NCBI GenBank assembly: GCA_947567595.1
Contig: CANOMQ010000012.1
Span: 40,074-104,073, forward strand
Source of the DNA: an uncultured Lachnospiraceae bacterium
GTDB taxonomy: Bacteria > Bacillota > Clostridia > Lachnospirales > Lachnospiraceae
Direction of reading: 5' to 3'
DNA length: 64,000 bases
Under the pieces are notes generated by a model. It made no database searches and was not told the origin of the DNA. It saw only the letters and a program-made list of their open reading frames with translations. Positions 1-64,000 of this stretch are shown in pieces (the stretch's first letter is position 1; every line of letters starts with the position of its first letter). Made by a program: the position numbers and the translations under genes.

Positions 1-1373
1 CAGATAATGATAGGTAACTCGTACACGATTGCGGTAGCTAATTCCTGAATATTCATTTGTATACCTCCGTCGCCGGAAATAACAATTACATCTTTTTGAG
101 GATTTCCTAATTTTGCTCCGATAGCAGCAGGAAAACCATATCCCATTGTACCTAAACCACCCGAAGTCAGCATTTGCTTGTGTTCGTTCAGTTCAAGAAA
201 CTGTGTCGCCCATAATTGATTTTGCCCGACATCAGTAGTGATTACAGCCTTTTTAAAGATTTGGTTAATTGCAAGGATAATATTTTGCGGCGTCATATAT
301 TGTGACTTCATTTCGACTGGATATTGTTTCTTCCAATTTTCGATTTTTTTAAGCCATTCGTCTGTGTTGAGCGTTGTTGCTTTTTCAAGTAAAGCAAAAA
401 TCGCCTTTTTTGCGTCTGAAACGATTGGAATATCAACATCTATCGTTCTTGAAATGGAAGCCGGATCAACATCTACGTGTATAATCGTTGCATTATTCGC
501 AAAAGTCCCCGCTTTTCCAGTAATACGGTCATTAAACCTCGTTCCTATGGAAAACAGAACATCACATTCACTGATAGCGGAATTAGCCGCAAAGCTTCCA
601 TGTATACCAATATTTCCCACATATAACTTGTGTGTGGTTGGAATTACACCCTTCCCCATAATAGTTGTAATGACAGGAACATTGGTTAATTCAGCAAGCT
701 CTAACATTTCCTGATTGGCATGGGCAATATTTACACCGCCTCCTATCAGAAAAACAGGTCTTTGGGCTTTGTTTAATATCCCGATTGCTTTTTTCATTTG
801 TCCGTTGTGAACAGAAGTATTGGGTTTATAACCTCGTATATCTATTTTATCGGGGTAACTATCACTCCCCAAAGCTTTTTGTATATCTTTTGGAAGGTCA
901 ACCAAAACAACGCCGGGCTTTCCCGTTTTTGCTATATAAAAAGCCTTCTTTATTATCATTCCTAAATCTTCTCTTCTTCGAACAGTTACCGCATACTTGC
1001 AAATGCTTCTGGTTATTCCAACAATATCCACTTCTTGAAATGCGTCATTTCCAATCAGACCTGTAGGGACTTGTCCTGTAAAGCACACCAAAGGAACGCT
1101 GTCATAATTTGCGGTTGCAATTCCTGTAACAAGATTGGTTGCACCCGGTCCGCTTGTTACAAGACATACTCCAACTTTTCCAGTGGAACGTGCATATCCG
1201 TCGGCAGCATGAACCAGTCCCTGCTCATGTCGGGGTAAAATAACTTCCATTTCTTTCTGTCCATATAACGCATTGAATAGATCTATGACTTGACCTCCGG
1301 GATAGGCAAACAACGTGTCAACCTTTTCCTTTTTCAATGCTTTTACAAATAATTCCGAACCAGTTATCTGCAT
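1..1373 (-). CDS. ilvB: Acetolactate synthase catalytic subunit, 3' end cut by window edge
   Basis: This thiamine-diphosphate enzyme joins two pyruvates, or pyruvate and 2-oxobutyrate, in the first shared step of branched-chain amino acid synthesis. Reading from the ATG at 1373, preceded by AAGGAGGCG, the frame stays open to the window edge and gives about 457 of the usual 550-560 residues. The N-terminal ThDP domain has its catalytic Glu in PRHEQG (near residue 47), followed by TSGPGATN and GNDAFQE. Near the edge come GGLGTMGYGFPAAIGA and the ThDP/Mg motif SGDGG. No regulatory subunit (ilvN) is visible; it could lie beyond the edge. The gene follows a TetR gene on the same strand with a perfect palindrome between them, so TetR control is likely. 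A catabolic AlsS-type role cannot be excluded from this fragment. Confidence 0.93.
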   Translation of the reverse strand, partial: MQITGSELFVKALKKEKVDTLFAYPGGQVIDLFNALYGQKEMEVILPRHEQGLVHAADGYARSTGKVGVCLVTSGPGATNLVTGIATANYDSVPLVCFTGQVPTGLIGNDAFQEVDIVGITRSICKYAVTVRRREDLGMIIKKAFYIAKTGKPGVVLVDLPKDIQKALGSDSYPDKIDIRGYKPNTSVHNGQMKKAIGILNKAQRPVFLIGGGVNIAHANQEMLELAELTNVPVITTIMGKGVIPTTHKLYVGNIGIHGSFAANSAISECDVLFSIGTRFNDRITGKAGTFANNATIIHVDVDPASISRTIDVDIPIVSDAKKAIFALLEKATTLNTDEWLKKIENWKKQYPVEMKSQYMTPQNIILAINQIFKKAVITTDVGQNQLWATQFLELNEHKQMLTSGGLGTMGYGFPAAIGAKLGNPQKDVIVISGDGGIQMNIQELATAIVYELPIII

Positions 1374-1421
1374 AAATCCGCCTCCTTAAAGCGTGTACTT
1401 GCATGCATATTTCTGTTTTTT

Positions 1422-1445
1422 AACACTGTCAGATTTGACAGTGTT
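1422..1445. promoter_or_regulatory. Perfect inverted repeat between tetR and ilvB, candidate operator
   Basis: AACACTGTCA and TGACAGTGTT form perfect 10-base arms around GATT. The element lies between the TetR stop and the ilvB start. On the minus strand the right arm includes CTGACA, which could be a -35 element for ilvB. No U-tract follows on either strand, so an operator is more likely than a terminator. Confidence 0.55.
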
Positions 1446-1449
1446 CGTT

Positions 1450-2028
1450 CTATATCTGAGGAATACCTTTTATAAAAATTGAAACGCTTTTTTTAACAAA
1501 ATCAGACTGTTTGACTTTTGTTAGCTTTTGTTCAAACGAAGCCGTTAAAAAGGTATAGCCAAATGTAGCAGAAAATATTGTCATGGCAAGACATTCAAAA
1601 TCCAAATGCGGGATTTTCCCCAGCTTTTCCATGTTATTAAAGTACTCAATTAACGAAGCGATAAATGCCTGTGGGATTTTCATGATATAAGGAGCAGTCT
1701 CATCATAAAGCTGTGGCGCCCGCAAACCAATAGAGAGATTGACAAAGTCGGGGGTTATTCTGTCCAAATAAGCGTTCATAAACATTTCCAAATCCGGCTG
1801 TAATTCCCAAACTATATTTTTGAAAATTTCGGGCGTAATATTACCACGCCATTTCTCTTGTTCTACACCACTTAACGCAATTTCTTTTTTACTTTTAAAT
1901 TTTCGGAAAAGAGTACATTCATTCACTCCGGCAGCCTTGGCAATATCCTTTGTTGTCGTAGCAACATACCCTTTATCCCGAATAAGGCTCATTGTAGCGT
2001 CAATGATTTTTTGACTTGTATCATCCAA
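1450..2028 (-). CDS. TetR/AcrR family transcriptional regulator
   Basis: Predicted one-component repressor of 192 residues. The N-terminal helix-turn-helix includes KDIAKAAGVNECTLFRKF; the rest is an unassigned helical ligand and dimer domain. I place the start at the TTG at 2028: GGAGGCGG sits 7 bases upstream, and a consensus promoter at 2063-2091 overlaps the more upstream ATG codons, which therefore cannot lie inside the transcript. The protein then begins just before the first DNA-binding helix, as is usual in TetR proteins. The next gene is acetolactate synthase, with a palindrome in the gap, so the likely targets are ilvB and itself. The ligand is unknown. Confidence 0.88.
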   Translation of the reverse strand: MDDTSQKIIDATMSLIRDKGYVATTTKDIAKAAGVNECTLFRKFKSKKEIALSGVEQEKWRGNITPEIFKNIVWELQPDLEMFMNAYLDRITPDFVNLSIGLRAPQLYDETAPYIMKIPQAFIASLIEYFNNMEKLGKIPHLDFECLAMTIFSATFGYTFLTASFEQKLTKVKQSDFVKKSVSIFIKGIPQI

Positions 2029-2062
2029 AATACCGCCTCCATGCAAGTGATTACTTTCATTC

Positions 2063-2091
2063 ATTTTACATGATTTTATTCCGACAGTCAA
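2063..2091 (-). promoter_or_regulatory. Promoter of the tetR gene
   Basis: Minus strand: TTGACT (2086-2091), 17-base spacer, TAAAAT (2063-2068). Transcription would start near 2056, just ahead of the GGAGG that serves the TTG start at 2028. This fixes the start codon choice. Confidence 0.75.
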
Positions 2092-2104
2092 GTATTTGTT
2101 GGTA

Positions 2105-2623
2105 TCATTTTATGACACATATGTCATTTTTTTGCAGTTCCATCTCAATACAGTGCCACTTCTCCCCTGTAATGTCATAATCCTCGGTTTCCCCTGTCTC
2201 CCGAAACCCGACGGACTTGTAACAATAATACGCCGGAAGGTTATTCTCAAACACGCCAAGCGTAATCTTTTCCACCCTTAACAGCGTAAATGCATACTGT
2301 TTCGCCAGTTGCAGCATCTGCTTTCCAACACCCATTCCCCGCCTTGCGTCATCCACAATCACAAACCCGAAACGGAGGACTTTTTTCTCCTCGTCCGTAA
2401 ACCGCATAATCAGATGTCCCACAACCCCTGTTTCATCAAATGCCGTCATTTCATAAAAGTAATCGGCATATGCAAACGCGTCATAATGCGCATTCAAATC
2501 CGCCGCCGTCACCGGATACCGCTCAAAACGGTCGGCGCTCCATTTGCGAAACGCCGTTTCGTCCTTTATCCATGAGACAATCGTCTCCGCGTCACAAGCC
2601 TTATATGGTCTTAACCGCAGCAT
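2105..2623 (-). CDS. GNAT family N-acetyltransferase
   Basis: Predicted acetyl-CoA-dependent N-acetyltransferase of 172 residues. The start at 2623 (MLRLRPYKACDAE) has GGAGGAGG shortly upstream. The GNAT core is visible: a beta strand ending RFGFVIVDDARRGMGVGKQML, where RRGMGVG matches the acetyl-CoA pyrophosphate loop (R/QxxGxG/A), then the ENNLPAYYCYKSVGF segment typical of the last motif. The substrate is unknown. A second, only distantly similar GNAT gene lies directly upstream with a small gap, so the two are probably cotranscribed. Its 3' end contains the palindrome TGACACATATGTCA (2113-2126). Confidence 0.85.
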   Translation of the reverse strand: MLRLRPYKACDAETIVSWIKDETAFRKWSADRFERYPVTAADLNAHYDAFAYADYFYEMTAFDETGVVGHLIMRFTDEEKKVLRFGFVIVDDARRGMGVGKQMLQLAKQYAFTLLRVEKITLGVFENNLPAYYCYKSVGFRETGETEDYDITGEKWHCIEMELQKNDICVIK

Positions 2624-2649
2624 TTCCCTGACCTCCTCCGTAAATCTCA

Positions 2650-3177
2650 TCAATCATTGAATTGTTCCTTATCCAGTCCATATAAAAACGTACTAATTAA
2701 AATTGGATTTCCCATTTTATCATTTTTATAAGATTGATTATCAAGCCTTCTGAGACGTTGAAATCCTAACCTTTCTAAAAGCTTCCATGATGATACATTC
2801 TGCACATCACAATCTCCATAAACCGCATGAATATCCATTGACTCAAACAGATAATGAACAAGTGCATAGCCTGCTTCTGTTGCATAGCCCTGTCCGCAAT
2901 ACTTTGGATTAAAATCATAATCAATACAATGATGCCCTTCCTCATCTATCCAATAGCCGGCACTTCCTATCACCTTCTGCTCTGACTTTAATTCAGCAAC
3001 AAGACGGTTATCCATATCCTGCCACTCTGTAATAATATTTCTCACCTGTTCTTCTGACATTGGGTAAAAATCCTCGTATCTGCTAACCTCTTCATCAGAA
3101 AAATAGTTAAAAATATCCGCAAAATCCGTCACCCTGTAATTTCTCAAAAGTAATCTATCCGTTTCTATCGCTATCAT
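2650..3177 (-). CDS. RimJ/RimL-type GNAT acetyltransferase
   Basis: Predicted N-acetyltransferase of 175 residues. It opens with IETDRLLLRNYRVTDFADI, the typical start of the RimJ/RimL/SpeG-like GNAT group (ETxRLxLRxxxxxD). The acetyl-CoA loop appears as NPKYCGQGYATEAG, and the C-terminal motif as NVSSWKLLERLGFQ. The ATG at 3177 follows GGAAGGGTG. These proteins acetylate protein N-termini or small amines and antibiotics; the sequence does not say which. It sits just upstream of another GNAT gene on the same strand. Confidence 0.85.
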   Translation of the reverse strand: MIAIETDRLLLRNYRVTDFADIFNYFSDEEVSRYEDFYPMSEEQVRNIITEWQDMDNRLVAELKSEQKVIGSAGYWIDEEGHHCIDYDFNPKYCGQGYATEAGYALVHYLFESMDIHAVYGDCDVQNVSSWKLLERLGFQRLRRLDNQSYKNDKMGNPILISTFLYGLDKEQFND

Positions 3178-3231
3178 CAAATCACCCTTCCTGCATTTAA
3201 CAGCTTTATGCCATTTGCACCATGCACTGTT

Positions 3232-3864
3232 CTAAAATCCGCCCTTATTCCCCAAAAAAGTCCGCAATACCTCCCCCAACAGCTCCGGGCGCTCCCTATT
3301 CACCTCATGCCCCGCCTGTGGGATAACGGCAATCTGCGCCCCCGAAATCCGCTCCTGCAGCTCCGATGCCGCCCTCCGGTTCGCCCTGTCCTTCTCCCCG
3401 CAGACCACAAGCGTCCGGCACGTAAGCTTTTGCAAATCCGCCCGAAAGTCCAGACACATCATCGACTTGGAAAGCCTAATCACCTCCGCCTTCCCAAACC
3501 CCATACCGCGAAACGCCGCGTTTGGCATAACCCGAAAAAGCACATTTTGCACCTGCAGCAGCCTTTTTGGCATGACATACGGCGTGCCAATCAGCACCAG
3601 CGCCGAAACCCTGCCGCCATGCGCAATCCCGTACTGTAAGGCAAGCACCCCGCCAAGCGAAAGCCCGCACAGACAGAACGGTTCGTCAAACAATTCACAA
3701 TATTCCTCCAACGCACGGTATAAATTTTCATAACAGACCGTCTTTCCCGAAAGCCAGTCCGCCAAATTCGGGCACAACACTTCAAATCCGTCCCCAAACG
3801 CCGCAGCCGTGCGCTCCCAGCTCGTCCCGTCCTGCCCCAAGCCATGCAAAAAAATAATCTTCAT
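3232..3864 (-). CDS. Alpha/beta-fold hydrolase
   Basis: Predicted serine hydrolase of 210 residues. The start MKIIFLHGLGQDGTSW at 3864 has GGAGG 5 bases upstream. HG near the N-terminus marks the oxyanion-hole loop. The nucleophile elbow is GLSLGG (Ser near residue 70), the acid is probably Asp in CGEKDRANR, and the catalytic His lies in AGHEVNRERP near the C-terminus. Length and order match small esterase/lipase-like members; the substrate is unknown. It follows the small EamA gene by 22 bases, so the two are likely one operon under the promoter at 4335-4363. Confidence 0.85.
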   Translation of the reverse strand: MKIIFLHGLGQDGTSWERTAAAFGDGFEVLCPNLADWLSGKTVCYENLYRALEEYCELFDEPFCLCGLSLGGVLALQYGIAHGGRVSALVLIGTPYVMPKRLLQVQNVLFRVMPNAAFRGMGFGKAEVIRLSKSMMCLDFRADLQKLTCRTLVVCGEKDRANRRAASELQERISGAQIAVIPQAGHEVNRERPELLGEVLRTFLGNKGGF

Positions 3865-3886
3865 CAATTCCTCCATCCCCGAAACC

Positions 3887-4300
3887 CTACAGCACCATCA
3901 GCAACGTCCCCGCCCCAATCAGAACGCACCCCGCAGCCGACTTTGCCGTAAACCGCTCATGCAGAAATACAAACGCAAGCACAAGCGTAATCACGACACT
4001 CAGCTTGTCAACCGGGACAACCTTCGACGCCTCCCCCATCTGTAACGCCTTATAATAGCAAAGCCACGACGCCCCCGTCGCCAGTCCCGACAAAATCAGA
4101 AAAATCCAGCACTTTCGCCCAATCTGAAAAATCCCCGTCTGCGCGTTCGTCAAAAACACCATGCCCCATGCCATGACAACCACCACAACCGTCCTGATTG
4201 CCGTCGCCAGATTGGAGTTGACACCCTCAATACCAACCTTTGCCAAAATCGAAGTCAGTGCCGCAAAAACCGCCGACAGCAGCGCAAAAACAAACCACAT
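3887..4300 (-). CDS. Small EamA/DMT-type membrane protein
   Basis: Integral membrane protein of 137 residues, mostly hydrophobic, with about five transmembrane segments. The sequence resembles one EamA repeat of the drug/metabolite transporter superfamily: an N-terminal ALTSILAKVGIEG segment and a C-terminal VPVDKLSVVITLVLAFVFLHE with the usual conserved Glu. Most DMT transporters have two such repeats, so this half-size form probably acts as a dimer. The substrate is unknown. CAGGAGG precedes the start. Confidence 0.8.
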   Translation of the reverse strand: MWFVFALLSAVFAALTSILAKVGIEGVNSNLATAIRTVVVVVMAWGMVFLTNAQTGIFQIGRKCWIFLILSGLATGASWLCYYKALQMGEASKVVPVDKLSVVITLVLAFVFLHERFTAKSAAGCVLIGAGTLLMVL

Positions 4301-4334
4301 AAAACCGCCTCCTGTTCACCTGTTTTCTGACACA

Positions 4335-4363
4335 ATTATATCGTGATTGCCCTCCCTTGTAAA
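4335..4363 (-). promoter_or_regulatory. Promoter of the EamA-hydrolase pair
   Basis: Minus strand: TTTACA (4358-4363), 17-base spacer, TATAAT (4335-4340), 35 bases ahead of the EamA start. Confidence 0.65.
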
Positions 4364-4372
4364 GACGCACGC

Positions 4373-5206
4373 CTATAACAAAAATACCCGCTCCAACTGC
4401 CCATACTGCGCCGCCGTCCCAATCCGCACCGCCAAATTCTGAGCGTCCCCGCACAGATACGCCGCCAGCTCTTTATCTCCGTCATAAAATTCCCGAACCA
4501 ACGTCTCAATCAGCCGCCTTACCAAATCCACCGTATCCTGCACCGATTTTCCCGAAAACACTTCCCCTAACTGTTGGTACTCCTGTGCGGTAAAGCCCCG
4601 CGCGCCAAGCGGCTTTTTTATCGCGGCGTGCCCGACCATGTTTCCAAGCATGACGCTGCAAATGTTGTCAAACAGCTCCCGGTATTCCACATTGTATCGA
4701 TACAGAACCGCCGTGACATATTCCCTGCCAAGCTTCTGTAAGAACTGTTGTTCTTTTTGAATGGCGCAAAGAACAATGAAAACCGCGTCCGCCCCCGAAT
4801 ACCCGCTCCAGTCCCAAAGCACCGGGTAATCCAGCGTCAAAATTGTATCCTGCGGGCAAAGCCTGACATCATAACGCTCCAAAAACAGCGGAATGCCCTG
4901 TACCGTATCGCGCAGACAGCGCACGCCAAAATCCTCGAACCCTTCTGAAAGCGCATTAAACCGTTTCGCAATCTCCGTCACCTTCTGCGTCACAAGCATA
5001 ACGCCTGCCTGATACTGCTCCCTTGCCGATACTGCCTTTTGCACAGGCAATGCCCCCGCCTCCCGGCGGCACTCCTCCAAGCAGTACAAAACAGCCTCCA
5101 TCAAGATCTGCGCCTGCTCATACGTCACGGACGTGCTTTCACAATGCGTATACTTCTTTGCCAGCTCCGAAACAATCGGAAGAAGCTCCTCCATCTCAAA
5201 ATCCAT
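4373..5206 (-). CDS. DUF6179-like protein of unknown function
   Basis: A 277-residue soluble, helical, acidic protein starting MDFEMEELLPIVSELAKKY after GGGGGATTGTT. I recognise it tentatively as DUF6179, a Firmicutes family of unknown function often next to DUF6323 genes; that neighbour is present here, 84 bases upstream. There is no signal peptide, membrane segment or catalytic motif I can name. It is rich in Leu and Glu with several Tyr and Cys. Being linked with DUF6323 under one promoter (5856-5884), the two proteins probably act together. Confidence 0.6.
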   Translation of the reverse strand: MDFEMEELLPIVSELAKKYTHCESTSVTYEQAQILMEAVLYCLEECRREAGALPVQKAVSAREQYQAGVMLVTQKVTEIAKRFNALSEGFEDFGVRCLRDTVQGIPLFLERYDVRLCPQDTILTLDYPVLWDWSGYSGADAVFIVLCAIQKEQQFLQKLGREYVTAVLYRYNVEYRELFDNICSVMLGNMVGHAAIKKPLGARGFTAQEYQQLGEVFSGKSVQDTVDLVRRLIETLVREFYDGDKELAAYLCGDAQNLAVRIGTAAQYGQLERVFLL

Positions 5207-5290
5207 AACAATCCCCCATTCCCATGAAACCCTGTATTTTTATGTAAACCTCTTATACCATTTTCCACAATGGCATGGCACAACAATGTC

Positions 5291-5827
5291 CTACCGCCAG
5301 CAAAGCTCCCGCAATGCCTCCAAATACAACTCCCTGTCCCACCGCTTCACAATGTCCATCTTTTCAAACTCCCCCTTCCCCTGCGTTTCCTGATACCCCC
5401 TGTACCCCGCCCGAACCGCCTGCGCAAAAATATCCAGACACGTCCCCTCAAGATACTCCAAATCCCCGAAGCACACCGTCTCAAACTGCTCCTTCATAAA
5501 GTTTAACAGCTCTTCGTCCGTAAGCTCGTCCTGCATTTCGTTCTTATACAGATAAAAAATCTCCTGCAGCCGGATTAGCGTCTCCACATAATCCCCCTGC
5601 GAAATAAACGAGGAATCACAGAACGCAAAAATAATCTGCGGCAAAATCCCCTGCCCGAACTCCACCCTGCGCTGCGCCGCCAAAGCAGCATTCCGCTCCT
5701 TAAGCAGCACCTGTGTATCCTCCTCGGACAGCGACAGCCCGAACTGCTGTGTGTACTGATTGGTCTTTCGCACTTCCACAAGCCACGCCTGATTCCCCAT
5801 AAGCTCCAGCCAGTTTTGTTTCTCCAT
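5291..5827 (-). CDS. DUF6323-like protein of unknown function
   Basis: A 178-residue soluble protein, best started at MEKQNWLELMGNQAW (5827), 9 bases after a GGGAGG site. Recognisable stretches are RNAALAAQRRVEFGQGIL, then IIFAFCDSSFISQGDYVETL and FYLYKNEMQDELTDEELLNF, a pattern I associate with DUF6323. The family function is not known to me. It is the first gene after its own promoter, and the partner DUF6179 gene follows. Extra in-frame codons upstream (to 5884) overlap the promoter and are unlikely to be translated. Confidence 0.65.
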   Translation of the reverse strand: MEKQNWLELMGNQAWLVEVRKTNQYTQQFGLSLSEEDTQVLLKERNAALAAQRRVEFGQGILPQIIFAFCDSSFISQGDYVETLIRLQEIFYLYKNEMQDELTDEELLNFMKEQFETVCFGDLEYLEGTCLDIFAQAVRAGYRGYQETQGKGEFEKMDIVKRWDRELYLEALRELCWR

Positions 5828-5855
5828 ACGCATATCCCTCCCTTGGTAATTTCTT

Positions 5856-5884
5856 AGTATACCCCTATGCCAAGAGCGGTACAA
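5856..5884 (-). promoter_or_regulatory. Promoter of the DUF6323-DUF6179 pair
   Basis: Minus strand: TTGTAC (5879-5884), 17-base spacer, TATACT (5856-5861). Its -35 lies back to back with that of a plus-strand promoter; together they form the palindrome TACAAGACTTGTA. Confidence 0.6.
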
Positions 5885-5887
5885 GAC

Positions 5888-5916
5888 TTGTATTTTTGCT
5901 GTTTTTGTGGTATAAT
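5888..5916 (+). promoter_or_regulatory. Plus-strand promoter facing a terminator
   Basis: TTGTAT (5888-5893), 17-base spacer, perfect TATAAT (5911-5916). The next thing downstream is the hairpin at 5931-5952 with T-rich sequence after it, and no plus-strand gene follows. Any transcript would be about 35 bases, starting near 5923. Confidence 0.55.
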
Positions 5917-5930
5917 CAAACTGTAAAAAA

Positions 5931-5957
5931 GAAACGGCAAAACTACCGTTTCTTTCT
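5931..5957. terminator. Hairpin terminator after the DUF434 gene
   Basis: GAAACGG (5931-5937) pairs with CCGTTTC (5946-5952) around an 8-base loop. On the minus strand it is followed by TTTTTTAC, a good intrinsic terminator for the DUF434 gene ending at 5959. On the plus strand TTTCTTTT follows, so it can also stop the short transcript from 5888-5916. Confidence 0.75.
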
Positions 5958-5958
5958 T

Positions 5959-6710
5959 TTACCCCTCTTCATTTCCGTCTAATCCATTAACTACTCCATC
6001 AAAAGAAATTTCCCTGCAAAAATCAACCCCTCCACAATATCCCGTCATTGCCTCAATTATCCCCGCATTCAAATTCACCCAACTGACACACTTGTCAAGA
6101 ATAATGGCGTCGCTCGTAATCACATGCCCAAGCGTCTGCAATACCGCGTCAACATTGTGGATAACCTCCACCTCAACGGCATACGGAAGCGGCTCTAGCA
6201 TCTCCAAAATGCACTGCCTTAGCCGTCCCGAATTGGACACTGGAGAGTCCAGATAAAACACCGCTTTCCCAATCCCGCTTTGCGCCAACGCACTTCCAAT
6301 CAGCAAGACCGCCTCCTGCGTCTTGTCAATCAGGCGGTATGTCCCGCGCAGTGCCGCCAAATCCCGCACTGTCCCGTCCATGCAGTATAGCAGCAGCGAA
6401 TCCGACAGCGCGACCTCCAGCGTAATAATCGTATTAAAACCATCAATATGTACCGTACACCCTTTCGGAAGCTGTTCCACTTCCTTTGCCTGATACTTTC
6501 GTCGGACGAAACCGCCCTTGCCAAAGCCAGCCGCTGCCGCTCCGAAAGCTGATAGTGATTTCCAACAAACACGGACGCTCCCTTGATAGGGTAACCCTGA
6601 TTTAACAAATACTGTAAATCCTTCCCTGCCTTACGTAATACCCCAATCGCCTGCCCGCCAAATTCCTTTTGGTCATTCGGGGCAAAGCCTCTTTTTACTG
6701 TCGTATGCAT
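5959..6710 (-). pseudogene. DUF434-type protein, interrupted by one frameshift
   Basis: The N-terminal part (from ATG at 6710) reads KRGFAPNDQKEFGGQA, LQYLLNQGYPIKGAS and VFVGNHYQLSERQRLALARA, which I recognise as DUF434. The reading frame is then lost between about 6488 and 6515. The rest (RKYQAKEVEQLPKG, VHIDGFNTIITLE, MDGTVRDLAALRG, VFYLDSPVSNSGRL) continues in the neighbouring frame to the stop at 5959. One extra base in the break zone would restore a continuous protein of about 250 residues. Function is unknown; the C-terminal half looks nuclease- or nucleotide-binding-like only by weak impression. Either a real pseudogene or a base-call error. It has its own promoter (6774-6802) and terminator (5931-5957). 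Confidence 0.7.
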
Positions 6711-6773
6711 TATGGTACCCTCTGTTCTTTCCCAACAACTTTTGTTTTCATTCCGTTCTCCCCTATAATTACA

Positions 6774-6802
6774 GTTATACGCTTTATATGCGCATACGTC
6801 AA
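6774..6802 (-). promoter_or_regulatory. Promoter of the DUF434 gene
   Basis: Minus strand: TTGACG (6797-6802), 17-base spacer, TATAAC (6774-6779). It lies 64 bases upstream of the DUF434 start. Confidence 0.65.
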
Positions 6803-6812
6803 CAGTTCCCTC

Positions 6813-7232
6813 TCAGAAGAACTTCCTCATCCAAATATGTGGACACCCCTGCTCCGGCTCGACCTCACCAAACTCTGCATATCCCAGCCCTTGATAAAAC
6901 GCCGACGCAACGCACTGCGCATGCAGCGCAAGCTGCGACTTTCCCATTCGCTGCACATACCGCTCCGCCTCCCGCACAACCATCGAACCAAGCTGCTTCC
7001 CACGGTGCGCCTTCACGACCGCAAGCCTGCCAAGAATATAAGAACCGCGCCCCTCGTCCCAAAACACGCGGCAGGTCGCCACAGGCGCACCGCCATCATC
7101 AAACAACACAATATGTACCGCCGCCGCGTCCGTCTCGTCAAACTCATCAACAAATCCCTGCTCCTTCTCAAACACCGCCTGTCTGATTTCTTTCGCACAC
7201 TCCGGAAACTGCTCATACGTTACAATTTTCAC
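6813..7232 (-). CDS. ElaA-like GNAT acetyltransferase
   Basis: Predicted acetyltransferase of 139 residues. I choose the GTG at 7232 because GGAGGAGAG sits 7 bases upstream. The order of motifs fits the ElaA/YjcF-like GNAT branch: IRQAVFEKEQGF near the start, then ILGRLAVVKAHRGKQLGS with the acetyl-CoA loop (HRGKQLG), LHAQCVASAFYQGLGY, and a C-terminal CPHIWMRK tail typical of this group. Substrate unknown. It follows the CPBP protease gene by 44 bases on the same strand, probably cotranscribed. Confidence 0.85.
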   Translation of the reverse strand: MKIVTYEQFPECAKEIRQAVFEKEQGFVDEFDETDAAAVHIVLFDDGGAPVATCRVFWDEGRGSYILGRLAVVKAHRGKQLGSMVVREAERYVQRMGKSQLALHAQCVASAFYQGLGYAEFGEVEPEQGCPHIWMRKFF

Positions 7233-7276
7233 AATCTCTCCTCCTGTCGTCACTCATTTTTTCTCCACCATACCAA

Positions 7277-7963
7277 TCATAGTCCATCGCCTCCGCCTGC
7301 ATAAAACACAACAACAGGCAGCACCACCGACGTCAGCACATCATAAAACCCATGCGCAACCATCAGCGGCACAAGGCTTTTGCGCTTCGAGCGGTAAAAA
7401 TACACGCACAAAATCACAACATTCACCGCAATACTGTAAAATTCCCCAAACACAAACCGCAGCGGAAACAAATGCACCGCATAAAACAGCACAATATTCA
7501 CCCCCACACAAACCGCCCGCGATTTCCAAATCTGCTGCGTCTTATGCAGGATAAACCCGCGAAACATCAATTCCTCCACAACACCCACACAAAGAAAGCA
7601 GTACAGCGATATCCCAAGCATAGCTCCAAAGTCCGGCTCCATCGCATACCCCGAATAATCCGCCCCCATCAAAACCAACGGAAGCTGCTGCACCGTAAAC
7701 ATACCACACCCCAAAAGCAAGCCCTTCGGAATATCCCAAAACAACGGCTTCTTTAGCCCAATCGCTAAGACCGGCTGCTTATCCACCTTCATCACCAAAA
7801 AAACCGTAACCACAAACTGGACAAAATAAAGCAAAGCCCCAAGCCAAAACCCGCCCGTGTCAATGGCATACATCACATAAGCGCACCACATTACAAAAAG
7901 AAAATACCCCACAAGTTCGACAAATGCTGTCAGTTTTCCGTTCTTCCCATTTTTTGTTTCCAT
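7277..7963 (-). CDS. CPBP family intramembrane metalloprotease
   Basis: Polytopic membrane protein of 228 residues, started at METKNGKNG (7963) with AGGAGG 9 bases upstream. It has about seven hydrophobic segments. CPBP (CAAX protease/bacteriocin-processing) motifs are present: VVEELMFRGF (EExxxR), a second-motif His in LFYAVHLFPLRF, and VAHGFYDVL. Family members cleave prenylated or small membrane peptides, or give bacteriocin self-immunity; the target here is unknown. No bacteriocin gene is visible beside it. A TTGACA lies upstream but without a good -10. Confidence 0.85.
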   Translation of the reverse strand: METKNGKNGKLTAFVELVGYFLFVMWCAYVMYAIDTGGFWLGALLYFVQFVVTVFLVMKVDKQPVLAIGLKKPLFWDIPKGLLLGCGMFTVQQLPLVLMGADYSGYAMEPDFGAMLGISLYCFLCVGVVEELMFRGFILHKTQQIWKSRAVCVGVNIVLFYAVHLFPLRFVFGEFYSIAVNVVILCVYFYRSKRKSLVPLMVAHGFYDVLTSVVLPVVVFYAGGGDGL

Positions 7964-8129
7964 CTGCTGTTTCCTCCTTTTTGAAACCACATTGTTTTTA
8001 TTTCAAAAAAAGAGTACCACATCCATACGGTTGCACACTACCAAACAAGGTTTCCATTCTGTCAACAGGCAGTTGCGGCAAGAGAAACCAACGCTTTCAT
8101 CCGCCGTTTACAGACTATGTTAGTTAAAT

Positions 8130-8753
8130 TTATAACGAAAACTTATTGTTATTATAGTTCGCCATAAAGACCGCAATGCAATTATCATAATACTCCTGCA
8201 GTTCTTCTTTCGCATCACACAGAAGTTTCCCTTTCATACTGTCTTTCCCCACTTCATCAATCTGTTTAGAAAGCTTGTCCAACGTTGTTCTTGTAATTTC
8301 GCAAATCCATGCAATATTATGTATCGGACGATATAATTTCAGTCTTGTAATCATATCACGTCCTTTCTCATCATCAGAATAAATGCCGCCATCATCACCC
8401 CGGTAAAAAACCATGCCATAGTCTGTTAGTACCGGATCATAAAATAAGTCGTTTTTTAATTCTCTTTTTGTAATATCACCTTCATATTGATTGCCTTTTG
8501 CCCCATTACATTTTTTACAGGAATACACTAAATTTGCATAATCGGTTTTTAATTCTTGCCATTTATCCTTAAAAATATCCTCCGGAATAAAGTGATCCAC
8601 CTCATAGGGAGTCGTAATTTGCGTATCCAACAAATTACAATATGCGCATCTGTGCTTAAAATCTTCTCTCAAATATTTTATATAAGAGTGATAATCCTTA
8701 TATTCTTTCGTACAGGTTCTTATAATTTTATAATTTCTGAATTTTCTTCTCAT
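8130..8753 (-). CDS. HNH endonuclease, last gene of a four-gene cassette
   Basis: A 207-residue nuclease candidate. The HNH/McrA-type zinc core is complete: CAYC (Cys36, Cys39), EVDHFIP with the catalytic Asp53-His54 pair, and CKKCNGAKGN (Cys79, Cys82, Asn83). The C-terminal half is helical and unassigned. The start at 8753 follows GGAG, which lies in the end of the preceding receiver gene 5 bases away, so translation is tightly linked. As the only nuclease in a compact unit with a DNA methyltransferase, a two-ATPase protein and a receiver protein, it is the likely effector or restriction component. The gene is visibly AT-richer than the flanks, suggesting horizontal gain. No clear terminator follows. 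Confidence 0.87.
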   Translation of the reverse strand: MRRKFRNYKIIRTCTKEYKDYHSYIKYLREDFKHRCAYCNLLDTQITTPYEVDHFIPEDIFKDKWQELKTDYANLVYSCKKCNGAKGNQYEGDITKRELKNDLFYDPVLTDYGMVFYRGDDGGIYSDDEKGRDMITRLKLYRPIHNIAWICEITRTTLDKLSKQIDEVGKDSMKGKLLCDAKEELQEYYDNCIAVFMANYNNNKFSL

Positions 8754-8758
8754 AAGTA

Positions 8759-9418
8759 CTACTCCAATAACGCATTTGCTTTTTCAATCAGCGAAACAAT
8801 CTCCTTTGCCTTTCGTTCATCAAATACTTTGTCAATCTGCGATTGTTCTGTAGGTACAAAATCATCCAACTGACTTTCTAATGCCAGTATATCACTTACT
8901 ACTGCCTCACGTTCCGAACTTCCTTTTGTTAATTTCTGTTTCAAGTCATCTATCGTCAATTGCAACCGATCTCTCTGCCCAACGTACTTCCGCATGCTGT
9001 CAAAGATATTAAATACTTTTTCTTTTGAGTATTCACTTTCTATTTTATAGAAGTCTTTCTTCTTATATACCTTATCCGCATCTACAAAATCAGGTTCTGT
9101 ACTTTCTTCCACTACTTCTGTTAAAATAATAACAGGAAATTTAGGAACCTCTTCCTTGATTCTTTTAAAAATATCAGTTCCTTTAATTTTATAAGTTTTT
9201 ACTATTATTTTATAATCAACTATTAATGATGATAACTTCAGAGCCTTAATATCATTGATGACCTCATCAAACACATCCGATACAACATCATTCGCATTCT
9301 CTGATATAAGATACGATTTGAAATCATATTTTTCATCTTGCTTGGCATTTGTCTTTATTGTTCTTCTGATTTTACTTAACTGACTTTCTTCATCATCTAT
9401 CAAACCTATAATATACAT
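8759..9418 (-). CDS. Receiver-domain protein with C-terminal coiled coil
   Basis: A 219-residue protein whose first 130 residues form a CheY-like receiver. The acidic pair is Asp8-Asp9 (GLIDDEE), the phospho-acceptor candidate Asp68 (SLIVDYK), the switch Thr100 (VIILTE), and the conserved Lys about 119-121 (VYKKKDF). All key residues are present, so it can probably be phosphorylated. The rest (about 140-219) is Glu/Lys/Leu-rich and looks like a coiled coil or helical hairpin, with no DNA-binding domain. It lies 13 bases downstream of the GHKL protein, which has a kinase-like C-terminus with a candidate phospho-His. That makes a sensor-to-receiver phosphorelay likely, perhaps controlling the HNH nuclease encoded next. 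RBS GGGGC precedes the ATG. Confidence 0.85.
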   Translation of the reverse strand: MYIIGLIDDEESQLSKIRRTIKTNAKQDEKYDFKSYLISENANDVVSDVFDEVINDIKALKLSSLIVDYKIIVKTYKIKGTDIFKRIKEEVPKFPVIILTEVVEESTEPDFVDADKVYKKKDFYKIESEYSKEKVFNIFDSMRKYVGQRDRLQLTIDDLKQKLTKGSSEREAVVSDILALESQLDDFVPTEQSQIDKVFDERKAKEIVSLIEKANALLE

Positions 9419-9431
9419 ATACTGCCCCTTT

Positions 9432-11921
9432 CTATTTTGTCCATGATGCTCTTAACATGTAGCCATTTTTGACAGATATTACATGTAATTCACCCGCATT
9501 TCGAACAGCCGCCTCACGCGCAATCCACAATCCCAACCCAGTTCCACCTTCTTTACTGCTTTCCCTAGCATTTAATGTCATATCCGGATTCTGCCTGTAC
9601 CGCTTATCCAATTCCGGACCATTGTTGGACATTTCTAAATATACCCTTTTTTCATCTTCATACACCTCAAAACGAATGAAACGTTCACCGTCAGCCTCTT
9701 CTAAATAGTATGCAGAATTCAGAATAAAGTTATTCAGTATCAAATGTAAATCAACTTCAGGCAGCTTTATCACCGTATCTCTTTCCATATTGACTGGCTG
9801 AATCGTAATAAATTTTCGGTCAAGGAGCGGCTGCCACATAGCAAGAATATGTGCAAGAAATTCCTTTAACTGTACTTCTCTGGATTCAAATTTTTCCTGT
9901 TTTACAGAATCCATGATGAGATTTACCCATTCTGATAACAATTCGTCCGTTTCATTCAATTCATCCAACAGCTCATATGGATTAAAGTCTTCGTCACCAC
10001 AATAAGGCTGATAATGAAGCAATCTGTTGATGGCTTCTTTCAAATGCTGCCCCCTGCTGCCCAGTTCTGTTCCTATCCGCGTAATTTCATGGGAAAATGT
10101 CTGAGCCATCACGCCGGCAGAGCCAAGAACCATCATCAATTGTTCCGTAGAAGTTTTATTATCTTTTTCTTTTCCCAGTGCTACAATGACATCTTTTAAA
10201 TCATCTTCAGAAATATTGATATCATCTTCATTGATATTCTGACTAAAATGTTTGAAATCCTGTTTTTGTCCCTTCTTACTTTCCTGCTCCCTCTTTACCT
10301 GCTCATATATTTGCTGAACCTTATCATCATGTGATTTTCTCTTTACCCTTTCCCATGCTGCATATTCTCTTAATACATATTGTCTGTCATATTCAAATTT
10401 ACTTAAAATACCTTGGATAATCTCAACAAAACAATCATACTCCCGATTCGGACTCATGCCTTCACGGTTTGCAGTATCCTCTAATTTAGGATTACTCAGC
10501 CTGCCGATGGAAACACTCCCGATCAGCTGATTTGGCGACACGCGCCAATTACCGCTTTCATGAGAAGCCGCAGCCGGACTGCGCTGCACTCTTCCGCTTA
10601 AATCGAGCCAATCATAAAATTGTCCCTCATCACCATACGGTCTTACCTTAAAGCTATCCCGATATATTTTTACACCGGAAAAATCTTTTAGCAGCTTTCC
10701 CCTTTTCCGACTCTTGAAATCCTTTATAATCATAACTGTGCTCTTTTGATTTTTTAAATAATACAGCTTTAATTTAAACGGACCAACGCTATGATACCTG
10801 TCCATTACTTCTTCAGATTTTTGCAGAATCTCCATTAAAGAATAACGAAACTTCCTTACTCCATCAAAATCTTTTCTGAAATAATGCTTTCTTTGAAAGG
10901 CATCCCTCTCCCAAAATTCATTTAAATCATACTCTTCAATGTCTGTCGTGGAATATACTATCGAAACAGTTTTTTTCGTAATATCTATCTCATTTCTGTC
11001 CAATGTAAGTGTAACGCAATTCTTACCATCATACACCGCTTCAATCTGATAATCATAATTTTCGCGTGAAATCCCTTCATTTTCCGTCTTATAATTTAAA
11101 TCCGGATACTTTTGATTTTTTACGACGATATCAAAACGGTCGACACTGCCAAATGGATTAATATTTTTCAGATTATTATTTACCTTAATATACAGCTTTT
11201 TATCCCAAAGTTCCCGCACCGGACTTAATATAATAATAGTTCCCGTATTCCATGCAAACTCTCTGACAAGTTCAAAATCATCCTCCAAATACTTTTTGAC
11301 AAATGCCTCAAATTCACCTCTGCATTCTTCAAGGCTTGCCTCAACCTGATTTAACAGTTTGGCATCATCAAACTGCGTCCAGTCTATTTCCCATTTGTAT
11401 ATTTGCTCTGTCTCACATTTTGTAAACACCTGTGTACAGGACGACAATTTATCAAGTGCAAATCTTCCAATTCCTTTTGCCCCTGTCTTTATTCTGTTTT
11501 TACGAGAGCTGTAAATATTTACCTCTTTATTATCCGTACCAATATTCATCCAAGCCGTTTCCAGAATTTCCCGATTCATTCCAGAACCATTATCTGCTAC
11601 AATAATTTTGGACAGTGAACGTAAATATTGTTCTATTTCCGCTAAATTGACATTTTCATTCAATAAATATATACCGTCTTTAACACTGTAGTTCTCTAAA
11701 ATCAGCTTCATATTCTTTTTAAAATACCGGTTGATTTCTGAAAGTTCCAAGGTTTCAGGTACTTCATCGTATGGATTTATGTATTTTACATATACGCATC
11801 CCGCATCCGCATCGTATCCGTTTTTTACCAGCTCAACTATGGCTCCATCCACATCAGAAATATTTTCCCGTCCAATAAGTCTGGCTGTTTTTGCACTTAC
11901 CTGAAATACCATAGATTGCAT
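9432..11921 (-). CDS. Large protein with two GHKL ATPase domains (Hsp90/MORC-like plus histidine-kinase-like)
   Basis: An 829-residue cytoplasmic protein with no membrane segment. The N-terminal domain is an Hsp90/MutL/MORC-type ATPase: DVDGAIVELVKNGYDADA (Glu30, Asn34), then VADNGSGMNREIL near residue 117, and KTGAKGIGRFALDKLS near 150. A central region of about 400 residues resembles the transducer region of this group but I cannot name it. The C-terminal 230 residues look like a histidine kinase: H-box-like TFSHEITRIGTEL (His near 610), N-box LILNNFILNSAYYLEE, MSNNGPELD, and GGTGLGLWIAREA. Two ATP sites in one chain plus a receiver protein downstream suggest a sensor that transfers phosphate. 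GHKL ATPases of this type are known from restriction-modification loci. RBS GGAGTAAAA precedes the ATG. Confidence 0.85.
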   Translation of the reverse strand: MQSMVFQVSAKTARLIGRENISDVDGAIVELVKNGYDADAGCVYVKYINPYDEVPETLELSEINRYFKKNMKLILENYSVKDGIYLLNENVNLAEIEQYLRSLSKIIVADNGSGMNREILETAWMNIGTDNKEVNIYSSRKNRIKTGAKGIGRFALDKLSSCTQVFTKCETEQIYKWEIDWTQFDDAKLLNQVEASLEECRGEFEAFVKKYLEDDFELVREFAWNTGTIIILSPVRELWDKKLYIKVNNNLKNINPFGSVDRFDIVVKNQKYPDLNYKTENEGISRENYDYQIEAVYDGKNCVTLTLDRNEIDITKKTVSIVYSTTDIEEYDLNEFWERDAFQRKHYFRKDFDGVRKFRYSLMEILQKSEEVMDRYHSVGPFKLKLYYLKNQKSTVMIIKDFKSRKRGKLLKDFSGVKIYRDSFKVRPYGDEGQFYDWLDLSGRVQRSPAAASHESGNWRVSPNQLIGSVSIGRLSNPKLEDTANREGMSPNREYDCFVEIIQGILSKFEYDRQYVLREYAAWERVKRKSHDDKVQQIYEQVKREQESKKGQKQDFKHFSQNINEDDINISEDDLKDVIVALGKEKDNKTSTEQLMMVLGSAGVMAQTFSHEITRIGTELGSRGQHLKEAINRLLHYQPYCGDEDFNPYELLDELNETDELLSEWVNLIMDSVKQEKFESREVQLKEFLAHILAMWQPLLDRKFITIQPVNMERDTVIKLPEVDLHLILNNFILNSAYYLEEADGERFIRFEVYEDEKRVYLEMSNNGPELDKRYRQNPDMTLNARESSKEGGTGLGLWIAREAAVRNAGELHVISVKNGYMLRASWTK

Positions 11922-11937
11922 ATATTTTTTACTCCTT

Positions 11938-13371
11938 TTAAAACATGAAATTTTCTATATCTTTAGAAGTTATCCTCAACGAAGAACCACTTATATGTAT
12001 TCCGACAGTCTGCACATATCTCATAAATGCATCACTTTCCAATATGCCTTTTGCATCATCCAGTTGATATTCTTTATTGTCAGACTTGGGTACAATATAC
12101 ATTCCGGCATAAGGAATACATTCCTGTGTCAGCATATATACAGCTACTCTCTCTGTAATCACGGTCGAAATAAGAAGTTTCTTTTTGTTCAAACCTGCCA
12201 AAGCCTGTGAACGCCCATATTCAAACCATAAAGATCTTTTATCGCTTTTGCGGTGATCTAATTGCTCCCTAAAATCATTCAGGTACCCCGCCGCTCCCGG
12301 AAATAGCTCTTTAAACTGTTTTTCCGTATATCGAATCAGCTTATCATCTGCATATTCATACGGAAAAATAATTTTTTCCACCTTTTTATATCGTAATGAC
12401 CGTGGGGTTACTGTATCACGCACTACTGCCTTTTCAATCAATTTGCCTCCACACTTGTAAAAGCCATCTAATTCCTCATAATTTTCTTCCTTTATAACAA
12501 ATGCTTCGTTGAGCAAAGTTGCAACCACATGGGATATTTGAAAAAAATCTCCAAAACGCCTTGTTCCCGTCATAGTATCCCTTGTAAAAAACCATTTTTT
12601 TGATAATTGAGCCATAGGAATGCAAATCTTTTCTTTATTAGCCATATCATAATACAAAAAGTGATCACATTTCCTTCCCTTATTCAGTACCATTATTGCG
12701 GACTTTACCAACGCATCATTAAACATTCTATCTTGTGTATAATCGTGTATTTCCTGTAAATAGGGTTTAATGAAAACACGAAGCTTTTCCCCAAAAACAG
12801 TTTTAAATATGCTGCTGGGAATCAGATATGCCATTTTACCATCCGCATCCAAACATTTTACACTCTTTTCGATAAATGCATAGCAATAATCAAACTTCCC
12901 TTTCTCACAGATTTCAAAGTTTCGCCTTACAAAAGCTCTATCCTCTTCGCTCAATTCCTGATAAGTAATATATGGCGGATTACCCACAACAAATTGAAAC
13001 GTTTCTTTACACTCCCATCTTAAATAATCCTCATTTATCACATTCCATTTAACTTTTCCAATGCCTTCTTTTTCTGCTAAATTGTCCAATTTTTGTATAC
13101 ATTTATTATACTGAACTGAATCAATTTCAATCCCACAGATATTATTTGATAATCCATCACGTATTTCATCATTGGTCAGTCCATGTGTTCTGCAGTCATG
13201 TATATATCTATCAACAATAATCATCAAAATTTGTCCATCACCACATGAATTTTCCAGTATTTTCTTTTTAAATATATCCTCTGCATATCCCACACTGTTC
13301 AATAATTCTTCCACATAATCATCTGGAGTAAATACTTGGCATTTTTCATTCATAAAATTTACCATATCCAT
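11938..13371 (-). CDS. N6-adenine-type DNA methyltransferase, first gene of the cassette
   Basis: A 477-residue class I methyltransferase. The N-terminus (MNEKCQVFTPDDYVEELL) is typical of Eco57I/TaqI-like modification enzymes. The SAM-binding loop is ILENSCGDGQIL (about 38-49) and the catalytic motif IV is VVGNPPYITYQ (near residue 130), the NPPY form used for exocyclic amino methylation. The C-terminal half, from about residue 260, probably holds the target-recognition domain, so specificity is in cis and no separate S subunit is needed. It is the first gene after a consensus promoter and the GHKL gene starts 16 bases later. Its expected role is to mark host DNA, with the HNH nuclease as partner. 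AT-rich codon use sets it apart from the flanks. Confidence 0.88.
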   Translation of the reverse strand: MDMVNFMNEKCQVFTPDDYVEELLNSVGYAEDIFKKKILENSCGDGQILMIIVDRYIHDCRTHGLTNDEIRDGLSNNICGIEIDSVQYNKCIQKLDNLAEKEGIGKVKWNVINEDYLRWECKETFQFVVGNPPYITYQELSEEDRAFVRRNFEICEKGKFDYCYAFIEKSVKCLDADGKMAYLIPSSIFKTVFGEKLRVFIKPYLQEIHDYTQDRMFNDALVKSAIMVLNKGRKCDHFLYYDMANKEKICIPMAQLSKKWFFTRDTMTGTRRFGDFFQISHVVATLLNEAFVIKEENYEELDGFYKCGGKLIEKAVVRDTVTPRSLRYKKVEKIIFPYEYADDKLIRYTEKQFKELFPGAAGYLNDFREQLDHRKSDKRSLWFEYGRSQALAGLNKKKLLISTVITERVAVYMLTQECIPYAGMYIVPKSDNKEYQLDDAKGILESDAFMRYVQTVGIHISGSSLRITSKDIENFMF

Positions 13372-13441
13372 ATTGTTTTTCCTTCAGTAAAGCTTTGACG
13401 CTCTAAATTACACTGTTCAAAATACATAGCATTCTTTTTTT

Positions 13442-13470
13442 ATTATATTCAGTTGTATGAATGTTTTCAA
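13442..13470 (-). promoter_or_regulatory. Promoter of the methyltransferase-GHKL-receiver-HNH cassette
   Basis: Minus strand: TTGAAA (13465-13470), 17-base spacer, perfect TATAAT (13442-13447), 71 bases ahead of the methyltransferase ATG. It is the only clear promoter for all four genes. The 194-base gap 13372-13565 otherwise holds only the padR terminator. Confidence 0.8.
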
Positions 13471-13540
13471 CTGATTTTTTATACATATGTTACTTAAAAT
13501 TTCTTTCAAACCGATTTTGACAATACGCTTCCTACTAATG

Positions 13541-13565
13541 AAAATAACAGGAACTTTTCTTCCTG
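13541..13565 (-). terminator. Hairpin after padR
   Basis: CAGGAA (13548-13553) pairs with TTCCTG (13560-13565) directly after the padR stop; minus-strand TTATTTTC follows. A short stem and interrupted T-tract make it a moderate terminator. Confidence 0.5.
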
Positions 13566-13880
13566 CTATTTATCAATTCCCACCTGTTTCACAATTTTTT
13601 GCAGTTCCCGCCAGTCCTGTACTGAAGCATTCAAATCACAAATCCCCAAATCCGTAATTCGATAATATTTGCGTTTTGGTCCCAATGACTCTTTCCCAAA
13701 ATAAGCCTCCGTTTTGCCCTCTTTATTCAATCTGCGAAGAATGGCATAGAATGTACTGTCATTGACATCTGTAAAAAGCTTTCGCATTTCCTGCATCAGC
13801 GTATAACCATAATAATCATTCTGCGCAAGCTTTTTCAACAGACACATTTCCAAAATTCCTTTTTTAATCTGCGCGTCCAT
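13566..13880 (-). CDS. PadR family transcriptional regulator
   Basis: A 104-residue winged-helix regulator: KKGILEMCLLKKLAQNDYYG, YTLMQEMRKLF, then DSTFYAILRRLNKEG and GPKRKYYRITDLG, the standard PadR order. The ATG at 13880 lies 8 bases after a GGGTGG site. It overlaps the 3' end of the upstream HAAS-domain gene by 17 bases, so the two are translationally coupled. PadR repressors often control an adjacent membrane protein gene; here the pair probably autoregulates through the promoter at 14766-14794. Confidence 0.9.
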   Translation of the reverse strand: MDAQIKKGILEMCLLKKLAQNDYYGYTLMQEMRKLFTDVNDSTFYAILRRLNKEGKTEAYFGKESLGPKRKYYRITDLGICDLNASVQDWRELQKIVKQVGIDK

Positions 13881-14700
13881 TTTGTTTTCCACCCTTGTTT
13901 CCCAGTATCACCACATCAATCATACTGGAAATGAAGACACTAAGCAATAACGGAAGCGGAAAATAGTTGATTTTCCCAAATACCGTAAGGTTTCCTAAAT
14001 ACTGTTCATAGAAAACCGCACAGCAAATCAAGGCAACTGACTGGACAAGGATACCAAACATCAGCCATTCCGCTTTCCAAAACGCCACAAGGCAATACAC
14101 TGCAATGATACCGTTCAGCGCCACACAAAAGACCATAACAGCATGAACAGTACCCCCGACTGTGTTCAGTGTATTCTGTGCACGCGCCACGTCTATATAA
14201 GCAGGAACACCAATATACATACCATACAGCAAAAGAAAAATCAACAAAACCAAGAAGCCCTGAAACCAAATCCGCTTTTTTACCTGTTTTTTGGTGAAAG
14301 AAAGGATACCAAACAGACACGCATTCCCACTTATAAACCATAACAATCCCATCGACGAAAATACCAATACGGAAACAACAATCTGCCGATGGATATCCTG
14401 TTGCTTTTTTGCAGCAAGAAGGAACATTCCAATGATAAAAGCCAATGGCGCTATAAAAGCCAATATAATTCTAAAAACCCGCATTTTGCCAGCCGGCTGT
14501 GATGTGTCTGACTGCTTTATGCTTCTTGCAAATTCCTTTGGTGTTCCCAAGTTTTTCAAGATTGATTTCTGCACGTCTTCTTCTGTTTGACTATCATCAA
14601 AATACATGGCGGTATCAACCAATATATCATGAATTTCTGAGAAAACAAATCCCTGCATGAACAATTCGTTCTTTAACTGAATTAAATAACGCTTCCTCAC
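13864..14700 (-). CDS. HAAS/DUF1700-like membrane protein, PadR partner
   Basis: A 278-residue protein. Residues 1-75 (KRYLIQLKNELFMQGF, EIHDILVDTAMYFDD, NLGTPKEFARSIK) match the HAAS/DUF1700-type helical domain found beside PadR regulators. The rest contains about six transmembrane segments. I use the GTG at 14700 because AGGAGG lies 8 bases upstream; the more distal ATG codons have no such site. These proteins are thought to sense an envelope or peptide signal and act with PadR; that role is inferred from the pairing, not seen in the sequence. Confidence 0.75.
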   Translation of the reverse strand: MRKRYLIQLKNELFMQGFVFSEIHDILVDTAMYFDDSQTEEDVQKSILKNLGTPKEFARSIKQSDTSQPAGKMRVFRIILAFIAPLAFIIGMFLLAAKKQQDIHRQIVVSVLVFSSMGLLWFISGNACLFGILSFTKKQVKKRIWFQGFLVLLIFLLLYGMYIGVPAYIDVARAQNTLNTVGGTVHAVMVFCVALNGIIAVYCLVAFWKAEWLMFGILVQSVALICCAVFYEQYLGNLTVFGKINYFPLPLLLSVFISSMIDVVILGNKGGKQNGRAD

Positions 14701-14765
14701 AGCACACACCTCCTCCATATAATGAACAAAAATATGAACGGAAATCAACAAATTTCTTTAAGACT

Positions 14766-14794
14766 ATTATATATAACTACTGTTTATAAGTCAA
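14766..14794 (-). promoter_or_regulatory. Promoter of the HAAS-padR operon with a dyad
   Basis: Minus strand: TTGACT (14789-14794), 17-base spacer, TATAAT (14766-14771). An inverted repeat TACTG/CAGTA (14778-14802) spans the spacer and -35 and is a candidate PadR operator. Confidence 0.75.
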
Positions 14795-14878
14795 TAGCAG
14801 TACAGCAAAATCCCTCTTTGGACTTTACTTGTCTGCAATCCGTTTTTCACATAGCTTGGAAAGCAAACATAATCCTCC

Positions 14879-15751
14879 CTACAGCTTCTCCCGCGTAATA
14901 TCCTTATACCCCTCCCCATAAATCTCATTCGCCGACGCGATAATCATAAACGCGCTCTTATCCTCGTCCTTCACAATCTCCTCAAGCTTCGGCGCCATCT
15001 GCTTCCTCGTAACCACCATCAGCATTTCCTTGTGCTCCCCCGTATACGCGCCAACGGCGGGCACAATCGTCGTCGTAATGTCAAGCTCGCCCATAATCCG
15101 CTGCTTCATCTTCGTCGGCTCGCTGCTGATAATAAAAATCAGCTTAGCCTCGTCCGAGCCGTAAAGCACCTTATCCATCACCACGGAATCAACCACGACC
15201 GCCACACCCGCATAAAACGCCACCGTCAAATCCCGGAACACAATCCACGACGCGATGATAACCATACTGTCAAATGCCAAAAACAGAACATTTGTTTTAA
15301 TATGCTTCCACTTCGTACGCATGACCTTGATAATAATATCCGCACCGCCCGTCGTCGCCCCCGATTTAAACACAAACGCAAGCGCCACGCCAATCAGCGC
15401 GCCGCCAATCACCGCCGCAATCAGCAAATCGTCCGTCACCGCGCCAAGCGGTGAAAGCGCATTCATAAATACCGTAATCATGGAAAGCGCATACATCGTG
15501 GACGCAATGAAACGCCACCCGAACTTCCACAAGCCAAGCACCACAATCGGCACATTCAAAAGCAGGTTTATCGTACCCGTCGGAATATTCACAAAACGGT
15601 TTACCAAAATCGACACACCCGTCACGCCGCCCGGCGCAATATCGTTCGGATCTAAAAATAAACTAATGGCAACGGCATAAATAAATGCCGCTGCCGTCAG
15701 AATCAGATAACGCGTTACCGTATTTTTTGTCTGTTTCATCATTCCACTCAT
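14879..15751 (-). CDS. YitT family membrane protein (DUF161 plus DUF2179)
   Basis: A 290-residue membrane protein. The first 190 residues hold about five transmembrane segments with the family signature SLFLDPNDIAPGGVTGVSIL and the SGATTGGADII segment. The C-terminal cytoplasmic DUF2179 domain (AKLIFIISSEPTKMKQRIM onwards) ends in SANEIYGEGYKDI. The exact role of YitT proteins is not settled. The start at 15751 (MSGMMKQTKN) follows GGTGG by 8 bases. It lies 47 bases downstream of ilvA on the same strand; no terminator is seen between them. Confidence 0.9.
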   Translation of the reverse strand: MSGMMKQTKNTVTRYLILTAAAFIYAVAISLFLDPNDIAPGGVTGVSILVNRFVNIPTGTINLLLNVPIVVLGLWKFGWRFIASTMYALSMITVFMNALSPLGAVTDDLLIAAVIGGALIGVALAFVFKSGATTGGADIIIKVMRTKWKHIKTNVLFLAFDSMVIIASWIVFRDLTVAFYAGVAVVVDSVVMDKVLYGSDEAKLIFIISSEPTKMKQRIMGELDITTTIVPAVGAYTGEHKEMLMVVTRKQMAPKLEEIVKDEDKSAFMIIASANEIYGEGYKDITREKL

Positions 15752-15798
15752 AAATCTCTCCACCTGACCACAATTAAATCGGTCTGCGTTCCCGCAAA

Positions 15799-17019
15799 TT
15801 ATATATTCGTCCGCACCTGCTTTGGCTGATAGCCGTTCTCCTCAAGCGCCTTAATAATCTGATTTTTGTGCTCCGTACCAAACGTCTCAAGCGTAATCCG
15901 CAGCTCCACGGCGGCGTTTCGGTTGATGGACACAAACTGGTTGTGCTCCAACTTAATTACATTTCCGTTCAGGGAAGCAATCACTTCGGAAACCTTCGTC
16001 AGCTCGCCCGGCTTATCCGGCAGCAGCACCGAAACCGTAAAAATCCGATCGCGGAAAATCAGTCCCTGCTGTACCACCGATGACATCGTGATAATATCCA
16101 TGTTTCCGCCGCTCAAAATCGAAACAATCTTCTTATTCTTCACATCAAGATGGCGTAACGCCGCCACCGTAAGCAGTCCCGAATTTTCCACAATCATCTT
16201 GTGGTTTTCCACCACATCAAGGAACGAAACCACAAGGTCTTCGTCGGGAACCGTAATAATCTCGTCAACATTCTGCTGGATATACGGGAAAATGTTTTTG
16301 CCCGGCGTCTTCACCGCAGTACCGTCCGCAATCGTGTTCACGCCCGGAAGCGTCACGACCTCCCCCGCCTGTAGCGACGCCTGCATACAGTTTGCCCCCG
16401 CAGGCTCCACGCCAATCACCTGAATTTTTGGATTTAACAGCTTTGCAAGCGTCGAGACACCCGTCGCAAGCCCGCCCCCGCCAATCGGCACCAAAATAAT
16501 GTCAACAAGCGGCAGCTCCTTAAAGATTTCCATTGCAATCGTGCCCTGTCCCGTGGCAACCGCCAAATCGTCAAACGGGTGGATAAACGTATAGCCTTTC
16601 TCTGCCGCAAGCTGCGTTGCGTACTCCGCCGCCTCGTCGTATACGTCTCCTTTCAGGACAACCTCTGCACCGTAATTTTTCGTCCGGTTGACCTTCATTA
16701 AAGGCGTCGTCGTCGGCATGACGATAACCGCCTTCACGCCGTATTTCTTTGCGGCATACGCAACCCCCTGCGCATGGTTTCCCGCAGACGCGGTAATCAG
16801 CCCCTTCTCGCGTTCCTCGGGTGAAAGCGTGCTAATCTTATAATATGCGCCGCGCAGCTTATACGCTCCCGTAAGCTGCATGTTTTCCGGCTTTAAATAT
16901 ACCTTGTTCCCCGTCTGATTGCTGAAAAATTCACTGTATATCAATTTCGTCTCGGAAGTAACCTTTTTTACAATTTCCGACGCTTCCTCAAACTTTTCCA
17001 AAGTAAGCATTTCTGACAT
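15799..17019 (-). CDS. ilvA: Threonine ammonia-lyase with C-terminal ACT domain
   Basis: A PLP enzyme of 406 residues that converts threonine to 2-oxobutyrate and ammonia, the entry to isoleucine. The PLP Lys lies in LTGAYKLRGAYYK (near residue 54), the substrate loop is SAGNHAQG, and the phosphate-binding Gly loop is PIGGGGLATGV. The C-terminal 75 residues (FTVSVLLPDKPGELTKVSEV) are one ACT domain, the short TdcB-like layout with a single ACT rather than the two of long IlvA. It may be biosynthetic or catabolic. The acetolactate synthase gene some 14 kb away would use its product. GGAGG precedes the ATG; it follows ftsY by 44 bases. Confidence 0.93.
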   Translation of the reverse strand: MSEMLTLEKFEEASEIVKKVTSETKLIYSEFFSNQTGNKVYLKPENMQLTGAYKLRGAYYKISTLSPEEREKGLITASAGNHAQGVAYAAKKYGVKAVIVMPTTTPLMKVNRTKNYGAEVVLKGDVYDEAAEYATQLAAEKGYTFIHPFDDLAVATGQGTIAMEIFKELPLVDIILVPIGGGGLATGVSTLAKLLNPKIQVIGVEPAGANCMQASLQAGEVVTLPGVNTIADGTAVKTPGKNIFPYIQQNVDEIITVPDEDLVVSFLDVVENHKMIVENSGLLTVAALRHLDVKNKKIVSILSGGNMDIITMSSVVQQGLIFRDRIFTVSVLLPDKPGELTKVSEVIASLNGNVIKLEHNQFVSINRNAAVELRITLETFGTEHKNQIIKALEENGYQPKQVRTNI

Positions 17020-17063
17020 CTTATTCTTTCCTCCTTACCGCATTTTATGCATAAGCCCTTTTA

Positions 17064-18245
17064 TCACCAAAAAAACCATTTCTTTTTCTTGGGCGTTTCC
17101 AAAACTGTATCGTCTGTTTCACCCGTTTCCTCGTTTATGACACTCGTGTCACTTTCCGCAGACTGTGCCGCTGTCTGTTCTGTTATGACACCTGTGTCAC
17201 TTTCCTCGTCCTCCACATTCCCCTCTGCCTGCGGCTTTGTCACCGCCTCCTGTGGCTCTGCCATCTCCTCATTTATGACACCCGTGTCACTTTCCGTCGT
17301 GCCGTTTCCTGCAATATCCTCTTTTTCACTCTCAATATCAAACAACGCATTCACAAACTCATCTGCGTGGAACTTTTGCAAATCCTCAATCGTCTCCCCC
17401 ACGCCGATATATTTCACCGGAACATTCAGCTCCGACTGGATTGCCACCGCAATGCCGCCCTTCGCCGTCCCGTCCATCTTTGTAAGAATTATGCCCGTCA
17501 AATCCGCAACCTCGCCAAACTCCCTTGCCTGCGAAAGCGCGTTCTGTCCCGTCGTGCCGTCAAGCACAATCAGGTTTTCCCTATGCGCATCCGGAAACTC
17601 CCTGTCGATTATGCGGTTCATTTTCTTTAACTCTTCCATCAGGTTTTTCTTGTTGTGCAGCCGTCCTGCAGTGTCGCAAATCAGCACGTCTATCTTTCTC
17701 GCCTTCGCCGCATTGACCGCGTCATAGATAACCGACGCCGGATCCGCCCCTTCCGCTCCGCCAATCATGTCAACACCTGCCCTGTGCGCCCACTCCGCAA
17801 GCTGTTCTCCCGCCGCGGCGCGGAACGTATCGGCAGCGGCAATCAGCACCCTTCTGCCCTGTCCCTTCAAAATGCTCGCAAGCTTTCCGACCGAGGTCGT
17901 CTTTCCCACGCCGTTGACACCGATGATAAAAATAACCGACTGTTTTTTCTCAAAATCGTACGCCGTATCCCCCACGCACATCTGCTCCCTCATACTCTCA
18001 ACAAGAAGCTCCTTGCACTCCGACGGGTGGCGCAGGTGGCGTTTTTTCACCTCGTCCTTCATGCGCTCTATAATGTCATTCGTGGCGTTGACGCCAATGT
18101 CCCCCATAATCAGGATTTCCTCAAGCTCCTCGTAAAAATCGTCGTCAATCTCCGACGCGCCGTAAAACACCGCGTCAATTCCCGCCACAATGTTATCCCT
18201 TGTCTTGGTTAAGCCTTCCTTTAAACGGCTGAAAAAACCTGCCAT
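17064..18245 (-). CDS. ftsY: Signal recognition particle receptor FtsY with acidic C-terminal tail
   Basis: The SRP receptor GTPase that docks ribosome-SRP complexes at the membrane, 393 residues. It starts with MAGFFSRLKEGLTKTRDNI, so the long acidic N-terminal A domain of many FtsY proteins is missing. The N domain is followed by the G domain: P-loop GVNGVGKTT (near 115), DTFRAAAGEQL, DTAGRLHNK, TKMDGTAKGG and VGETIEDLQ. The NG core ends near residue 303. About 90 acidic residues follow, with three copies of an ESDTGVI-like unit, ending in KKKKWFFW. That tail may replace the A domain in membrane binding. The ATG overlaps the smc stop by one base. Confidence 0.95.
   Translation of the reverse strand: MAGFFSRLKEGLTKTRDNIVAGIDAVFYGASEIDDDFYEELEEILIMGDIGVNATNDIIERMKDEVKKRHLRHPSECKELLVESMREQMCVGDTAYDFEKKQSVIFIIGVNGVGKTTSVGKLASILKGQGRRVLIAAADTFRAAAGEQLAEWAHRAGVDMIGGAEGADPASVIYDAVNAAKARKIDVLICDTAGRLHNKKNLMEELKKMNRIIDREFPDAHRENLIVLDGTTGQNALSQAREFGEVADLTGIILTKMDGTAKGGIAVAIQSELNVPVKYIGVGETIEDLQKFHADEFVNALFDIESEKEDIAGNGTTESDTGVINEEMAEPQEAVTKPQAEGNVEDEESDTGVITEQTAAQSAESDTSVINEETGETDDTVLETPKKKKWFFW
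17138..17289. repeat. Three palindromic repeats inside the ftsY tail
   Basis: TGACACNNGTGTCA occurs at 17138-17151, 17186-17199 and 17276-17289 within a longer imperfect unit (GAAAGTGACACnnGTGTCAT on the coding strand). Each encodes SDTGV or SDTSV. The arms are identical in all copies; the intervening sequence is not. Confidence 0.85.
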
Positions 18246-21200
18246 CAGCTCTCCTCCTTTTTCTCCTCACTCCATTTATCCATCTCGCTGTCCACCAAAT
18301 TCACACTGACAAGCGTAGAAACGCCCTTCTCCTGCATGGTGATACCATACAGACGGTCTGCCTGTTCCATTGTACCACGTCTGTGCGTAATTACAATAAA
18401 CTGCGTGGACTTTTTAAGCTTATTCAAATATTTGGCAAAGCGGCTCACATTCTCCTCGTCAAGCGCCGCCTCAATCTCGTCAAGCAGACAAAACGGCGAC
18501 GGCTTCAAATTCTGTATCGCAAACAACAGCGCAATCGCCGTAAACGATTTCTCGCCACCTGAAAGCTGCATCATGTTTTGCAGCTTTTTGCCGGGCGGCT
18601 GTGCGATAATGCGGATTCCCGCCTCCAAAATATCCTCGTCCTCAATCAGCTCCAGCGTTCCCTTTCCGCCGCCGAATAAATCCTTGAATACCTTATCGAA
18701 CTCCCGTTTGATTTCCTCGAACTTCTCCGCAAACTGCCTGCGCATTGCCGTGTCAAGCTCCTCGATAATCCCCTCGAGCGTCTTCTCCGCCTCAATCAAG
18801 TCGTCGTGCTGGTTCTTCATAAACGTATACCGCTCCATCAGCGCCTTGTAATCCTCAATCGCATTGACATTGACATCGCCAAGCTTTTTGATACCGTCCT
18901 TAATCTCCGCAATCTGTCGCTTCATTGCCAGAGCGTCCGAAAACGCCGCATTGCGCATTCCTGCGGCGGCATTGAGCGTAATCTCATACTCGCTCCACAT
19001 ATAGTTGATTTGGGCTTCAAGCGTCTCCTCAAGCTTCTCCCGCTGTGCGTTTAAGCGGTAGATTTCCTTATCCAGCGCATTCTTTTTCTCCGAAACTTCC
19101 TCTCTTGTCGTAAAAAAGCCCTTCTGCTTTTGCTGTAATTCGTCCCTTGTCTGCTGCTTTTCCTTTAACGCAACCTCCGCGTCCGACTGCGTGCTGTGCG
19201 ATGCCGCAATCGTCTTTTCGATTTCGCCAATGCTACGCTCCTTTGTCTCCATATCGTCATGACACGCATCGAGATTGGTCTGCACCTCGGAAAGCTCCTC
19301 CTTATGGCGCGCAAGCTCGCCCTCCACACGGTCTAGGTTCGTCTGCTCAAACTCCCGCTTCTGCAAAAGCTTCTCGTACTCAACATCCCACTCGCCGACC
19401 ATGCCCGTCTTGCTTGACTCCTCCGCGCGGTAGGTTTCCAGCTCTTTTTGATACACGCCGATGTCCGCCTCAAGCTTTCGTTCCTCCTCCTCGGAGTTTT
19501 TAAGCTCCTCCAAAATGCGGTTCTTATCCGCGTTGATTTCCTCCGTCTTTTGCGCAATCTCAAGCTCCTCGTCCTTCAACGAGCCATAGCCCTCCTTTGC
19601 CTCCGCCTTTCGCTCCTCCACAGCCGTCACGTTCAGCCGTGCCGTATTCTGTGCGATGAAAAGCTCCTGTAATCTTGCCTTTGCCTCCTCAATGTCCCTT
19701 CGGTGGACATTACGCTCCGCCTTGATGTCCTCAATATCCTGCTCCGCCTGCCCAAGACGCTCCTTTGTCTCCAAAACCTTCTGCTCCAATTCCTCAAGCT
19801 CGCGCCGCCTTCCCAAAAGGTTGGAATTGTTTTTAAACGCGCCGCCGCTGATTGCGCCGCCCGGCACCAAAAGCTCGCCCTCAAGCGTCACCATGCGCAC
19901 GCCGTACTGGTACTTTCTTGCGATTTTTACCGCGTTGTCCACATTGTCAACCACGACAATCCTGCCAAGCATGGTCTTTGCGACATTCTCATACTTTTTC
20001 TCAACCCGCACAATCGTGTCCGCAAGCCCGATGACACCCTTCTCCTGCAAAACCTCAGGCGTCTTAAATGCCTGCGGCTTGATAATGCTTGTCAGCGGCA
20101 GAAACGTCGCGCGTCCGAAACGATTCTTTTTGAGGAAAAAAATCATCTTCTTTGCCGTCTCCTCATTGTCCGTGACAATGTTTTGGATATTTCCGCCAAG
20201 CGCCGTCTCAATCGCCGTCTCATACTCCTTGTCAACCTTGATAATATCCGCCACAACGCCGACAATGCCTGTATTTTTCTCCTTCTGCTCCATCACGCGC
20301 TGAATGCTGTTTCCATAGCCCTCATACCGCTCCGTAAGGTTTGAAATGGTGTCAAGCTTTGTCTTACACCGCTGATATTCCTCCTGAAGCGACTTGATTT
20401 CGTCGTCCTTGTTGGAAAGCCGCTCCTTGAATGTCCCCGTCTTTGCGTCCAGCCCCGAAAGCCTGTCGTTCGCCTCAATAATCTCATCATTAATCCGCCG
20501 GAATTCCTCCTGCAGGGTCTGCATTTCCGCGTCAAGCTCCACCTCGTCGCTCTTTGCGCGCAAAAGCCGCGAGTTTAGCTCCGCCTTGCGAATGCGAAGC
20601 TGCTCCATCATCGCGTCATAGCTACCCATATTCGACTTAATCGTGGCGCGCTCGCCAAGCATTGCGATAATGCGGTTCTTATCCCGCTCAAGCTTCTCAT
20701 TCAGCTCCTCAATGCGCGCCTGAACCGCAGAAAGCGAGCCTTTCGCCTCGCTGCGCTCCCGCTCAAGCTCCTCCACCCGCGCGTCAAGCTCTGTCTTTGC
20801 CGCAAGGATTTTCTCGCGCTCCTCCTCCTGCTTGGTAAGCTGTTCCCGAATTGCCACGATACGCTCATTAAAATGCTGCTCATTTCCCTGCGCACCCTTA
20901 ATCTGCTCCCGCAGGACATTCAGCTCACCCTCAAGCTTCCCGCGCAGCACGCTTGTATCCGTCAGCGTGTTCCTCGTATCCTCAAGCTCTTTCTCAAGCT
21001 CCTCAATCCGTTTTGCAACGGTATCATATTCGTCCTTAATCTTATCGTATGCCTGTGCTGTCTCGTCGTATTCGTCCTTCGCGATTGTATAATTTTTATC
21101 AATCTCGGTCAACTGGTCAGAAAGGCTCTCATTCTCCAAAAGAAACAGATTGACATCTAACTCCTTTAGCTCTTCCTTTTTCTTTAAATACACCTTTGCC

Positions 21201-21832
21201 TTCTCGGACTGTCTTTCCAAAGGCCCCGTCTGCTTTTCCAACTCGCTTAAAATATCCGTGACGCGGATTAAATTTGTTTTTTCATCTTCCAGCTTTTTCT
21301 GCGCCGTCGCCTTGCGCTTCTTAAATTTCACAATTCCTGCCGCCTCGTCAAAAAGCTCCCGCTTCTCGTCGGGCTTTCCGCTCAAAATCTTCTCAATCTG
21401 TCCCTGCCCGATAATCGAGTATCCTTCCTTTCCGATACCCGTATCGTAAAACAGCTCGTTCACGTCCTTTAGGCGGCACGGAATGCCGTTAATCGAATAC
21501 TCGCTCTCACCGCTTCGGTAAAGCCGTCTTGCCACCGTCACTTCCGTATAATCAATCGCAAGCTTATGGTCGGCATTGTCAAACGTAATCGCCACATACG
21601 CATACCCAAGCGGCTTTCTTAGCTCCGTCCCCGAAAAAATAACGTCCTGCATGGACTCGCCGCGAAGCTGCTTAATGCGCTGTTCGCCAAGCACCCAGCG
21701 CACCGCGTCCGCGACGTTGCTCTTCCCCGAGCCGTTTGGCCCCACAATGTCCGTAATGCCCTGATGAAACTGAAACAAAATTTTATTGGCAAAGGACTTA
21801 AAGCCCTGTACCTCGATACTCTTTAAATACAT
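18245..21832 (-). CDS. smc: Chromosome condensation and segregation protein SMC
   Basis: Full-length SMC ATPase of 1195 residues that works with ScpA/ScpB to organise the chromosome. It begins MYLKSIEVQGFKSFANK with Walker A GPNGSGKSN. Two long coiled coils (about 165-500 and 670-1030) flank a hinge near 510-660 (VVADIIKVDKEYETAIETAL, LLVPGGAISGG). The C-terminal head has the signature LSGGEKSFTAIALLFA, Walker B CLLDEIEAALDEEN and the switch His in VITHRRGTME. The ATG follows the rnc stop directly, and the stop overlaps the ftsY start. This rnc-smc-ftsY order is standard in Firmicutes. Confidence 0.97.
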   Translation of the reverse strand: MYLKSIEVQGFKSFANKILFQFHQGITDIVGPNGSGKSNVADAVRWVLGEQRIKQLRGESMQDVIFSGTELRKPLGYAYVAITFDNADHKLAIDYTEVTVARRLYRSGESEYSINGIPCRLKDVNELFYDTGIGKEGYSIIGQGQIEKILSGKPDEKRELFDEAAGIVKFKKRKATAQKKLEDEKTNLIRVTDILSELEKQTGPLERQSEKAKVYLKKKEELKELDVNLFLLENESLSDQLTEIDKNYTIAKDEYDETAQAYDKIKDEYDTVAKRIEELEKELEDTRNTLTDTSVLRGKLEGELNVLREQIKGAQGNEQHFNERIVAIREQLTKQEEEREKILAAKTELDARVEELERERSEAKGSLSAVQARIEELNEKLERDKNRIIAMLGERATIKSNMGSYDAMMEQLRIRKAELNSRLLRAKSDEVELDAEMQTLQEEFRRINDEIIEANDRLSGLDAKTGTFKERLSNKDDEIKSLQEEYQRCKTKLDTISNLTERYEGYGNSIQRVMEQKEKNTGIVGVVADIIKVDKEYETAIETALGGNIQNIVTDNEETAKKMIFFLKKNRFGRATFLPLTSIIKPQAFKTPEVLQEKGVIGLADTIVRVEKKYENVAKTMLGRIVVVDNVDNAVKIARKYQYGVRMVTLEGELLVPGGAISGGAFKNNSNLLGRRRELEELEQKVLETKERLGQAEQDIEDIKAERNVHRRDIEEAKARLQELFIAQNTARLNVTAVEERKAEAKEGYGSLKDEELEIAQKTEEINADKNRILEELKNSEEEERKLEADIGVYQKELETYRAEESSKTGMVGEWDVEYEKLLQKREFEQTNLDRVEGELARHKEELSEVQTNLDACHDDMETKERSIGEIEKTIAASHSTQSDAEVALKEKQQTRDELQQKQKGFFTTREEVSEKKNALDKEIYRLNAQREKLEETLEAQINYMWSEYEITLNAAAGMRNAAFSDALAMKRQIAEIKDGIKKLGDVNVNAIEDYKALMERYTFMKNQHDDLIEAEKTLEGIIEELDTAMRRQFAEKFEEIKREFDKVFKDLFGGGKGTLELIEDEDILEAGIRIIAQPPGKKLQNMMQLSGGEKSFTAIALLFAIQNLKPSPFCLLDEIEAALDEENVSRFAKYLNKLKKSTQFIVITHRRGTMEQADRLYGITMQEKGVSTLVSVNLVDSEMDKWSEEKKEES

Positions 21833-22534
21833 TTACCTGTTTCTCCCTTTTAGCAGCATCAGCGCCTCATACGCCGCCTGCTGTTCCGCCGCCTTTTTCG
21901 TCCTGCCGACACCCGTTCCGATTTCCTTCCCGTCAAGATACGCCTTGACATGGAACTGCTTGTCGTGGTCCGGCCCCGTCTCGCCAATCAGCTCATAGTG
22001 AAGCTGTGCCGTGTTCTTCTTCTGAACCTCCTCCTGCAAAAGCGTCTTGCTGTCCATAAACAGGATTTTGTTCTCCAAATCGGAAAGCACAAAACGGTAG
22101 ATGTACTTTTTTGCCTCCTCAATGCCGCCGTCAAGGAATATCGCACCAATCACCGCCTCCATTACGTCCGAGGTAATTGAATCCCGCTTGCGTCCGCCCG
22201 TCGCCTCCTCGCCCTTTCCCAAAAGGATATAGGAACCTAAATCAATATCCCTTGCACAATAGGCAAGCGCAGGCTCGCACACCATCGAGGCGCGCATACG
22301 CGTAAGCTGCCCCTCCGGCATCTGTGGATTTTCCTTATATAAAAATTCGCTCGACACCATCTCCAAAACGGCGTCTCCCAAAAACTCAAGCCGCTCATAA
22401 TTACTCAATTTGTTGATTTTCTGCTCATTTGCAAAAGAGCTGTGTGTAATTGCCTGCCGCAAAAGCTCCTCGTCGCCAAACCGATACCCGATTTTTTCCT
22501 GCAATTGTGCAAGGAGTTCCTTCATATTCCGCAT
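21833..22534 (-). CDS. rnc: Ribonuclease III
   Basis: Double-strand-specific endoribonuclease of 233 residues that processes rRNA and other duplex RNAs. The catalytic domain carries NYERLEFLGDAVLE and later SDVMEAVIGAIFLDGG, which supply the metal-binding acidic residues. The C-terminal double-stranded-RNA-binding domain runs from about residue 160 (LQEEVQKKNTAQLHYE) to GRTKKAAEQQAAYEAL. The ATG at 22534 is preferred, with GGAGG about 10 bases upstream; the ATG at 22525 is nearly as good. It is preceded by a hairpin that could lower readthrough from acpP. Confidence 0.96.
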   Translation of the reverse strand: MRNMKELLAQLQEKIGYRFGDEELLRQAITHSSFANEQKINKLSNYERLEFLGDAVLEMVSSEFLYKENPQMPEGQLTRMRASMVCEPALAYCARDIDLGSYILLGKGEEATGGRKRDSITSDVMEAVIGAIFLDGGIEEAKKYIYRFVLSDLENKILFMDSKTLLQEEVQKKNTAQLHYELIGETGPDHDKQFHVKAYLDGKEIGTGVGRTKKAAEQQAAYEALMLLKGRNR

Positions 22535-22569
22535 TCCCTTAGCACCTCCATGATGAATGTCATCATACA

Positions 22570-22594
22570 AAAAGCCCTGTCGAAAAGGGCTTTT
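22570..22594. terminator. Hairpin between acpP and rnc, possible attenuator
   Basis: AAAAGCCC (22570-22577) pairs with GGGCTTTT (22587-22594). On the minus strand the stem runs into TTTTTG. It lies between the acpP stop and the rnc start, so it may stop part of the transcripts, or serve as an RNase III site. Confidence 0.65.
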
Positions 22595-22615
22595 GTCGAA
22601 ACAAACGTGTTTACT

Positions 22616-22843
22616 TTACATTTTCAGCCTGATAAGCTCCACAGCCTCGCGGACTGTCCTTATGCGCTCCACTCCCTCGGGCGGGACGGTAATATCCAGC
22701 GCGTCCTCCACACCCGTAAAAATCTGATAAAGATCCAACGAATCCGCTCCCAAATCGTCCACAAAATCCATATCCAGAGCAATCTCGTCCGTATCCATTC
22801 CCAAAACAGCCGCAATTACCTTTTGCAACGCTTCCAATTCCAT
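22616..22843 (-). CDS. acpP: Acyl carrier protein
   Basis: A 75-residue acidic helical carrier of fatty acyl chains. The phosphopantetheine attachment motif is present (DDLGADSLDLYQ, Ser near 36). The C-terminal sequence (GVERIRTVREAVELI) is the usual helix IV. It lies downstream of plsX and upstream of rnc, the common arrangement. The ATG at 22843 follows GAGGG. An overlapping open frame at 22611-22856 is a shadow. Confidence 0.95.
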   Translation of the reverse strand: MELEALQKVIAAVLGMDTDEIALDMDFVDDLGADSLDLYQIFTGVEDALDITVPPEGVERIRTVREAVELIRLKM

Positions 22844-22888
22844 TACTATCCCTCATTCTCAGTAAACATATGAAACTTTAATTTCACA

Positions 22889-23902
22889 CTATTCATCTTT
22901 CAAGACAACCTTTTCCTTTATCTTTTCGTTAATCCTCTGCTCCTTGAACGTCGCGCACTGCAAAACCGAGTTCTTGATTTCAATCGCCTCCGAGCTGCCG
23001 TGCGTCTTTACCACAAGACCGTTTAACCCAAGAAGCGGCGCCCCGCCGTGTTCCTCTAAGCTAAAGCCCTTTAAGGTCTGCTTGAGTGCAGGCTTGATTA
23101 AAAGCGCCCCGATTTTACTGCGAAGGGACGACATCAGGCTGGTCTTTACCTTGCGCAGCAGCATTGCCCCGACGCCCTCGTAAAGCTTCAGAATAATGTT
23201 TCCCGCAAACGCCTCGCAGACAATGACGTCCGCATATCCGCTCGGGATTTCCCGCGCCTCTATGCTTCCGATGAAATTGATTTCCGGGCAGTTTTTCAAT
23301 AGCGGAAACGTCTCCTTAACAAGTGCGTTTCCCTTCTCCTCCTCCGCACCGATATTCACAATCGCTACCCGCGGATTGGGTACGCCCATCACGCTCTCCA
23401 TGTACACCGAGCCCATCTTTGCAAACTGCACAAGCTGCGACGGTCTCGCGTCCACATTCGCGCCGCAGTCAATCAAAAGGGAACAGCCCTTCTCCGTCGG
23501 AATGAGCGGTGCAAGGGGAGGTCTTTCAATCCCTTTGATTCTACCGACAATCAGCTGTCCGCCGACAAGTACCGCGCCCGAGCTTCCTGCCGATACAAAC
23601 GCGTCGCACACGCCGTCCTTTACCAAATTTAACGCCACCACAATCGAGGAGTCCTTCTTCTTGCGGATTGCCATAACGGGAGGCTCCGCCGTCTCGATAA
23701 TCTCGGTGGCATTGACCACCTCAATCTGCTCCTTATTGTACGTATACTGTGCAAGCTCCTGCTCCACCGTATCCTTTACGCCCGTCAGATACACTTTGAT
23801 TTTACTGTTCTCATTGACTGCCTCGACAGCACCCTTCACAATCTCCTTTGGCGCGTTGTCGCCGCCCATCGCGTCCACTGCTACCTTAATCATTTCATCC
23901 AT
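22889..23902 (-). CDS. plsX: Phosphate acyltransferase PlsX
   Basis: Converts acyl-ACP to acyl-phosphate, the first step of phospholipid synthesis with PlsY; 337 residues. It begins MDEMIKVAVDAMGGDNAPKEIVKG, the family signature. Further marks are AFVSAGSSGAVLVGG, SLLIDCGANVDARP, ADVIVCEAFAGNIILK and GAPLLGLNGLVVKTHG. The start at 23902 has GGAGG 9 bases upstream. It has its own consensus promoter behind the rpmF terminator, so it can be expressed apart from yceD-rpmF. Confidence 0.96.
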   Translation of the reverse strand: MDEMIKVAVDAMGGDNAPKEIVKGAVEAVNENSKIKVYLTGVKDTVEQELAQYTYNKEQIEVVNATEIIETAEPPVMAIRKKKDSSIVVALNLVKDGVCDAFVSAGSSGAVLVGGQLIVGRIKGIERPPLAPLIPTEKGCSLLIDCGANVDARPSQLVQFAKMGSVYMESVMGVPNPRVAIVNIGAEEEKGNALVKETFPLLKNCPEINFIGSIEAREIPSGYADVIVCEAFAGNIILKLYEGVGAMLLRKVKTSLMSSLRSKIGALLIKPALKQTLKGFSLEEHGGAPLLGLNGLVVKTHGSSEAIEIKNSVLQCATFKEQRINEKIKEKVVLKDE

Positions 23903-23921
23903 TGTCAAAATCCTCCATATC

Positions 23922-23950
23922 ATAATAAATGATACTAAAACTGCTGTCAA
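23922..23950 (-). promoter_or_regulatory. plsX promoter with overlapping palindrome
   Basis: Minus strand: TTGACA (23945-23950), 17-base spacer, TATTAT (23922-23927). The palindrome TATCAT-AATAA-ATGATA (23918-23934) covers the -10, a good position for a repressor of lipid genes. It does not match the classic FapR site. Confidence 0.8.
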
Positions 23951-24000
23951 AAATCAAGCAAAATCACTGCAATCACTGCAAAAGAATGCAAAATTGCCAA

Positions 24001-24035
24001 AAAACAAAAAATTGAGAAGTCCGAAAACCTCTCAA
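24001..24035 (-). terminator. Terminator after rpmF
   Basis: On the minus strand TTGAGA (24030-24035) pairs with TCTCAA (24012-24017), followed by TTTTTTGTTTTTTG. A good intrinsic terminator between rpmF and plsX. Confidence 0.8.
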
Positions 24036-24053
24036 TCCCTTGATTTTTCCTGA

Positions 24054-24233
24054 TTAATCCATCGCGATAATCTCTTTCTTGTTATAAGAGCCGCAAGCCT
24101 TGCACACTCTATGCGGCATCATGAGGGCACCGCACTTGCTGCACTTTACCAATGTAGGCGCGCTCATTTTCCAGTTTGCTCTTCTCTTATCTCTTCTGCT
24201 CTTAGAAGATTTATTTTTTGGACATATAGACAT
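24054..24233 (-). CDS. rpmF: 50S ribosomal protein L32
   Basis: A 59-residue ribosomal protein: MSICPKNKSSKSRRDKRRA at the start, then VKCSKCGALMMPHRVCKACG, a four-Cys zinc ribbon (CxxC...CxxC) typical of L32. GGAGGTG precedes the ATG at 24233. It lies 2 bases after yceD, as in most bacteria, and ends before a strong terminator. Confidence 0.97.
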   Translation of the reverse strand: MSICPKNKSSKSRRDKRRANWKMSAPTLVKCSKCGALMMPHRVCKACGSYNKKEIIAMD

Positions 24234-24235
24234 TG

Positions 24236-24760
24236 TTACACCTCCTTATTTACATTCAAAAAATCCTTTATCACCGCCATACGGGGGTCTGGCACAAAAT
24301 CGTCGCAGCCGCACGCCCCGTCGTTTAAGTTTTTCCCGCAGACCTTGCAAATTCCCTTGCAGTCCTCGTGGCATAAAACCTTTTCCGGCCAATTGAATAA
24401 GATTTCAGCTCTGATTAATTCGTCCACATTTAAGTGATTTCCTTCCAAAAAACTGCATTCATAGTCATCCCTGTCCGCTCCTGCGTAATCAGGGGAAGCC
24501 AGCTTTATGTGAAAGTCAAAATCAAACGGATACTCCACATTGCTTAAACAGCGGTCACAGGCAAGCACCAGTGTCAGCTTTACGCTTCCCTCCGCTAACG
24601 CCTTTGACACTCCAAGATGTGAAAGTCTTAACGTGACAGGATTTTTTTCCCGAACCGGAAATGTTCCGAACGGACTGACAAAGCAATCCTCCTCAAAGGG
24701 CACGTCCAGCTCCTGCACACAGCCGTCATTTGTAAATACCTCAGTCAAATTCACTAACAT
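24236..24760 (-). CDS. YceD family protein (DUF177)
   Basis: A 174-residue protein of the YceD/DUF177 family, almost always upstream of rpmF. Visible marks are VTLRLSHLGVSKALAEGSVK and LACDRCLSNVEYPFDFDF, then LCHEDCKGICKVCGKNLNDG with several Cys that could bind zinc. Plant and bacterial relatives are linked to 23S rRNA accumulation. The ATG at 24760 follows GAGGAG; codons further upstream overlap the promoter. Confidence 0.9.
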   Translation of the reverse strand: MLVNLTEVFTNDGCVQELDVPFEEDCFVSPFGTFPVREKNPVTLRLSHLGVSKALAEGSVKLTLVLACDRCLSNVEYPFDFDFHIKLASPDYAGADRDDYECSFLEGNHLNVDELIRAEILFNWPEKVLCHEDCKGICKVCGKNLNDGACGCDDFVPDPRMAVIKDFLNVNKEV

Positions 24761-24787
24761 TGCAGACTCCTCTTCACACATTCACAT

Positions 24788-24816
24788 ATTATACCGAAAC
24801 CTGAAAATTTTGTCAA
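24788..24816 (-). promoter_or_regulatory. Promoter of yceD-rpmF
   Basis: Minus strand: TTGACA (24811-24816), 17-base spacer, TATAAT (24788-24793), a full consensus match. Confidence 0.9.
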
Positions 24817-24898
24817 CCGAATATCCAAAATTTTTCCGCTTTTGCTGGATTTTCGTGTTTTCATAATCTAATTCATAGTCCAATTCGCGAAATTATGG

Positions 24899-24904
24899 TA
24901 TCAT
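24899..24904 (+). promoter_or_regulatory. Extended -10 of tmcAL
   Basis: TGGTATCAT gives an extended -10 (TGn plus TATCAT) 50 bases ahead of the tmcAL ATG. No clear -35 is seen. Confidence 0.4.
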
Positions 24905-24953
24905 ATCATTATAAGAAATGCAAGAACCCCATACAGGAAAGGATGTTTTTCAT

Positions 24954-26216
24954 ATGAAGGCTGCCGCAATTATCGCAGAATACAATCCCTTTCACAACGG
25001 ACACCGCTATCAGCTTGATACCCTGCGCGAAGCCGTCGGCACAGACGAGATTATCATTATTATGAGCGGCGATTTCGTCCAAAGAGGCGCGCCCGCCATC
25101 GTTGACAAATACGCGCGCTGCCGTATGGCGCTTTTATCCGGCGCGGACGCCGTCTTTGAGCTGCCCGTATCCTTTGCGCTTGCAAGTGCGGAATACTTCG
25201 CGCACGGCGCCGTATCGCTGGCAGAGCGTCTTGGCGTGACGGACATCCTCTACTTTGGAAGCGAGTGCGGCGACATTGCCCTTTTGCAGGACTGTGCCAA
25301 AATCATCGCCGAAGAGCCGCCGCAGTACCGCAGACATTTAAGCCATAGCATTCAGGAGGGAAACACCTTTCCCTTTGCAAGAAGCGAGGCTGTCAGGGCT
25401 GTCTTACCCGACTGTGACAGGGAAAAAATCGCGCAGGTATTCGCAGCCCCCAACAATATCCTCGCGCTCGAATACCTCAAGGCGCTGTTACAGCAAAAAA
25501 GCGCCATCACGCCGCTTACCCTGCGGCGAAACGGCGCGGATTTTCACGACGATACCCTCTCACCAAAAGAACTGCCGTCCGCAAACGCCATCCGCAAACA
25601 TCTTGAGGATAACTGCGGCGAGGATAATGAACTGTCCTTCTTAAACGGCTACCTGCCCGATGCCTGCCTGCAAATCCTCCAAAACAGCACGTTCCTGTTT
25701 CCGAACGATTTCTCGCAGGTTCTGTTATACAAGCTTCTGCATGACGCATATCATGCAGACGGATTTGCGTGCTTTTTTGATGTCGGCGCCGCGCTCTCCA
25801 ACACTCTGTCGGCAAAGCTTATGCAGTTTTCGTCCTTTGAGGACTTTGCCGCATTGTGCAAAAGCAGGCACCTCACCTACACGCGCGTCTGCCGCAGCCT
25901 CATGCACATCCTTCTTGACATGACGCAGGAGCAAGCCGACCAGCTCAAGGCGGACGGCTGCGGCTATGCACGGCTCCTAGGCTTTCGCACCAAGGACAGA
26001 CGAAGCAGGCTGTTAAACCGCATACAGGAAAATACGTCCATCCCTGTTATCACCTCACCCGCTAAGGGCTTGCGCGCGCTTACGGGAAGTGCACTCATTT
26101 CGCTTAAAGCGGACATCCACGCCGCCAACATCTACGAAAGCGTCAAAGCGCAAAAAATGACACAGATGTCACCTTTAAACGAACTGACAAGGGAACTCAT
26201 TCGCATTAATTCTTAA
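24954..26216 (+). CDS. tmcAL: tRNA(Met) cytidine acetate ligase
   Basis: A 420-residue enzyme that activates acetate with ATP and places it on the wobble cytidine of elongator tRNA-Met. The nucleotidyltransferase motif is at the start: [18 protein letters not shown] (HxGH form), followed by [20 protein letters not shown] and YFGSECGD. The C-terminal part ends with [18 protein letters not shown] and [10 protein letters not shown]. The ATG at 24954 follows AGGAAAGG. It is one of only two plus-strand protein genes. Its 3' end overlaps the convergent UPF0210 gene by 11 bases and contains the palindrome TGACACAGATGTCA (26158-26171). Confidence 0.94.
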
Positions 26217-27570
26217 AGCTGTGTATCGGCGCCGGAATTCTTCCGCCGCGGTTGACAAACGCGTCGCACGAAAAACGGTTTACGGGCATAATCGGCGCAT
26301 GTCCCAAAAGACCGCCAAACTCGACATTGTCCCCGACCGTCTTGCCGACAACGGGGATAATGCGCACCGCCGTCGTTTTTTGGTTAATCATGCCGATTGC
26401 AAGCTCGTCCGCGATAATTCCCGAAATCGTTGTCGCCTTTGTATCCCCGGGAATGGCAATCATATCAAGCCCCACCGAGCACACACAGGTCATTGCTTCT
26501 AATTTTTCCAGCGTGAGCGCGCCTGCGTTCACCGCGTCTATCATGCCCTGATCCTCGCTGACCGGAATGAACGCGCCGCTTAGTCCGCCGACGTATGAGG
26601 ACGCCATCACGCCGCCCTTTTTCACCTGATCGTTTAACAATGCCAATGCCGCCGTCGTCCCCGGCGCACCCGCATATTCCAAGCCGATTTCACACAGAAT
26701 ATCCGCCACGCTGTCGCCGATTGCAGGCGTTGGCGCAAGCGAAAGGTCGACAATGCCAAACGGAATGCCCAAGCGCTTTGACGCCTCCTGCGCCACAAGC
26801 TGTCCAACCCTTGTTACCTTAAACGCCGTCTTTTTGATGGTTTCGCATAAAATCTCAAAATTCTTCCCGCGCACATGCTCCAGCGCATTCTTTACCACGC
26901 CCGGACCGCTGACGCCGACGTTGATAATCGCGTCCGCCTCCGTAACACCGTGAAACGCACCTGCCATAAACGGATTGTCGTCGGGCGCGTTACAGAATAC
27001 CACAAGCTTCGAGCACCCAATCGAGTCCTGCTCCTTTGTCCGCTCTGCCGTTTCCTTGATAATGTCCCCCATAAGGCGCACCGCGTCCATGTCAATCCCC
27101 GTCTTTGTTGAGCCAAGATTGACCGAGCTGCACACAAGCTGCGTCTCGGAAAGCGCCTTCGGAATGGAACGAAGCAAAAGCTCGTCCGCCTTTGTCATGC
27201 CCTTTGAGACCAGCGCGGAATATCCGCCGAGGAAATTGACGCCGACGTCCGCCCTTGCCCTGTCAAGCGTTTTTGCAATCGTTACAAAATCGTCCGGTGT
27301 TTTGCACGCCGCGCCGCCCACAAGCGCAATCGGCGTCACGGAAATGCGCTTATTGACAATCGGAATGCCAAATTCCTTCTCAATTGCCTCGCCCACGGAC
27401 ACCAAATCCTTTGCCGTGGTTGTGATTTTATGATAAATTTTTTCGTTTAACCGCTCCAAGTCGGAATCGATACAGTCCAGCAGGCTGATACCGAGTGTGA
27501 TTGTCCGCACGTCGAGATTGTCCTTCTCAATCATTCTGTTGGTTTCCAAAACCTCATATATGTTTATCAT
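26206..27570 (-). CDS. UPF0210 (DUF711/PFL-like) protein
   Basis: A 454-residue soluble protein of the UPF0210/DUF711 family. The start [19 protein letters not shown] and the stretches [41 protein letters not shown] and [12 protein letters not shown] are diagnostic. Structures relate the fold to pyruvate-formate-lyase-type proteins, but no activity is established to my knowledge. The ATG at 27570 follows GGAGGG. The UPF0237 ACT-domain gene lies upstream, a pairing seen in many Firmicutes. A large structured element sits between the two genes. Confidence 0.93.
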
Positions 27571-27595
27571 TACTAACCCTCCATTCCGTTCGTCC

Positions 27596-27712
27596 GCAGT
27601 GCCATTCAAAAAACCTTCGGTTTTCCTCATTGTCGGGCGTCGCCCTATCAAACGTCAAGTCGGTAAATGTGCCTGCAAGCAGTCAATTTACCGTCTTAAC
27701 GTTTGGCACTGC
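27596..27712. repeat. Cloverleaf-like palindromic element between UPF0237 and UPF0210 genes
   Basis: An outer 9-base stem, GCAGTGCCA (27596-27604) with TGGCACTGC (27704-27712), encloses three hairpins: AAAACC/GGTTTT (27610-27624), GGGC/GCCC (27635-27645), and a long stem of 19 positions with 17 pairs (27650-27668 with 27686-27704) capped by CTGC/GCAG. It begins at the base after the UPF0237 stop. It is not a tRNA. It may be a mobile palindromic unit or a structured RNA; only one copy lies in this window. Confidence 0.75.
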
Positions 27713-27985
27713 TCATACCCTGTGCATACTATTAAAAATCTCTTCCCTTTGGCACCGGATAATGACCCCGATGTCCGCCCCGAGCTTATCCAAATCGTCG
27801 GAAACCTCGCTCACCGGCTTTGCCGCGCTGCTCATGTCCGCAATCATCATCATATTGAAATAGTCGTCCACGATTGTCTGTGAAATGTCAAGAATGTTAA
27901 TCTTATTCTCGGCAAGATACGTACACACCTTTGCGATAATCCCGACCGTATCCTTACCTACCACCGTTATAATTGTCTTTTTCAT
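27713..27985 (-). CDS. UPF0237 ACT-domain protein
   Basis: A 90-residue stand-alone ACT domain: MKKTIITVVGKDTVGIIAKV, then YLAENKINILDISQTI and MMMIADMSS. ACT domains bind amino acids or similar ligands and regulate partners. In Firmicutes this small protein is encoded next to the UPF0210 gene, which follows here, so it probably regulates or binds that partner. GGAGCGC precedes the ATG at 27985. Confidence 0.92.
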   Translation of the reverse strand: MKKTIITVVGKDTVGIIAKVCTYLAENKINILDISQTIVDDYFNMMMIADMSSAAKPVSEVSDDLDKLGADIGVIIRCQREEIFNSMHRV

Positions 27986-28039
27986 TGTCTGCGCTCCTCT
28001 CCCAAAAAACCTGTCCTTCCCATCATACAAAAGTTCCGG

Positions 28040-28837
28040 TCAGATTTCAACCAATTGTGAAATTTCACTGCGTTTTGCGACATAAATCGGAAAATCATCG
28101 GGCTGGTAGGGCTTGTCTGCCATCGAAATTTCCAGCCTGACCGTCTCATAGGCAAGCTCCGCAAGGTTGTTCTCCTTGCTTAAATGTCCCAAAACAACCG
28201 CCTTTAGATTGTCATGCAGCAGGCGGCTTAAAAGCTTTCCCGAAAGTTCGTTCGAAAGGTGTCCCCTGTTTCCGAGAATGCGCTGCTTCAGATAATAAGG
28301 GTATGGTCCCACCTCAAGCATGTTGATGTCATGGTTTGCCTCAAGCAAGAGTGCGTCCATTCCTTTCAGGCATTCCACCGTATAATCGTCAAAAATTCCC
28401 ATGTCCGTCGCCACCGCCATGCGCCTGCTCCCGTATTGGAAACGGTATGCCACCGGCTCTGCGGCGTCGTGCGAAATCCGCATCGGGTTGACGGTGATGT
28501 CCTTTAAAATAAATTTTTCGTCCGCGCTAATCACGTGAAAAAGTGAGTCATCTATTTTCCCAAGATTACTCACTTCCCTGATTGCCGATAACGTGCCCTT
28601 CGTTCCATAGACCGGTATGCCAAACTTACGGCACATCACACCCAGACCGCCTATATGGTCTGAGTGCTCGTGCGTGATTAAAATGCCGTCTATGTCGCTT
28701 CCCGTAAGCCCAAGCTGGTTTAAGCCCTCCACCGTCTTTTTCCCGCTGATGCCTACATCTACCAGCAGGTGTGTCGCCTCCGTACCGATATAGATACAGT
28801 TTCCGCTGCTTCCGCTGGCTATACTACACAGTTTCAT
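28040..28837 (-). CDS. Metallo-beta-lactamase-fold hydrolase, WalJ/YycJ-like
   Basis: A 265-residue hydrolase. It starts MKLCSIASGSSGNCIYIG, the usual start of the WalJ/YycJ group, with metal ligands in ILITHEHSDHIGGL, and further His/Asp in ATDMGIFDDYTVE and VLGHLSKENN. The group is linked to cell-wall homeostasis and DNA-related hydrolase activity in Bacilli; the substrate here is not shown. It lies 20 bases after the FtsA-like gene and probably belongs to the polA-coaE-ftsA-like operon. No walKR genes are nearby. Confidence 0.9.
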   Translation of the reverse strand: MKLCSIASGSSGNCIYIGTEATHLLVDVGISGKKTVEGLNQLGLTGSDIDGILITHEHSDHIGGLGVMCRKFGIPVYGTKGTLSAIREVSNLGKIDDSLFHVISADEKFILKDITVNPMRISHDAAEPVAYRFQYGSRRMAVATDMGIFDDYTVECLKGMDALLLEANHDINMLEVGPYPYYLKQRILGNRGHLSNELSGKLLSRLLHDNLKAVVLGHLSKENNLAELAYETVRLEISMADKPYQPDDFPIYVAKRSEISQLVEI

Positions 28838-28857
28838 TCAATCTACCTCTTTTGCGT

Positions 28858-31155
28858 TTATTTCCAATATACCTCAATCTTGTCGCCATTGTAAAGCTGC
28901 TGCGTATACTGTGCGTCCTTGCCGTTTACCAGTGTGGCAATTCCCGAACCGCGCATGGTACTGGTGTCAAAATTGATATAATCAAAGATATCTACAAAAG
29001 TATAATTCTTTTTTCCTCTCATGACAATAGGTTTTTGATTAACAATTACAATAACCTTCTTAAATTCGTCGAAGCTCTCCTCGTCCTGCTTGTCCTCCTC
29101 GCGCTTTTCTTCCTTTTTTTCCTCCTGCTTTTTCTCTTCCTGCTTCTCCTCTTTTGCGGCGTCCTCTACCATGCCCTTGAATACATGAACCGCCTCCGCG
29201 TTCTTTTTTGTCTCATTGACTGTGCTGGTCGATTGCCCGGTTTCCTCCGAAACACTCCCTTCAGAGGCATTTCCAGTAGTAGCCTGCGCTTCGTCCTTTG
29301 CTGTCTGTGCGGTTTCCGTAGCGTGCTTCTTGACCGCCTCGCTGAATTTCTCCCGCTTTGCCTCGCGCTGTGCCGCCTCATAAATCTCCTGCCGCTCAAG
29401 CTCCTTTCTGCTCTTAAGTTCAATCTTGTCCGTGCCGCAGATTGTGGCGTCCGCCTTCGCCTCCTCGCCGTTTATGTACAGCAGCATATCGTCTGTTGAA
29501 ATGCCCATGTATTCGCAGAACTGCTCAAAGGTATAGTAGGAAAGAAACTCAATGATGTCACCGTCCTGTATCTCATAAGCGCCTGTCACCATCGCCCCGT
29601 TTGCCTTTACGGGCTTTGGCAGCGAAACCTCGTCCCCGTTGACTGTCAGGACAATTTTACCATTGCAGTCAACAAGGTCTGCAATCTGCTCCCTTGCAGG
29701 CTGTCCCAAGGTGGACTCCTCGATGGTAATCACGTCATTTGACTTAATCTGATAATTTAAATTAACGCTCTCGCCATTTACGTACACATGTGCGCTTTCA
29801 CCGTATTCGCCCTTTGTGACACGGTTCTTCCCGTTGACGGTGTAGTGAAGCTCCTGCCCGCGTCTCGGAAACAGTCCGTCGCGCGCAAATGCCGCCTGCA
29901 TTGCCGCGTCCATCACTGTAAGCTTGTTGTTGTCGTAAATCTTAATCCGTGTGCCGTTGAAAGTGATATAAATAAAGTTATTGTTCCGCTCATAGTGTGT
30001 CAGACAAATACCAACCGGCGTAATAATCGTGGAATCCTTGAGCGCCCCGTCCGGGAAAATGATATTTCCCATAATCTCCTCGCCCCGGATTGCCACGCGC
30101 GACGCGTCAAGCTCAAGCTCCTGCGCGATTTTCTGGTCAAAGCCCTTAATCTTTCCGCCGCCGCCAACGATAAACACCGCGCTCGGCGATTTGCCGCCGT
30201 TAAGCTCCCGGATTGTATCCGCCGTATACTTTGCGATTTTATCAATCTCGGGACGGCAAATCGAGATTACCTCCTCCGCCGAAATAATCTGCTCCGTCCC
30301 CATAATGTCCTCATAGATAATCTCGTCCTGTGTTGCCGCCGCCGTCTTGATTTTTTCGGCAGTCGCAAAATCAATCAGGCATGTTCTTGCAAGAAGCTCC
30401 GTAAGGGAGTCGCCCGCGTAAGGCAGCATGCCAAACGCAATCACGCTGCCGTCGTCCGTCACGGAAATATCCGATGTGCCTGCCCCCACGTCAACCATCG
30501 CAATGTTCAGCAGCCGGAATTTTTCGGGAATGGCGACACGGATTGCCGCAATCGGCTCCAAGGTCAGGTTTGCAACCTTTAAGCCGGCAAGCTCCACCGC
30601 GCTGTACAAGCCGTCTACCACATCGTCCGGAAGAAATGTCGCTATGATGTCGGCGCCTAGATTTTTTGCCTTGTGGTGCTCCGGCTCGCTCATCCATAGC
30701 CCGTTGATATAATATTTCACGACAGAATACCCGACGCAGTAGAAATGCATATCGGTATCGTTCTTTTCCTGAAAATCGGCAAACGCATTGTCAATTCCTG
30801 TTGAAATCAGCGTATGCATGTCGTCCTTTGTCACGTTGCGCTCTTTATCCAAATCCATATCGACATGCACGTTCATGGTTTTGAGCACGCGTCCTGCCGC
30901 CGCAATGCAGACCTCCTCAAGCGAAATGCCCGTCTTGTCGACAAGTGCCTGTCTGATGTCGGCAATCGCAGCCGCAACCCTGTTAATGTCATGGATTTGC
31001 CCGTCCACCATCGCGCGCGTCTGGTGCTCCCTGCGCTCCTGCGCAATGACGACAAACTGCTCCCCCTGCCGGTAACCCACGGTTCCGACAACATTTCTCG
31101 TACCAATATCAAGTCCAAATACGATTTCTTCTTCCCTCATGTTCATCTCATTCAT
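28858..31155 (-). CDS. Large FtsA/PilM-like actin-fold protein
   Basis: A 765-residue protein. The first 390 residues are an actin-like ATPase with an SHS2-type insertion as in FtsA: EIVFGLDIGTRNVVGTVG (phosphate 1), MVDVGAGTSDISV (phosphate 2), VFIVGGGGKIKGF (adenosine). The middle (about 400-560) contains repeated beta-rich stretches. A Glu/Lys-rich low-complexity linker follows (EEKQEEKKQEEKKEEK), and the last 65 residues (KVIVIVNQKPIVM to NGDKIEVYWK) look like a beta-grasp domain. No C-terminal amphipathic helix is obvious, so it is not a canonical FtsA. Its ATG overlaps the coaE stop (ATGA). It probably acts in division or envelope assembly, but this is inferred. Confidence 0.82.
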   Translation of the reverse strand: MNEMNMREEEIVFGLDIGTRNVVGTVGYRQGEQFVVIAQERREHQTRAMVDGQIHDINRVAAAIADIRQALVDKTGISLEEVCIAAAGRVLKTMNVHVDMDLDKERNVTKDDMHTLISTGIDNAFADFQEKNDTDMHFYCVGYSVVKYYINGLWMSEPEHHKAKNLGADIIATFLPDDVVDGLYSAVELAGLKVANLTLEPIAAIRVAIPEKFRLLNIAMVDVGAGTSDISVTDDGSVIAFGMLPYAGDSLTELLARTCLIDFATAEKIKTAAATQDEIIYEDIMGTEQIISAEEVISICRPEIDKIAKYTADTIRELNGGKSPSAVFIVGGGGKIKGFDQKIAQELELDASRVAIRGEEIMGNIIFPDGALKDSTIITPVGICLTHYERNNNFIYITFNGTRIKIYDNNKLTVMDAAMQAAFARDGLFPRRGQELHYTVNGKNRVTKGEYGESAHVYVNGESVNLNYQIKSNDVITIEESTLGQPAREQIADLVDCNGKIVLTVNGDEVSLPKPVKANGAMVTGAYEIQDGDIIEFLSYYTFEQFCEYMGISTDDMLLYINGEEAKADATICGTDKIELKSRKELERQEIYEAAQREAKREKFSEAVKKHATETAQTAKDEAQATTGNASEGSVSEETGQSTSTVNETKKNAEAVHVFKGMVEDAAKEEKQEEKKQEEKKEEKREEDKQDEESFDEFKKVIVIVNQKPIVMRGKKNYTFVDIFDYINFDTSTMRGSGIATLVNGKDAQYTQQLYNGDKIEVYWK

Positions 31156-31748
31156 ACTTTATCCCCCATTATGTCCTTAATTTGTTGATAGGTTTCCTGC
31201 AAATCGCCATTGTTCATGATAACCCTCTGACAATGTCTGCGAAATTCTTCCTCACTAAGCTGCCCCTTCATGATGTCCTGTGTCTTTTGCATACTGTACT
31301 GCCGGCTTTTTGCCAGCCGCCTGCTGCGCACCGCCGCGTCACAGTGGATATACCAAAGCTCATCCACAATTTCGTCGTAGTGCTCCTCTATCAAAAGCGC
31401 CGCTTCGATGAAAAAATAATCTGCCTCATTCTTTTCCTGTTCATATGCAAGCTGCGCCAGAATATAGTTTTTTACCGCTGGATGGACAATGGCATTTACC
31501 TGTTCCAAAAGAGACTGATTTTGAAAAATCAGTTCAGCCATTTTCCTTCTGTCAATCGCCCCATCCTGATCCAAAATCCGCTCCCCAAGCAGTGCCACAA
31601 GCTTTTCATGGCATTCCTGCCCCTTCCCATAAAGAACATGCGCTGCTTCGTCCGCCCGGATAATCCTGCATTTGTAATGTTCGCTGATATAGGAAAGCAC
31701 CTGTGTCTTTCCCGCACCGACCCCCCCTGTAATTCCGATGATTTTCAT
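31152..31748 (-). CDS. coaE: Dephospho-CoA kinase
   Basis: Phosphorylates dephospho-CoA in the last step of CoA synthesis; 198 residues. The P-loop is at the start (MKIIGITGGVGAGKTQVL), followed by the CoA-binding stretch RADEAAHVLYGKG and VNAIVHPAVKNYI, and VIEAALLIEE-like FFIEAALLIEEHYDE. It lies 20 bases after polA, a common neighbour in Firmicutes. Confidence 0.95.
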   Translation of the reverse strand: MKIIGITGGVGAGKTQVLSYISEHYKCRIIRADEAAHVLYGKGQECHEKLVALLGERILDQDGAIDRRKMAELIFQNQSLLEQVNAIVHPAVKNYILAQLAYEQEKNEADYFFIEAALLIEEHYDEIVDELWYIHCDAAVRSRRLAKSRQYSMQKTQDIMKGQLSEEEFRRHCQRVIMNNGDLQETYQQIKDIMGDKV

Positions 31749-31768
31749 CTTGTTCCCCTGTCTGTTTC

Positions 31769-34528
31769 TTATTTCGCCTCATACCAGTCCGTTCCCGTAT
31801 GAAGGTCTGTCTCAAGCTTTACGGCAAGACTGCACGCATTCTGCATTTCCTCTGTGAGCACCGTGCGCACCGTCTCAACCTCCTCCTGCCTTGTCTCAAT
31901 CAAAAGCTCATCATGGATTTGCAAAATCAGCTTTGATTTTAAATCCTTTTTGCGAAGCGCGTCATACACGTTCACCATCGCGATTTTGATAATATCCGCC
32001 GCCGTCCCTTGTATCGGCGAATTCATCGCCACACGCTCCCCAAACGAACGCTGCATAAAGTTTGAAGATTTTAATTCAGGTACTGGTCTTCTCCTGCCAA
32101 ACATTGTCTCGCAATACCCTTTTTCCTTTGCGTCCGATACCAGCTTATCCAAAAAGCCCTTAATATTGGGATACGTCTTAAAATACTCGTCAATGTAGAC
32201 CTTCGCCTCCTTTGGCGAAATGCTCAGATCCTGACTCAGCCCAAAGGAGCTGATACCATACACAATCCCAAAATTGACTGCCTTCGCATTCCTGCGCTGT
32301 AAATCCGTAACCTCCTCAAACGGTGTGTGGAACACCTTTGACGCCGTAATCCGGTGAATGTCCTCGTCCATCTGATACGCCTCAATCAACTGCTCGTCGC
32401 CCGACATATGTGCAAGCACCCGCAGCTCAATCTGCGAATAATCGGCGTCCATGAAAATGCAGCCCTCCTGCGGGACAAACACCTTGCGGATGCGCCGCCC
32501 AAGCTCCATGCGCATTGGAATGTTCTGTAAATTCGGCTCCGTGGAGCTAAGCCTTCCCGTCGCGGTAATGGTCTGATGAAAGCTGGTGTGGATTTTATCG
32601 TCCTTGTCAATATATGCCGCAAGCCCGTCCGCATACGTGGATTTGAGCTTCGTAAGCCCTCTGTACTCCAAAATGTCACTCACAACCGGATAATCCGGCG
32701 CAAGCTTGTCCAGCACATCTGCCGCCGTGGAATAGCCCGTCTTGGTCTTTTTGCCTCCGGGCAGCTTTAATTTCTCAAATAAAATCTCGCCAAGCTGTTT
32801 GGGGGAATTGATGTTAAAATCCTCCCCTGCCGCCGCGTGAATGGCTTTCTCAAGCTCCCCAATCCGCCCCGTCAGCGCCTCGCCGTATGTCTTTAGCGCC
32901 TCCGGCTTTACCAAAATCCCTTCGCGTTCCATGTCATAAAGCACATACGTCAGCGGCATTTCAAGCTCGCGAAACAGCTTATCCATTTTGCTGTCCAAAA
33001 GCGCATTCCCTAAGATTTTTACCGCGTGCCCAAGAACAAGTGTTTCCTGTGCCAGCAGACGGATAAGCTCGTCCTTGTTTGTCGAATACGCATTGGATAA
33101 ATCCGACTTTCCAAAAGCCTCCGACCAGCTTTTTACCGTGCTGTTTAAATACTCCCCCGCAATATCCGCAATCTCGTAATCATTTTTTAACGGATTGAGC
33201 AGATACGTGGCAATTTTACAATCAAATATATTTTTGGTAATCTCATGCGTCAGGTGCCTTGTATCCGCCCTGTATGCCTCTGTCAGCAGGCTCTTATAAT
33301 CATTTTTAATGTCAAAGCAGCCAAGCGTCATGTGCTCCGCTTCGACCATTCGTTCTAACTGCCTCTGAATATCCTCCTTAATCAGGTCTGTTCCTGCTTC
33401 TATAAAAAATACTGTCTCGTCTTTCTCTTGGTCATACAAAAAGCACCCGAACTGCTCCCGGCTACTCCCAAGCTGTAAAAACATCTGACCGTCCTCTTTT
33501 GCGCCAAGCGTCCCCTCAGCCTGCTGCGCTATATCAATAAAGCGCACCGCCGCACTGCCGCTTTTTATTGCCTCCTGCACTGCCTTTTCCAGCGCTTCCC
33601 TTGTCTGAATTTTCACAATTTCCAGCGCGTTCCCAAGTCCCGCATGCTCCTGTGTCATTTCTTGGTTTTCAAAGCGCGAAAGCATGTTTTTAAAGGCAAG
33701 CCGTTTCAAAATCTCATAAGCCTGCGGCGTAAACAAGGTGCCAAGCTTTGCCTTCTCATAAGAAAAATCAATGTCGGCATTGGTGTCAATCGTGGCAAGC
33801 TTTTTGCTCAAATCGGCAAGCTCCCTGTTGTTTGCAAGGCTCTCCCGAATGCTTTTCTTGGAAATCTCATCTATATGCGCGTAAATTGCCTCAATGGAGC
33901 CATACGTTACCATCAGCTCCGTCGCCGTCTTTTCACCGACCTTTGGCACGCCGGGAATGTTGTCCGCCGTATCACCCATCAGTGCCTTTAGCTCGATAAA
34001 CTGCTCGGGCGTCACCTGATATGTCTTCTCAACGTCCGCGGCAAAATAATCCTCTATTTCCGTCTTTCCGCCCTTTGTCTTAGGGATACGGATTTTGATA
34101 TGGCTGGTGGCAATCTGGAGCAAATCCCGGTCGCCGGAAACAAGCGAAACCTCCATACCCTCCTTCTCGGAGCGCTTTGCAATCGTCCCCAAAATATCGT
34201 CCGCCTCATACCCCGCCTTCTCGACAATCTCAATGCCCATCGCGGCAAGCACTTCCTTTAGCACGGGCACCTGCTCGTGAAGCTCCGGCGGCATGGGCTT
34301 TCTTGTGCCCTTATAATCCTGATACATCTCGTGGCGGAAGGTCGGCGCTTTCACGTCGAAGGCAACCGTCAGATAATCGGGCTGCTCCTCGTCCAAAATC
34401 TTAAATAAGATGTTTAAAAAGCCATACACCGCATTGGTATGAAGCCCTGCCGCGTTGGTCAGCATTGGCACGCCGTAAAATGCCCTGTTCAAAATACTAT
34501 GACCGTCTATCAATACAATTTTACTCAT
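31769..34528 (-). CDS. polA: DNA polymerase I
   Basis: A repair and Okazaki-fragment polymerase of 919 residues. The 5' nuclease domain starts MSKIVLIDGHSILNRAFYG, with VSGDRDLLQ and MGDTADNIPGVPKVGEKTA. The middle domain lacks the acidic DxE of proofreading exonucleases (FIDIAQ instead), so 3'-5' activity is probably lost, as in Bacillus. Polymerase motif A is DADYSQIELRVLAHMSGD, B is RRNAKAVNFGIVYGIS, and C is LQIHDELLIE. The start at 34528 follows GGGAGGG and overlaps the stop of the preceding zinc-finger gene (ATGA). Confidence 0.97.
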   Translation of the reverse strand: MSKIVLIDGHSILNRAFYGVPMLTNAAGLHTNAVYGFLNILFKILDEEQPDYLTVAFDVKAPTFRHEMYQDYKGTRKPMPPELHEQVPVLKEVLAAMGIEIVEKAGYEADDILGTIAKRSEKEGMEVSLVSGDRDLLQIATSHIKIRIPKTKGGKTEIEDYFAADVEKTYQVTPEQFIELKALMGDTADNIPGVPKVGEKTATELMVTYGSIEAIYAHIDEISKKSIRESLANNRELADLSKKLATIDTNADIDFSYEKAKLGTLFTPQAYEILKRLAFKNMLSRFENQEMTQEHAGLGNALEIVKIQTREALEKAVQEAIKSGSAAVRFIDIAQQAEGTLGAKEDGQMFLQLGSSREQFGCFLYDQEKDETVFFIEAGTDLIKEDIQRQLERMVEAEHMTLGCFDIKNDYKSLLTEAYRADTRHLTHEITKNIFDCKIATYLLNPLKNDYEIADIAGEYLNSTVKSWSEAFGKSDLSNAYSTNKDELIRLLAQETLVLGHAVKILGNALLDSKMDKLFRELEMPLTYVLYDMEREGILVKPEALKTYGEALTGRIGELEKAIHAAAGEDFNINSPKQLGEILFEKLKLPGGKKTKTGYSTAADVLDKLAPDYPVVSDILEYRGLTKLKSTYADGLAAYIDKDDKIHTSFHQTITATGRLSSTEPNLQNIPMRMELGRRIRKVFVPQEGCIFMDADYSQIELRVLAHMSGDEQLIEAYQMDEDIHRITASKVFHTPFEEVTDLQRRNAKAVNFGIVYGISSFGLSQDLSISPKEAKVYIDEYFKTYPNIKGFLDKLVSDAKEKGYCETMFGRRRPVPELKSSNFMQRSFGERVAMNSPIQGTAADIIKIAMVNVYDALRKKDLKSKLILQIHDELLIETRQEEVETVRTVLTEEMQNACSLAVKLETDLHTGTDWYEAK

Positions 34529-34836
34529 CCTGTCCCTCCCAAAAGAAACATGCACAGCAACATCGACATCAGCAAAAAAAGACCGGCTTTTAACTGTTTT
34601 TTCCGTTTGACACGAGCCATAGTACGGTTCAACATCTCTCCCAGTTCCTTTTTCACATCAATATCATCCGCATTTTCCAGCCTGCTCATACCCTCAGACA
34701 AAAGATATTCTATTGTAAGCTCCTCCATGCATTCATTGCACGAACGCACATGCTCTACAAATTCCTGCGCCGTACCGCCATCCAGCTCATCTCGCAAAAA
34801 CAAATGGATACAACGCTGTGTTTCTTTACAATCCAT
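34525..34836 (-). CDS. Small membrane protein with anti-sigma-type zinc finger
   Basis: A 103-residue protein. The N-terminus (MDCKETQRCIHLFLRDEL) and FVEHVRSCNECMEELT form the HxxxCxxC zinc motif of ZAS/zf-HC2 anti-sigma factors. One transmembrane helix lies near the C-terminus (GLFLLMSMLLCMFLLGG). There is no sigma-factor gene nearby, so the partner is unknown. Its stop overlaps the polA ATG, implying coupled translation. The ATG at 34836 follows GAGGGG. Confidence 0.75.
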   Translation of the reverse strand: MDCKETQRCIHLFLRDELDGGTAQEFVEHVRSCNECMEELTIEYLLSEGMSRLENADDIDVKKELGEMLNRTMARVKRKKQLKAGLFLLMSMLLCMFLLGGTG

Positions 34837-34998
34837 TGTTCCCCTCTTCCGTCCCCTATGTTTCCATAATCTGTTTACAGTTCTATCATACATCAAATTC
34901 CCCTATTTTGAAAGATAAATTGACGGAATTTTTCGAATTTTTCAAAAAATTTCACTTTTTTACAGTTTATTGTTGCTTTTTTTGTGAAAAATGCCACA

Positions 34999-35034
34999 AA
35001 ATTAGGAGTGCCCACTCCATGACACTCCTAATTT
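34999..35034 (-). terminator. Terminator after the small unknown gene
   Basis: AAATTAGGAGTG (34999-35010) and CACTCCTAATTT (35023-35034) form a 12-pair stem. On the minus strand TTTTGTGGCATTTTT follows. It separates the small gene at 35050 from the polA operon. Confidence 0.75.
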
Positions 35035-35049
35035 GCTGCATTCTTCTGC

Positions 35050-35256
35050 TTACATCATGCTTTCCCCGTCGCTGATTCTTTGGATAAGCTGCTGCATTTC
35101 GTCCTTGCTCTTTACCGATTTGCTTTCCGCAATCAGCTTTTCCTTTTCATACTCCGTAAGATTGCTGTAATTGTCTAACGCGTTCTTGTCCGCCGCAAGT
35201 CCAAAGGACAGACCAAGCGGCAGGCTCGCCTGCTGCATTCCATCTGTAAAATCCAT
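35050..35256 (-). CDS. Small conserved-looking protein of unknown function
   Basis: A 68-residue acidic protein starting MDFTDGMQQASLPLGLSFGL, then LAADKNALDNYSNLTEYEKE and KSVKSKDEMQQLIQRI. It has no signal peptide or membrane segment. GGGGGATTATC lies before the ATG. The TEYEKEKLIAESKSVKSKDEM segment (shortened here to its helix) suggests a helical hairpin. I recall similar short proteins in Lachnospiraceae but can name no function. A strong terminator follows. Confidence 0.65.
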   Translation of the reverse strand: MDFTDGMQQASLPLGLSFGLAADKNALDNYSNLTEYEKEKLIAESKSVKSKDEMQQLIQRISDGESMM

Positions 35257-35362
35257 GATAATCCCCCATTTCCATACAGCCCCAAAAATCCTGTTTTACT
35301 TTGGCTGCCATTTTATTTTCTGTTTTTTCCTTGGGGATTATGCTGGCATTTTTTTCTTAAAA

Positions 35363-37237
35363 TCAAGCTCCTTCCTTGTTTTTCTTGCGAAGCGCCTTAA
35401 CCCGGTACATCTCCGCGTCCGCCGCCTTCATGTAAGCCTGAAACGTCCTGCCCGCCGCAGGATCGGTCACAATCACGCCGATACTGACATGAATGTCATT
35501 TTTTGCAAGCTCCGCAACCACTTCCTCCTTGAACGCCTGCGCGTCCTCGTCCGTATCAACCGGAAAAAAGGCGATAAATTCGTCCCCGCCGTAGCGGTAC
35601 ACATAGCCGTCCTTCCTGCATTTTTCCAAGAGCACCTGCGCAATCCGTTTTAAAATCAAATCGCCGCGTTCGTGCCCGTATGTATCGTTAATCTGCTTGA
35701 AATTGTCCGCGTCCACGAAATGAATGGCGCATTTTCTGCCCTTTTTGCAATACATGCAGTACTGCGGCTCAATCATTTCCGTATACGCAATGCGGTTGTA
35801 CAAGCCCGTGAGCTGGTCGCGGTTGTATATCTCGCGCATTTTTTTGTTTGCCATCTCAAGCTGCCGTTTTTTGTAAAGGTTTTCCAGCGTCTTCGTAATC
35901 GTGCTGTGAATATCGTAAAAATAGGGATTGTCGTACAAAAACCTGCCGTTTTTTAAGATACTAAAGCCCACACAGCACTCCCGGAAATGAATCGGGGAGA
36001 ACATGTATGCGCACCTTGCCCCCTGTACCGCGTAATAGGCAAGCAGCTCCTTTGGATTTTGTAACGCCAAAAAGCGGTTTCCTTCCGTCGCGTATGCCAC
36101 CGTGAGATATTCCCAGTCATAGCCGTCCGTCGCAAAGGCATTTTCCACGGCGCCCTCATACAGCCGTTTGTCCAGCACGATCGCATAGCCGTCGCACTCA
36201 AGGCTCATAAAATACTGCGCAATCTGACTGGAAAACCCGTCGTAATCCTCACACCGGATAATGTCGCTCTCAAACTGGGTAAGCTGCTCCTCCCGCGCCA
36301 GCCGCTCCACATCATAAATGACCTGATTTCTCGCATACTGCCTGTAATCAAGCCGACCGCTGTTCGGGCAGCCGCAGCTCTCCGAGAATACACACTCCGA
36401 CGGCATGAAATGGTTCATCGGCACCTCTTTGCCTGCCCACACGTCCGCCAAAATCTCCATCGTCTTATTTCCGATATGCTCCCGCATGTGGCTGACCGTC
36501 GTAATCTGCGGGTCAAAGTAGACCGCCTTGTCAAGGTTGTCAAAGCCCGTGATTTTAAAGTCGCGCGGGATCTGATACCCGCACGCCTGCGCCTTATAGC
36601 AAAAGCCTGCGGCGATATTGTCGTTGGCGCAGACAAACACGTCGGGAAAGACGACTGTTTTGCCCGCAAAGCCTGCCACGTAGCGCTCAAAATACTGCAC
36701 GCCCGTCGCAAAATCATAATCGCCGTACCACACGGGATTTTCTTCCCGCAAAAGCCCTAACCGGTCAAGGCTCTCCTGATACGACTGCACCCGCAGCTCA
36801 TTCTCATAATTGTCCTTTGGACCGCCTGCAAAGATAAATTTCCTGCAGGCATGCTGATGATACAAATGTTCCATCATATCCGCAATCGGCTTTTTGTTGT
36901 CAATGCCTGCATAGTAAAAGCCCTCTATGTGGTTTCCAATGCTTACGACAGGCTTTTTGCTCCTGCGGATTTGTTCCACCAGCCTGTCAAACACGGCTTT
37001 GTCGGCGATATTGGTGCAGTCCATAATAATCCCGTCAAATGCCGCCAAGTCAGGCAGGGAGTAGATATTGTATTCCCCGTGATTGTGCTTTTCGTCATGG
37101 CTCCAGTTGCCGTGGCAGTTATATTGATACAGGCTGATTTCCTCCTCGCTTTCCGCGATGAACTTCATCATCCCGTCCACCCACGCATACGTAATCAGTC
37201 GTTTCCAGCCATCTGAAAATAATGCTACTTTTTTCAT
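35363..37237 (-). CDS. Diguanylate cyclase with LacI-type ligand-binding domain
   Basis: A 624-residue protein. Residues 1-280 match the periplasmic-binding/LacI sensor fold (KKVALFSDGWKRLITYAW, VFVCANDNIAAGFCYKA, ITGFDNLDKAVYFDPQIT) but without the LacI helix-turn-helix and without a signal peptide. A linker region of about 170 residues and a short coiled coil (LENLYKKRQLEMANKKMREI) lead to a GGDEF domain: NRDQLTGLYNR, HFVDADNFKQINDTYGH, VYRYGGDEFIAFF. The intact GGDEF site suggests active c-di-GMP synthesis, controlled by a cytoplasmic small molecule, perhaps a sugar. The start at 37237 has GGAGG 8 bases upstream. Confidence 0.9.
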   Translation of the reverse strand: MKKVALFSDGWKRLITYAWVDGMMKFIAESEEEISLYQYNCHGNWSHDEKHNHGEYNIYSLPDLAAFDGIIMDCTNIADKAVFDRLVEQIRRSKKPVVSIGNHIEGFYYAGIDNKKPIADMMEHLYHQHACRKFIFAGGPKDNYENELRVQSYQESLDRLGLLREENPVWYGDYDFATGVQYFERYVAGFAGKTVVFPDVFVCANDNIAAGFCYKAQACGYQIPRDFKITGFDNLDKAVYFDPQITTVSHMREHIGNKTMEILADVWAGKEVPMNHFMPSECVFSESCGCPNSGRLDYRQYARNQVIYDVERLAREEQLTQFESDIIRCEDYDGFSSQIAQYFMSLECDGYAIVLDKRLYEGAVENAFATDGYDWEYLTVAYATEGNRFLALQNPKELLAYYAVQGARCAYMFSPIHFRECCVGFSILKNGRFLYDNPYFYDIHSTITKTLENLYKKRQLEMANKKMREIYNRDQLTGLYNRIAYTEMIEPQYCMYCKKGRKCAIHFVDADNFKQINDTYGHERGDLILKRIAQVLLEKCRKDGYVYRYGGDEFIAFFPVDTDEDAQAFKEEVVAELAKNDIHVSIGVIVTDPAAGRTFQAYMKAADAEMYRVKALRKKNKEGA

Positions 37238-37290
37238 TCCTTCAGCCTCCATTCCGTGACGGAGTATTTTGCGTGTTTTTTATAATTTCT

Positions 37291-37319
37291 ATTATACCGT
37301 AATCTTGGCTGCAAAACAA
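37291..37319 (-). promoter_or_regulatory. Promoter of the LacI-GGDEF gene
   Basis: Minus strand: TTGTTT (37314-37319), 17-base spacer, TATAAT (37291-37296), about 54 bases ahead of the start codon. Confidence 0.65.
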
Positions 37320-37343
37320 TGAAAATCTGACAATTCCCGCACT

Positions 37344-38270
37344 TTACCGAAATCCATCATAAAAAAACGGCTCACTTTTGGTAAATTCCCCATGTTCGCC
37401 ATAAATGACCAGCCTGTAAATCCCTTGAAAAAGTGTCGGGTATTGTTTTAGCGTCTCTTGGGGGATTTCATATTGTTTTGTCTCGGACGGTTGGAGTGCC
37501 GTGAATGTTAAATTATTATCAAACGGTGCGTTCAGCTCAAGCCAAATGCCCTGATACCATAGCTCGATATGCGGAAGCGACTGGTCGTAACTCCAGTCCT
37601 GCGCCGTGTCGTTGCGCAGTGTGCAGTTTAAGAAGCTCCCCTCTTCCTTTTCCAATGCAATTCCCTGTGTTGAAGGTCTTTCGCGCAGCGGCTCTGTCTG
37701 GTCGTATGTGCCGCTTAGGGAAAATGCGGACAGGTATGCTTCCAAGTTGACGGACGCATACTGGCTCTCCTGTGCTGACCATGCTATATATTCCGTATCC
37801 AGCGCGCCGATATGCCCCGCAGGATAGATGATGTCGGTTTCCTGAAAGGTCAGGTAATAGCTGTTCTCTAATATGGAAGAAATTGGATTGTCTTTTTTTA
37901 TTTTTGGGATTGTTGCTTTTATGGCTTCATGGTAAATTTGATAAGTGACGACATCACAGGCTTGAATGGAGCATTTGGTTCTATACAATTTGCGCTTTCT
38001 GCCTGTTTCCACCATTGCGTTTGGATTTGTGGACGCCTCAAAGGTAACGGTAGCGTCTTTTTTTGTGCAAAACGAAATATCGCCATTAACCAAAAAGGTT
38101 AATTCCCGGTATGCCGGATAGTCCTTCCATAAAACAGACTGGATTTGTAAATTCTGGGTGGTAATTTTGTATGGTAATTCATCTGTAATTGATATGGTCT
38201 GCTGTCTGCCCTGTAGGTAGCCTACCCGAATTGTATCCGCCTTACCAAAACAGATTATTGTAACAACCAT
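37344..38270 (-). CDS. Secreted-looking protein with Ig-like C-terminal domain; start uncertain
   Basis: About 309 residues. The last 100 (NCTLRNDTAQDWSYDQS, HIELWYQGIWLELNAP, LQPSETKQYEI, GIYRLVIYGEHGEF) resemble the bacterial Ig-like domain Big_14 found on envelope proteins; the first 200 are unassigned beta-rich sequence. The ATG at 38270 has no good ribosome site. The frame runs open upstream to the stop codon of the ABC permease, which lies in the same frame 12 codons away. An ATG at 38296 followed by a T7 tract (38286-38292) would give a signal-like start (MIFFVVCDTMVVTIICFG) if the tract had one more T. A slipped homopolymer or a miscalled base is therefore possible. It is probably cotranscribed with the ABC module. 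Confidence 0.6.
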   Translation of the reverse strand: MVVTIICFGKADTIRVGYLQGRQQTISITDELPYKITTQNLQIQSVLWKDYPAYRELTFLVNGDISFCTKKDATVTFEASTNPNAMVETGRKRKLYRTKCSIQACDVVTYQIYHEAIKATIPKIKKDNPISSILENSYYLTFQETDIIYPAGHIGALDTEYIAWSAQESQYASVNLEAYLSAFSLSGTYDQTEPLRERPSTQGIALEKEEGSFLNCTLRNDTAQDWSYDQSLPHIELWYQGIWLELNAPFDNNLTFTALQPSETKQYEIPQETLKQYPTLFQGIYRLVIYGEHGEFTKSEPFFYDGFR

Positions 38271-38306
38271 TGTATCACAGACTACAAAAAAATCATATCG
38301 TTTTCT

Positions 38307-40385
38307 TTAAAGGGAACCATCCACATTGCGCTTAAAGCCCACATAAGTCAGTGCAAAATAGACTAGATACACCCCCAAAAACATCCCCACGCCATACAGG
38401 AAAAAGACGCCATGCGCCGTCTCCACCCCCGTTTCCCTGACAAAAACGCGGCTTATGGAGAGCACCATACTGCCAATCACAACCGCCAAAACAGCAGGAC
38501 AAAGATAGAAGGCGGACAACTGCCGGAAAATCAAGCCATTCACCTGCGCCGTATTCAGCCCGAGCTTTCGCAGCACGTCATAGCGGAACCGGTACTTTGC
38601 GGAATCGCTAAGCTGCTGCACACATAGCACCGTCACCGCCACGCAGACAAACACAAAACCGATATACGCAATCGGCATAATCACGGACATCAGCACATAG
38701 CCTGCCTCCGAAAGCGCATTGTCGCGCACCAGATTGGCAGAAGCGCTGTTAAATAAGTGGTCGGAGCCGGTACAGGCGCTATAGAGCACGTCATATTCCG
38801 ACTGCCACGCCTTTTTCCCTTCCAAAGAAAGCATATCCAGCTTTTTCTCCAGTCCCGCAGGCGCTTCCCCCTCCAGCTTGGCCACAAGCTCCGAATAATA
38901 CGGTTTCATACGTGCAGCCGCCACCGCGTCCGGCACGATAATCAGACAGTCTCCCCCGTTATGCCCGTCCTGCGAAAAAGGCTCGTCATAAATTCCCGCA
39001 CAGCTTAATGGTTCCTTTCCCGAAGCGTCCAAAATTTCCAGCCCATCACCAATCGCCTCTGCCTGCCTTCTCAGCCGTTTTTTGATATGCACCGCATACT
39101 GCCCGTCGTCCAACGAAACCGTTTCATACCCCAGCATACGCCTTAACGCATTGTAATCCGAAAGCCGCATATACGTGTCGCTTGCACAGTACGCAAGCTG
39201 TTCCTCCCGGATAAGTTCCAAGTTCGCGCTTCCATCCTCATTTAAAAATATTGTGCCCCACGTTTCCAAATGCGTATACAGCCAGACAGCCACTTGGTCA
39301 TCGCCGTCCGTATAAATATGATACACATGGCTTTGCGTAATCCCGACCTCACTTTCAATCAGCGAAAGCTCCCTTGAAAAGTCCTTGTGAACGTCGGCAT
39401 TATAGAGCTGGACGTCAAACGGAGCCTTTTCCACAAGCACCATTGTCTGATAAGCGTTGAGCATTAACGCAATCGTCATTCCCATCAGCGCAATGGTAAA
39501 TAACGCCGTCAGCGTTCCCATTGTAAACTGCATTGTACGAAGTTTCGAGGCAAACTGCCGCAGCAAGAATAAATTCTGCCCGCGGTAAATGGCGCTGCCC
39601 TTTCTTCTGATATAACAGACAATCCACGCCGAAAGCCCCATGTAAAACAGATAAATGGCAAGGACAAGACAAATCAGAAACAATGCCACCTTTCCCATAT
39701 TGTCCAAGCCTGTGATAATCCTGCGAAGAAACAGAAGAAACAGCGCGGAGACAGGGAACAGGAGCTGCTTTACATTCTGATACCGCTCCCTGATTTCCTC
39801 ATTCTGCCGCCTTGCGTTCATCAGTGCCCTGATTGTCATTTTCTTAAATGTGCGCCTGCACCGGAAAAGCGCCAAACAATAACACCCCGCGTAGCAGACC
39901 GCCGTCATCAGAAACGTGCCGCCATGAAACCGGATATGCAGGCGGTATTCCATTCGCAGCATTGTGTACATGACGGCAAGCAGAATTTCCCGCAATAAAA
40001 TCCCGGCAAAAAGCCCCGGAACAAACGCTGCAATGCCAAGGAGCACATTCTCCCTTTGGTATAGCTTGAATATCATTTGGTTCTTCATGCCAAGCAGCAG
40101 GTAAATCCCGAACTCACCGCTGCGCTTTTCCATGATAAACCGCACCATATACCGCATGAGCCATGTCACAATCCATATGATGAATGCCGTCGTCAGCACC
40201 AGCAAAAACGCCAGCCACCCGTCGTCCGTTCCAATCAGCTTCTTTGTGTCATCCTGAAAAATCAGACTGTTGAAGGCATACATCAGCGCCGTGACAAGAA
40301 GGAGTGTCAGGACATACACCAAGTAATCCCGTACCATGCGTTTCATGTTGCGAAACGCAAGTGTTGTAAACAAATGCTTATTCAT
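38307..40385 (-). CDS. ABC transporter permease, BceB-like (FtsX domain)
   Basis: A 692-residue membrane protein with about ten transmembrane segments and a large extracytoplasmic domain between segments 7 and 8 (about 280-510), the layout of BceB-type permeases. It begins MNKHLFTTLAFRNMKRM; the first FtsX-like part has KRSGEFGIYLLLGMKNQMI, and the last part has RFRYDVLRKLGLNTAQVNG. BceAB modules remove peptide antibiotics from lipid targets and also signal to their kinase. Here the ATPase, a 48-residue protein, the kinase and the response regulator are encoded just upstream. The start at 40385 lies 8 bases inside the ATPase gene end, after GGAGG. Confidence 0.88.
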   Translation of the reverse strand: MNKHLFTTLAFRNMKRMVRDYLVYVLTLLLVTALMYAFNSLIFQDDTKKLIGTDDGWLAFLLVLTTAFIIWIVTWLMRYMVRFIMEKRSGEFGIYLLLGMKNQMIFKLYQRENVLLGIAAFVPGLFAGILLREILLAVMYTMLRMEYRLHIRFHGGTFLMTAVCYAGCYCLALFRCRRTFKKMTIRALMNARRQNEEIRERYQNVKQLLFPVSALFLLFLRRIITGLDNMGKVALFLICLVLAIYLFYMGLSAWIVCYIRRKGSAIYRGQNLFLLRQFASKLRTMQFTMGTLTALFTIALMGMTIALMLNAYQTMVLVEKAPFDVQLYNADVHKDFSRELSLIESEVGITQSHVYHIYTDGDDQVAVWLYTHLETWGTIFLNEDGSANLELIREEQLAYCASDTYMRLSDYNALRRMLGYETVSLDDGQYAVHIKKRLRRQAEAIGDGLEILDASGKEPLSCAGIYDEPFSQDGHNGGDCLIIVPDAVAAARMKPYYSELVAKLEGEAPAGLEKKLDMLSLEGKKAWQSEYDVLYSACTGSDHLFNSASANLVRDNALSEAGYVLMSVIMPIAYIGFVFVCVAVTVLCVQQLSDSAKYRFRYDVLRKLGLNTAQVNGLIFRQLSAFYLCPAVLAVVIGSMVLSISRVFVRETGVETAHGVFFLYGVGMFLGVYLVYFALTYVGFKRNVDGSL

Positions 40386-41139
40386 AGTGCACACCTCCTG
40401 TCAGGGACAGCACGTCCAGTATTTCCTGAAAAAACAGCTTCCGCTCCTTTTTGCCCCGCACAAGCTCGTGAAAAATATTCCCGTCCTTCAAAAATAAAAT
40501 CCGTCCGCAATAGCTTGCGGAAAACGCGTCATGTGTGACCATGAAAATCGTGGCGTTTTCCGATGAATTGAGTTGCGTAAACGTCTCCATCAAAACCTGC
40601 GCGGAGTGGGAATCCAGCGCGCCTGTCGGCTCGTCCGCCAAAATGAGCTTCGGGTGGTTGACCAGTGCCCTTGCACAGGCGCAGCGCTGCTTCTGCCCTC
40701 CCGAGACCTGATACGGAAATTTATCCCGTATGTCGGCAATCCCAAGCAGCGCGAGCATTTCATCACACCGCCGCTGCACGTCCTGCCTGCGCCCGCCCTG
40801 TAACGCAAGCGCGAGTAAGATGTTTTCCTCAATCGTGAGCGTGTCCAGCAGGTTGTAATCCTGAAAGACAAAGCCGAGATTTTCCCTGCGGAAATCGGCG
40901 AGCATATCATCAGACAACGCCGTAATATCTGTTTTCCCGTAAAAAATATGCCCTGCCGTCGCACGGTCAATTGTCGCAAGCAGGTTGAGCAGCGTCGTCT
41001 TGCCGGAGCCTGACGCGCCCATCACGCCCACAAATTCCCCCTGTGCAACGTTGAAGGAAACCCGGTCAACAGCCTTTGTCACATTCGCTCCTATTCCGTA
41101 GTATTTTTCAATATCACATACACTGATATATGGTTCCAT
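40378..41139 (-). CDS. ABC transporter ATP-binding protein, BceA-like
   Basis: A 253-residue ATPase. Walker A is GASGSGKTTLLNLLA, Q-loop NLGFVFQDYNLLDTLT, signature QVSGGQKQRCACARAL, Walker B LILADEPTGALD, and the switch His in IFMVTHDAFSA. Together with the permease downstream it forms a MacB/Bce-type exporter or detoxification pump. The final residues overlap the permease start by 8 bases. GGAGTG precedes the ATG. Confidence 0.93.
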   Translation of the reverse strand: MEPYISVCDIEKYYGIGANVTKAVDRVSFNVAQGEFVGVMGASGSGKTTLLNLLATIDRATAGHIFYGKTDITALSDDMLADFRRENLGFVFQDYNLLDTLTIEENILLALALQGGRRQDVQRRCDEMLALLGIADIRDKFPYQVSGGQKQRCACARALVNHPKLILADEPTGALDSHSAQVLMETFTQLNSSENATIFMVTHDAFSASYCGRILFLKDGNIFHELVRGKKERKLFFQEILDVLSLTGGVHYE

Positions 41140-41282
41140 GTTTCATCACTCCTACTGCTTTTTCTTTGCATCGGTTCGTATTATTATGCAATGTTTCTCT
41201 TTGAACTATTTTAGCAGTCTGAAACATTTTTTGGTATGGTTTTTTCTTAATGTATTCTTACGAAAATGAAAGATAAAGCAAT

Positions 41283-41324
41283 AAAAGGTGCAAAGCCTTC
41301 TCATTATAAGACCTTGCACCTTTT
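41283..41324 (-). terminator. Terminator after the 48-residue gene
   Basis: AAAAGGTGCAA (41283-41293) pairs with TTGCACCTTTT (41314-41324), an 11-pair stem with a 20-base loop. It separates the small gene from the ABC genes. The stretch 41140-41282 holds nothing else I can support. Confidence 0.75.
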
Positions 41325-41340
41325 CATTCACAGTTAATTG

Positions 41341-41487
41341 CTATTCATTGTCTTCTTTTTTATTACTGCTTTCATTTTCTTTCGGATCATGGGTTTCAAT
41401 ATACTCGATAAGGTCAAGTATTTTTGTATCACTTACACCATCCGCTCTTAAACTTCTAATAAGATTTACAATTTCTTTCCCTGTCAT
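41341..41487 (-). CDS. 48-residue protein between kinase and ABC genes
   Basis: A small acidic protein: MTGKEIVNLIRSLRADGVSD followed by KILDLIEYIETHDPKENE and a Lys/Glu-rich tail. GCGGGTGA lies before the ATG at 41487, and a terminator follows the stop. The first 33 residues would form two helices of helix-turn-helix-like spacing, but this is too short to call a fold. Its place inside a Bce-type module and its own terminator suggest a real gene, perhaps a small modulator. Confidence 0.6.
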   Translation of the reverse strand: MTGKEIVNLIRSLRADGVSDTKILDLIEYIETHDPKENESSNKKEDNE

Positions 41488-41573
41488 ACAATCACCCGCT
41501 TTCATTTGATTTATGCTGATTGCTACAATTTAATCATAACAGATTATGAAAACGGTGTAAAGCCTTGAATTTG

Positions 41574-42638
41574 CTAAGTTTTATCACAGCACGAAACTCC
41601 TGATGTCAAATCCCCCACCGGAAACTCCAAAATCATCTTCGTCCCGCTCCCATACTCCGACTCCGCATAAATAGGAACCCCAAGCCTCTCGCAAAGCTTC
41701 CGGCACAGATACAGCCCCATTCCCGTGGAACGTCCAACATGCCTCCCGTTGCTGCCCGTAAACCCCTTGTCAAAAATACGGGGCAGCTCCTGCGCTAAAA
41801 TCCCCAATCCGTTATCCTCAACCACTAACCGCACACAACCGTCTCCTGCTTTTGTATAAATATTGATAAACAAATGTTCTTTACGATACTTGACACTGTT
41901 CCACAACAATTGATTTAAAATAAACACAAGCCACTTCCGGTCTGTATACGCAAAATCCGGACAATCCACCTGCGCGCGGGCTTGATTTTGGATTAACAGC
42001 AGCCTGTTTTTGGATAACGCCTCATACACCCCCTCCGCAAGCGGCGTCCGCGCGATAAAATAATCCTTGTAAACCGCCTCAGACCTCGCATAATACAGCA
42101 CCATCTCCACATCATTCTCAATCCGGCAGCTCTCCTGCAAAATATCCGTAAACGCTTTTTGAACCTCCATATCCGCGCCGTCCGCGCTGCCCCCACGCTT
42201 CCTGTAATTCTCACAAATAGACGCAATCCCCGTAATCGGCGCCTTCACCTCATGCACCCAGCATTCGATATATTCCCGATATGCCTTTTGCTGCTCCTCA
42301 AGCTGCCGGATTTTCTCAATCACCGATTTATTTGACACCCGTATCAGCTCCTGATAAAGCCTGTCCTCCAACCCAAACGCCTTTGGCATAAGCTCTCCCA
42401 GCAAATACGGCTGCTCTACCTGCCCCAAAATCTCGTCAATTTTGCAAAAATGCCTCCTCCGCTCCCAATACGAGCCAAACAGATACACCGCCAAAATCAA
42501 CCCCCAAATCAGCAAAATCAGCAGGCTACAGTCCCTTCCATACCCCGTCATACGCAAAAACGCAGCCAGCAGAACCATACAGACTACATGGAATAAAAGC
42601 AGCAAAGCCCTGTCCTTAATATACGCGCCAAACCTCAT
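41574..42638 (-). CDS. Sensor histidine kinase, BceS-like
   Basis: A 354-residue membrane kinase with two N-terminal transmembrane helices (about 10-60) and almost no external loop, the intramembrane-sensing type paired with Bce permeases. The H-box is ECWVHEVKAPITGIAS (His near 135), the N-box ILNQLLWNSVKY, then VVEDNGLGI and the G2 box STGMGLYLCRKL. Its ATG overlaps the stop of the response regulator (ATGA). The likely signal is the transport activity of the ABC permease downstream. Confidence 0.92.
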   Translation of the reverse strand: MRFGAYIKDRALLLLFHVVCMVLLAAFLRMTGYGRDCSLLILLIWGLILAVYLFGSYWERRRHFCKIDEILGQVEQPYLLGELMPKAFGLEDRLYQELIRVSNKSVIEKIRQLEEQQKAYREYIECWVHEVKAPITGIASICENYRKRGGSADGADMEVQKAFTDILQESCRIENDVEMVLYYARSEAVYKDYFIARTPLAEGVYEALSKNRLLLIQNQARAQVDCPDFAYTDRKWLVFILNQLLWNSVKYRKEHLFINIYTKAGDGCVRLVVEDNGLGILAQELPRIFDKGFTGSNGRHVGRSTGMGLYLCRKLCERLGVPIYAESEYGSGTKMILEFPVGDLTSGVSCCDKT

Positions 42639-43306
42639 ACCCGATACCCCATTCCCCGCTTTGTCTCAATCAAATCCGCCACGCCAAGCCCTCGCAGCTT
42701 TTCGCGGATACGCGCGACATGAACGCTCAAGGTATTGTCGTCAATAAACATCTGATTATCCCATAAATGCTCAATCAGCTCCATCCTCGATACATACATC
42801 CCCGCATGTGTGAACAGATATTGGAGAATTTTCATTTCATTTTTGGTCAGCTCCGCGCTCCCATCTGCTACCGAAAGGCAACAGCCTGCACTGTCCAAAA
42901 CCACGCCGCGGCAGGAAAAGATACCCGCGCGCTCTCCCTCCCCGCGCCTTGTCCGCTTTAAAACAGCCGCAATCCGCGCAAGCAAAATGGACGCCTGATA
43001 AGGCTTTGTAATATAGTCGTCCCCGCCCCCAAGCATTCCGTTCAGCTCGTCCATCGCGTCCGTGCGGCTGGTCAGGAAAATAACAGGGATATCTGACTTG
43101 GCGCGAAGCCTTTTACACACCGTAAAACCGGAGACATCGGGCAAATTCACGTCCAAAAGAACCAAATCCGGACACGCCCTTAAAATCTGCTGCTCCAAGA
43201 AATCAAACGTTTCCGACGCAGTCACCTGATAGAGCGCATTTTCCAGTAAAAGCTTTAATTCCCTGCGCACGATTACCTCATCCTCCGCAACAAAAATATG
43301 CACCAT
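42635..43306 (-). CDS. OmpR-type response regulator, BceR-like
   Basis: A 223-residue regulator. The receiver carries VAEDEVIVRRE, phospho-acceptor Asp in LVLLDVNLPDVSGF, VIFLTSRTDAMDE and YITKPYQ. The C-terminal winged helix has LTKNEMKILQYLFTHAG and DDNTLSVHVARIREKL. The start at 43306 (MVHIFVAEDE) follows AAAGGGG. It heads a regulator-kinase-small protein-ATPase-permease series and probably activates the ABC genes after peptide stress. Confidence 0.93.
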   Translation of the reverse strand: MVHIFVAEDEVIVRRELKLLLENALYQVTASETFDFLEQQILRACPDLVLLDVNLPDVSGFTVCKRLRAKSDIPVIFLTSRTDAMDELNGMLGGGDDYITKPYQASILLARIAAVLKRTRRGEGERAGIFSCRGVVLDSAGCCLSVADGSAELTKNEMKILQYLFTHAGMYVSRMELIEHLWDNQMFIDDNTLSVHVARIREKLRGLGVADLIETKRGMGYRV

Positions 43307-43360
43307 GTACACCCCTTTCTTCCTAAAAACCGTACGGCATTATTTTATTCAAACAAAAAA

Positions 43361-43370
43361 ATTATACCAT
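43361..43370 (-). promoter_or_regulatory. Extended -10 of the Bce-like regulator gene
   Basis: Minus strand TGGTATAAT (TATAAT at 43361-43366), an extended -10 with no clear -35, about 55 bases before the regulator start. Confidence 0.5.
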
Positions 43371-43405
43371 TCCTTTTGGAAGAAAAAAAGAGCAGACGAT
43401 TTTAT

Positions 43406-43434
43406 TTGAAAAAGTGTGAAAAATATGTCATACT
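43406..43434 (+). promoter_or_regulatory. Promoter of the cytidylate-kinase-like gene
   Basis: TTGAAA (43406-43411), 17-base spacer, CATACT (43429-43434). The palindrome ATACTATATAGTAT (43430-43443) overlaps the -10 and may be an operator. Confidence 0.45.
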
Positions 43435-43483
43435 ATATAGTATAAACAGGAAATCAGTCAGATGAGCAGAAAGGATGATGTGT

Positions 43484-44107
43484 ATGAAGCGTTTTGCAGT
43501 AACCATTGCAAGAATGTGCGGCAGCGGCGGGACACCAGTCGCCAAATTATTGTGTGAGGAATACGGCATTTCCCTCTATGACAAAAAGCTGCTTGCACTT
43601 GCGGCACAAAGAAGCGGTATCAATGAAGCTTTGTTCCATCAGGCAGACGAAAGCAGCACAAAGAGCCTGCTCTATAAAATATCCAAAAAGGTGTATGCCG
43701 GAGAGATTATCTCACCACACAGCGACGACTACACCCGCGAGGACAATCTCTTTAGCTGTCAGGCAAAAACGCTCAAGGAGCTTGCCGACAACGAATCCCT
43801 TGTCTGCGTCGGACGCGCGGGCGATTATGTCCTAAAGGACTGTCCCAACCTCCTTCGGGTTTTTCTGTACGCGCCCTTTGACGTGTGCGTGAAAAATGAG
43901 ATGAAACGGCTTGACATCACCGAAAAAGAGGCACAAAAGCACATCACGCAGACAAACAAAAACCGTCGGGAATATTACCGCTTCCACACAGGGCGCGACT
44001 GGGAAAATCCCGAGCATTACGACATTTGTTTGGATACCTCCGTATTTGGGGCGTATGCGGAATGCGCCGAGGTAATTAAAGCATGTATTAACCAGCGGTT
44101 TCAATAA
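43484..44107 (+). CDS. Cytidylate kinase-like protein
   Basis: A 207-residue P-loop protein of the cytidylate-kinase-like family, distinct from true Cmk. It begins MKRFAVTIARMCGSGGTPVA, a nucleotide-binding loop variant (GSGGTPVAKLL), then YDKKLLALAAQRSGI, VCVGRAGDYVLKD (the GR-A segment typical of the family), TNKNRREYYRFHTGRDW and YDICLDTS. Family members are common in gut Clostridia; the substrate is not established. The ATG at 43484 has AAAGG 9 bases upstream. It is transcribed away from the Bce-like operon. Confidence 0.88.
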   Translation: MKRFAVTIARMCGSGGTPVAKLLCEEYGISLYDKKLLALAAQRSGINEALFHQADESSTKSLLYKISKKVYAGEIISPHSDDYTREDNLFSCQAKTLKELADNESLVCVGRAGDYVLKDCPNLLRVFLYAPFDVCVKNEMKRLDITEKEAQKHITQTNKNRREYYRFHTGRDWENPEHYDICLDTSVFGAYAECAEVIKACINQRFQ

Positions 44108-44124
44108 TCTTATTCCGGACGAAA

Positions 44125-44156
44125 GGGACTGTCAGTTCACAATGACCGACAGTCCC
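44125..44156. terminator. Bidirectional terminator between convergent genes
   Basis: GGGACTGTC (44125-44133) pairs with GACAGTCCC (44148-44156), with extra GTT/GAC pairing inside. AGCTTTTATTTT follows on the plus strand. It separates the cytidylate-kinase-like gene from the converging repeat-protein gene. Confidence 0.7.
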
Positions 44157-44161
44157 AGCTT

Positions 44162-47100
44162 TTATTTTGGGCTCTTATTATAGATTTCTTTTGAATTGAT
44201 TTGAAATGCCTTTGTCGCACTGCCTTTATAGGCTCCCATACCAATAATTTTAATAGCTCCTGTACCCTTTTCAACATTTTTTGTATACGCAATCCGGTAA
44301 TCCTCGCCAAGCTTAAGAACCTCCCATTCAGGCTGCTCATAATTTTCGTCATCCGCGTTTCCGTATCCGCTAAACGTCATATACCTTACCTCCAAAACCT
44401 CCGGTAAAATCTGTTCCCCCGTATAAGTAAACGCATTTTCATAGATGGTAACCTCAACATTTGCATTAGAAAGCGTTCTTTGGTTCACTGAAACATTCAG
44501 TTCAATTACATCATCATCCGCGCCATAATTCCCGTTCCCTTTAATCTGTACCACAAGAAGATCCCCGCCTTCCAGTTCACGCCTTGTATTGCCAATATAT
44601 TCGACCGTAAAATCCACATTCTTTTTCAAAGCTGTCCTGCCATCCTTTATCGTAATTGCAGGTTCAAACCTGCGGTCAGGATCTTTTAATTCGTCCTCCA
44701 GCCATTCTCCATATCCGTTACCATAATCCTGATATATCCTGCCATGCGGATACGGCACCTTAATGGATGCTGCCGTTATTGTCACCCTGCCCTGCTGATA
44801 AAGCTGATAAAGGGAAGCCTTTTCAATATCATAGTAAATCTCCACACTTCCTGTATAATTTCCCGAACCTTGCAGCACCATGCGGGCTGCGGCGTTGGAC
44901 ACCTCCTTATTATTGGTATACTTTACAGTGTAATCCTTGCCTTTTCCACATTCCAGAGCGGCACCGGATGTCGTAAGCCGTAATGCGATATAATCAATGG
45001 GCATGGCACCTCCCTTTTGATAAGGCACGCGTTCTGACAATTTCCAGCCTGAATTTGTTTTCTCTGCACCTGTGATCAAAATCACACCTTCACGCATGGC
45101 GGTATCCAAATCCATCGGCGCTATCTTGAACTTTTTATGGAAGCTTCCACTATATCCTGATGACGGATTTGCCGTAAACGTCACTATCGCAGTGCCCTTT
45201 TGGATATTGTCTTTATAGCTGACCACATAATCGGAGCCGTACGCCAGTTCTCTTCCATCCTTCGTTTTCAGGACAACATCATTCTGCGTCAGAGGTTTTC
45301 CTGTATATGACAGTTCATCCAGCCATCCGTCTATCTGAATGGCTTTTTCCTTAAAATCGCCCCCTTTGATCTGAAACGTCACCTGCTTGGAGCCGAAATA
45401 GCCGCTTTCATTTGCCATCACGGTAACAATTGCCGTACCAATTGCATGATTATTGACACACGCAACCGAATAAGTGTCCTTTGCAAGTTCAGCCCCGTTC
45501 ATTTTTACCACAAGGTTTTCCGGTTGTATGCCTTCCTTTAACTGCTCCATTGTGACATCAGATATAACAGTCTTACAGGTAACCTTTGCATACTTAAATA
45601 ACTGTGTCTTGTCCGCAATGTACAAGGTTTTTGTTATCTCACCGGTAAAATTGCCCTTTCCGGTAATCGTAGCCTGATATGTACCTGCCTCCAAAGGAAT
45701 CTGACCTTTTGCGTTCAACGAAACAGCAGCAGATTCACCGTTCGTTCCGCCTGCTTTCTCAACCAAAAGCGTATAGTCCTGATTGTAACGCAGGCCTTTC
45801 TTTTTGTACTGTAGCTGCGTTACCACCGTCCCATATCTGCCGGGTTTTACCTCAAGCTGATCTGCATATTTCAAGGTCAATTCCGATGCCTTTGTCTGTG
45901 CCACAGCAAAATCTGCCGGACTGATGTGAAAATTGACGTAAACCGTTCCTGCATAATTCCCCTTGCCCTGAATAATGACATAAGGCAGCCCGCTGTGAAA
46001 ACCATGTGTGGTGTCGTCTAATGCTTCGCCGTATCCTCCCTGCGGTACCCCGTCTGGAAACGCCATTGTATCGGCATTGATATTGTTTTTATAAGTTACC
46101 GTGTAATCTGTCTTATATTTCAGACGCGTCTTTGCATCGGCTGCATATACAATAACGGTTGGTTTTACTGCCGTTGCGGTATAGGTCTGTGGCAGGATAT
46201 CCTGTACACATAGCGCCATCCCTGCGCTATCAGCCGTTTTCTTTGACCATCCGGCATAAAGTGTAAGGTCGCTTTGTATGATATCCGTGTCAAAATTCCA
46301 CTCCTTACTCGATGCCCTGTCTATGTACCAGCCAAGAAATACATAACCATCCGCTGTCGGATCGGATGGCTTTTTGAGCAGCCTCCCCGCGTCATTTCCA
46401 AAATATTTCAGGTTTTTCATGGGATTTTGCGGATCTATCCGTGCTTTCCGGTTTCCATTTGCAATGTTTTATCTTTCTCTTGTGGAGATTCTGCTTTATG
46501 AATCGCAAAAGAAAATACACAGCTTCCGCGGAAATAACTTGAATTTGGCATCATAGTCACAATCATGGATGCGTTTCCGACATTCACATTGTTGACATAA
46601 GACACCGTAAAATCTTTATTCAGGAACAGGAACGTACGGTCGTTGCCTTGTTCCGGAATATCTGCGATTAATGTCAAGGCTTCCACTTCAACCGCCTCTC
46701 CGGTATACACAGGTGTATCGCCTACGGCATTTTTAAATTTTATGTTTTTGACTTGACATTCTACCCGTCCGTCAGACAAAGGATATCGGTACAAGGTATC
46801 CCTTACATAGATACTAATATTTTTCATTTCAGGAATTTGCTCCATCTCAGTAAGCGTAATTGTATACTTACCATCATGCTCCTGTACAGACCAGTCTTTC
46901 CCGATGTCATCTAATTGCAATCCATCCATGAGCGTAACTGTTAATGACAGCTCTTCTCCCCCATAGATTTCAAGATAGCGCATATCTTCGGATATTTTTA
47001 CGCCGTCATTTGCGCTGATATCCGTAATGTCACCCATAAAATAATCCAGCGATATTACATGAGGCTTTAATGCAAGCTCTATGGTTGCCTCTTCATAAAC

Positions 47101-48434
47101 AAATACTGCCCATGCATTTTCTCCAATCCCCTCTTCTGCAGGATGATCATTGACGTATATTTTGGAATTTGAAGAAATATCTATTTCACACCACTGATAT
47201 GCATGATCCGATGTATCTTCCCACTCCACCTCTATAAAAACCGCACTACCACGTTCTGCCACTATTACATCTTTTATTTCTTCCTTGTGCCATTTTCGCT
47301 TTCCCTGTGCGTCATAGCCATCCGATACATAATTGAAAATATGGACATTTCCCGGAAATCCTGTTGGTACAAATTGTGTCCGATAATGTTCTTTCAATTG
47401 GATTTCTATGCGGATGGCATCAATCAGTTTTCCTAAATGAAAAATATAGTATCCCTGCTGCTGCAATTCCTTTTCTCTTGCATTCATGGTATTGATGTCA
47501 TCCTGATATGATACATCCTCTCTGCAGGTAACCCCCCTTGATCTATGTAAAAGAAGGAAACGCTTGGAATCCAAATTTCCGGGCCTTGTGTTTCTCCAAT
47601 TTTTATGTACAGGCAGGTGTCATATAGATTAGAAACAGTTACCTCCTTGGGACTATTTTCATTCCATACATCACCGCTTGTAATAATGACATTTTCCACA
47701 CAGTCCAAACCGGCAGAAGGTTCATAATAGACGGACACCGTATAATCTTCTGTTGGCACAGCGATAATACGGACACATTCCTCCCATATATAGCCGTTCT
47801 CCATATCCCGTGGCAGTATAACATATTGCTTGTCAGCTGCTCCCTCAGAAACAACAATCGTAGAATTCGCATTGTCTGGCCCGACATATTTTAATTGATA
47901 GCCTTCTGAAACCTCTACCGTAAATATCACCGCATTGTTCGTTCCCTTTACCACAAACAATTCACCTGATATGATGTTCCCATCAGAATCCTTTACAGAA
48001 ACATTTTCCAAGGAAAAACGGATTGCCGCCATCTCATCTGAACTGGATTCTTCACAGCACTGTGTCTCAGACGGTTCTGTATCAGGCAGTTCCCATATTT
48101 CCGTTTCCATTGGTTCCGTTTTTGATACGGTCTCCTGTATTATGCTGGTTTCCTCGACCTCTTCAAATGAATTTTCTTGCGTACAAGCTGCTGTTTCAAA
48201 TATTGTCTGCTTTTCTGTTATGTCACACTCTTCTCCTTCTGGTTCTGTCATCCATGCAGACTCCGACACGGACTGTTCGTTTTGCGCTTCCTCAGATACA
48301 CCAAATTCCGTACTGCCTTCATTGATTTGGGCAGCACGAACCGTTACAAATTCCGACAAGCCTGAACCCGCAATGACTGACACAGTCAAAACCAATGACA
48401 GCAGACACCGAACCTTCTCCCTTAAACGTTTCAT
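44162..48434 (-). pseudogene. Large secreted repeat protein (InlB-type and Ig/MBG-like repeats), two frameshifts
   Basis: Joined across two frame breaks this would be a protein of about 1420 residues. It starts MKRLREKVRCLLSLVLTVSV (signal peptide to about residue 35, VRAA), then a Glu/Thr-rich stretch. The second part has beta-rich domains. The third has an InlB/Flg_new-like repeat (GYVFLGWYIDRASSKEW, LTLYAGW) and six or more units with the pattern YGSDYVVSYKDN followed by GSGNYTGS, like MBG/Ig-like repeats. Break 1 is at a G6 run (47532-47537): one extra G restores the frame. Break 2 lies between 46435 and 46454: one extra base restores it. There is no LPXTG motif or S-layer domain, so it is probably secreted or attached noncovalently. 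It is a distant relative of the gene at 50099-53191. Confidence 0.75.
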
Positions 48435-48540
48435 GCGCACTCTCCTCACTTCCTTTTAATAACGCTCTTTTTCATCAAATCCCATACAACATGCCTTTAT
48501 AATGCATATCGTCATGTCAATCTTTTCTTTTAACAGCAGT

Positions 48541-49935
48541 TCATAAAGCACCCTTCAACTGCCCCCGCAGCCTCTTCATCACATGAAAATACGCCGGCAC
48601 CAAAAACGCGTCCGCAAACACCCACGCAAGCGGGCTTGCCAAAATCACGCAGATATATCCAAACAGCGGTACCAAGACAAATCCTGCAACCGCCCTAGCC
48701 ACCATCTCCGCAACACCTGCAAGGATTGCGAAGGTAGAAAAGCCTAACCCCTGTATCATGAACCGGACGATATTGACAAGCGCAAGCAGGATATACGCTG
48801 ATGAATTTGCGATGACAAAATAATAAATATAAGTAACAATCTCCTGCGTCGGGTTGTCAAGAAACAGCAGCGCCATCTGCTTCCCGAACAAAATCATAAA
48901 CAAAAAGGCAATAACCGCATAGGCAATCCCGAGCTTCGTGCAGTCCTTTAATCCCCTGTCAACCCTGTCGAGCCTTCCCGCGCCGACATTCTGACCGCCG
49001 TAGGTCGCCATCGTCGAGCCCATCGCGTCAAACGGGCAGCACGCGAGCATGCTAATCCTGCTCCCCGCCGTCACCGCGGCGACAATCACCTCTCCCATCG
49101 AATTGACCGCCGCCTGCAAAACCACGCTGCCGATTGCCGTAATCGAATACTGCAGTCCCATCGGCACACCCATTGAGCACAGTTTCACCGCATGTCTGCC
49201 GCTAAAGCGCCAGTCCTCCTTTTGGAAATGCAGGGATTGATATTTTTTTATCATATAGAGCAGACAAATCACGCCCGAAACCGCCTGTGAAATCACCGTC
49301 GCATACCCCGCCCCGCGCACGCCAAGCGGCGACACGAGCAACAGGTCAAGAAGGACGTTGAGCACCGACGAAAAAATCAAAAACACAACCGGCGTTACGC
49401 TGTCGCCCAAGGAACGCAGAATGCCGGAAACCAGATTATAGAGAAACGCCGCGGGAATGCCCATAAAAATAATAAAGATATAGGCGTACGCCTGATCCAA
49501 AATTCCCTCCGGCGTATCCATCACAATCAAAATCTGCCTTGTGAAAATTCCCACAAGCACCGTCATCACCGCGGCAAACACAACTGCCACGATTGCGCCG
49601 TTTGTGATGTATTTTTTCAGATTGGAAAAATCCTTTGCGCCAAACGTCTGTGCCACGGGAATTGCAAAGCCGTTGCACACACCGATACAAAAACCCAGTA
49701 TCATGAAGTTGATGGAACCCGTCGAGCCGACCGCCGCAAGCGCGTCCACACCAAGCTTCTTGCCGACGATAATCGAGTCCACCATGTTGTACATCTGCTG
49801 GAAAATCAAGCCGAATAAAAGAGGCAGCCCAAACTCCAAAATCAACTTCATCGGTTTACCGTCCGTCATGTCCTTTGTGCCATTCAGGCTCTTAAAAATC
49901 CTTGCCCATGCACTGTTGTTTTTTACCTTTTTCAT
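48541..49935 (-). CDS. MATE family efflux transporter
   Basis: A 464-residue, 12-segment transporter that exports cationic compounds using a sodium or proton gradient. Typical stretches are FGLPLLFGLIFQQMYNMVDS, VDALAAVGSTGSI, PVAQTFGAKD, SMGVPMGLQYSITAIGS and ATYGGQNVGAGRLDRV, in the usual two-half arrangement. The substrate is unknown. It lies between two broken repeat-protein genes on the same strand but has its own promoter, and a terminator separates it from the upstream one. GAGGAG precedes the ATG. Confidence 0.93.
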   Translation of the reverse strand: MKKVKNNSAWARIFKSLNGTKDMTDGKPMKLILEFGLPLLFGLIFQQMYNMVDSIIVGKKLGVDALAAVGSTGSINFMILGFCIGVCNGFAIPVAQTFGAKDFSNLKKYITNGAIVAVVFAAVMTVLVGIFTRQILIVMDTPEGILDQAYAYIFIIFMGIPAAFLYNLVSGILRSLGDSVTPVVFLIFSSVLNVLLDLLLVSPLGVRGAGYATVISQAVSGVICLLYMIKKYQSLHFQKEDWRFSGRHAVKLCSMGVPMGLQYSITAIGSVVLQAAVNSMGEVIVAAVTAGSRISMLACCPFDAMGSTMATYGGQNVGAGRLDRVDRGLKDCTKLGIAYAVIAFLFMILFGKQMALLFLDNPTQEIVTYIYYFVIANSSAYILLALVNIVRFMIQGLGFSTFAILAGVAEMVARAVAGFVLVPLFGYICVILASPLAWVFADAFLVPAYFHVMKRLRGQLKGAL

Positions 49936-49984
49936 AATGTACTCCTCGTAATTCTGTTTATAAAACCATTTTTGTCAAAACACT

Positions 49985-50012
49985 ATCTTATCACTTATTT
50001 CCAAAATGTCTA
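49985..50012 (-). promoter_or_regulatory. Promoter of the MATE gene
   Basis: Minus strand: TAGACA (50007-50012), 16-base spacer, TAAGAT (49985-49990). Confidence 0.5.
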
Positions 50013-50062
50013 TAGGTAAAATAAAAATATTTAAATAAAAATATTTTAAAAATTTCGAACGA

Positions 50063-50092
50063 AAAAAGCCAACTGGAAAACGTTGGCTTTTT
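50063..50092 (-). terminator. Terminator after the second repeat-protein gene
   Basis: AAAAAGCCAAC (50063-50073) pairs with GTTGGCTTTTT (50082-50092), a strong stem with a T-run, just after the stop at 50099. Confidence 0.85.
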
Positions 50093-50098
50093 AACCGT

Positions 50099-53000
50099 TT
50101 ATTTCGTTGTTTTGATATCCGACGGCACAATTGTAAATGATGCGGTTTTTGCACCGATAAAGCCGTTTGCCCTGCCCGTAACAAGTATGGACGCTTTGCC
50201 TTTGGCGATATTATTTCCATAGCAGATGTCCGTCAAATCCGTAATATCCTCCCCGTCGTAATAAACCGCACACTGTATTGTATCCGCTCCAACCGAACTG
50301 CCTGTGTACTGCGTTTTCTTTGGCGTCACGACGATTTTTGCCTTCGCAAGATCCTTACCGTCCGCGTGCACCTCATAGCTTGCATAAGCAACACCCGTGT
50401 AATTGCTCTTTTTGCCCTTTGGCTCGATTTTCAGATAGACCGTTCCCTCCGTCAGCTTACCGCTGCTGCCCTTCATTTCTTTCGTCATCGCTTTGTCCAC
50501 GTAATAAGTAATGCGAAACGCGGAAGTCTTTAGAAGAACACTTGTTTCATTTTCAATCAGATACGGAACAGACTGGTAAATTCCCGCTTTGCCTTTGGAG
50601 CTCTTGCCAAGAAACGATATTTTACACGTTGCGGTACCGACCTTTTTGTGATTATGGTAGGTAAGCATGTAATCCGTTCCCTCCAAAAGCACCGTTCCTG
50701 ATACGCTCACGACAGGCTGATAGGCAGTGACGCCTGTGCTGACAAATGCATATCCGTCCGCATTTGGCGCACTGACCAAAATGTCGTCTGCCTTCTGATT
50801 CGGCTGGATTTGGTATGTTTCTGTGATGCTGCCCGTATGCGCATTCATACCGATAAACGTCACCCTGACCGTGCCTGCACGCGTCACGTCCGCAGCGTAA
50901 ACCGTCCTGTATTCCGTATCCGTAAGCGGCTGCTTTGTCTTCGCGTCAATGACCACAAAGTCCTTCCCACTGCTTAGCTTATGCTCTGTTCCATCATATA
51001 CAAAACGGGGCTTATTCCATTTGACACCGATTTTTTGCAGCGCGCCTTTCTCAACCACCTGTACGGCAATCGTGCGGGTGCCTGTAAAATTTCCGCTTCC
51101 CGTAATGACCATTGTGCCGTCCTCGTTCCATTTTTTACGGGAATCGGCGCTTTGGGCAAAACGGTAATCCTTTTTCGTAAGCACACTCCCATTGTATACC
51201 AGCACGGGAGCTGCCTTTTGCCCTTTGACGACCCTGACGCTGCCAGCGCTCACCGCAGCTCCCTGCCTCATCCCGTTCCAAATAAAGGAGCTGTGAGCTT
51301 TCCGAGCCCTCCAACACATCCTCGTAGAAATATTCCACCTCATAGGCTTTGTTGTCCTCCGGCTTTATTTTAAGCGTCATAGTACCCCAATAATAGTAGC
51401 AAATCCTGTTATCCTCAGTCTTGTCAAGCTTTTCGTCATAATAGTCATAGACATCAAAATCGATGTCACCCTGCGTCTCCACTGTAAGCTCGGCAGGCAA
51501 TACCTTCATTGTGACAACCGTATCTTCTGTAACAGGAAGCCGATAATGCATTATTCTTCCTTCATATGACGTTTCGATTGTGTGTCCCGTTAATGTCGTA
51601 CCGCCTGCGCTGACCAAAGGCGTGCCGTCCGAAGCGTTTTTAATGGAAAAGCCCAGCTCATATCCCTTTGGAATGAAAAGGTCTGCATTCCGCAAAGCGT
51701 CCTCACTGCCCTCCACAAACGTGAGCGAGACATCCCCAATATCCGTTTGGATTGTTGAATTGATATATCTGCCCTGTTCACCCTTCGTCTGCAGGCTGAC
51801 CTTGCACTGCTCCACAATGGAAAGCTTTATGGAAATGTCGTCGGAAATTTTCCCCAAGTTGTAAGTATAGGCTGTTGTTCCACTCATCTCGTCATAGAAC
51901 AACTGCTTTGTGCCATTGCTGTCCGCATATTCTGCCATGACTGCCTTTGGACTGTCTGCATTGTCTGGCAGGCTTGCTTTCAATGTCAGCTCCGTATCCT
52001 CAAGGCAGGTCAGGACACCGTTTTTCAATTCGGCGGGGACACCGTCCGCTGTCAAGGCAGCGTCAATTCCCTCCTCCCCACATCAAGCGTGAAAGTACAT
52101 TCTTTTGCTTTTACAATCATTATGTAAACCGTAGTACAGTCTTTCATCGCAGAACCACCCAAACTGATTTCATATGTCGTGTCCGTTATTTGCCTAATGT
52201 CTACATCCTTGCTGTCCGTGTCAATGTTCTTTATGAGATACCCTTCCTGCGGCTCTACAGTAAAACAGAGGTTCTTTCCCAGCTGCGTTTCGCCGAATGT
52301 CATGGTAATGTTTTTTTGTGTAACATCCTCCCCGTTTGACAATACACGTGCGTGTTCTGCGTCAATGTCAAATCGGAATGCATATAAGAACTCCGCTTCC
52401 ATATTCAGCGACTGCCAGCTACCGCTGTCAATGGAAGGGATGGTATAAATTCCCTCCGCGTCCGCCTCAAAATCAACGCTGATTCTGTTGCTGTTGTATG
52501 TTAACCGCCTCCATTGATAAGAGGATTTCAGTACGGGCTTGAAATATAAAACGCCGCCTTGATATACCTCAACTTTGATTGCGGTTATACCTTGCGCGCA
52601 AAGCTCATCAAATGTATATTCACATTGATATGCGTGAAGCTCTTTATCTTCGCCATCCTGTAAGGGCGCAGGATATGCCGCATAGGAAAAGCTTTCCAGC
52701 GCGTTCACATATGCGCCGTTTTTATAATAACTGGGAATGTAAACAGTCAGGGATACCATTTCCGGTTCCGCCTCATCGTTTTCGGAAGCTTTTGTTTCGC
52801 TTGTTTCAAATTCTGTTTCCAAAGACTGTGTCTTTGTTTCGTTTAATTCTTCTGTCGCCTTATCGGCTGTCTCTTTCACCGCCGTTTCTTCCGGTTCCGT
52901 TTCTTCAACAACAGTTTCCCTACTGACTGTTTCTTTGACTGCTGTCTCTTCAATGATTGTCTCTTCAATGATTGTCTCTTCAACGGCTGTCTCTTCAACG

Positions 53001-53191
53001 ACCGTTTCCTTTGCGGTGTTTTCTTTTGGATATTCTAAAGAAGCCTCACACTCCGATGCGCTTTGCAAATCCATGCCATTCTCGTCTGCAAAAGCCCTGC
53101 TATCTGGCAGCAGCACATTTGACAGAACAAGAACACCCACAAGCACAAACGCAATGATCCCTCTCCAAATACGCCATTTCCTCTTATCCAT
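50099..53191 (-). pseudogene. Second large secreted repeat protein, two frameshifts
   Basis: Joined across two breaks it would be about 1030 residues. It starts MDKRKWRIWRGIIAFVLVGV (signal peptide, cleavage near SRAFA), then a low-complexity (EETxx)n stretch, then beta-rich domains, and at the end Ig/MBG-like units (GSGNFTGTRTIAVQV, YDGTEHKLSSGKDF, YTGVAYASYEV, YTGSSVGADTIQ). Break 1 lies at a G4 run (52076-52079): one extra G gives the natural continuation GEEGIDAALTADGVPAEL. Break 2 lies at about 51255-51285 and needs one base removed. The layout mirrors the gene at 44162-48434, so the two are probably paralogues. No wall-anchor motif is seen. GGAGG precedes the start at 53191. Confidence 0.75.
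52941..53000. repeat. 15-base tandem repeat coding for EETxx units
   Basis: Four adjacent copies of a 15-base unit (GTCTCTTCAAYG core), with degenerate copies on both sides out to about 52869 and 53015. It encodes the acidic EETAV/EETII stretch after the signal peptide. Confidence 0.8.
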
Positions 53192-53307
53192 ATTGACCTC
53201 CATTTCCCCATTCTGCGCCAAATGGCGTTTCCTGTTTTGGTATTGTTTGCAATGTTGGCGGACTTCATCTTTTTAAAAAAACCATATAAAGTCCTTTATT
53301 CGTTTTT

Positions 53308-53336
53308 ATTATACCCAACACATCTGCTGATTTCAA
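53308..53336 (-). promoter_or_regulatory. Promoter of the second repeat-protein gene
   Basis: Minus strand: TTGAAA (53331-53336), 17-base spacer, TATAAT (53308-53313). The 315-base gap 53192-53506 holds this promoter, the tRNA promoter and two short dyads before the tRNA; I see no gene in it. Confidence 0.8.
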
Positions 53337-53446
53337 CCATATTTTTGGAAAAGGAGTTTCCTCTTATCGTATTTTTTCCTGTCCATAGCCTATGTAGTCA
53401 TTATATACCTTCTATGTAAAAATATTATATTTTTTCAAAATACTAC

Positions 53447-53475
53447 TTGCCTAAATTGTCAAAATGTGCTATCAT
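53447..53475 (+). promoter_or_regulatory. tRNA-Leu promoter
   Basis: TTGCCT (53447-53452), 17-base spacer, TATCAT (53470-53475). Two dyads follow, TGTCGTTACGACA (53482-53494) and GGCGCATAATGCGCC (53495-53509), the second running into the tRNA 5' end. Confidence 0.6.
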
Positions 53476-53506
53476 ATTTCTTGTCGTTACGACAGGCGCA
53501 TAATGC

Positions 53507-53589
53507 GCCGGTGTGGCGGAATGGCAGACGCAGCAGACTCAAAATCTGCCGGGGGCAACCTCGTGCCGGTTCAAGTCCGGCCACCGGCA
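53507..53589 (+). tRNA. tRNA-Leu (anticodon CAA)
   Basis: An 83-base class II tRNA. The acceptor stem GCCGGTG/CACCGGC is perfect with discriminator A. The anticodon stem GCAGA/TCTGC encloses loop CTCAAAA, giving anticodon CAA for UUG codons. A long variable arm (GGGGGCAACCTC region) and the T loop GGTTCAAGTCC fit tRNA-Leu. The CCA end is not encoded. Confidence 0.96.
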
Positions 53590-53602
53590 TTTAGCCAACA
53601 AA

Positions 53603-53646
53603 AATAATCAAGTTTTTCAGGACATGAAAAACTTGATTATTTTTTT
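53603..53646. terminator. Bidirectional terminator after tRNA-Leu
   Basis: AATAATCAAGTTTTTC (53603-53618) pairs perfectly with GAAAAACTTGATTATT (53626-53641), then a T-run. It also serves the converging nudC gene that ends at 53650. Confidence 0.92.
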
Positions 53647-53649
53647 ATC

Positions 53650-54495
53650 CTATTCCATTCCCATTTTAAAGCGCATAATCATCTCATTCGTCAGACTAAT
53701 CCCGTCATACTCTGTCGGGATTTCCTCCGGCGAGAGCCACTCGCCCACCGAAAGCTCCTCCTCATCAATATGAATATCCGCGTCCCCGTCCAGATCGCAG
53801 TAAAATCCCAACAATAACGTATCCGTAAACGACCACGGCTGGCTTTTATAATAACGCACATTCTTCACATGAACACCCGTTTCCTCCAAAACCTCGCGCC
53901 GCACCGTGTCCTCCGCCGTCTCGCCAATCTCTGTAAATCCCGCAATCAGCGCATACTTCTTATATTCGCGCCCCGCATATTTTGTCATCAGGATTTTATT
54001 GCGCTCCCGGTCAATCACCCCGACGATCACCGCAGGCGAAATCTTCGGGTAATGCATGGCATTGCAGCTTGGGCAGCGCATCATCCGCTCCTTTTTGTCA
54101 TGCACAAGCCTTTCCCCGCAAGTACCGCAGAACTTCACCGACGCATACCAGTTTGCAAGCTGGCACGCCGTAATCCCCGCAAACGCCATATAATCCGGCT
54201 TCATGGTGCGGAACATATTTTGTTGACCGTAATCATAGTCGTTTCGTAAACTATCAGGAATCTTCCCCTCCTCGCCGAGAAAGAATTTCTGCATTTTCCC
54301 GTTTATGTCAATTTGGAATAAGTATATGTAAACCCTTTCTGCATGAAGCTCTTCAAAACGCGGAAATATAATTTCCGCGCTGTCCTTTTTTACAAGCACA
54401 CTGCGCCCCTTTGCGAAAATTATGTAATCCCCCGCCGCAGGGCATTGTTCCCTATATTCATTATGAAATATCCCATTGTTTAATTCCTGTATCAC
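53650..54495 (-). CDS. nudC: NAD(+) diphosphatase / mRNA decapping Nudix hydrolase
   Basis: A 281-residue Nudix enzyme that cleaves NADH and removes NAD caps from RNA. Order of domains: an N-terminal region, a four-Cys zinc ribbon (CGTCGERLV and CPSCNAMHYP), YPKISPAVIVGVID, the Nudix box with GETAEDTVRREVLEETG, and the NudC-specific SQPWSF motif. Catalytic Glu residues of the box (REVLEE) are intact. It follows the AICAR formyltransferase gene across a terminator-like hairpin. Confidence 0.95.
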   Translation of the reverse strand: MIQELNNGIFHNEYREQCPAAGDYIIFAKGRSVLVKKDSAEIIFPRFEELHAERVYIYLFQIDINGKMQKFFLGEEGKIPDSLRNDYDYGQQNMFRTMKPDYMAFAGITACQLANWYASVKFCGTCGERLVHDKKERMMRCPSCNAMHYPKISPAVIVGVIDRERNKILMTKYAGREYKKYALIAGFTEIGETAEDTVRREVLEETGVHVKNVRYYKSQPWSFTDTLLLGFYCDLDGDADIHIDEEELSVGEWLSPEEIPTEYDGISLTNEMIMRFKMGME

Positions 54496-54514
54496 GCTTT
54501 TTCCACCTCACAAA

Positions 54515-54546
54515 AGACGCACCGGCTTTTCATCGCCAATGCGTCT
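54515..54546 (-). terminator. Hairpin between purine gene and nudC
   Basis: On the minus strand AGACGCA (54540-54546) pairs with TGCGTCT (54515-54521), with inner GGC/GCC pairing, followed by TTTTG. It separates the AICAR formyltransferase gene from nudC. Confidence 0.6.
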
Positions 54547-54571
54547 GTCAACTCCCTGTTTAATTCCCTGA

Positions 54572-55747
54572 TTAATGATGAAACAGCCGGATGCCCGTAA
54601 AGCACATCGCAATGTTGTATTTGTTGCAGGTCTCAATCACATTGTCATCCCGAATGGAACCGCCCGGCTGCGCAATATATTTCACACCGCTTCGGTGCGC
54701 CCGCTCCACATTGTCGCCAAACGGGAAAAACGCGTCTGAGCCAAGCGCCACGTCCGTCATCTGGTCAAGCCATGCACGCTTTTCCTCCCTTGTCAGCACG
54801 TCCGGCTTTTGCGTAAAAAACTGCTCCCAAGTCCCGTCCGCAAGCACGTCCATGTAATCGTCGCTCATGTACACATCAATCGTGTTGTCCCTGTCGGCAC
54901 GCCCGATTTTTTCCTGAAACGGCAGGCTTAATACCTTCGGGTGCTGACGCAGGAACCAGTTGTCCGCCTTATTGCCCGCAAGCCTTGTGCAGTGGATACG
55001 CGACTGCTGCCCCGCGCCGATGCCGATTGCCTGTCCGTCCTTGACATAGCATACCGAATTCGACTGCGTATACTTTAGCGTAATCATCGCAATCGCAAGA
55101 TCCATCTTCGCCTGCTCGGGAATCTCCTTGTTTTCCGTCACCACATTCGCAAACAGCGCGTCGTCAATCACAAGCTCGTTCCTGCCCTGCTCAAACGTAA
55201 TGCCGTAAACATCTTTTGTCTCCACGGGATTTGGCACATAATCAGGATTGATTTGGATTACCGCATAGTTCCCCTTCTTCTTTGCCTTTAAAAGTTCAAG
55301 CGCCTCCGGCTCATATCCCGGCGCAATAATCCCGTCCGAAACCTCGCGCTTAATCAGCCTTGCCGTATCCACATCGCATACATCAGACAATGCAATAAAA
55401 TCACCGAAGGAAGACATTCTGTCCGCACCTCGCGCCCTTGCATACGCGCACGCAAGCGGCGACAGCTCGCCCATATCGTCCACCCAGTAAATCTTGCGCC
55501 CGATATCACACAACGGAATCCCTACTGCTGCCCCCGCAGGAGATACATGCTTAAACGACGTCGCTGCCGGAAGCCCTGTTGCCTTTTTCAGCTCCTTGAC
55601 AAGCTGCCAGCCGTTGAATGCGTCAAGGAAGTTGATATATCCCGGCTTTCCGTTCAACACTTCTATCGGAAGCTCCCCATCTTTCCTATAGATTTTAGAA
55701 GGTTTCTGATTGGGGTTACAACCATATTTCAATTCCAGTTCTTTCAT
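54572..55747 (-). CDS. Stand-alone AICAR formyltransferase
   Basis: Transfers a formyl group from 10-formyl-THF to AICAR, the ninth step of purine synthesis; 391 residues. In most bacteria this activity is the C-terminal domain of bifunctional PurH, but the cyclohydrolase domain is absent here. Diagnostic are MKELELKYGCNPNQKPSKIY, AATSFKHVSPAGAAVG (the catalytic Lys-His pair) and SNSVCYVKDGQAIGIGAGQQ, SRIHCTRLAGNKAD, SDAFFPFGDNVERA. The partner step is supplied by the gene 26 bases upstream. The ATG at 55747 follows AAAGGAG. Confidence 0.94.
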   Translation of the reverse strand: MKELELKYGCNPNQKPSKIYRKDGELPIEVLNGKPGYINFLDAFNGWQLVKELKKATGLPAATSFKHVSPAGAAVGIPLCDIGRKIYWVDDMGELSPLACAYARARGADRMSSFGDFIALSDVCDVDTARLIKREVSDGIIAPGYEPEALELLKAKKKGNYAVIQINPDYVPNPVETKDVYGITFEQGRNELVIDDALFANVVTENKEIPEQAKMDLAIAMITLKYTQSNSVCYVKDGQAIGIGAGQQSRIHCTRLAGNKADNWFLRQHPKVLSLPFQEKIGRADRDNTIDVYMSDDYMDVLADGTWEQFFTQKPDVLTREEKRAWLDQMTDVALGSDAFFPFGDNVERAHRSGVKYIAQPGGSIRDDNVIETCNKYNIAMCFTGIRLFHH

Positions 55748-55773
55748 GCTCTGCTGCTCCTTTCCAATTCCCA

Positions 55774-56487
55774 CTATACATTTTTGTTATAAATTTTTGA
55801 CGCGTATGTCCCTGTCTCAATATCAATAAAGCGGATAAAAAGCGACACCTTATTGTCGTCATTTAAGCTTGCCCACACCATGTCGCCAAACGCGTCCATG
55901 TCATTTGGAATGTCCACAAGCTTTGGCTCGCCCTCAAAGCTTGGCAGCGGATTGCCGTCGCACATGTACGTGTGGATAAAGTGCCCCTCGCCCGCCACGG
56001 GATTGTTGTATGCAAATGTGTAACGGTTGCAGGCGTCAGGATTGCCGTTGTTGCTCTTTAAAATGGATATTGCATAGTTATAGCTGCCGTTTTCAATGTG
56101 CAAAATCCCTGAAATCCGCGGCGTATAGTTGGGCGCGTCCGGCTCAAACTCCCGCGTGCGCAGCGCCTGCTCGAACGTCTGCTGCTTGTCCATCAGCTCA
56201 TAAATCGTGTCCGTCTGGTCGCCGTTTGTGACAATCGTCTTGTTCCCAAGCACGCGGACCGGCGCATAGATAATCAGACTCGGGTCGCTTAGCTTTGACG
56301 GATCAAATGCCTGCGTGCGAATGCCCTCGCCGTCCTCCACGAACACGCGGTTCCTGCTGTTCTCGCTCCTTCCCATGATAAAGTACGCGATTGCCGCCTT
56401 CTTCCCGTCACCTGTCCTTCCGATGACAATGCCCCTGCCCGGATATGCATTTCCTTTCAGCTCCTGTTCTAAAGATAACATCTTCAT
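55774..56487 (-). CDS. PurO-type IMP cyclohydrolase
   Basis: A 237-residue protein matching the IMP cyclohydrolase family of the PurO type, which closes FAICAR to IMP without similarity to the PurH N-terminal domain. Marks: NAYPGRGIVIGRT, AYFIMGRSENSRNRVF, YAPVRVLGNKTIVTNGDQTD and TPRISGILHI. It stands directly upstream of the stand-alone AICAR formyltransferase, so together the two replace PurH. GGAGG precedes the ATG. Confidence 0.93.
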   Translation of the reverse strand: MKMLSLEQELKGNAYPGRGIVIGRTGDGKKAAIAYFIMGRSENSRNRVFVEDGEGIRTQAFDPSKLSDPSLIIYAPVRVLGNKTIVTNGDQTDTIYELMDKQQTFEQALRTREFEPDAPNYTPRISGILHIENGSYNYAISILKSNNGNPDACNRYTFAYNNPVAGEGHFIHTYMCDGNPLPSFEGEPKLVDIPNDMDAFGDMVWASLNDDNKVSLFIRFIDIETGTYASKIYNKNV

Positions 56488-56518
56488 TCCAATTATCCTC
56501 CTACTGTATTTTCTAATA

Positions 56519-59443
56519 TCAGAACTCTATTTTACAAATTTCACTTTCTGCGCCTATCGTATCTTCCGGACAGGCAACCGTATATTCGATTACGGTCGGC
56601 TCACATGCCCTGATATAGATATACGCTTCATCCCGCGGGTCAATTAAGATCTCCTTGTACGGGATATTGCCGATTAGCGGAGGCTCTTCCCTGACATCCG
56701 CCGTAGGATCGGTCGTGTAATAAATACGCACGGTCCGCTTTGCAGCGCCTTGAAAACGTATCCATTTACCATACTGCGTTTCCACGGGGGACAGTCTGCA
56801 GTCAAAGTGACGCCTTCTTTCCCGTCCGAGATAATACTTAAAGCGCGTCTGTTCCTCGGCATCCGTCTCGAAGTTCTTTTCCACCTTAATGGAACTTCCT
56901 TCCCTGCTCTTTATCAACCCGTAGGCAACACTTGTCTTTGCGTTGGGCACATATTCGTCCCCGTTTTCCTCATTCATAGGCTCTGACAATATAAAGCCGG
57001 GACCGCCCTTCTTTGAGGAATCATTCTTAATCATTTCTTCAAACAATTCTCTGACAAAAATGGATTTGCTGGAATTGCCCGCAAGGAAAATATATACCTG
57101 TCCGTCATAATCTGCAAGCTTTCCTTCCTTTTGAAACGCCTTACCCATACATTTGAAAAATGCGTCGATGCCTTTTTGTATCCTTGCCTTTATCAAAGAA
57201 ATTAAACTTTGGGTATCAACCGCAAACCTACAGTCAGACAGCATATTTCCGTCAATGTCATACAACGCAGGCTCTATGTATTCCTCATACAATGCACCAT
57301 TTTTTGCAATGCAAGGATTCGCATTGGCATCCCCCGCCGCCTCATGGCGATACTTCTTTTCCCAATTTTCCTCCTGATGCCACAATGGTCTGAGTTCTTC
57401 TTTTAGTATGGACATATTCCGCCGCGCGATTTGAGAATCGGATATCAACGTTTCGCTTCCCATAAACGCGTTTTCCCCAAACGGCAGAGAACATGTAATC
57501 CGTTTTTCCCTCGCAAATCCCTTATTCTTCTTAAACACGTCATAAGCCAGCAGTTCGAGGATTTTTTCACCGCCCAGCGTAACGTCGGAGTCTGCGCCAA
57601 AGCACTCTAAAACATAATCATACCCTTCGATTTCATATTCCTCTTCGCTGGCGCCTCTCCAAACACCAAAACCAAAATCCGCTGTTCCGCCACCAAAATC
57701 AAAAATCCCATACCAGTACCGGTCATTCTCATCTTCCGGTTCCAAGTCACTCATCTCCAAAGCAGTTACCGCATATGCCGCCGGTTCACTGATTCCCAGC
57801 TGAACACTAAACTCCTTCATACATTCTTCATCTTCCAAAATACACATAGGAAGTGATTTTCGGATTCCGCGCTCAAAGCTTGACACAATCAACTGTCTTG
57901 TTTCCTTGGAATACCCAACAGGAAACGACATCAGATATTTCATATAAATACCGTTGCGCATATTATTGATATACATACCGATGTAATATGCGTAAAACTC
58001 AATTGGATTGATGATGTTTTCCTCTTTTGAGTTAGCGGTTCCGAACCGGTATTCGTGCTTTTGTTTATCCCAAATGATGATATTTTCCTTCTCATGATTC
58101 GCCCATTGTTTCAAATCCGCATAATATGCGTAAAATTCATTGGGCGGGCAGGAGCTGTAATCCTTGTATGCGTCATACGAAACAAAGAAGTCATCACAGC
58201 TTGTTTCCGGTCTTCCGTCCTGTTCATAATACTTCTTTATAAATTTATCCAAATCCGTACATTCAATGATTGTCGGATTTTCATAATCATTCTCACGAAT
58301 CTCTGCGGAAAGCGTCTCTGCCCCAATGCGGATTGGTATGATTGCACTGGTGTCATCCTGCCGCACGACAACGGTGCTCTTGGTTCCAAAGTCAATGCCG
58401 ACAACACCTGTTTTGATATCTTTTTTCGGGTCCCGCTGCACCAATTTCCCTTTTTCCGGAATTTCCACATCTTCAGTGCAGCCAAACAAATCCCAATGTC
58501 CCCGTTTAATATCATACAGCAAATCTTCGTCATAAGATTCCAAACGGCATCTTCGCTTGTCGCAATCCAACAGATCCCTTATGTCGTTAAATGTCTTTTT
58601 CCACTGCGGCACATTTTGGTCTGGTATTTCCTTCGTGTTTGTTTCTTGTTCCATTGTCTTGTCGGAAGCGTCATTTAGGAGCGTTTCTTCCTCCGGCTCC
58701 GCTGCAGGCGGCGTAGCTGTATCGGACACTGTGTCGGCAATTATTGTTTCCTTTGGTTCTGCTTCTGGTATTTCCCCTGCCGAAACTGTGAAGGGTGCTG
58801 TTTCTTCAACTGTTTCTTCTTCCGACGCTGCTTCCCATGCCAAAGATGCATTAAGTGTTTCCCGCTGCAGGGTTATTTCTTCCACTGTCGGGGAATCCTG
58901 CTGTACAGCAAGTTTGCCGTCAGGAGTTCTTTCATATGAAGCAATATATTCCCAATTTTCAAAGCTTGTAAAGTTTCTTCTGTCAGTATCTTGATCCTTT
59001 ACATAAACACACCTCAGGGTACTTACCCTGTCCATGAACTGTTTGCGTCTTACCATCCTGATTGGAGCATCATATAATACAGGAACTTCCCCCGCAATTT
59101 CCCATAGCTGCCTATCAATCCTCCAGTCGTCGCAGGCGCTGATCCTGCTCAATCCGCCAAAAAAATCCTTTGCGCACTCCTCTGTTGGCAGACCACAGTC
59201 ACATTCCTGCCTGCCTATCATAAGTTTTCTGTTTTCTGAAAATGCATCCCATGCCCCGTATGTCCTGTCGAAGTTCTGCTGTTGCGGCACTAAAATCCCC
59301 GCTTTTTTATAAAAATACAAAATTTCGCCGTCTGCATCCCTAAATGCGATAAAACCTGTTTCTAAAAACAGTAAATTCTCCTCAAGCATCCTTCTTACAT
59401 TGCTGTCATTCCTATAGATGATATCGTACACACTGCATTTCAT
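56519..59443 (-). CDS. Large Hsp70/actin-fold ATPase with unknown N-terminal region
   Basis: A 974-residue cytoplasmic protein. The N-terminal 200 residues (with CDCGLPTEEC) match nothing I know. A Glu/Thr-rich linker follows (about 205-275). From about 345 on there is an Hsp70-like ATPase: TGVVGIDFGTKSTVVV (phosphate 1), YGIFDFGGGTADFGFGV (phosphate 2, near 590) and VYIFLAGNSSKSIF (adenosine motif, near 780). There is no DnaK-type substrate domain; the C-terminus is a 100-residue beta-rich tail (IRFQGAAKRTVRIYYTTD). It is monocistronic, with its own consensus promoter. It may be a chaperone-like or scaffold protein; function unknown. The linker resembles that of the secreted repeat proteins in composition only. 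Confidence 0.82.
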   Translation of the reverse strand: MKCSVYDIIYRNDSNVRRMLEENLLFLETGFIAFRDADGEILYFYKKAGILVPQQQNFDRTYGAWDAFSENRKLMIGRQECDCGLPTEECAKDFFGGLSRISACDDWRIDRQLWEIAGEVPVLYDAPIRMVRRKQFMDRVSTLRCVYVKDQDTDRRNFTSFENWEYIASYERTPDGKLAVQQDSPTVEEITLQRETLNASLAWEAASEEETVEETAPFTVSAGEIPEAEPKETIIADTVSDTATPPAAEPEEETLLNDASDKTMEQETNTKEIPDQNVPQWKKTFNDIRDLLDCDKRRCRLESYDEDLLYDIKRGHWDLFGCTEDVEIPEKGKLVQRDPKKDIKTGVVGIDFGTKSTVVVRQDDTSAIIPIRIGAETLSAEIRENDYENPTIIECTDLDKFIKKYYEQDGRPETSCDDFFVSYDAYKDYSSCPPNEFYAYYADLKQWANHEKENIIIWDKQKHEYRFGTANSKEENIINPIEFYAYYIGMYINNMRNGIYMKYLMSFPVGYSKETRQLIVSSFERGIRKSLPMCILEDEECMKEFSVQLGISEPAAYAVTALEMSDLEPEDENDRYWYGIFDFGGGTADFGFGVWRGASEEEYEIEGYDYVLECFGADSDVTLGGEKILELLAYDVFKKNKGFAREKRITCSLPFGENAFMGSETLISDSQIARRNMSILKEELRPLWHQEENWEKKYRHEAAGDANANPCIAKNGALYEEYIEPALYDIDGNMLSDCRFAVDTQSLISLIKARIQKGIDAFFKCMGKAFQKEGKLADYDGQVYIFLAGNSSKSIFVRELFEEMIKNDSSKKGGPGFILSEPMNEENGDEYVPNAKTSVAYGLIKSREGSSIKVEKNFETDAEEQTRFKYYLGRERRRHFDCRLSPVETQYGKWIRFQGAAKRTVRIYYTTDPTADVREEPPLIGNIPYKEILIDPRDEAYIYIRACEPTVIEYTVACPEDTIGAESEICKIEF

Positions 59444-59496
59444 ATACTTACTTTCCTTCCTACCTGCTTATTTTGTGATTGCGGTCTCTTGGAATT

Positions 59497-59525
59497 ATTA
59501 TAAACCATTCCTTGTCTATTATCAA
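59497..59525 (-). promoter_or_regulatory. Promoter of the Hsp70-like gene
   Basis: Minus strand: TTGATA (59520-59525), 17-base spacer, TATAAT (59497-59502). The gap 59444-59639 holds nothing else clear beyond a GCAAATTTGC palindrome. Confidence 0.8.
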
Positions 59526-59639
59526 TCTGTATTTGTCCAACTGCACGAATCAGCACATATTCCATAAGGAACAATTGTCTGCAAATTTGCAAACTGGTGT
59601 GTAAATAACTAAGTATACAGATATTCATTTCAGTCCAAG

Positions 59640-61184
59640 TTAATCATTCTCATCCATATAATTCTTAGCATCCTTTACAAAGCTTGCAATAATCAATATA
59701 ATAACCAATGCAATCGGAAATGCCGCAATAATTGACACGGTCTGTAAATTACTCATGGAACCTTCCGAAAAAATAAGCGCAATCGGCAGCAGTATCAGTA
59801 AGATAGCCCAAAAAAGCTTCATCTTATTCCCTGCCTCTTCCCCCTCCTTCAATTGCCTGTAGCTATACTGGCTCGCTACCAAGGTAATGCTGTCAAAGGA
59901 AGTTGCATAAAACGCAATCATCGAAACAATCAGCAATACCAGCACAACGGAATGCAATGGAAGCGTACTGATAATTGCAATGACCGTCTGATACAAATCC
60001 CCGCATTGTTCAAAGAACGCCATAACATCGAATTTCCCTTTTTGCTGTAAGCCAAGTCCATAATTTCCCAAGACAATAAATGAGATTAACGTGCTGCTCA
60101 CACCAAATACATATGCGCCAAGAATGACCTGCTTCACAGTCCTTCCCCTGCTGATGTTTCCCATAAAAAACGGAGATGCCACACACCATACCATCCAGTA
60201 CGCCCAGTAAAATATCGTCCAATTCTGCGGGAAGGAGGACGTGCGAAGCGCGTCAGTCCATGTGCTAAGACCGATAAAGTTCTGAGCCATATTGCCAATT
60301 GCCGTAAATCCGGTCTCTATTATATATCTTGTCTCCCCGCCAAATATCAATACATAGAGCAGCAACGCTCCGAACAAATACATACACATGTTTGCCAGCC
60401 ATGACACCCCTTTTATTCCCTTCATTACGGCAAACGTATATACAAGGCAGGTAATTACCAAAATCATAATCGTCACATACTTCGAACCTTCAATCCCGAC
60501 TAGACTTGTGAGCGCCGCGGAAAGCAGCGGAGTCGCCACGGAAAATGTCGTAGCCGTTCCGGCAATCAACGCAATCACTGCCAAAATGTCAATCACCTTT
60601 CCCATTGCTTTATCCGTCTTATCTCCAAGAATCGGGCGGCACGCTTCCGAGTACTTCTGCTTCTTTACACCGCGCACATGCAGCATGAAGCCAAAACATG
60701 CCGCCAAAACAGCATAAAAGCTCCACGGAATTGGTCCCCAGTGAAACAAAGGATAGGTTGATGCCCAGTCCTGAACAGCGCCAAGCTCTGCTACATGAGG
60801 CTCCTGTGCATAGGAAATCCATTCACAAAGCGAATAAAACAGAATATCCGCTGCAAGACCACAGGTAAACACCATCGCTCCCCATGTCCAAAAACCATAT
60901 TTCGGTTTTTCTCCCTTCCTCCCCAATGTGATTTTTCCAATATCGGAAAACGCAATCCAAAAAGAAACAATCAGAACACCCAGTCCAATAACAAGGTAGT
61001 ATGTCCCAAAGGTATCCCCTAAAAAACTTCTGACTGCTGTCAGTGTGTTCGTGGATTCTTCCGGTTTTACAACAAACATGATACATAACAATAATATTGC
61101 AATAAAAGGTATCACGGTTGTTGCCGGATCAATCCTCCTTAGTGCGGCTATATCCTTCTTTGTCCCATTTTCGCTTTTCACCAT
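59640..61184 (-). CDS. BCCT family choline/betaine transporter
   Basis: A 514-residue, 12-segment secondary transporter of the betaine-choline-carnitine family. Signature regions are present: TWGAMVFTCGLAADILFYS, FHWGPIPWSFY, FYWAYWMVWCVASPFFMG and ISRGRTVKQVILGAY. It follows the LicC-like gene by two bases, its ribosome site lying inside the licC end. In this context it most likely imports choline for the kinase and cytidylyltransferase encoded upstream, replacing LicB. Carnitine or betaine remain possible substrates. Confidence 0.92.
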   Translation of the reverse strand: MVKSENGTKKDIAALRRIDPATTVIPFIAILLLCIMFVVKPEESTNTLTAVRSFLGDTFGTYYLVIGLGVLIVSFWIAFSDIGKITLGRKGEKPKYGFWTWGAMVFTCGLAADILFYSLCEWISYAQEPHVAELGAVQDWASTYPLFHWGPIPWSFYAVLAACFGFMLHVRGVKKQKYSEACRPILGDKTDKAMGKVIDILAVIALIAGTATTFSVATPLLSAALTSLVGIEGSKYVTIMILVITCLVYTFAVMKGIKGVSWLANMCMYLFGALLLYVLIFGGETRYIIETGFTAIGNMAQNFIGLSTWTDALRTSSFPQNWTIFYWAYWMVWCVASPFFMGNISRGRTVKQVILGAYVFGVSSTLISFIVLGNYGLGLQQKGKFDVMAFFEQCGDLYQTVIAIISTLPLHSVVLVLLIVSMIAFYATSFDSITLVASQYSYRQLKEGEEAGNKMKLFWAILLILLPIALIFSEGSMSNLQTVSIIAAFPIALVIILIIASFVKDAKNYMDEND

Positions 61185-61186
61185 GT

Positions 61187-61906
61187 TCACTCCCCTTTTA
61201 TGTATTTTGAATAACTTCCATCAATTGCAGCCAATTCTTCCAATCCGTCAATTTCAACGAGGTCGCCTGCGTTCATTTGCCTAATCCCAAGTTCATACTC
61301 CTGCGGATAGCAGAACATGACAACATCGTCCCAATAAAGCTGTATATTTTTCTTTTTTTCAAATTCCGTTTCAAGATGTCCCCGAAGCTTTCGCCCGTCC
61401 TTTGCAGTCCACCTTGAGATACTATACAACTGCCAGCCACGGCTTCCCCCGGTTCTCGAACAATGCGTAACAATCCCGTTTTCAACCGTCATCAGCCATT
61501 CGTTCGTCGGTTCCTGCGTCCAAACTGCATTGTATCCGGAACGCTCAAATTCAGGTGATAAAATATTGCTGTTATAAATCATTTGGTCTCCGTCAAGAAT
61601 AATCGCGTTTTCAATGTACTCCCGCGCAACATACAATGAAGATATATTATTACAGTCCTCATAATAAGGATTTTCAATTAAAGTAATATCCGGGTTCTCC
61701 TTCACCAAGCATTCAAACTGTTCCTTCTTATATCCGACAACCACATAGATTTCATAAATCCCGTTTTCGTGTAATCCCCGAATGACTGTATCAATCATCC
61801 GAATACCATTCACCAAAACCAGCGGCTTTGGTGTTTCCAACGTAACCGGCTGCATACGTTTCCCAACACCTGCTGCCATTATAATTGCCCTATTCACCTG
61901 ATGCAT
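61187..61906 (-). CDS. LicC-like phosphocholine cytidylyltransferase
   Basis: A 239-residue nucleotidyltransferase. The NTP-binding start is RAIIMAAGVGKRMQPVTLET followed by PKPLVLVNG; then IYVVVGYKKEQFE, AIILDGDQMIYNS (metal-binding Asp) and IQLYWDDVVMFCY. Length and pattern fit LicC, which makes CDP-choline from phosphocholine and CTP. The start at 61906 follows GGAGA and lies inside the 3' end of the choline-kinase fusion gene. The BCCT gene follows. Confidence 0.88.
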   Translation of the reverse strand: MHQVNRAIIMAAGVGKRMQPVTLETPKPLVLVNGIRMIDTVIRGLHENGIYEIYVVVGYKKEQFECLVKENPDITLIENPYYEDCNNISSLYVAREYIENAIILDGDQMIYNSNILSPEFERSGYNAVWTQEPTNEWLMTVENGIVTHCSRTGGSRGWQLYSISRWTAKDGRKLRGHLETEFEKKKNIQLYWDDVVMFCYPQEYELGIRQMNAGDLVEIDGLEELAAIDGSYSKYIKGE

Positions 61907-63665
61907 CGCCAATCTCCATTTCCTTTTTCGCTATCCGGTAGTATTCTTTTGCATATCGGTACTGATGCAGAGAATATTCCCCAAACTCCACTCCCAAATT
62001 ACATTTGTACTCACACCAGTTGCTCCACAGAAGCCCGCATGCAGCGATATAGCAGTAAATCTTGGTACGCACATTGCGTAAACACTGGTTTTCAAAATAA
62101 AGGTCAATCAGTCTGTCCACCTGATTTTTGTCATAAAAGCTGTAAATGCAAAACATTGCAATATCCACATGCGGGTCCTGCATTCCCGCATACTCCCAGT
62201 CCGTTAGCTGGAGATGTTCTTTCCCTGTCTCATCTGTATAAAACAGAAAATTATCGGGCACCGCATCTATGTGGGTAAGACAATATTGCGAGGCATATTT
62301 CGTTATATAGTTTTTTAATGACAGTACATTTTGCTTTGTTTCCTGATAGTCTCTGTATACCGATGCACGTCCGCCCCAAAGTTTTTCATAAAATTCAATC
62401 TGTCCAAATATATCAAACTGATGTTCAACCTTCAGGTTCATATCATGAAAGCCACGCAGCTTTTTCATGCAGTTCTCCAAATCGGATATCCTGTTCGGAT
62501 CGCAAACCCTGACGCCTTCAAGAAATCTGGTAATTTTATACCCGGTAGCGGGATTTAAATACACCGTGTTATCACATAACCCCTTATTTTCAATCGCTCT
62601 ATAAACCTGCGCCTCCTGCCTGCGGTTAATAAGCTGGTCTGTTCCCTCTCCCGGGATTCTCATGATATACTTCATTCCCTTAAACGAAAAGAGGAACGAA
62701 CGGTTTGTCATTCCCTTTTTCAACACAGAAATATCAACAATTTCCTTGACGGAACCGTGCAGTACCTCCGCTATGAGGTCAAGCACCTCTGACTTTAACT
62801 GATTTGACTCGCCGTCGAGTTCACGAAGTTGTTCGTATGTATTCACTTCAACAACATCTGACGCGGAAACAACCTTTGCCGCAACAATCATTTTTCCTTT
62901 TTGATATAGCGCCGTTTCCCAAAAAGCATCATCATACGCACCATCACCGCATAACGCTTCCACACGCTGTTTAACAGACAGACAGTCTTCACCGAGCAAA
63001 TAAGCTATGCCAACCATTGCATTCCCACTTTCTGATTTTGATGTGGTAACTAATTCCAGCTTCCTGTTTACACGCACCTCACTGTCATCATCAACAAGGC
63101 TGCTTACCATGTACCACGAATACAGCTCATACTGGTGAAATGGATTTCTGTCACACCAAATGTCACAGGGAACGATATATGTGTTGGATAACTTATCTAA
63201 TACAAGCTTTAGGGAATGCAGATTGTTTTTTGACGCATACGCTCTATTTACAATCAGTTCTACCCCATATTCGTCTATCAGATACTCATATCGTTCTTTC
63301 ATAAATCCAACAACTATGTAAATTTCTGTAATTCCGACTTCGTGAAGCTGTTTGATCAGCCGCTCAATTAACGGCTCGTTGTTGACCTCAAGCAGTCCTT
63401 TTGGGATTTCCAAATTTATCGGTATCATACGCACGCCAAAGCCCGCAGCAAGTATGACTGCATTCTTAGGCGATTTTTCCTTGTATTCTTCGCGTGCCTT
63501 TATAGTCGGACAGTTATTTTCGCCGAGATATCCTTTTTCCCTGAGACTATTAATGGAGCGATTTACAATCCCCAACGAATGTCCGGATAATTCAGACAAT
63601 ATTCTTTGATTGATAAATGGGTGTAAAAAAATCGCTTGCATGATATCACATTCTTGTATGTTCAT
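61890..63665 (-). CDS. Three-part fusion: HTH, nucleotidyltransferase and LicA-like choline kinase
   Basis: A 591-residue protein. Residues 1-55 look like a winged helix (INQRILSELSGHSLGIVNRS, INSLREKGYLGEN). Residues about 72-300 are a second NTP transferase of the LicC type (AVILAAGFGVRMIPINLEIP, EIYIVVGFMKERYE, YIVPCDIWCDRN). From about 310 to the end is a choline/ethanolamine kinase-like APH-fold domain: KKGMTNRSFLFSFKG, YIMRIPGEGTDQLI, the catalytic LTHIDAVPDNFLF (HxDxxxxN) and LTDWEYAGMQDPHVDIA. It heads the phosphocholine operon behind a consensus promoter. The start at 63665 follows GAGGAT. The HTH may allow self-regulation. Confidence 0.88.
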   Translation of the reverse strand: MNIQECDIMQAIFLHPFINQRILSELSGHSLGIVNRSINSLREKGYLGENNCPTIKAREEYKEKSPKNAVILAAGFGVRMIPINLEIPKGLLEVNNEPLIERLIKQLHEVGITEIYIVVGFMKERYEYLIDEYGVELIVNRAYASKNNLHSLKLVLDKLSNTYIVPCDIWCDRNPFHQYELYSWYMVSSLVDDDSEVRVNRKLELVTTSKSESGNAMVGIAYLLGEDCLSVKQRVEALCGDGAYDDAFWETALYQKGKMIVAAKVVSASDVVEVNTYEQLRELDGESNQLKSEVLDLIAEVLHGSVKEIVDISVLKKGMTNRSFLFSFKGMKYIMRIPGEGTDQLINRRQEAQVYRAIENKGLCDNTVYLNPATGYKITRFLEGVRVCDPNRISDLENCMKKLRGFHDMNLKVEHQFDIFGQIEFYEKLWGGRASVYRDYQETKQNVLSLKNYITKYASQYCLTHIDAVPDNFLFYTDETGKEHLQLTDWEYAGMQDPHVDIAMFCIYSFYDKNQVDRLIDLYFENQCLRNVRTKIYCYIAACGLLWSNWCEYKCNLGVEFGEYSLHQYRYAKEYYRIAKKEMEIGDASGE

Positions 63666-63702
63666 GAACATCCTCTTTTCCATATTTTATGAACTATAAA
63701 AT

Positions 63703-63731
63703 ATAATACAATAATATATACCTTTTGTCAA
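63703..63731 (-). promoter_or_regulatory. Promoter of the phosphocholine operon
   Basis: Minus strand: TTGACA (63726-63731), 17-base spacer, TATTAT (63703-63708), about 38 bases ahead of the fusion gene start. Confidence 0.88.
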
Positions 63732-63795
63732 GTTTGCACTTTATTTCAAATGGGGAACTTATAAAGATAAAATGTACTCAAATTTTATACCAACA

Positions 63796-63836
63796 AAAAA
63801 AGCATAAAACCTGAAATTTCAGACTTTACGCTTTTT
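63796..63836 (-). terminator. Terminator after the right-edge gene
   Basis: An interrupted stem: AAAAAGC, TAAA and CTGAAA on one side with TTTCAG, TTTA and GCTTTTT on the other, followed on the minus strand by TTTTTTT. It separates the edge gene from the phosphocholine operon. Confidence 0.75.
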
Positions 63837-63855
63837 ATAGAAAACAATATTAATA

Positions 63856-64000
63856 TCACGCCAATCTTTGCAGCGCCTCACTATGTTCCGTCACGACCTT
63901 TTTCAGCAAATCAACATCCATAAAAACATTATCCATTTTATCAACATACGTTTTATAGCGTTCATATGTATCTGTATAACAGGACTCAATTGTATTGAGC
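63856..64000 (-). CDS. C-terminal fragment of an unidentified protein
   Basis: The frame is open from the right edge to a TGA at 63856-63858 and gives 48 residues (from NTIESCYTDTYERYKTYVDK to VTEHSEALQRLA). They are helical and charged. No family can be named. A terminator follows, which supports a real gene end. Confidence 0.6.
   Translation of the reverse strand, partial: LNTIESCYTDTYERYKTYVDKMDNVFMDVDLLKKVVTEHSEALQRLA

Follow-up and report, generated by a model that had tools for sequence, protein, structure and literature searches.

The locus studied here raises the question of what a DNA methyltransferase, a protein with an ATPase at each end, a receiver protein and an HNH nuclease do together in one cassette. 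All four reading frames are open and intact on the minus strand of the window (the whole stretch of 64,000 nucleotides that was analysed), where they span positions 8130 to 13371. In transcription order, they are the methyltransferase gene MT (11938-13371; 477 aa), the double-ATPase gene HK (9432-11921; 829 aa), the receiver gene RR (8759-9418; 219 aa) and the nuclease gene HNH (8130-8753; 207 aa), separated by 16 (MT/HK), 13 (HK/RR) and 5 nt (RR/HNH). These ORFs, gaps and the Pfam assignments confirm the tight block described in an earlier note, which had also taken it to be AT-richer than its flanks and served by one promoter. The cassette indeed has a GC content of 35.3%, versus 50.5% (3001-8106) and 50.8% (14880-24000), and the AT-rich stretch outruns it to about position 14879, including a PadR-like gene. 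This segment (8107-14879, no strand assigned; GC 35.7%) varies within the genus: homology to L147 stops at 8106 and restarts at 14880, and one genus relative carries 2.9 kb of other DNA in its place. As to the promoter, a site reading TTGAAA-17-TATAAT (minus strand, 13470 to 13442), recognised solely by its 11/12 consensus matches, lies upstream of MT and fits the claim; nevertheless, support for it is weak because such matches are not commoner in the window (29) than in shuffled sequences (mean 24.6, sd 5.4).

Judged by its sequence, MT is an Eco57I/TaqI-type, presumably adenine-specific methyltransferase. It matches Eco57I in Pfam (1.7e-20) over an Eco57I/N6_Mtase catalytic part, with a weak, below cut-off TaqI_C-like match at the C-terminus, and its PDB relatives are the adenine-specific methyltransferases BseCI and TaqI. 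The NPPY motif (12970-12981, minus strand) keeps NPP in 65/65 aligned rows and Y in 60/65. The HK protein matches HATPase_c_3 at residues 100-196 (2.6e-13) and HATPase_c at 722-817 (4.6e-11), and both families were present in all 15 HKs scanned with Pfam. On the model, from which the boundaries of (i) to (iii) are taken, it comprises (i) an N-terminal GHKL ATPase (residues 1-240; 11202-11921), in which E30, N34, D37, D110, G112, G114, G147, K149, G150 and G152 are found in 66/66 rows, (ii) a transducer-like middle region (241-490; 10452-11201) with R421, Y429, G430, D437 and W438 equally constant (66/66), (iii) DHp-like helices (572-679; 9885-10208) bearing the putative phospho-acceptor H611 (10089-10091; 66/66), followed by E in 53, D in 12 and H in 1 of the 66 rows, and (iv) a catalytic ATP-binding domain (680-829; 9435-9884) with N731, N735, G768, G793, G795 and G797 in 66/66 rows, all on the minus strand. 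An Hsp90 profile matches positions 7-132, and Foldseek comparison of the whole model with the PDB retrieved MORC2 with DNA (9cdj, 8.9e-12) and MORC3 (5ix1, 1.3e-10), as expected of a GHKL module with a MORC-like fold. The C-terminus matches sensor-kinase domains of the PDB by profile, and the model matches DHp-CA kinases, including HK853-RR468 complexes. The two ATPase ends proposed in the earlier note are thus borne out, and HK is, on sequence and model, a MORC/Hsp90-type ATPase fused to a soluble histidine kinase of predicted activity.

The receiver nature of RR was less apparent from family searches, its Pfam match to Response_reg (8e-4) being below the family cut-off and a single-sequence search with the window RR for solved relatives yielding nothing useful, while a profile search of the PDB did find response regulators. 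The AlphaFold2 model (pLDDT 91; Foldseek RcsB, 3.4e-5) has a receiver fold, and the full set of phosphorylation residues that had been claimed is present in the window protein (D8, D9, D68, T100 and K120). Across the family, D68 (9215-9217, minus strand) occurs in 65/65, T100 in 63/65 and K120 in 61/65 rows, so that the DHp histidine and the receiver Asp/Thr/Lys residues of a two-component pair are all in place. It would be possible that the kinase half and the receiver are structural, HK hydrolysing ATP and loading HNH on DNA via its MORC-like half without phosphotransfer, a reading consistent with N-terminal ATPase motifs as conserved as the kinase motifs and with the paraMORC ATPases reported from R-M operons, some beside HNH genes, in the part of PMC2292703 consulted. 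We consider it very unlikely, because residues for an unused phosphotransfer would not be expected to be as constant as those listed above in HK and RR. Beyond the receiver domain, the model predicts a helical tail (about residues 129-218), and no output domain was found by Pfam in 65 RRs or in the AlphaFold2 model, which makes the adjacent HNH the natural output. A DNA-binding domain was likewise not found by Pfam or in the model, the helical tail standing alone. This argues against an ordinary Type II R-M system (MT plus HNH) with a neighbouring two-component system controlling its expression, even though both enzymes are present, their genes stand together as expected of such a system in the 88/107 loci with all four genes (see below), and signalling has been proposed to control R-M directly or indirectly (PMC8011034).

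HNH belongs to PF01844 (7e-9), and its H54 (8592-8594, minus strand), C36, C79 and N83 are each found in 65/65 rows. Its closest profiles, although distant, are those of PtuB/TIGR02646 (PADLOC, 7e-14), with profile matches in the PDB as well. No separate specificity domain was found in it by Pfam, and no gene matched both the RR and HNH profiles, as an RR-HNH fusion would. The lack of a specificity domain and the likeness to PtuB-type effectors would also fit abortive infection, in which HNH, as a non-specific nuclease, would kill or arrest the infected cell on an HK-RR trigger and MT would report on infection, as a bait or monitor, instead of guarding against cuts at specific sites; we regard this as a rather unlikely but serious contender.

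In order to know whether the cassette is a unit, as the earlier note had asked, 107 loci (window included) were collected through HK. All four genes were found in 81/107 by profile and in 88/107 after tblastn rescue; in the 7 of 26 profile-incomplete loci that proved complete by tblastn, the gene losses suggested by mechanical gene calling were thus only apparent. The loci spread across many phyla, with a fixed HK-RR-HNH order, and the phosphorelay and nuclease residues H611, D68 and H54 are invariant in the 65 or 66 aligned rows. MT lies either 5' or 3' of this core, with at least three changes of side on a quick tree. Profile matches among genes more than 5 kb from HK were RR 1, HNH 0 and MT 0 of 238, versus RR 90, HNH 90 and MT 102 of 780 among nearer genes, on which the profiles were trained; with this background, chance co-occurrence of the four families was rejected. 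An HNH-first search of 392 genomes of the order returned, as its ten best, ten of the eleven found HK-first, although the HNH profile had been built in part from five of these ten. Within the ten, the lowest four scored 1e-16 to 6.5e-15, with six further genomes close behind (2.6e-13 to 8.8e-13), and only 7/11 of the HK-first genomes held all four genes by profile. The four genes form a real, conserved and widespread unit, a variant of a predicted kind of system. Two loci (L050 and L052) retain HK-RR-HNH with intact kinase and receiver motifs but have no MT of this family next to it, which would suit abortive infection. Against it, at least 88/107 loci have an MT beside the core, and MT stayed attached through the side changes, so that methylation probably matters to the core.

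In viral contigs, a single-sequence scan with the window HK found no relatives, while the HK profile found 12. Around 82 loci, 106 genes were scanned from 110 sampled among 410 eligible neighbours. The best 25 of 125 PADLOC families matched include R-M, MADS, DRT, AbiLi and Shosta-type models, and the best 25 of 129 Pfam families include three integrases; we claim no enrichment for either set, the neighbour scan having had no control.

The earlier note did not recognise this gene set as a named system, and none was named by our scans with PADLOC 2.0 of 2023 (window proteins, 65 RRs and 15 HKs; best 25 of 45 families for MT and best 25 of 58 for HNH), NCBIfam (window proteins) and Pfam. The theme, however, is not new: kinases and receivers with this architecture had already been predicted next to R-M genes in a related lineage, HEF_HK/Response_reg_2 (Bellieny-Rabelo et al. 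2021, PMC8011034). HEF_HK (PF19191) likewise has the domain order HATPase_c_3 - DHp - HATPase_c and is encoded beside a receiver in R-M neighbourhoods; both ATPase families are found in 15/15 cassette HKs, and the HKs of the two lineages are homologous by hhalign (probability 100%, E 3e-44). Nevertheless, no cassette HK matched PF19191 (0/15 at E<=0.01; none for the window HK at E<=1), unlike the controls L125 and L126, and no cassette RR matched PF19192 (0/65 at E<=0.01), unlike L122, L125, L126 and L120. With an hhalign probability of 0.3 between the RR profiles, only three sequences standing on the PF19192 side, membership of RR in Response_reg_2 is unsupported at profile level. The HEF_HK examples L122, L125 and L126 have an HK of 993-1003 aa, a PF19192 protein of 546-617 aa and no match to the cassette RR, HNH or MT profiles; L125 carries a C5 methyltransferase (Pfam), and L122 and L126 a gene of that size. 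The cassette differs from that lineage in its own HNH gene and adenine-type MT.

Other systems share single parts. MORC/paraMORC ATPases, described as N-terminal GHKL ATPases in R-M loci, may co-occur with HNH genes in the case of paraMORC1 (Iyer et al. 2008, PMC2292703, in part), and neither "receiver" nor "response regulator" nor "two-component" appears in the main text consulted. The GHKL ATPase part of BbrUII/HgiDII-type restriction enzymes (NF050001) matches HK 102-187 at 5.7e-10, a match limited to that part (38 bits; cut-off 550). Like HK, VcSduA (Shedu) has a GHKL ATPase, for which control of a nuclease has been proposed, and phage protection was shown; unlike the cassette, it joins this ATPase and a PD-(D/E)xK nuclease in one protein, and the portion consulted reports no receiver or MORC-kinase arrangement (PMC12137116). 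The effectors of Septu and retron Ec78 (PtuB/TIGR02646) have an HNH domain distantly like ours, which scores 27 bits against NCBIfam PtuB (cut-off 150) and has HK and RR as partners (81 complete loci) rather than PtuA or a retron. Detocs uses a kinase and a receiver as a phage-defence signalling pair. It is not known to include a MORC-type ATPase, a methyltransferase or an HNH gene, and its model was not among the PADLOC matches listed for HK and RR, in a 2023 library that may lack one. The cassette may overlap with systems predicted by DefensePredictor, where the legend of the predicted-systems figure, in the part consulted, expands abbreviations for "histidine-kinase-like ATPase" and "receiver domain" (PMC13092281). 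Nothing on this gene set was found in the part consulted of a BREX paper (PMC12839542), nor any word match for kinase, receiver or MORC terms in an R-M review (PMC12707154).

What is new here is a core of HK, RR and HNH that diverges in close concert, and an MT that is exchanged. Over 71 loci, the distance correlations, all raised by shared clade history, were 0.94 (HK-RR), 0.90 (HK-HNH), 0.65 (HK-MT) and 0.64 (HNH-MT). Loci L023 and L025 share 97.5% identity in the MT protein versus 32% in HK, 26% in RR and 26% in HNH, and their DNA identity of 97% across 1833 bp ends at the MT/HK junction. Exchange of MT between such deeply diverged cores suggests that sequence specificity may lie in MT and that the core, gated by the phosphorelay, may be the effector. 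One MT allele is shared by cores with HNH proteins of 26-27% identity, which, with the HNH-MT correlation, speaks against matched R/M specificity; the specificity itself is unreadable from sequence, and, as same-site nucleases can diverge highly, this is no proof that HNH lacks specificity. The same observation suits abortive infection, and it would require convergent site specificity of a regulated Type II system, which, with an MT that does not follow the tight co-divergence of the core, we hold to be very unlikely. MTs related to that of L025 (40-42% identity) adjoin DUF262 and MAE_28990-type HEPN genes in four genomes of the order; these loci have the same MT family, other effector genes and no HK gene in the flanks examined, and an operon of MAE_28990 HEPN, ParB nuclease and DNA methylase is listed in the part of PMC3710099 consulted. 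The interpretation in the earlier note thus holds in part; its proposal that MT protects host DNA may be too simple, given the swaps, the two cores without an adjacent MT and the MTs beside DUF262-HEPN genes. Covariation between HK and RR did not single out the DHp/receiver interface (0.12 observed versus 0.14 expected for DHp; 0.03 observed versus 0.13 expected for receiver 1-30), a test swamped by two-clade structure.

Overall, we lean, tentatively and at somewhat less than an even chance, towards a mobile restriction-type defence system whose cutting step would be gated by a phosphorelay. MT would methylate its own target sequence, marking self, and would also carry the sequence specificity of the system, as the swaps suggest. 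HK would engage DNA via its MORC-like ATPase clamp, and foreign DNA, unmethylated or flagged by MT, would alter its ATP-dependent dimer state, switching on the C-terminal kinase and autophosphorylation of H611. The phosphate would then pass to D68 of RR, whose helical tail would activate the HNH nuclease. In its stronger form, where the exchangeable MT supplies sequence identity and a specificity-free core of MORC-clamp/kinase, RR and HNH turns the state of the DNA into a His-Asp phosphorylation signal that permits cleavage, this reading is somewhat more doubtful.

If true, the direct target of the phosphorelay would be a nuclease and not transcription. A two-component phosphorelay, its sensor being a MORC-type ATPase, would then control restriction, and what prokaryotic MORC-like ATPases do in R-M loci would become directly testable, since a kinase output can be measured. 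The natural MT swaps would, in addition, offer a case in which specificity is separable from cutting.

As the earlier note had described, four tightly spaced genes (gaps of 5-16 nt) lie on the minus strand at 8130-13371, encoding a methyltransferase (MT), an 829-aa fusion of a MORC-like ATPase and a histidine kinase (HK), a 219-aa receiver protein (RR) and a 207-aa HNH nuclease (HNH), and the block is indeed AT-richer than its flanks, forming a 35% GC segment inside a 50% GC region. Also within this AT-rich variable segment, at 13566-14751, lie a gene that Pfam recognises as PadR-like and a 295-aa hydrophobic frame. Among 30 genomes of the genus, the window's own included, both flanks lie near each other in one further genome, G1035, whose homology to the window ends at 8106 and restarts at 14880, with 2.9 kb of different DNA in the gap. 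HK was detected in 5 of 30 genus genomes (window's own counted; threshold 1e-30) and, across 398 genomes of the phylum, in the window's own only (1e-20). Because G1035 has other DNA at the site and HK is sparse among the genus and phylum genomes, the cassette is accessory and patchy.

Pfam assigns MT to the Eco57I-type methyltransferases, its C-terminus being weakly TaqI_C-like; HK contains both HATPase_c_3 and HATPase_c, RR gives a sub-threshold Response_reg match, and HNH matches PF01844. The HK sequence profile matches Hsp90 over positions of roughly 7-132 and sensor kinases over roughly 570-780, in line with the proposed Hsp90/MORC-like ATPase at one end and kinase-like ATPase at the other. 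The HK model (pLDDT 84.5, pTM 0.64, 66 sequences) has an alpha/beta region at its N-terminus and an alpha/beta domain at its C-terminus, besides a long helix and a helical hairpin that bears H611; its Foldseek matches, reported without query ranges and placed by the sequence profile, include MORC2 with DNA (9cdj, 8.9e-12), MORC3 and Hsp90 as well as the sensor kinases ZraS, YycG and HK853-RR468. The RR model (pLDDT 91, 62 sequences) is that of a receiver with a tail of four helices (129-164, 170-184, 194-198 and 201-218); among its PDB matches, RcsB and a photosensor protein rank first, ahead of other response regulators.

Residue conservation was scored among selected relatives; broken copies are absent from these counts because rows were chosen with intact lengths. 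In HK, E30, N34, D37, D110, G112 and G114, as well as H611, N731, N735, G768, G793, G795 and G797, are each present in 66/66 rows. The phosphorylation residues that the earlier note had seen in the receiver are retained across 65 rows (D68 in 65, T100 in 63, K120 in 61), positions 8 (D 57, E 8) and 9 (D 33, E 32) being acidic throughout, and G80 is present in all 65. In the methyltransferase motif, NPP is present in 65/65 rows and Y134 in 60/65. In HNH, H54, C36, C79 and N83 are invariant (65/65) and position 53 is D in 57 rows and E in 8; C39 and C82 are replaced together, by T and V, in nine of the 65 rows (L075, L083, L084, L087, L088, L097, L105, L108 and L112), which keep H54, suggesting that a metal-binding pair has been lost or altered.

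When only the window HK served as query (392 order genomes, threshold 1e-15), 11 genomes matched, seven of which hold all four genes by profile (the window genome and loci L020-L024 and L027). L025, L026 and L029 combine HK, HNH and MT with a gene of 199-241 aa in the RR position, receiver-like at its start by eye and without an RR-profile or Pfam match, while L028 has an N6_N4-type MT, HK and a 445-aa gene, with no HNH match. A further variant, at L028:7379-12198 and L009:764-5620, pairs such an MT (assigned by Pfam in L028 and by eye in L009) with a double-ATPase HK and a protein of 445-446 aa that begins receiver-like by eye, without any Pfam hit. An HNH-profile search of the 392 order genomes gave 16 matches at 1e-12; the best ten are the ten HNH-bearing genomes of the HK-first search, five of which (window, G541, G555, G734 and G750) had contributed rows to the profile.

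A profile of eight HKs, a biased choice as all came from loci already with HNH, retrieved 336 relatives in genome_contigs and 12 in viral_contigs; from the former, the 79 best loci were retained. Adding the window, the order-level loci and six plasmid/phage records, and dropping 14 duplicate or ordinary-kinase loci, gave 107 loci, a few near-copies remaining. The four families, whose co-occurrence the earlier note had proposed to check, are complete by profile in 81 of them, in the order MT-HK-RR-HNH (n = 44) or HK-RR-HNH-MT (n = 37), under the taxon labels Bacillota, Bacteroidota, Spirochaetota, Pseudomonadota, Campylobacterota, Kiritimatiellota and one Methanolobus MAG. Seven of the remaining 26 (L044, L051, L053, L055, L085, L104 and L110) are complete by tblastn; six (L030, L068, L070, L076, L086 and L111) run off the end of their contig; L050 and L052 are without an MT of the cassette family; in L080 the HK is truncated and MT absent, and L007 has a split HK with RR and HNH; L025, L026 and L029 are the loci with the receiver-like gene described for the order search; L008, L009, L028, L118, L119 and L120 represent other HK subfamilies or are too remote. 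Loci labelled viral by their collection were complete in 7/12 cases by profile and 8/12 after rescue. Among 238 genes of at least 150 aa lying more than 5 kb from HK, the profiles matched RR once and HNH and MT never; among 780 nearer genes, on which the profiles were trained, they matched 90, 90 and 102, respectively. Two MAGs labelled Bacteroides/Bacteroidales carry cassettes closely similar to others in the set, with an HK 78% identical to that of the window (L037:8001-10520) or 94% identical to that of Lachnospiraceae L062 (L056:5144-7774), reflecting either recent transfer or mis-binned contigs.

Bellieny-Rabelo et al. 2021 (PMC8011034) predicted HATPase_c_3+HEF_HK+HATPase_c kinases beside Response_reg_2 receivers in restriction-modification neighbourhoods, where C5 methyltransferases are conspicuous and Vsr and HNH_2 genes occur in 20 and seven genera, respectively; its main text does not contain the word Eco57I. 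The HKs of both systems are homologous, but cassette HK and RR fail PF19191 (HEF_HK) and PF19192 (Response_reg_2), which the published-type examples pass. PF19192 was found in 1 of 14 cassette host genomes searched (Taibaiella, L089), away from the cassette, and in 2 of 229 genomes sampled from one gammaproteobacterial class. L120:6356-12616, from the viral collection, encodes a 999-aa HK, a receiver matching PF19192 and, by eye, a C5-methyltransferase-like protein, and is of the published type. Iyer et al. 2008 (PMC2292703) place paraMORC genes in restriction-modification operons, paraMORC1 possibly co-occurring with HNH genes. For the four-gene set with HNH and an adenine-type MT, which the earlier note did not recognise as a named system, no description was found among the matches listed in open-licence PMC papers; a kinase-receiver pairing in restriction-modification neighbourhoods had already been predicted for a related lineage (PMC8011034).

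Pairwise distances, computed for 71 complete loci out of the 81 after short genes and three near-copies had been left out, correlate at 0.94 for HK-RR and 0.90 for both HK-HNH and RR-HNH, and at 0.64-0.66 for MT with these core genes; the permutation maximum is 0.15, and shared clade history inflates every value. MT changed side (5' or 3') at least three times on a quick HK tree, and likewise with starred branches only. The MTs of L023 and L025, which belong to two genera within the window's family, are 97.5% identical, but HK, RR (in L025 the receiver-like 199-aa gene) and HNH are only 32, 26 and 26% identical; their DNA identity (97% over 1833 bp) stops at the MT/HK junction. L056 adds a third core (HK 32-33%, HNH 26-27%) with an MT 90% identical to both, so that one MT (90-97% identical) is common to three deeply diverged cores (L023:7476-8900; L025:11654-13111; L056:3751-5169). 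Conversely, L021 and L023 share HK, RR and HNH at 57, 53 and 52%, yet their MTs are 22% identical and on opposite sides. HK-RR-HNH also occurs without an MT of the cassette family within 18.5 kb at the locus (L050:8001-11804; L052:7980-11815), downstream of what we take to be sporulation genes (sigF/spoVA type); these assemblies, both possibly incomplete, hold no close MT (G1055, L050; best 4.7e-11) or a more distant one elsewhere (G792, L052; 4.2e-89). An MT-first search matched 12/392 order genomes, 7 of them cassette genomes; in 4 of the 5 others (L173, L174, L175 and L176), MT has as neighbours a MAE_28990-type HEPN gene together with a GmrSD_N (DUF262) gene, the latter above the curated cut-off in two and below it in two whose frames are cut by the locus end. 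The MT family also pairs with a second effector module, in an operon type that PMC3710099 lists.

Since Pfam finds no specificity domain in HNH and deeply diverged HNHs stand beside one MT, HNH probably has no matched site specificity of its own, although such HNHs may be convergent isoschizomers. No output domain was found in RR, and the adjacent, co-diverging HNH is therefore its likely output. A covariation test gave no support to this HK-RR-HNH reading, whose main rival is abortive infection through a non-specific HNH. On the simplest reading, MT would provide the specificity, and the HK-RR-HNH core the sensing and cutting.
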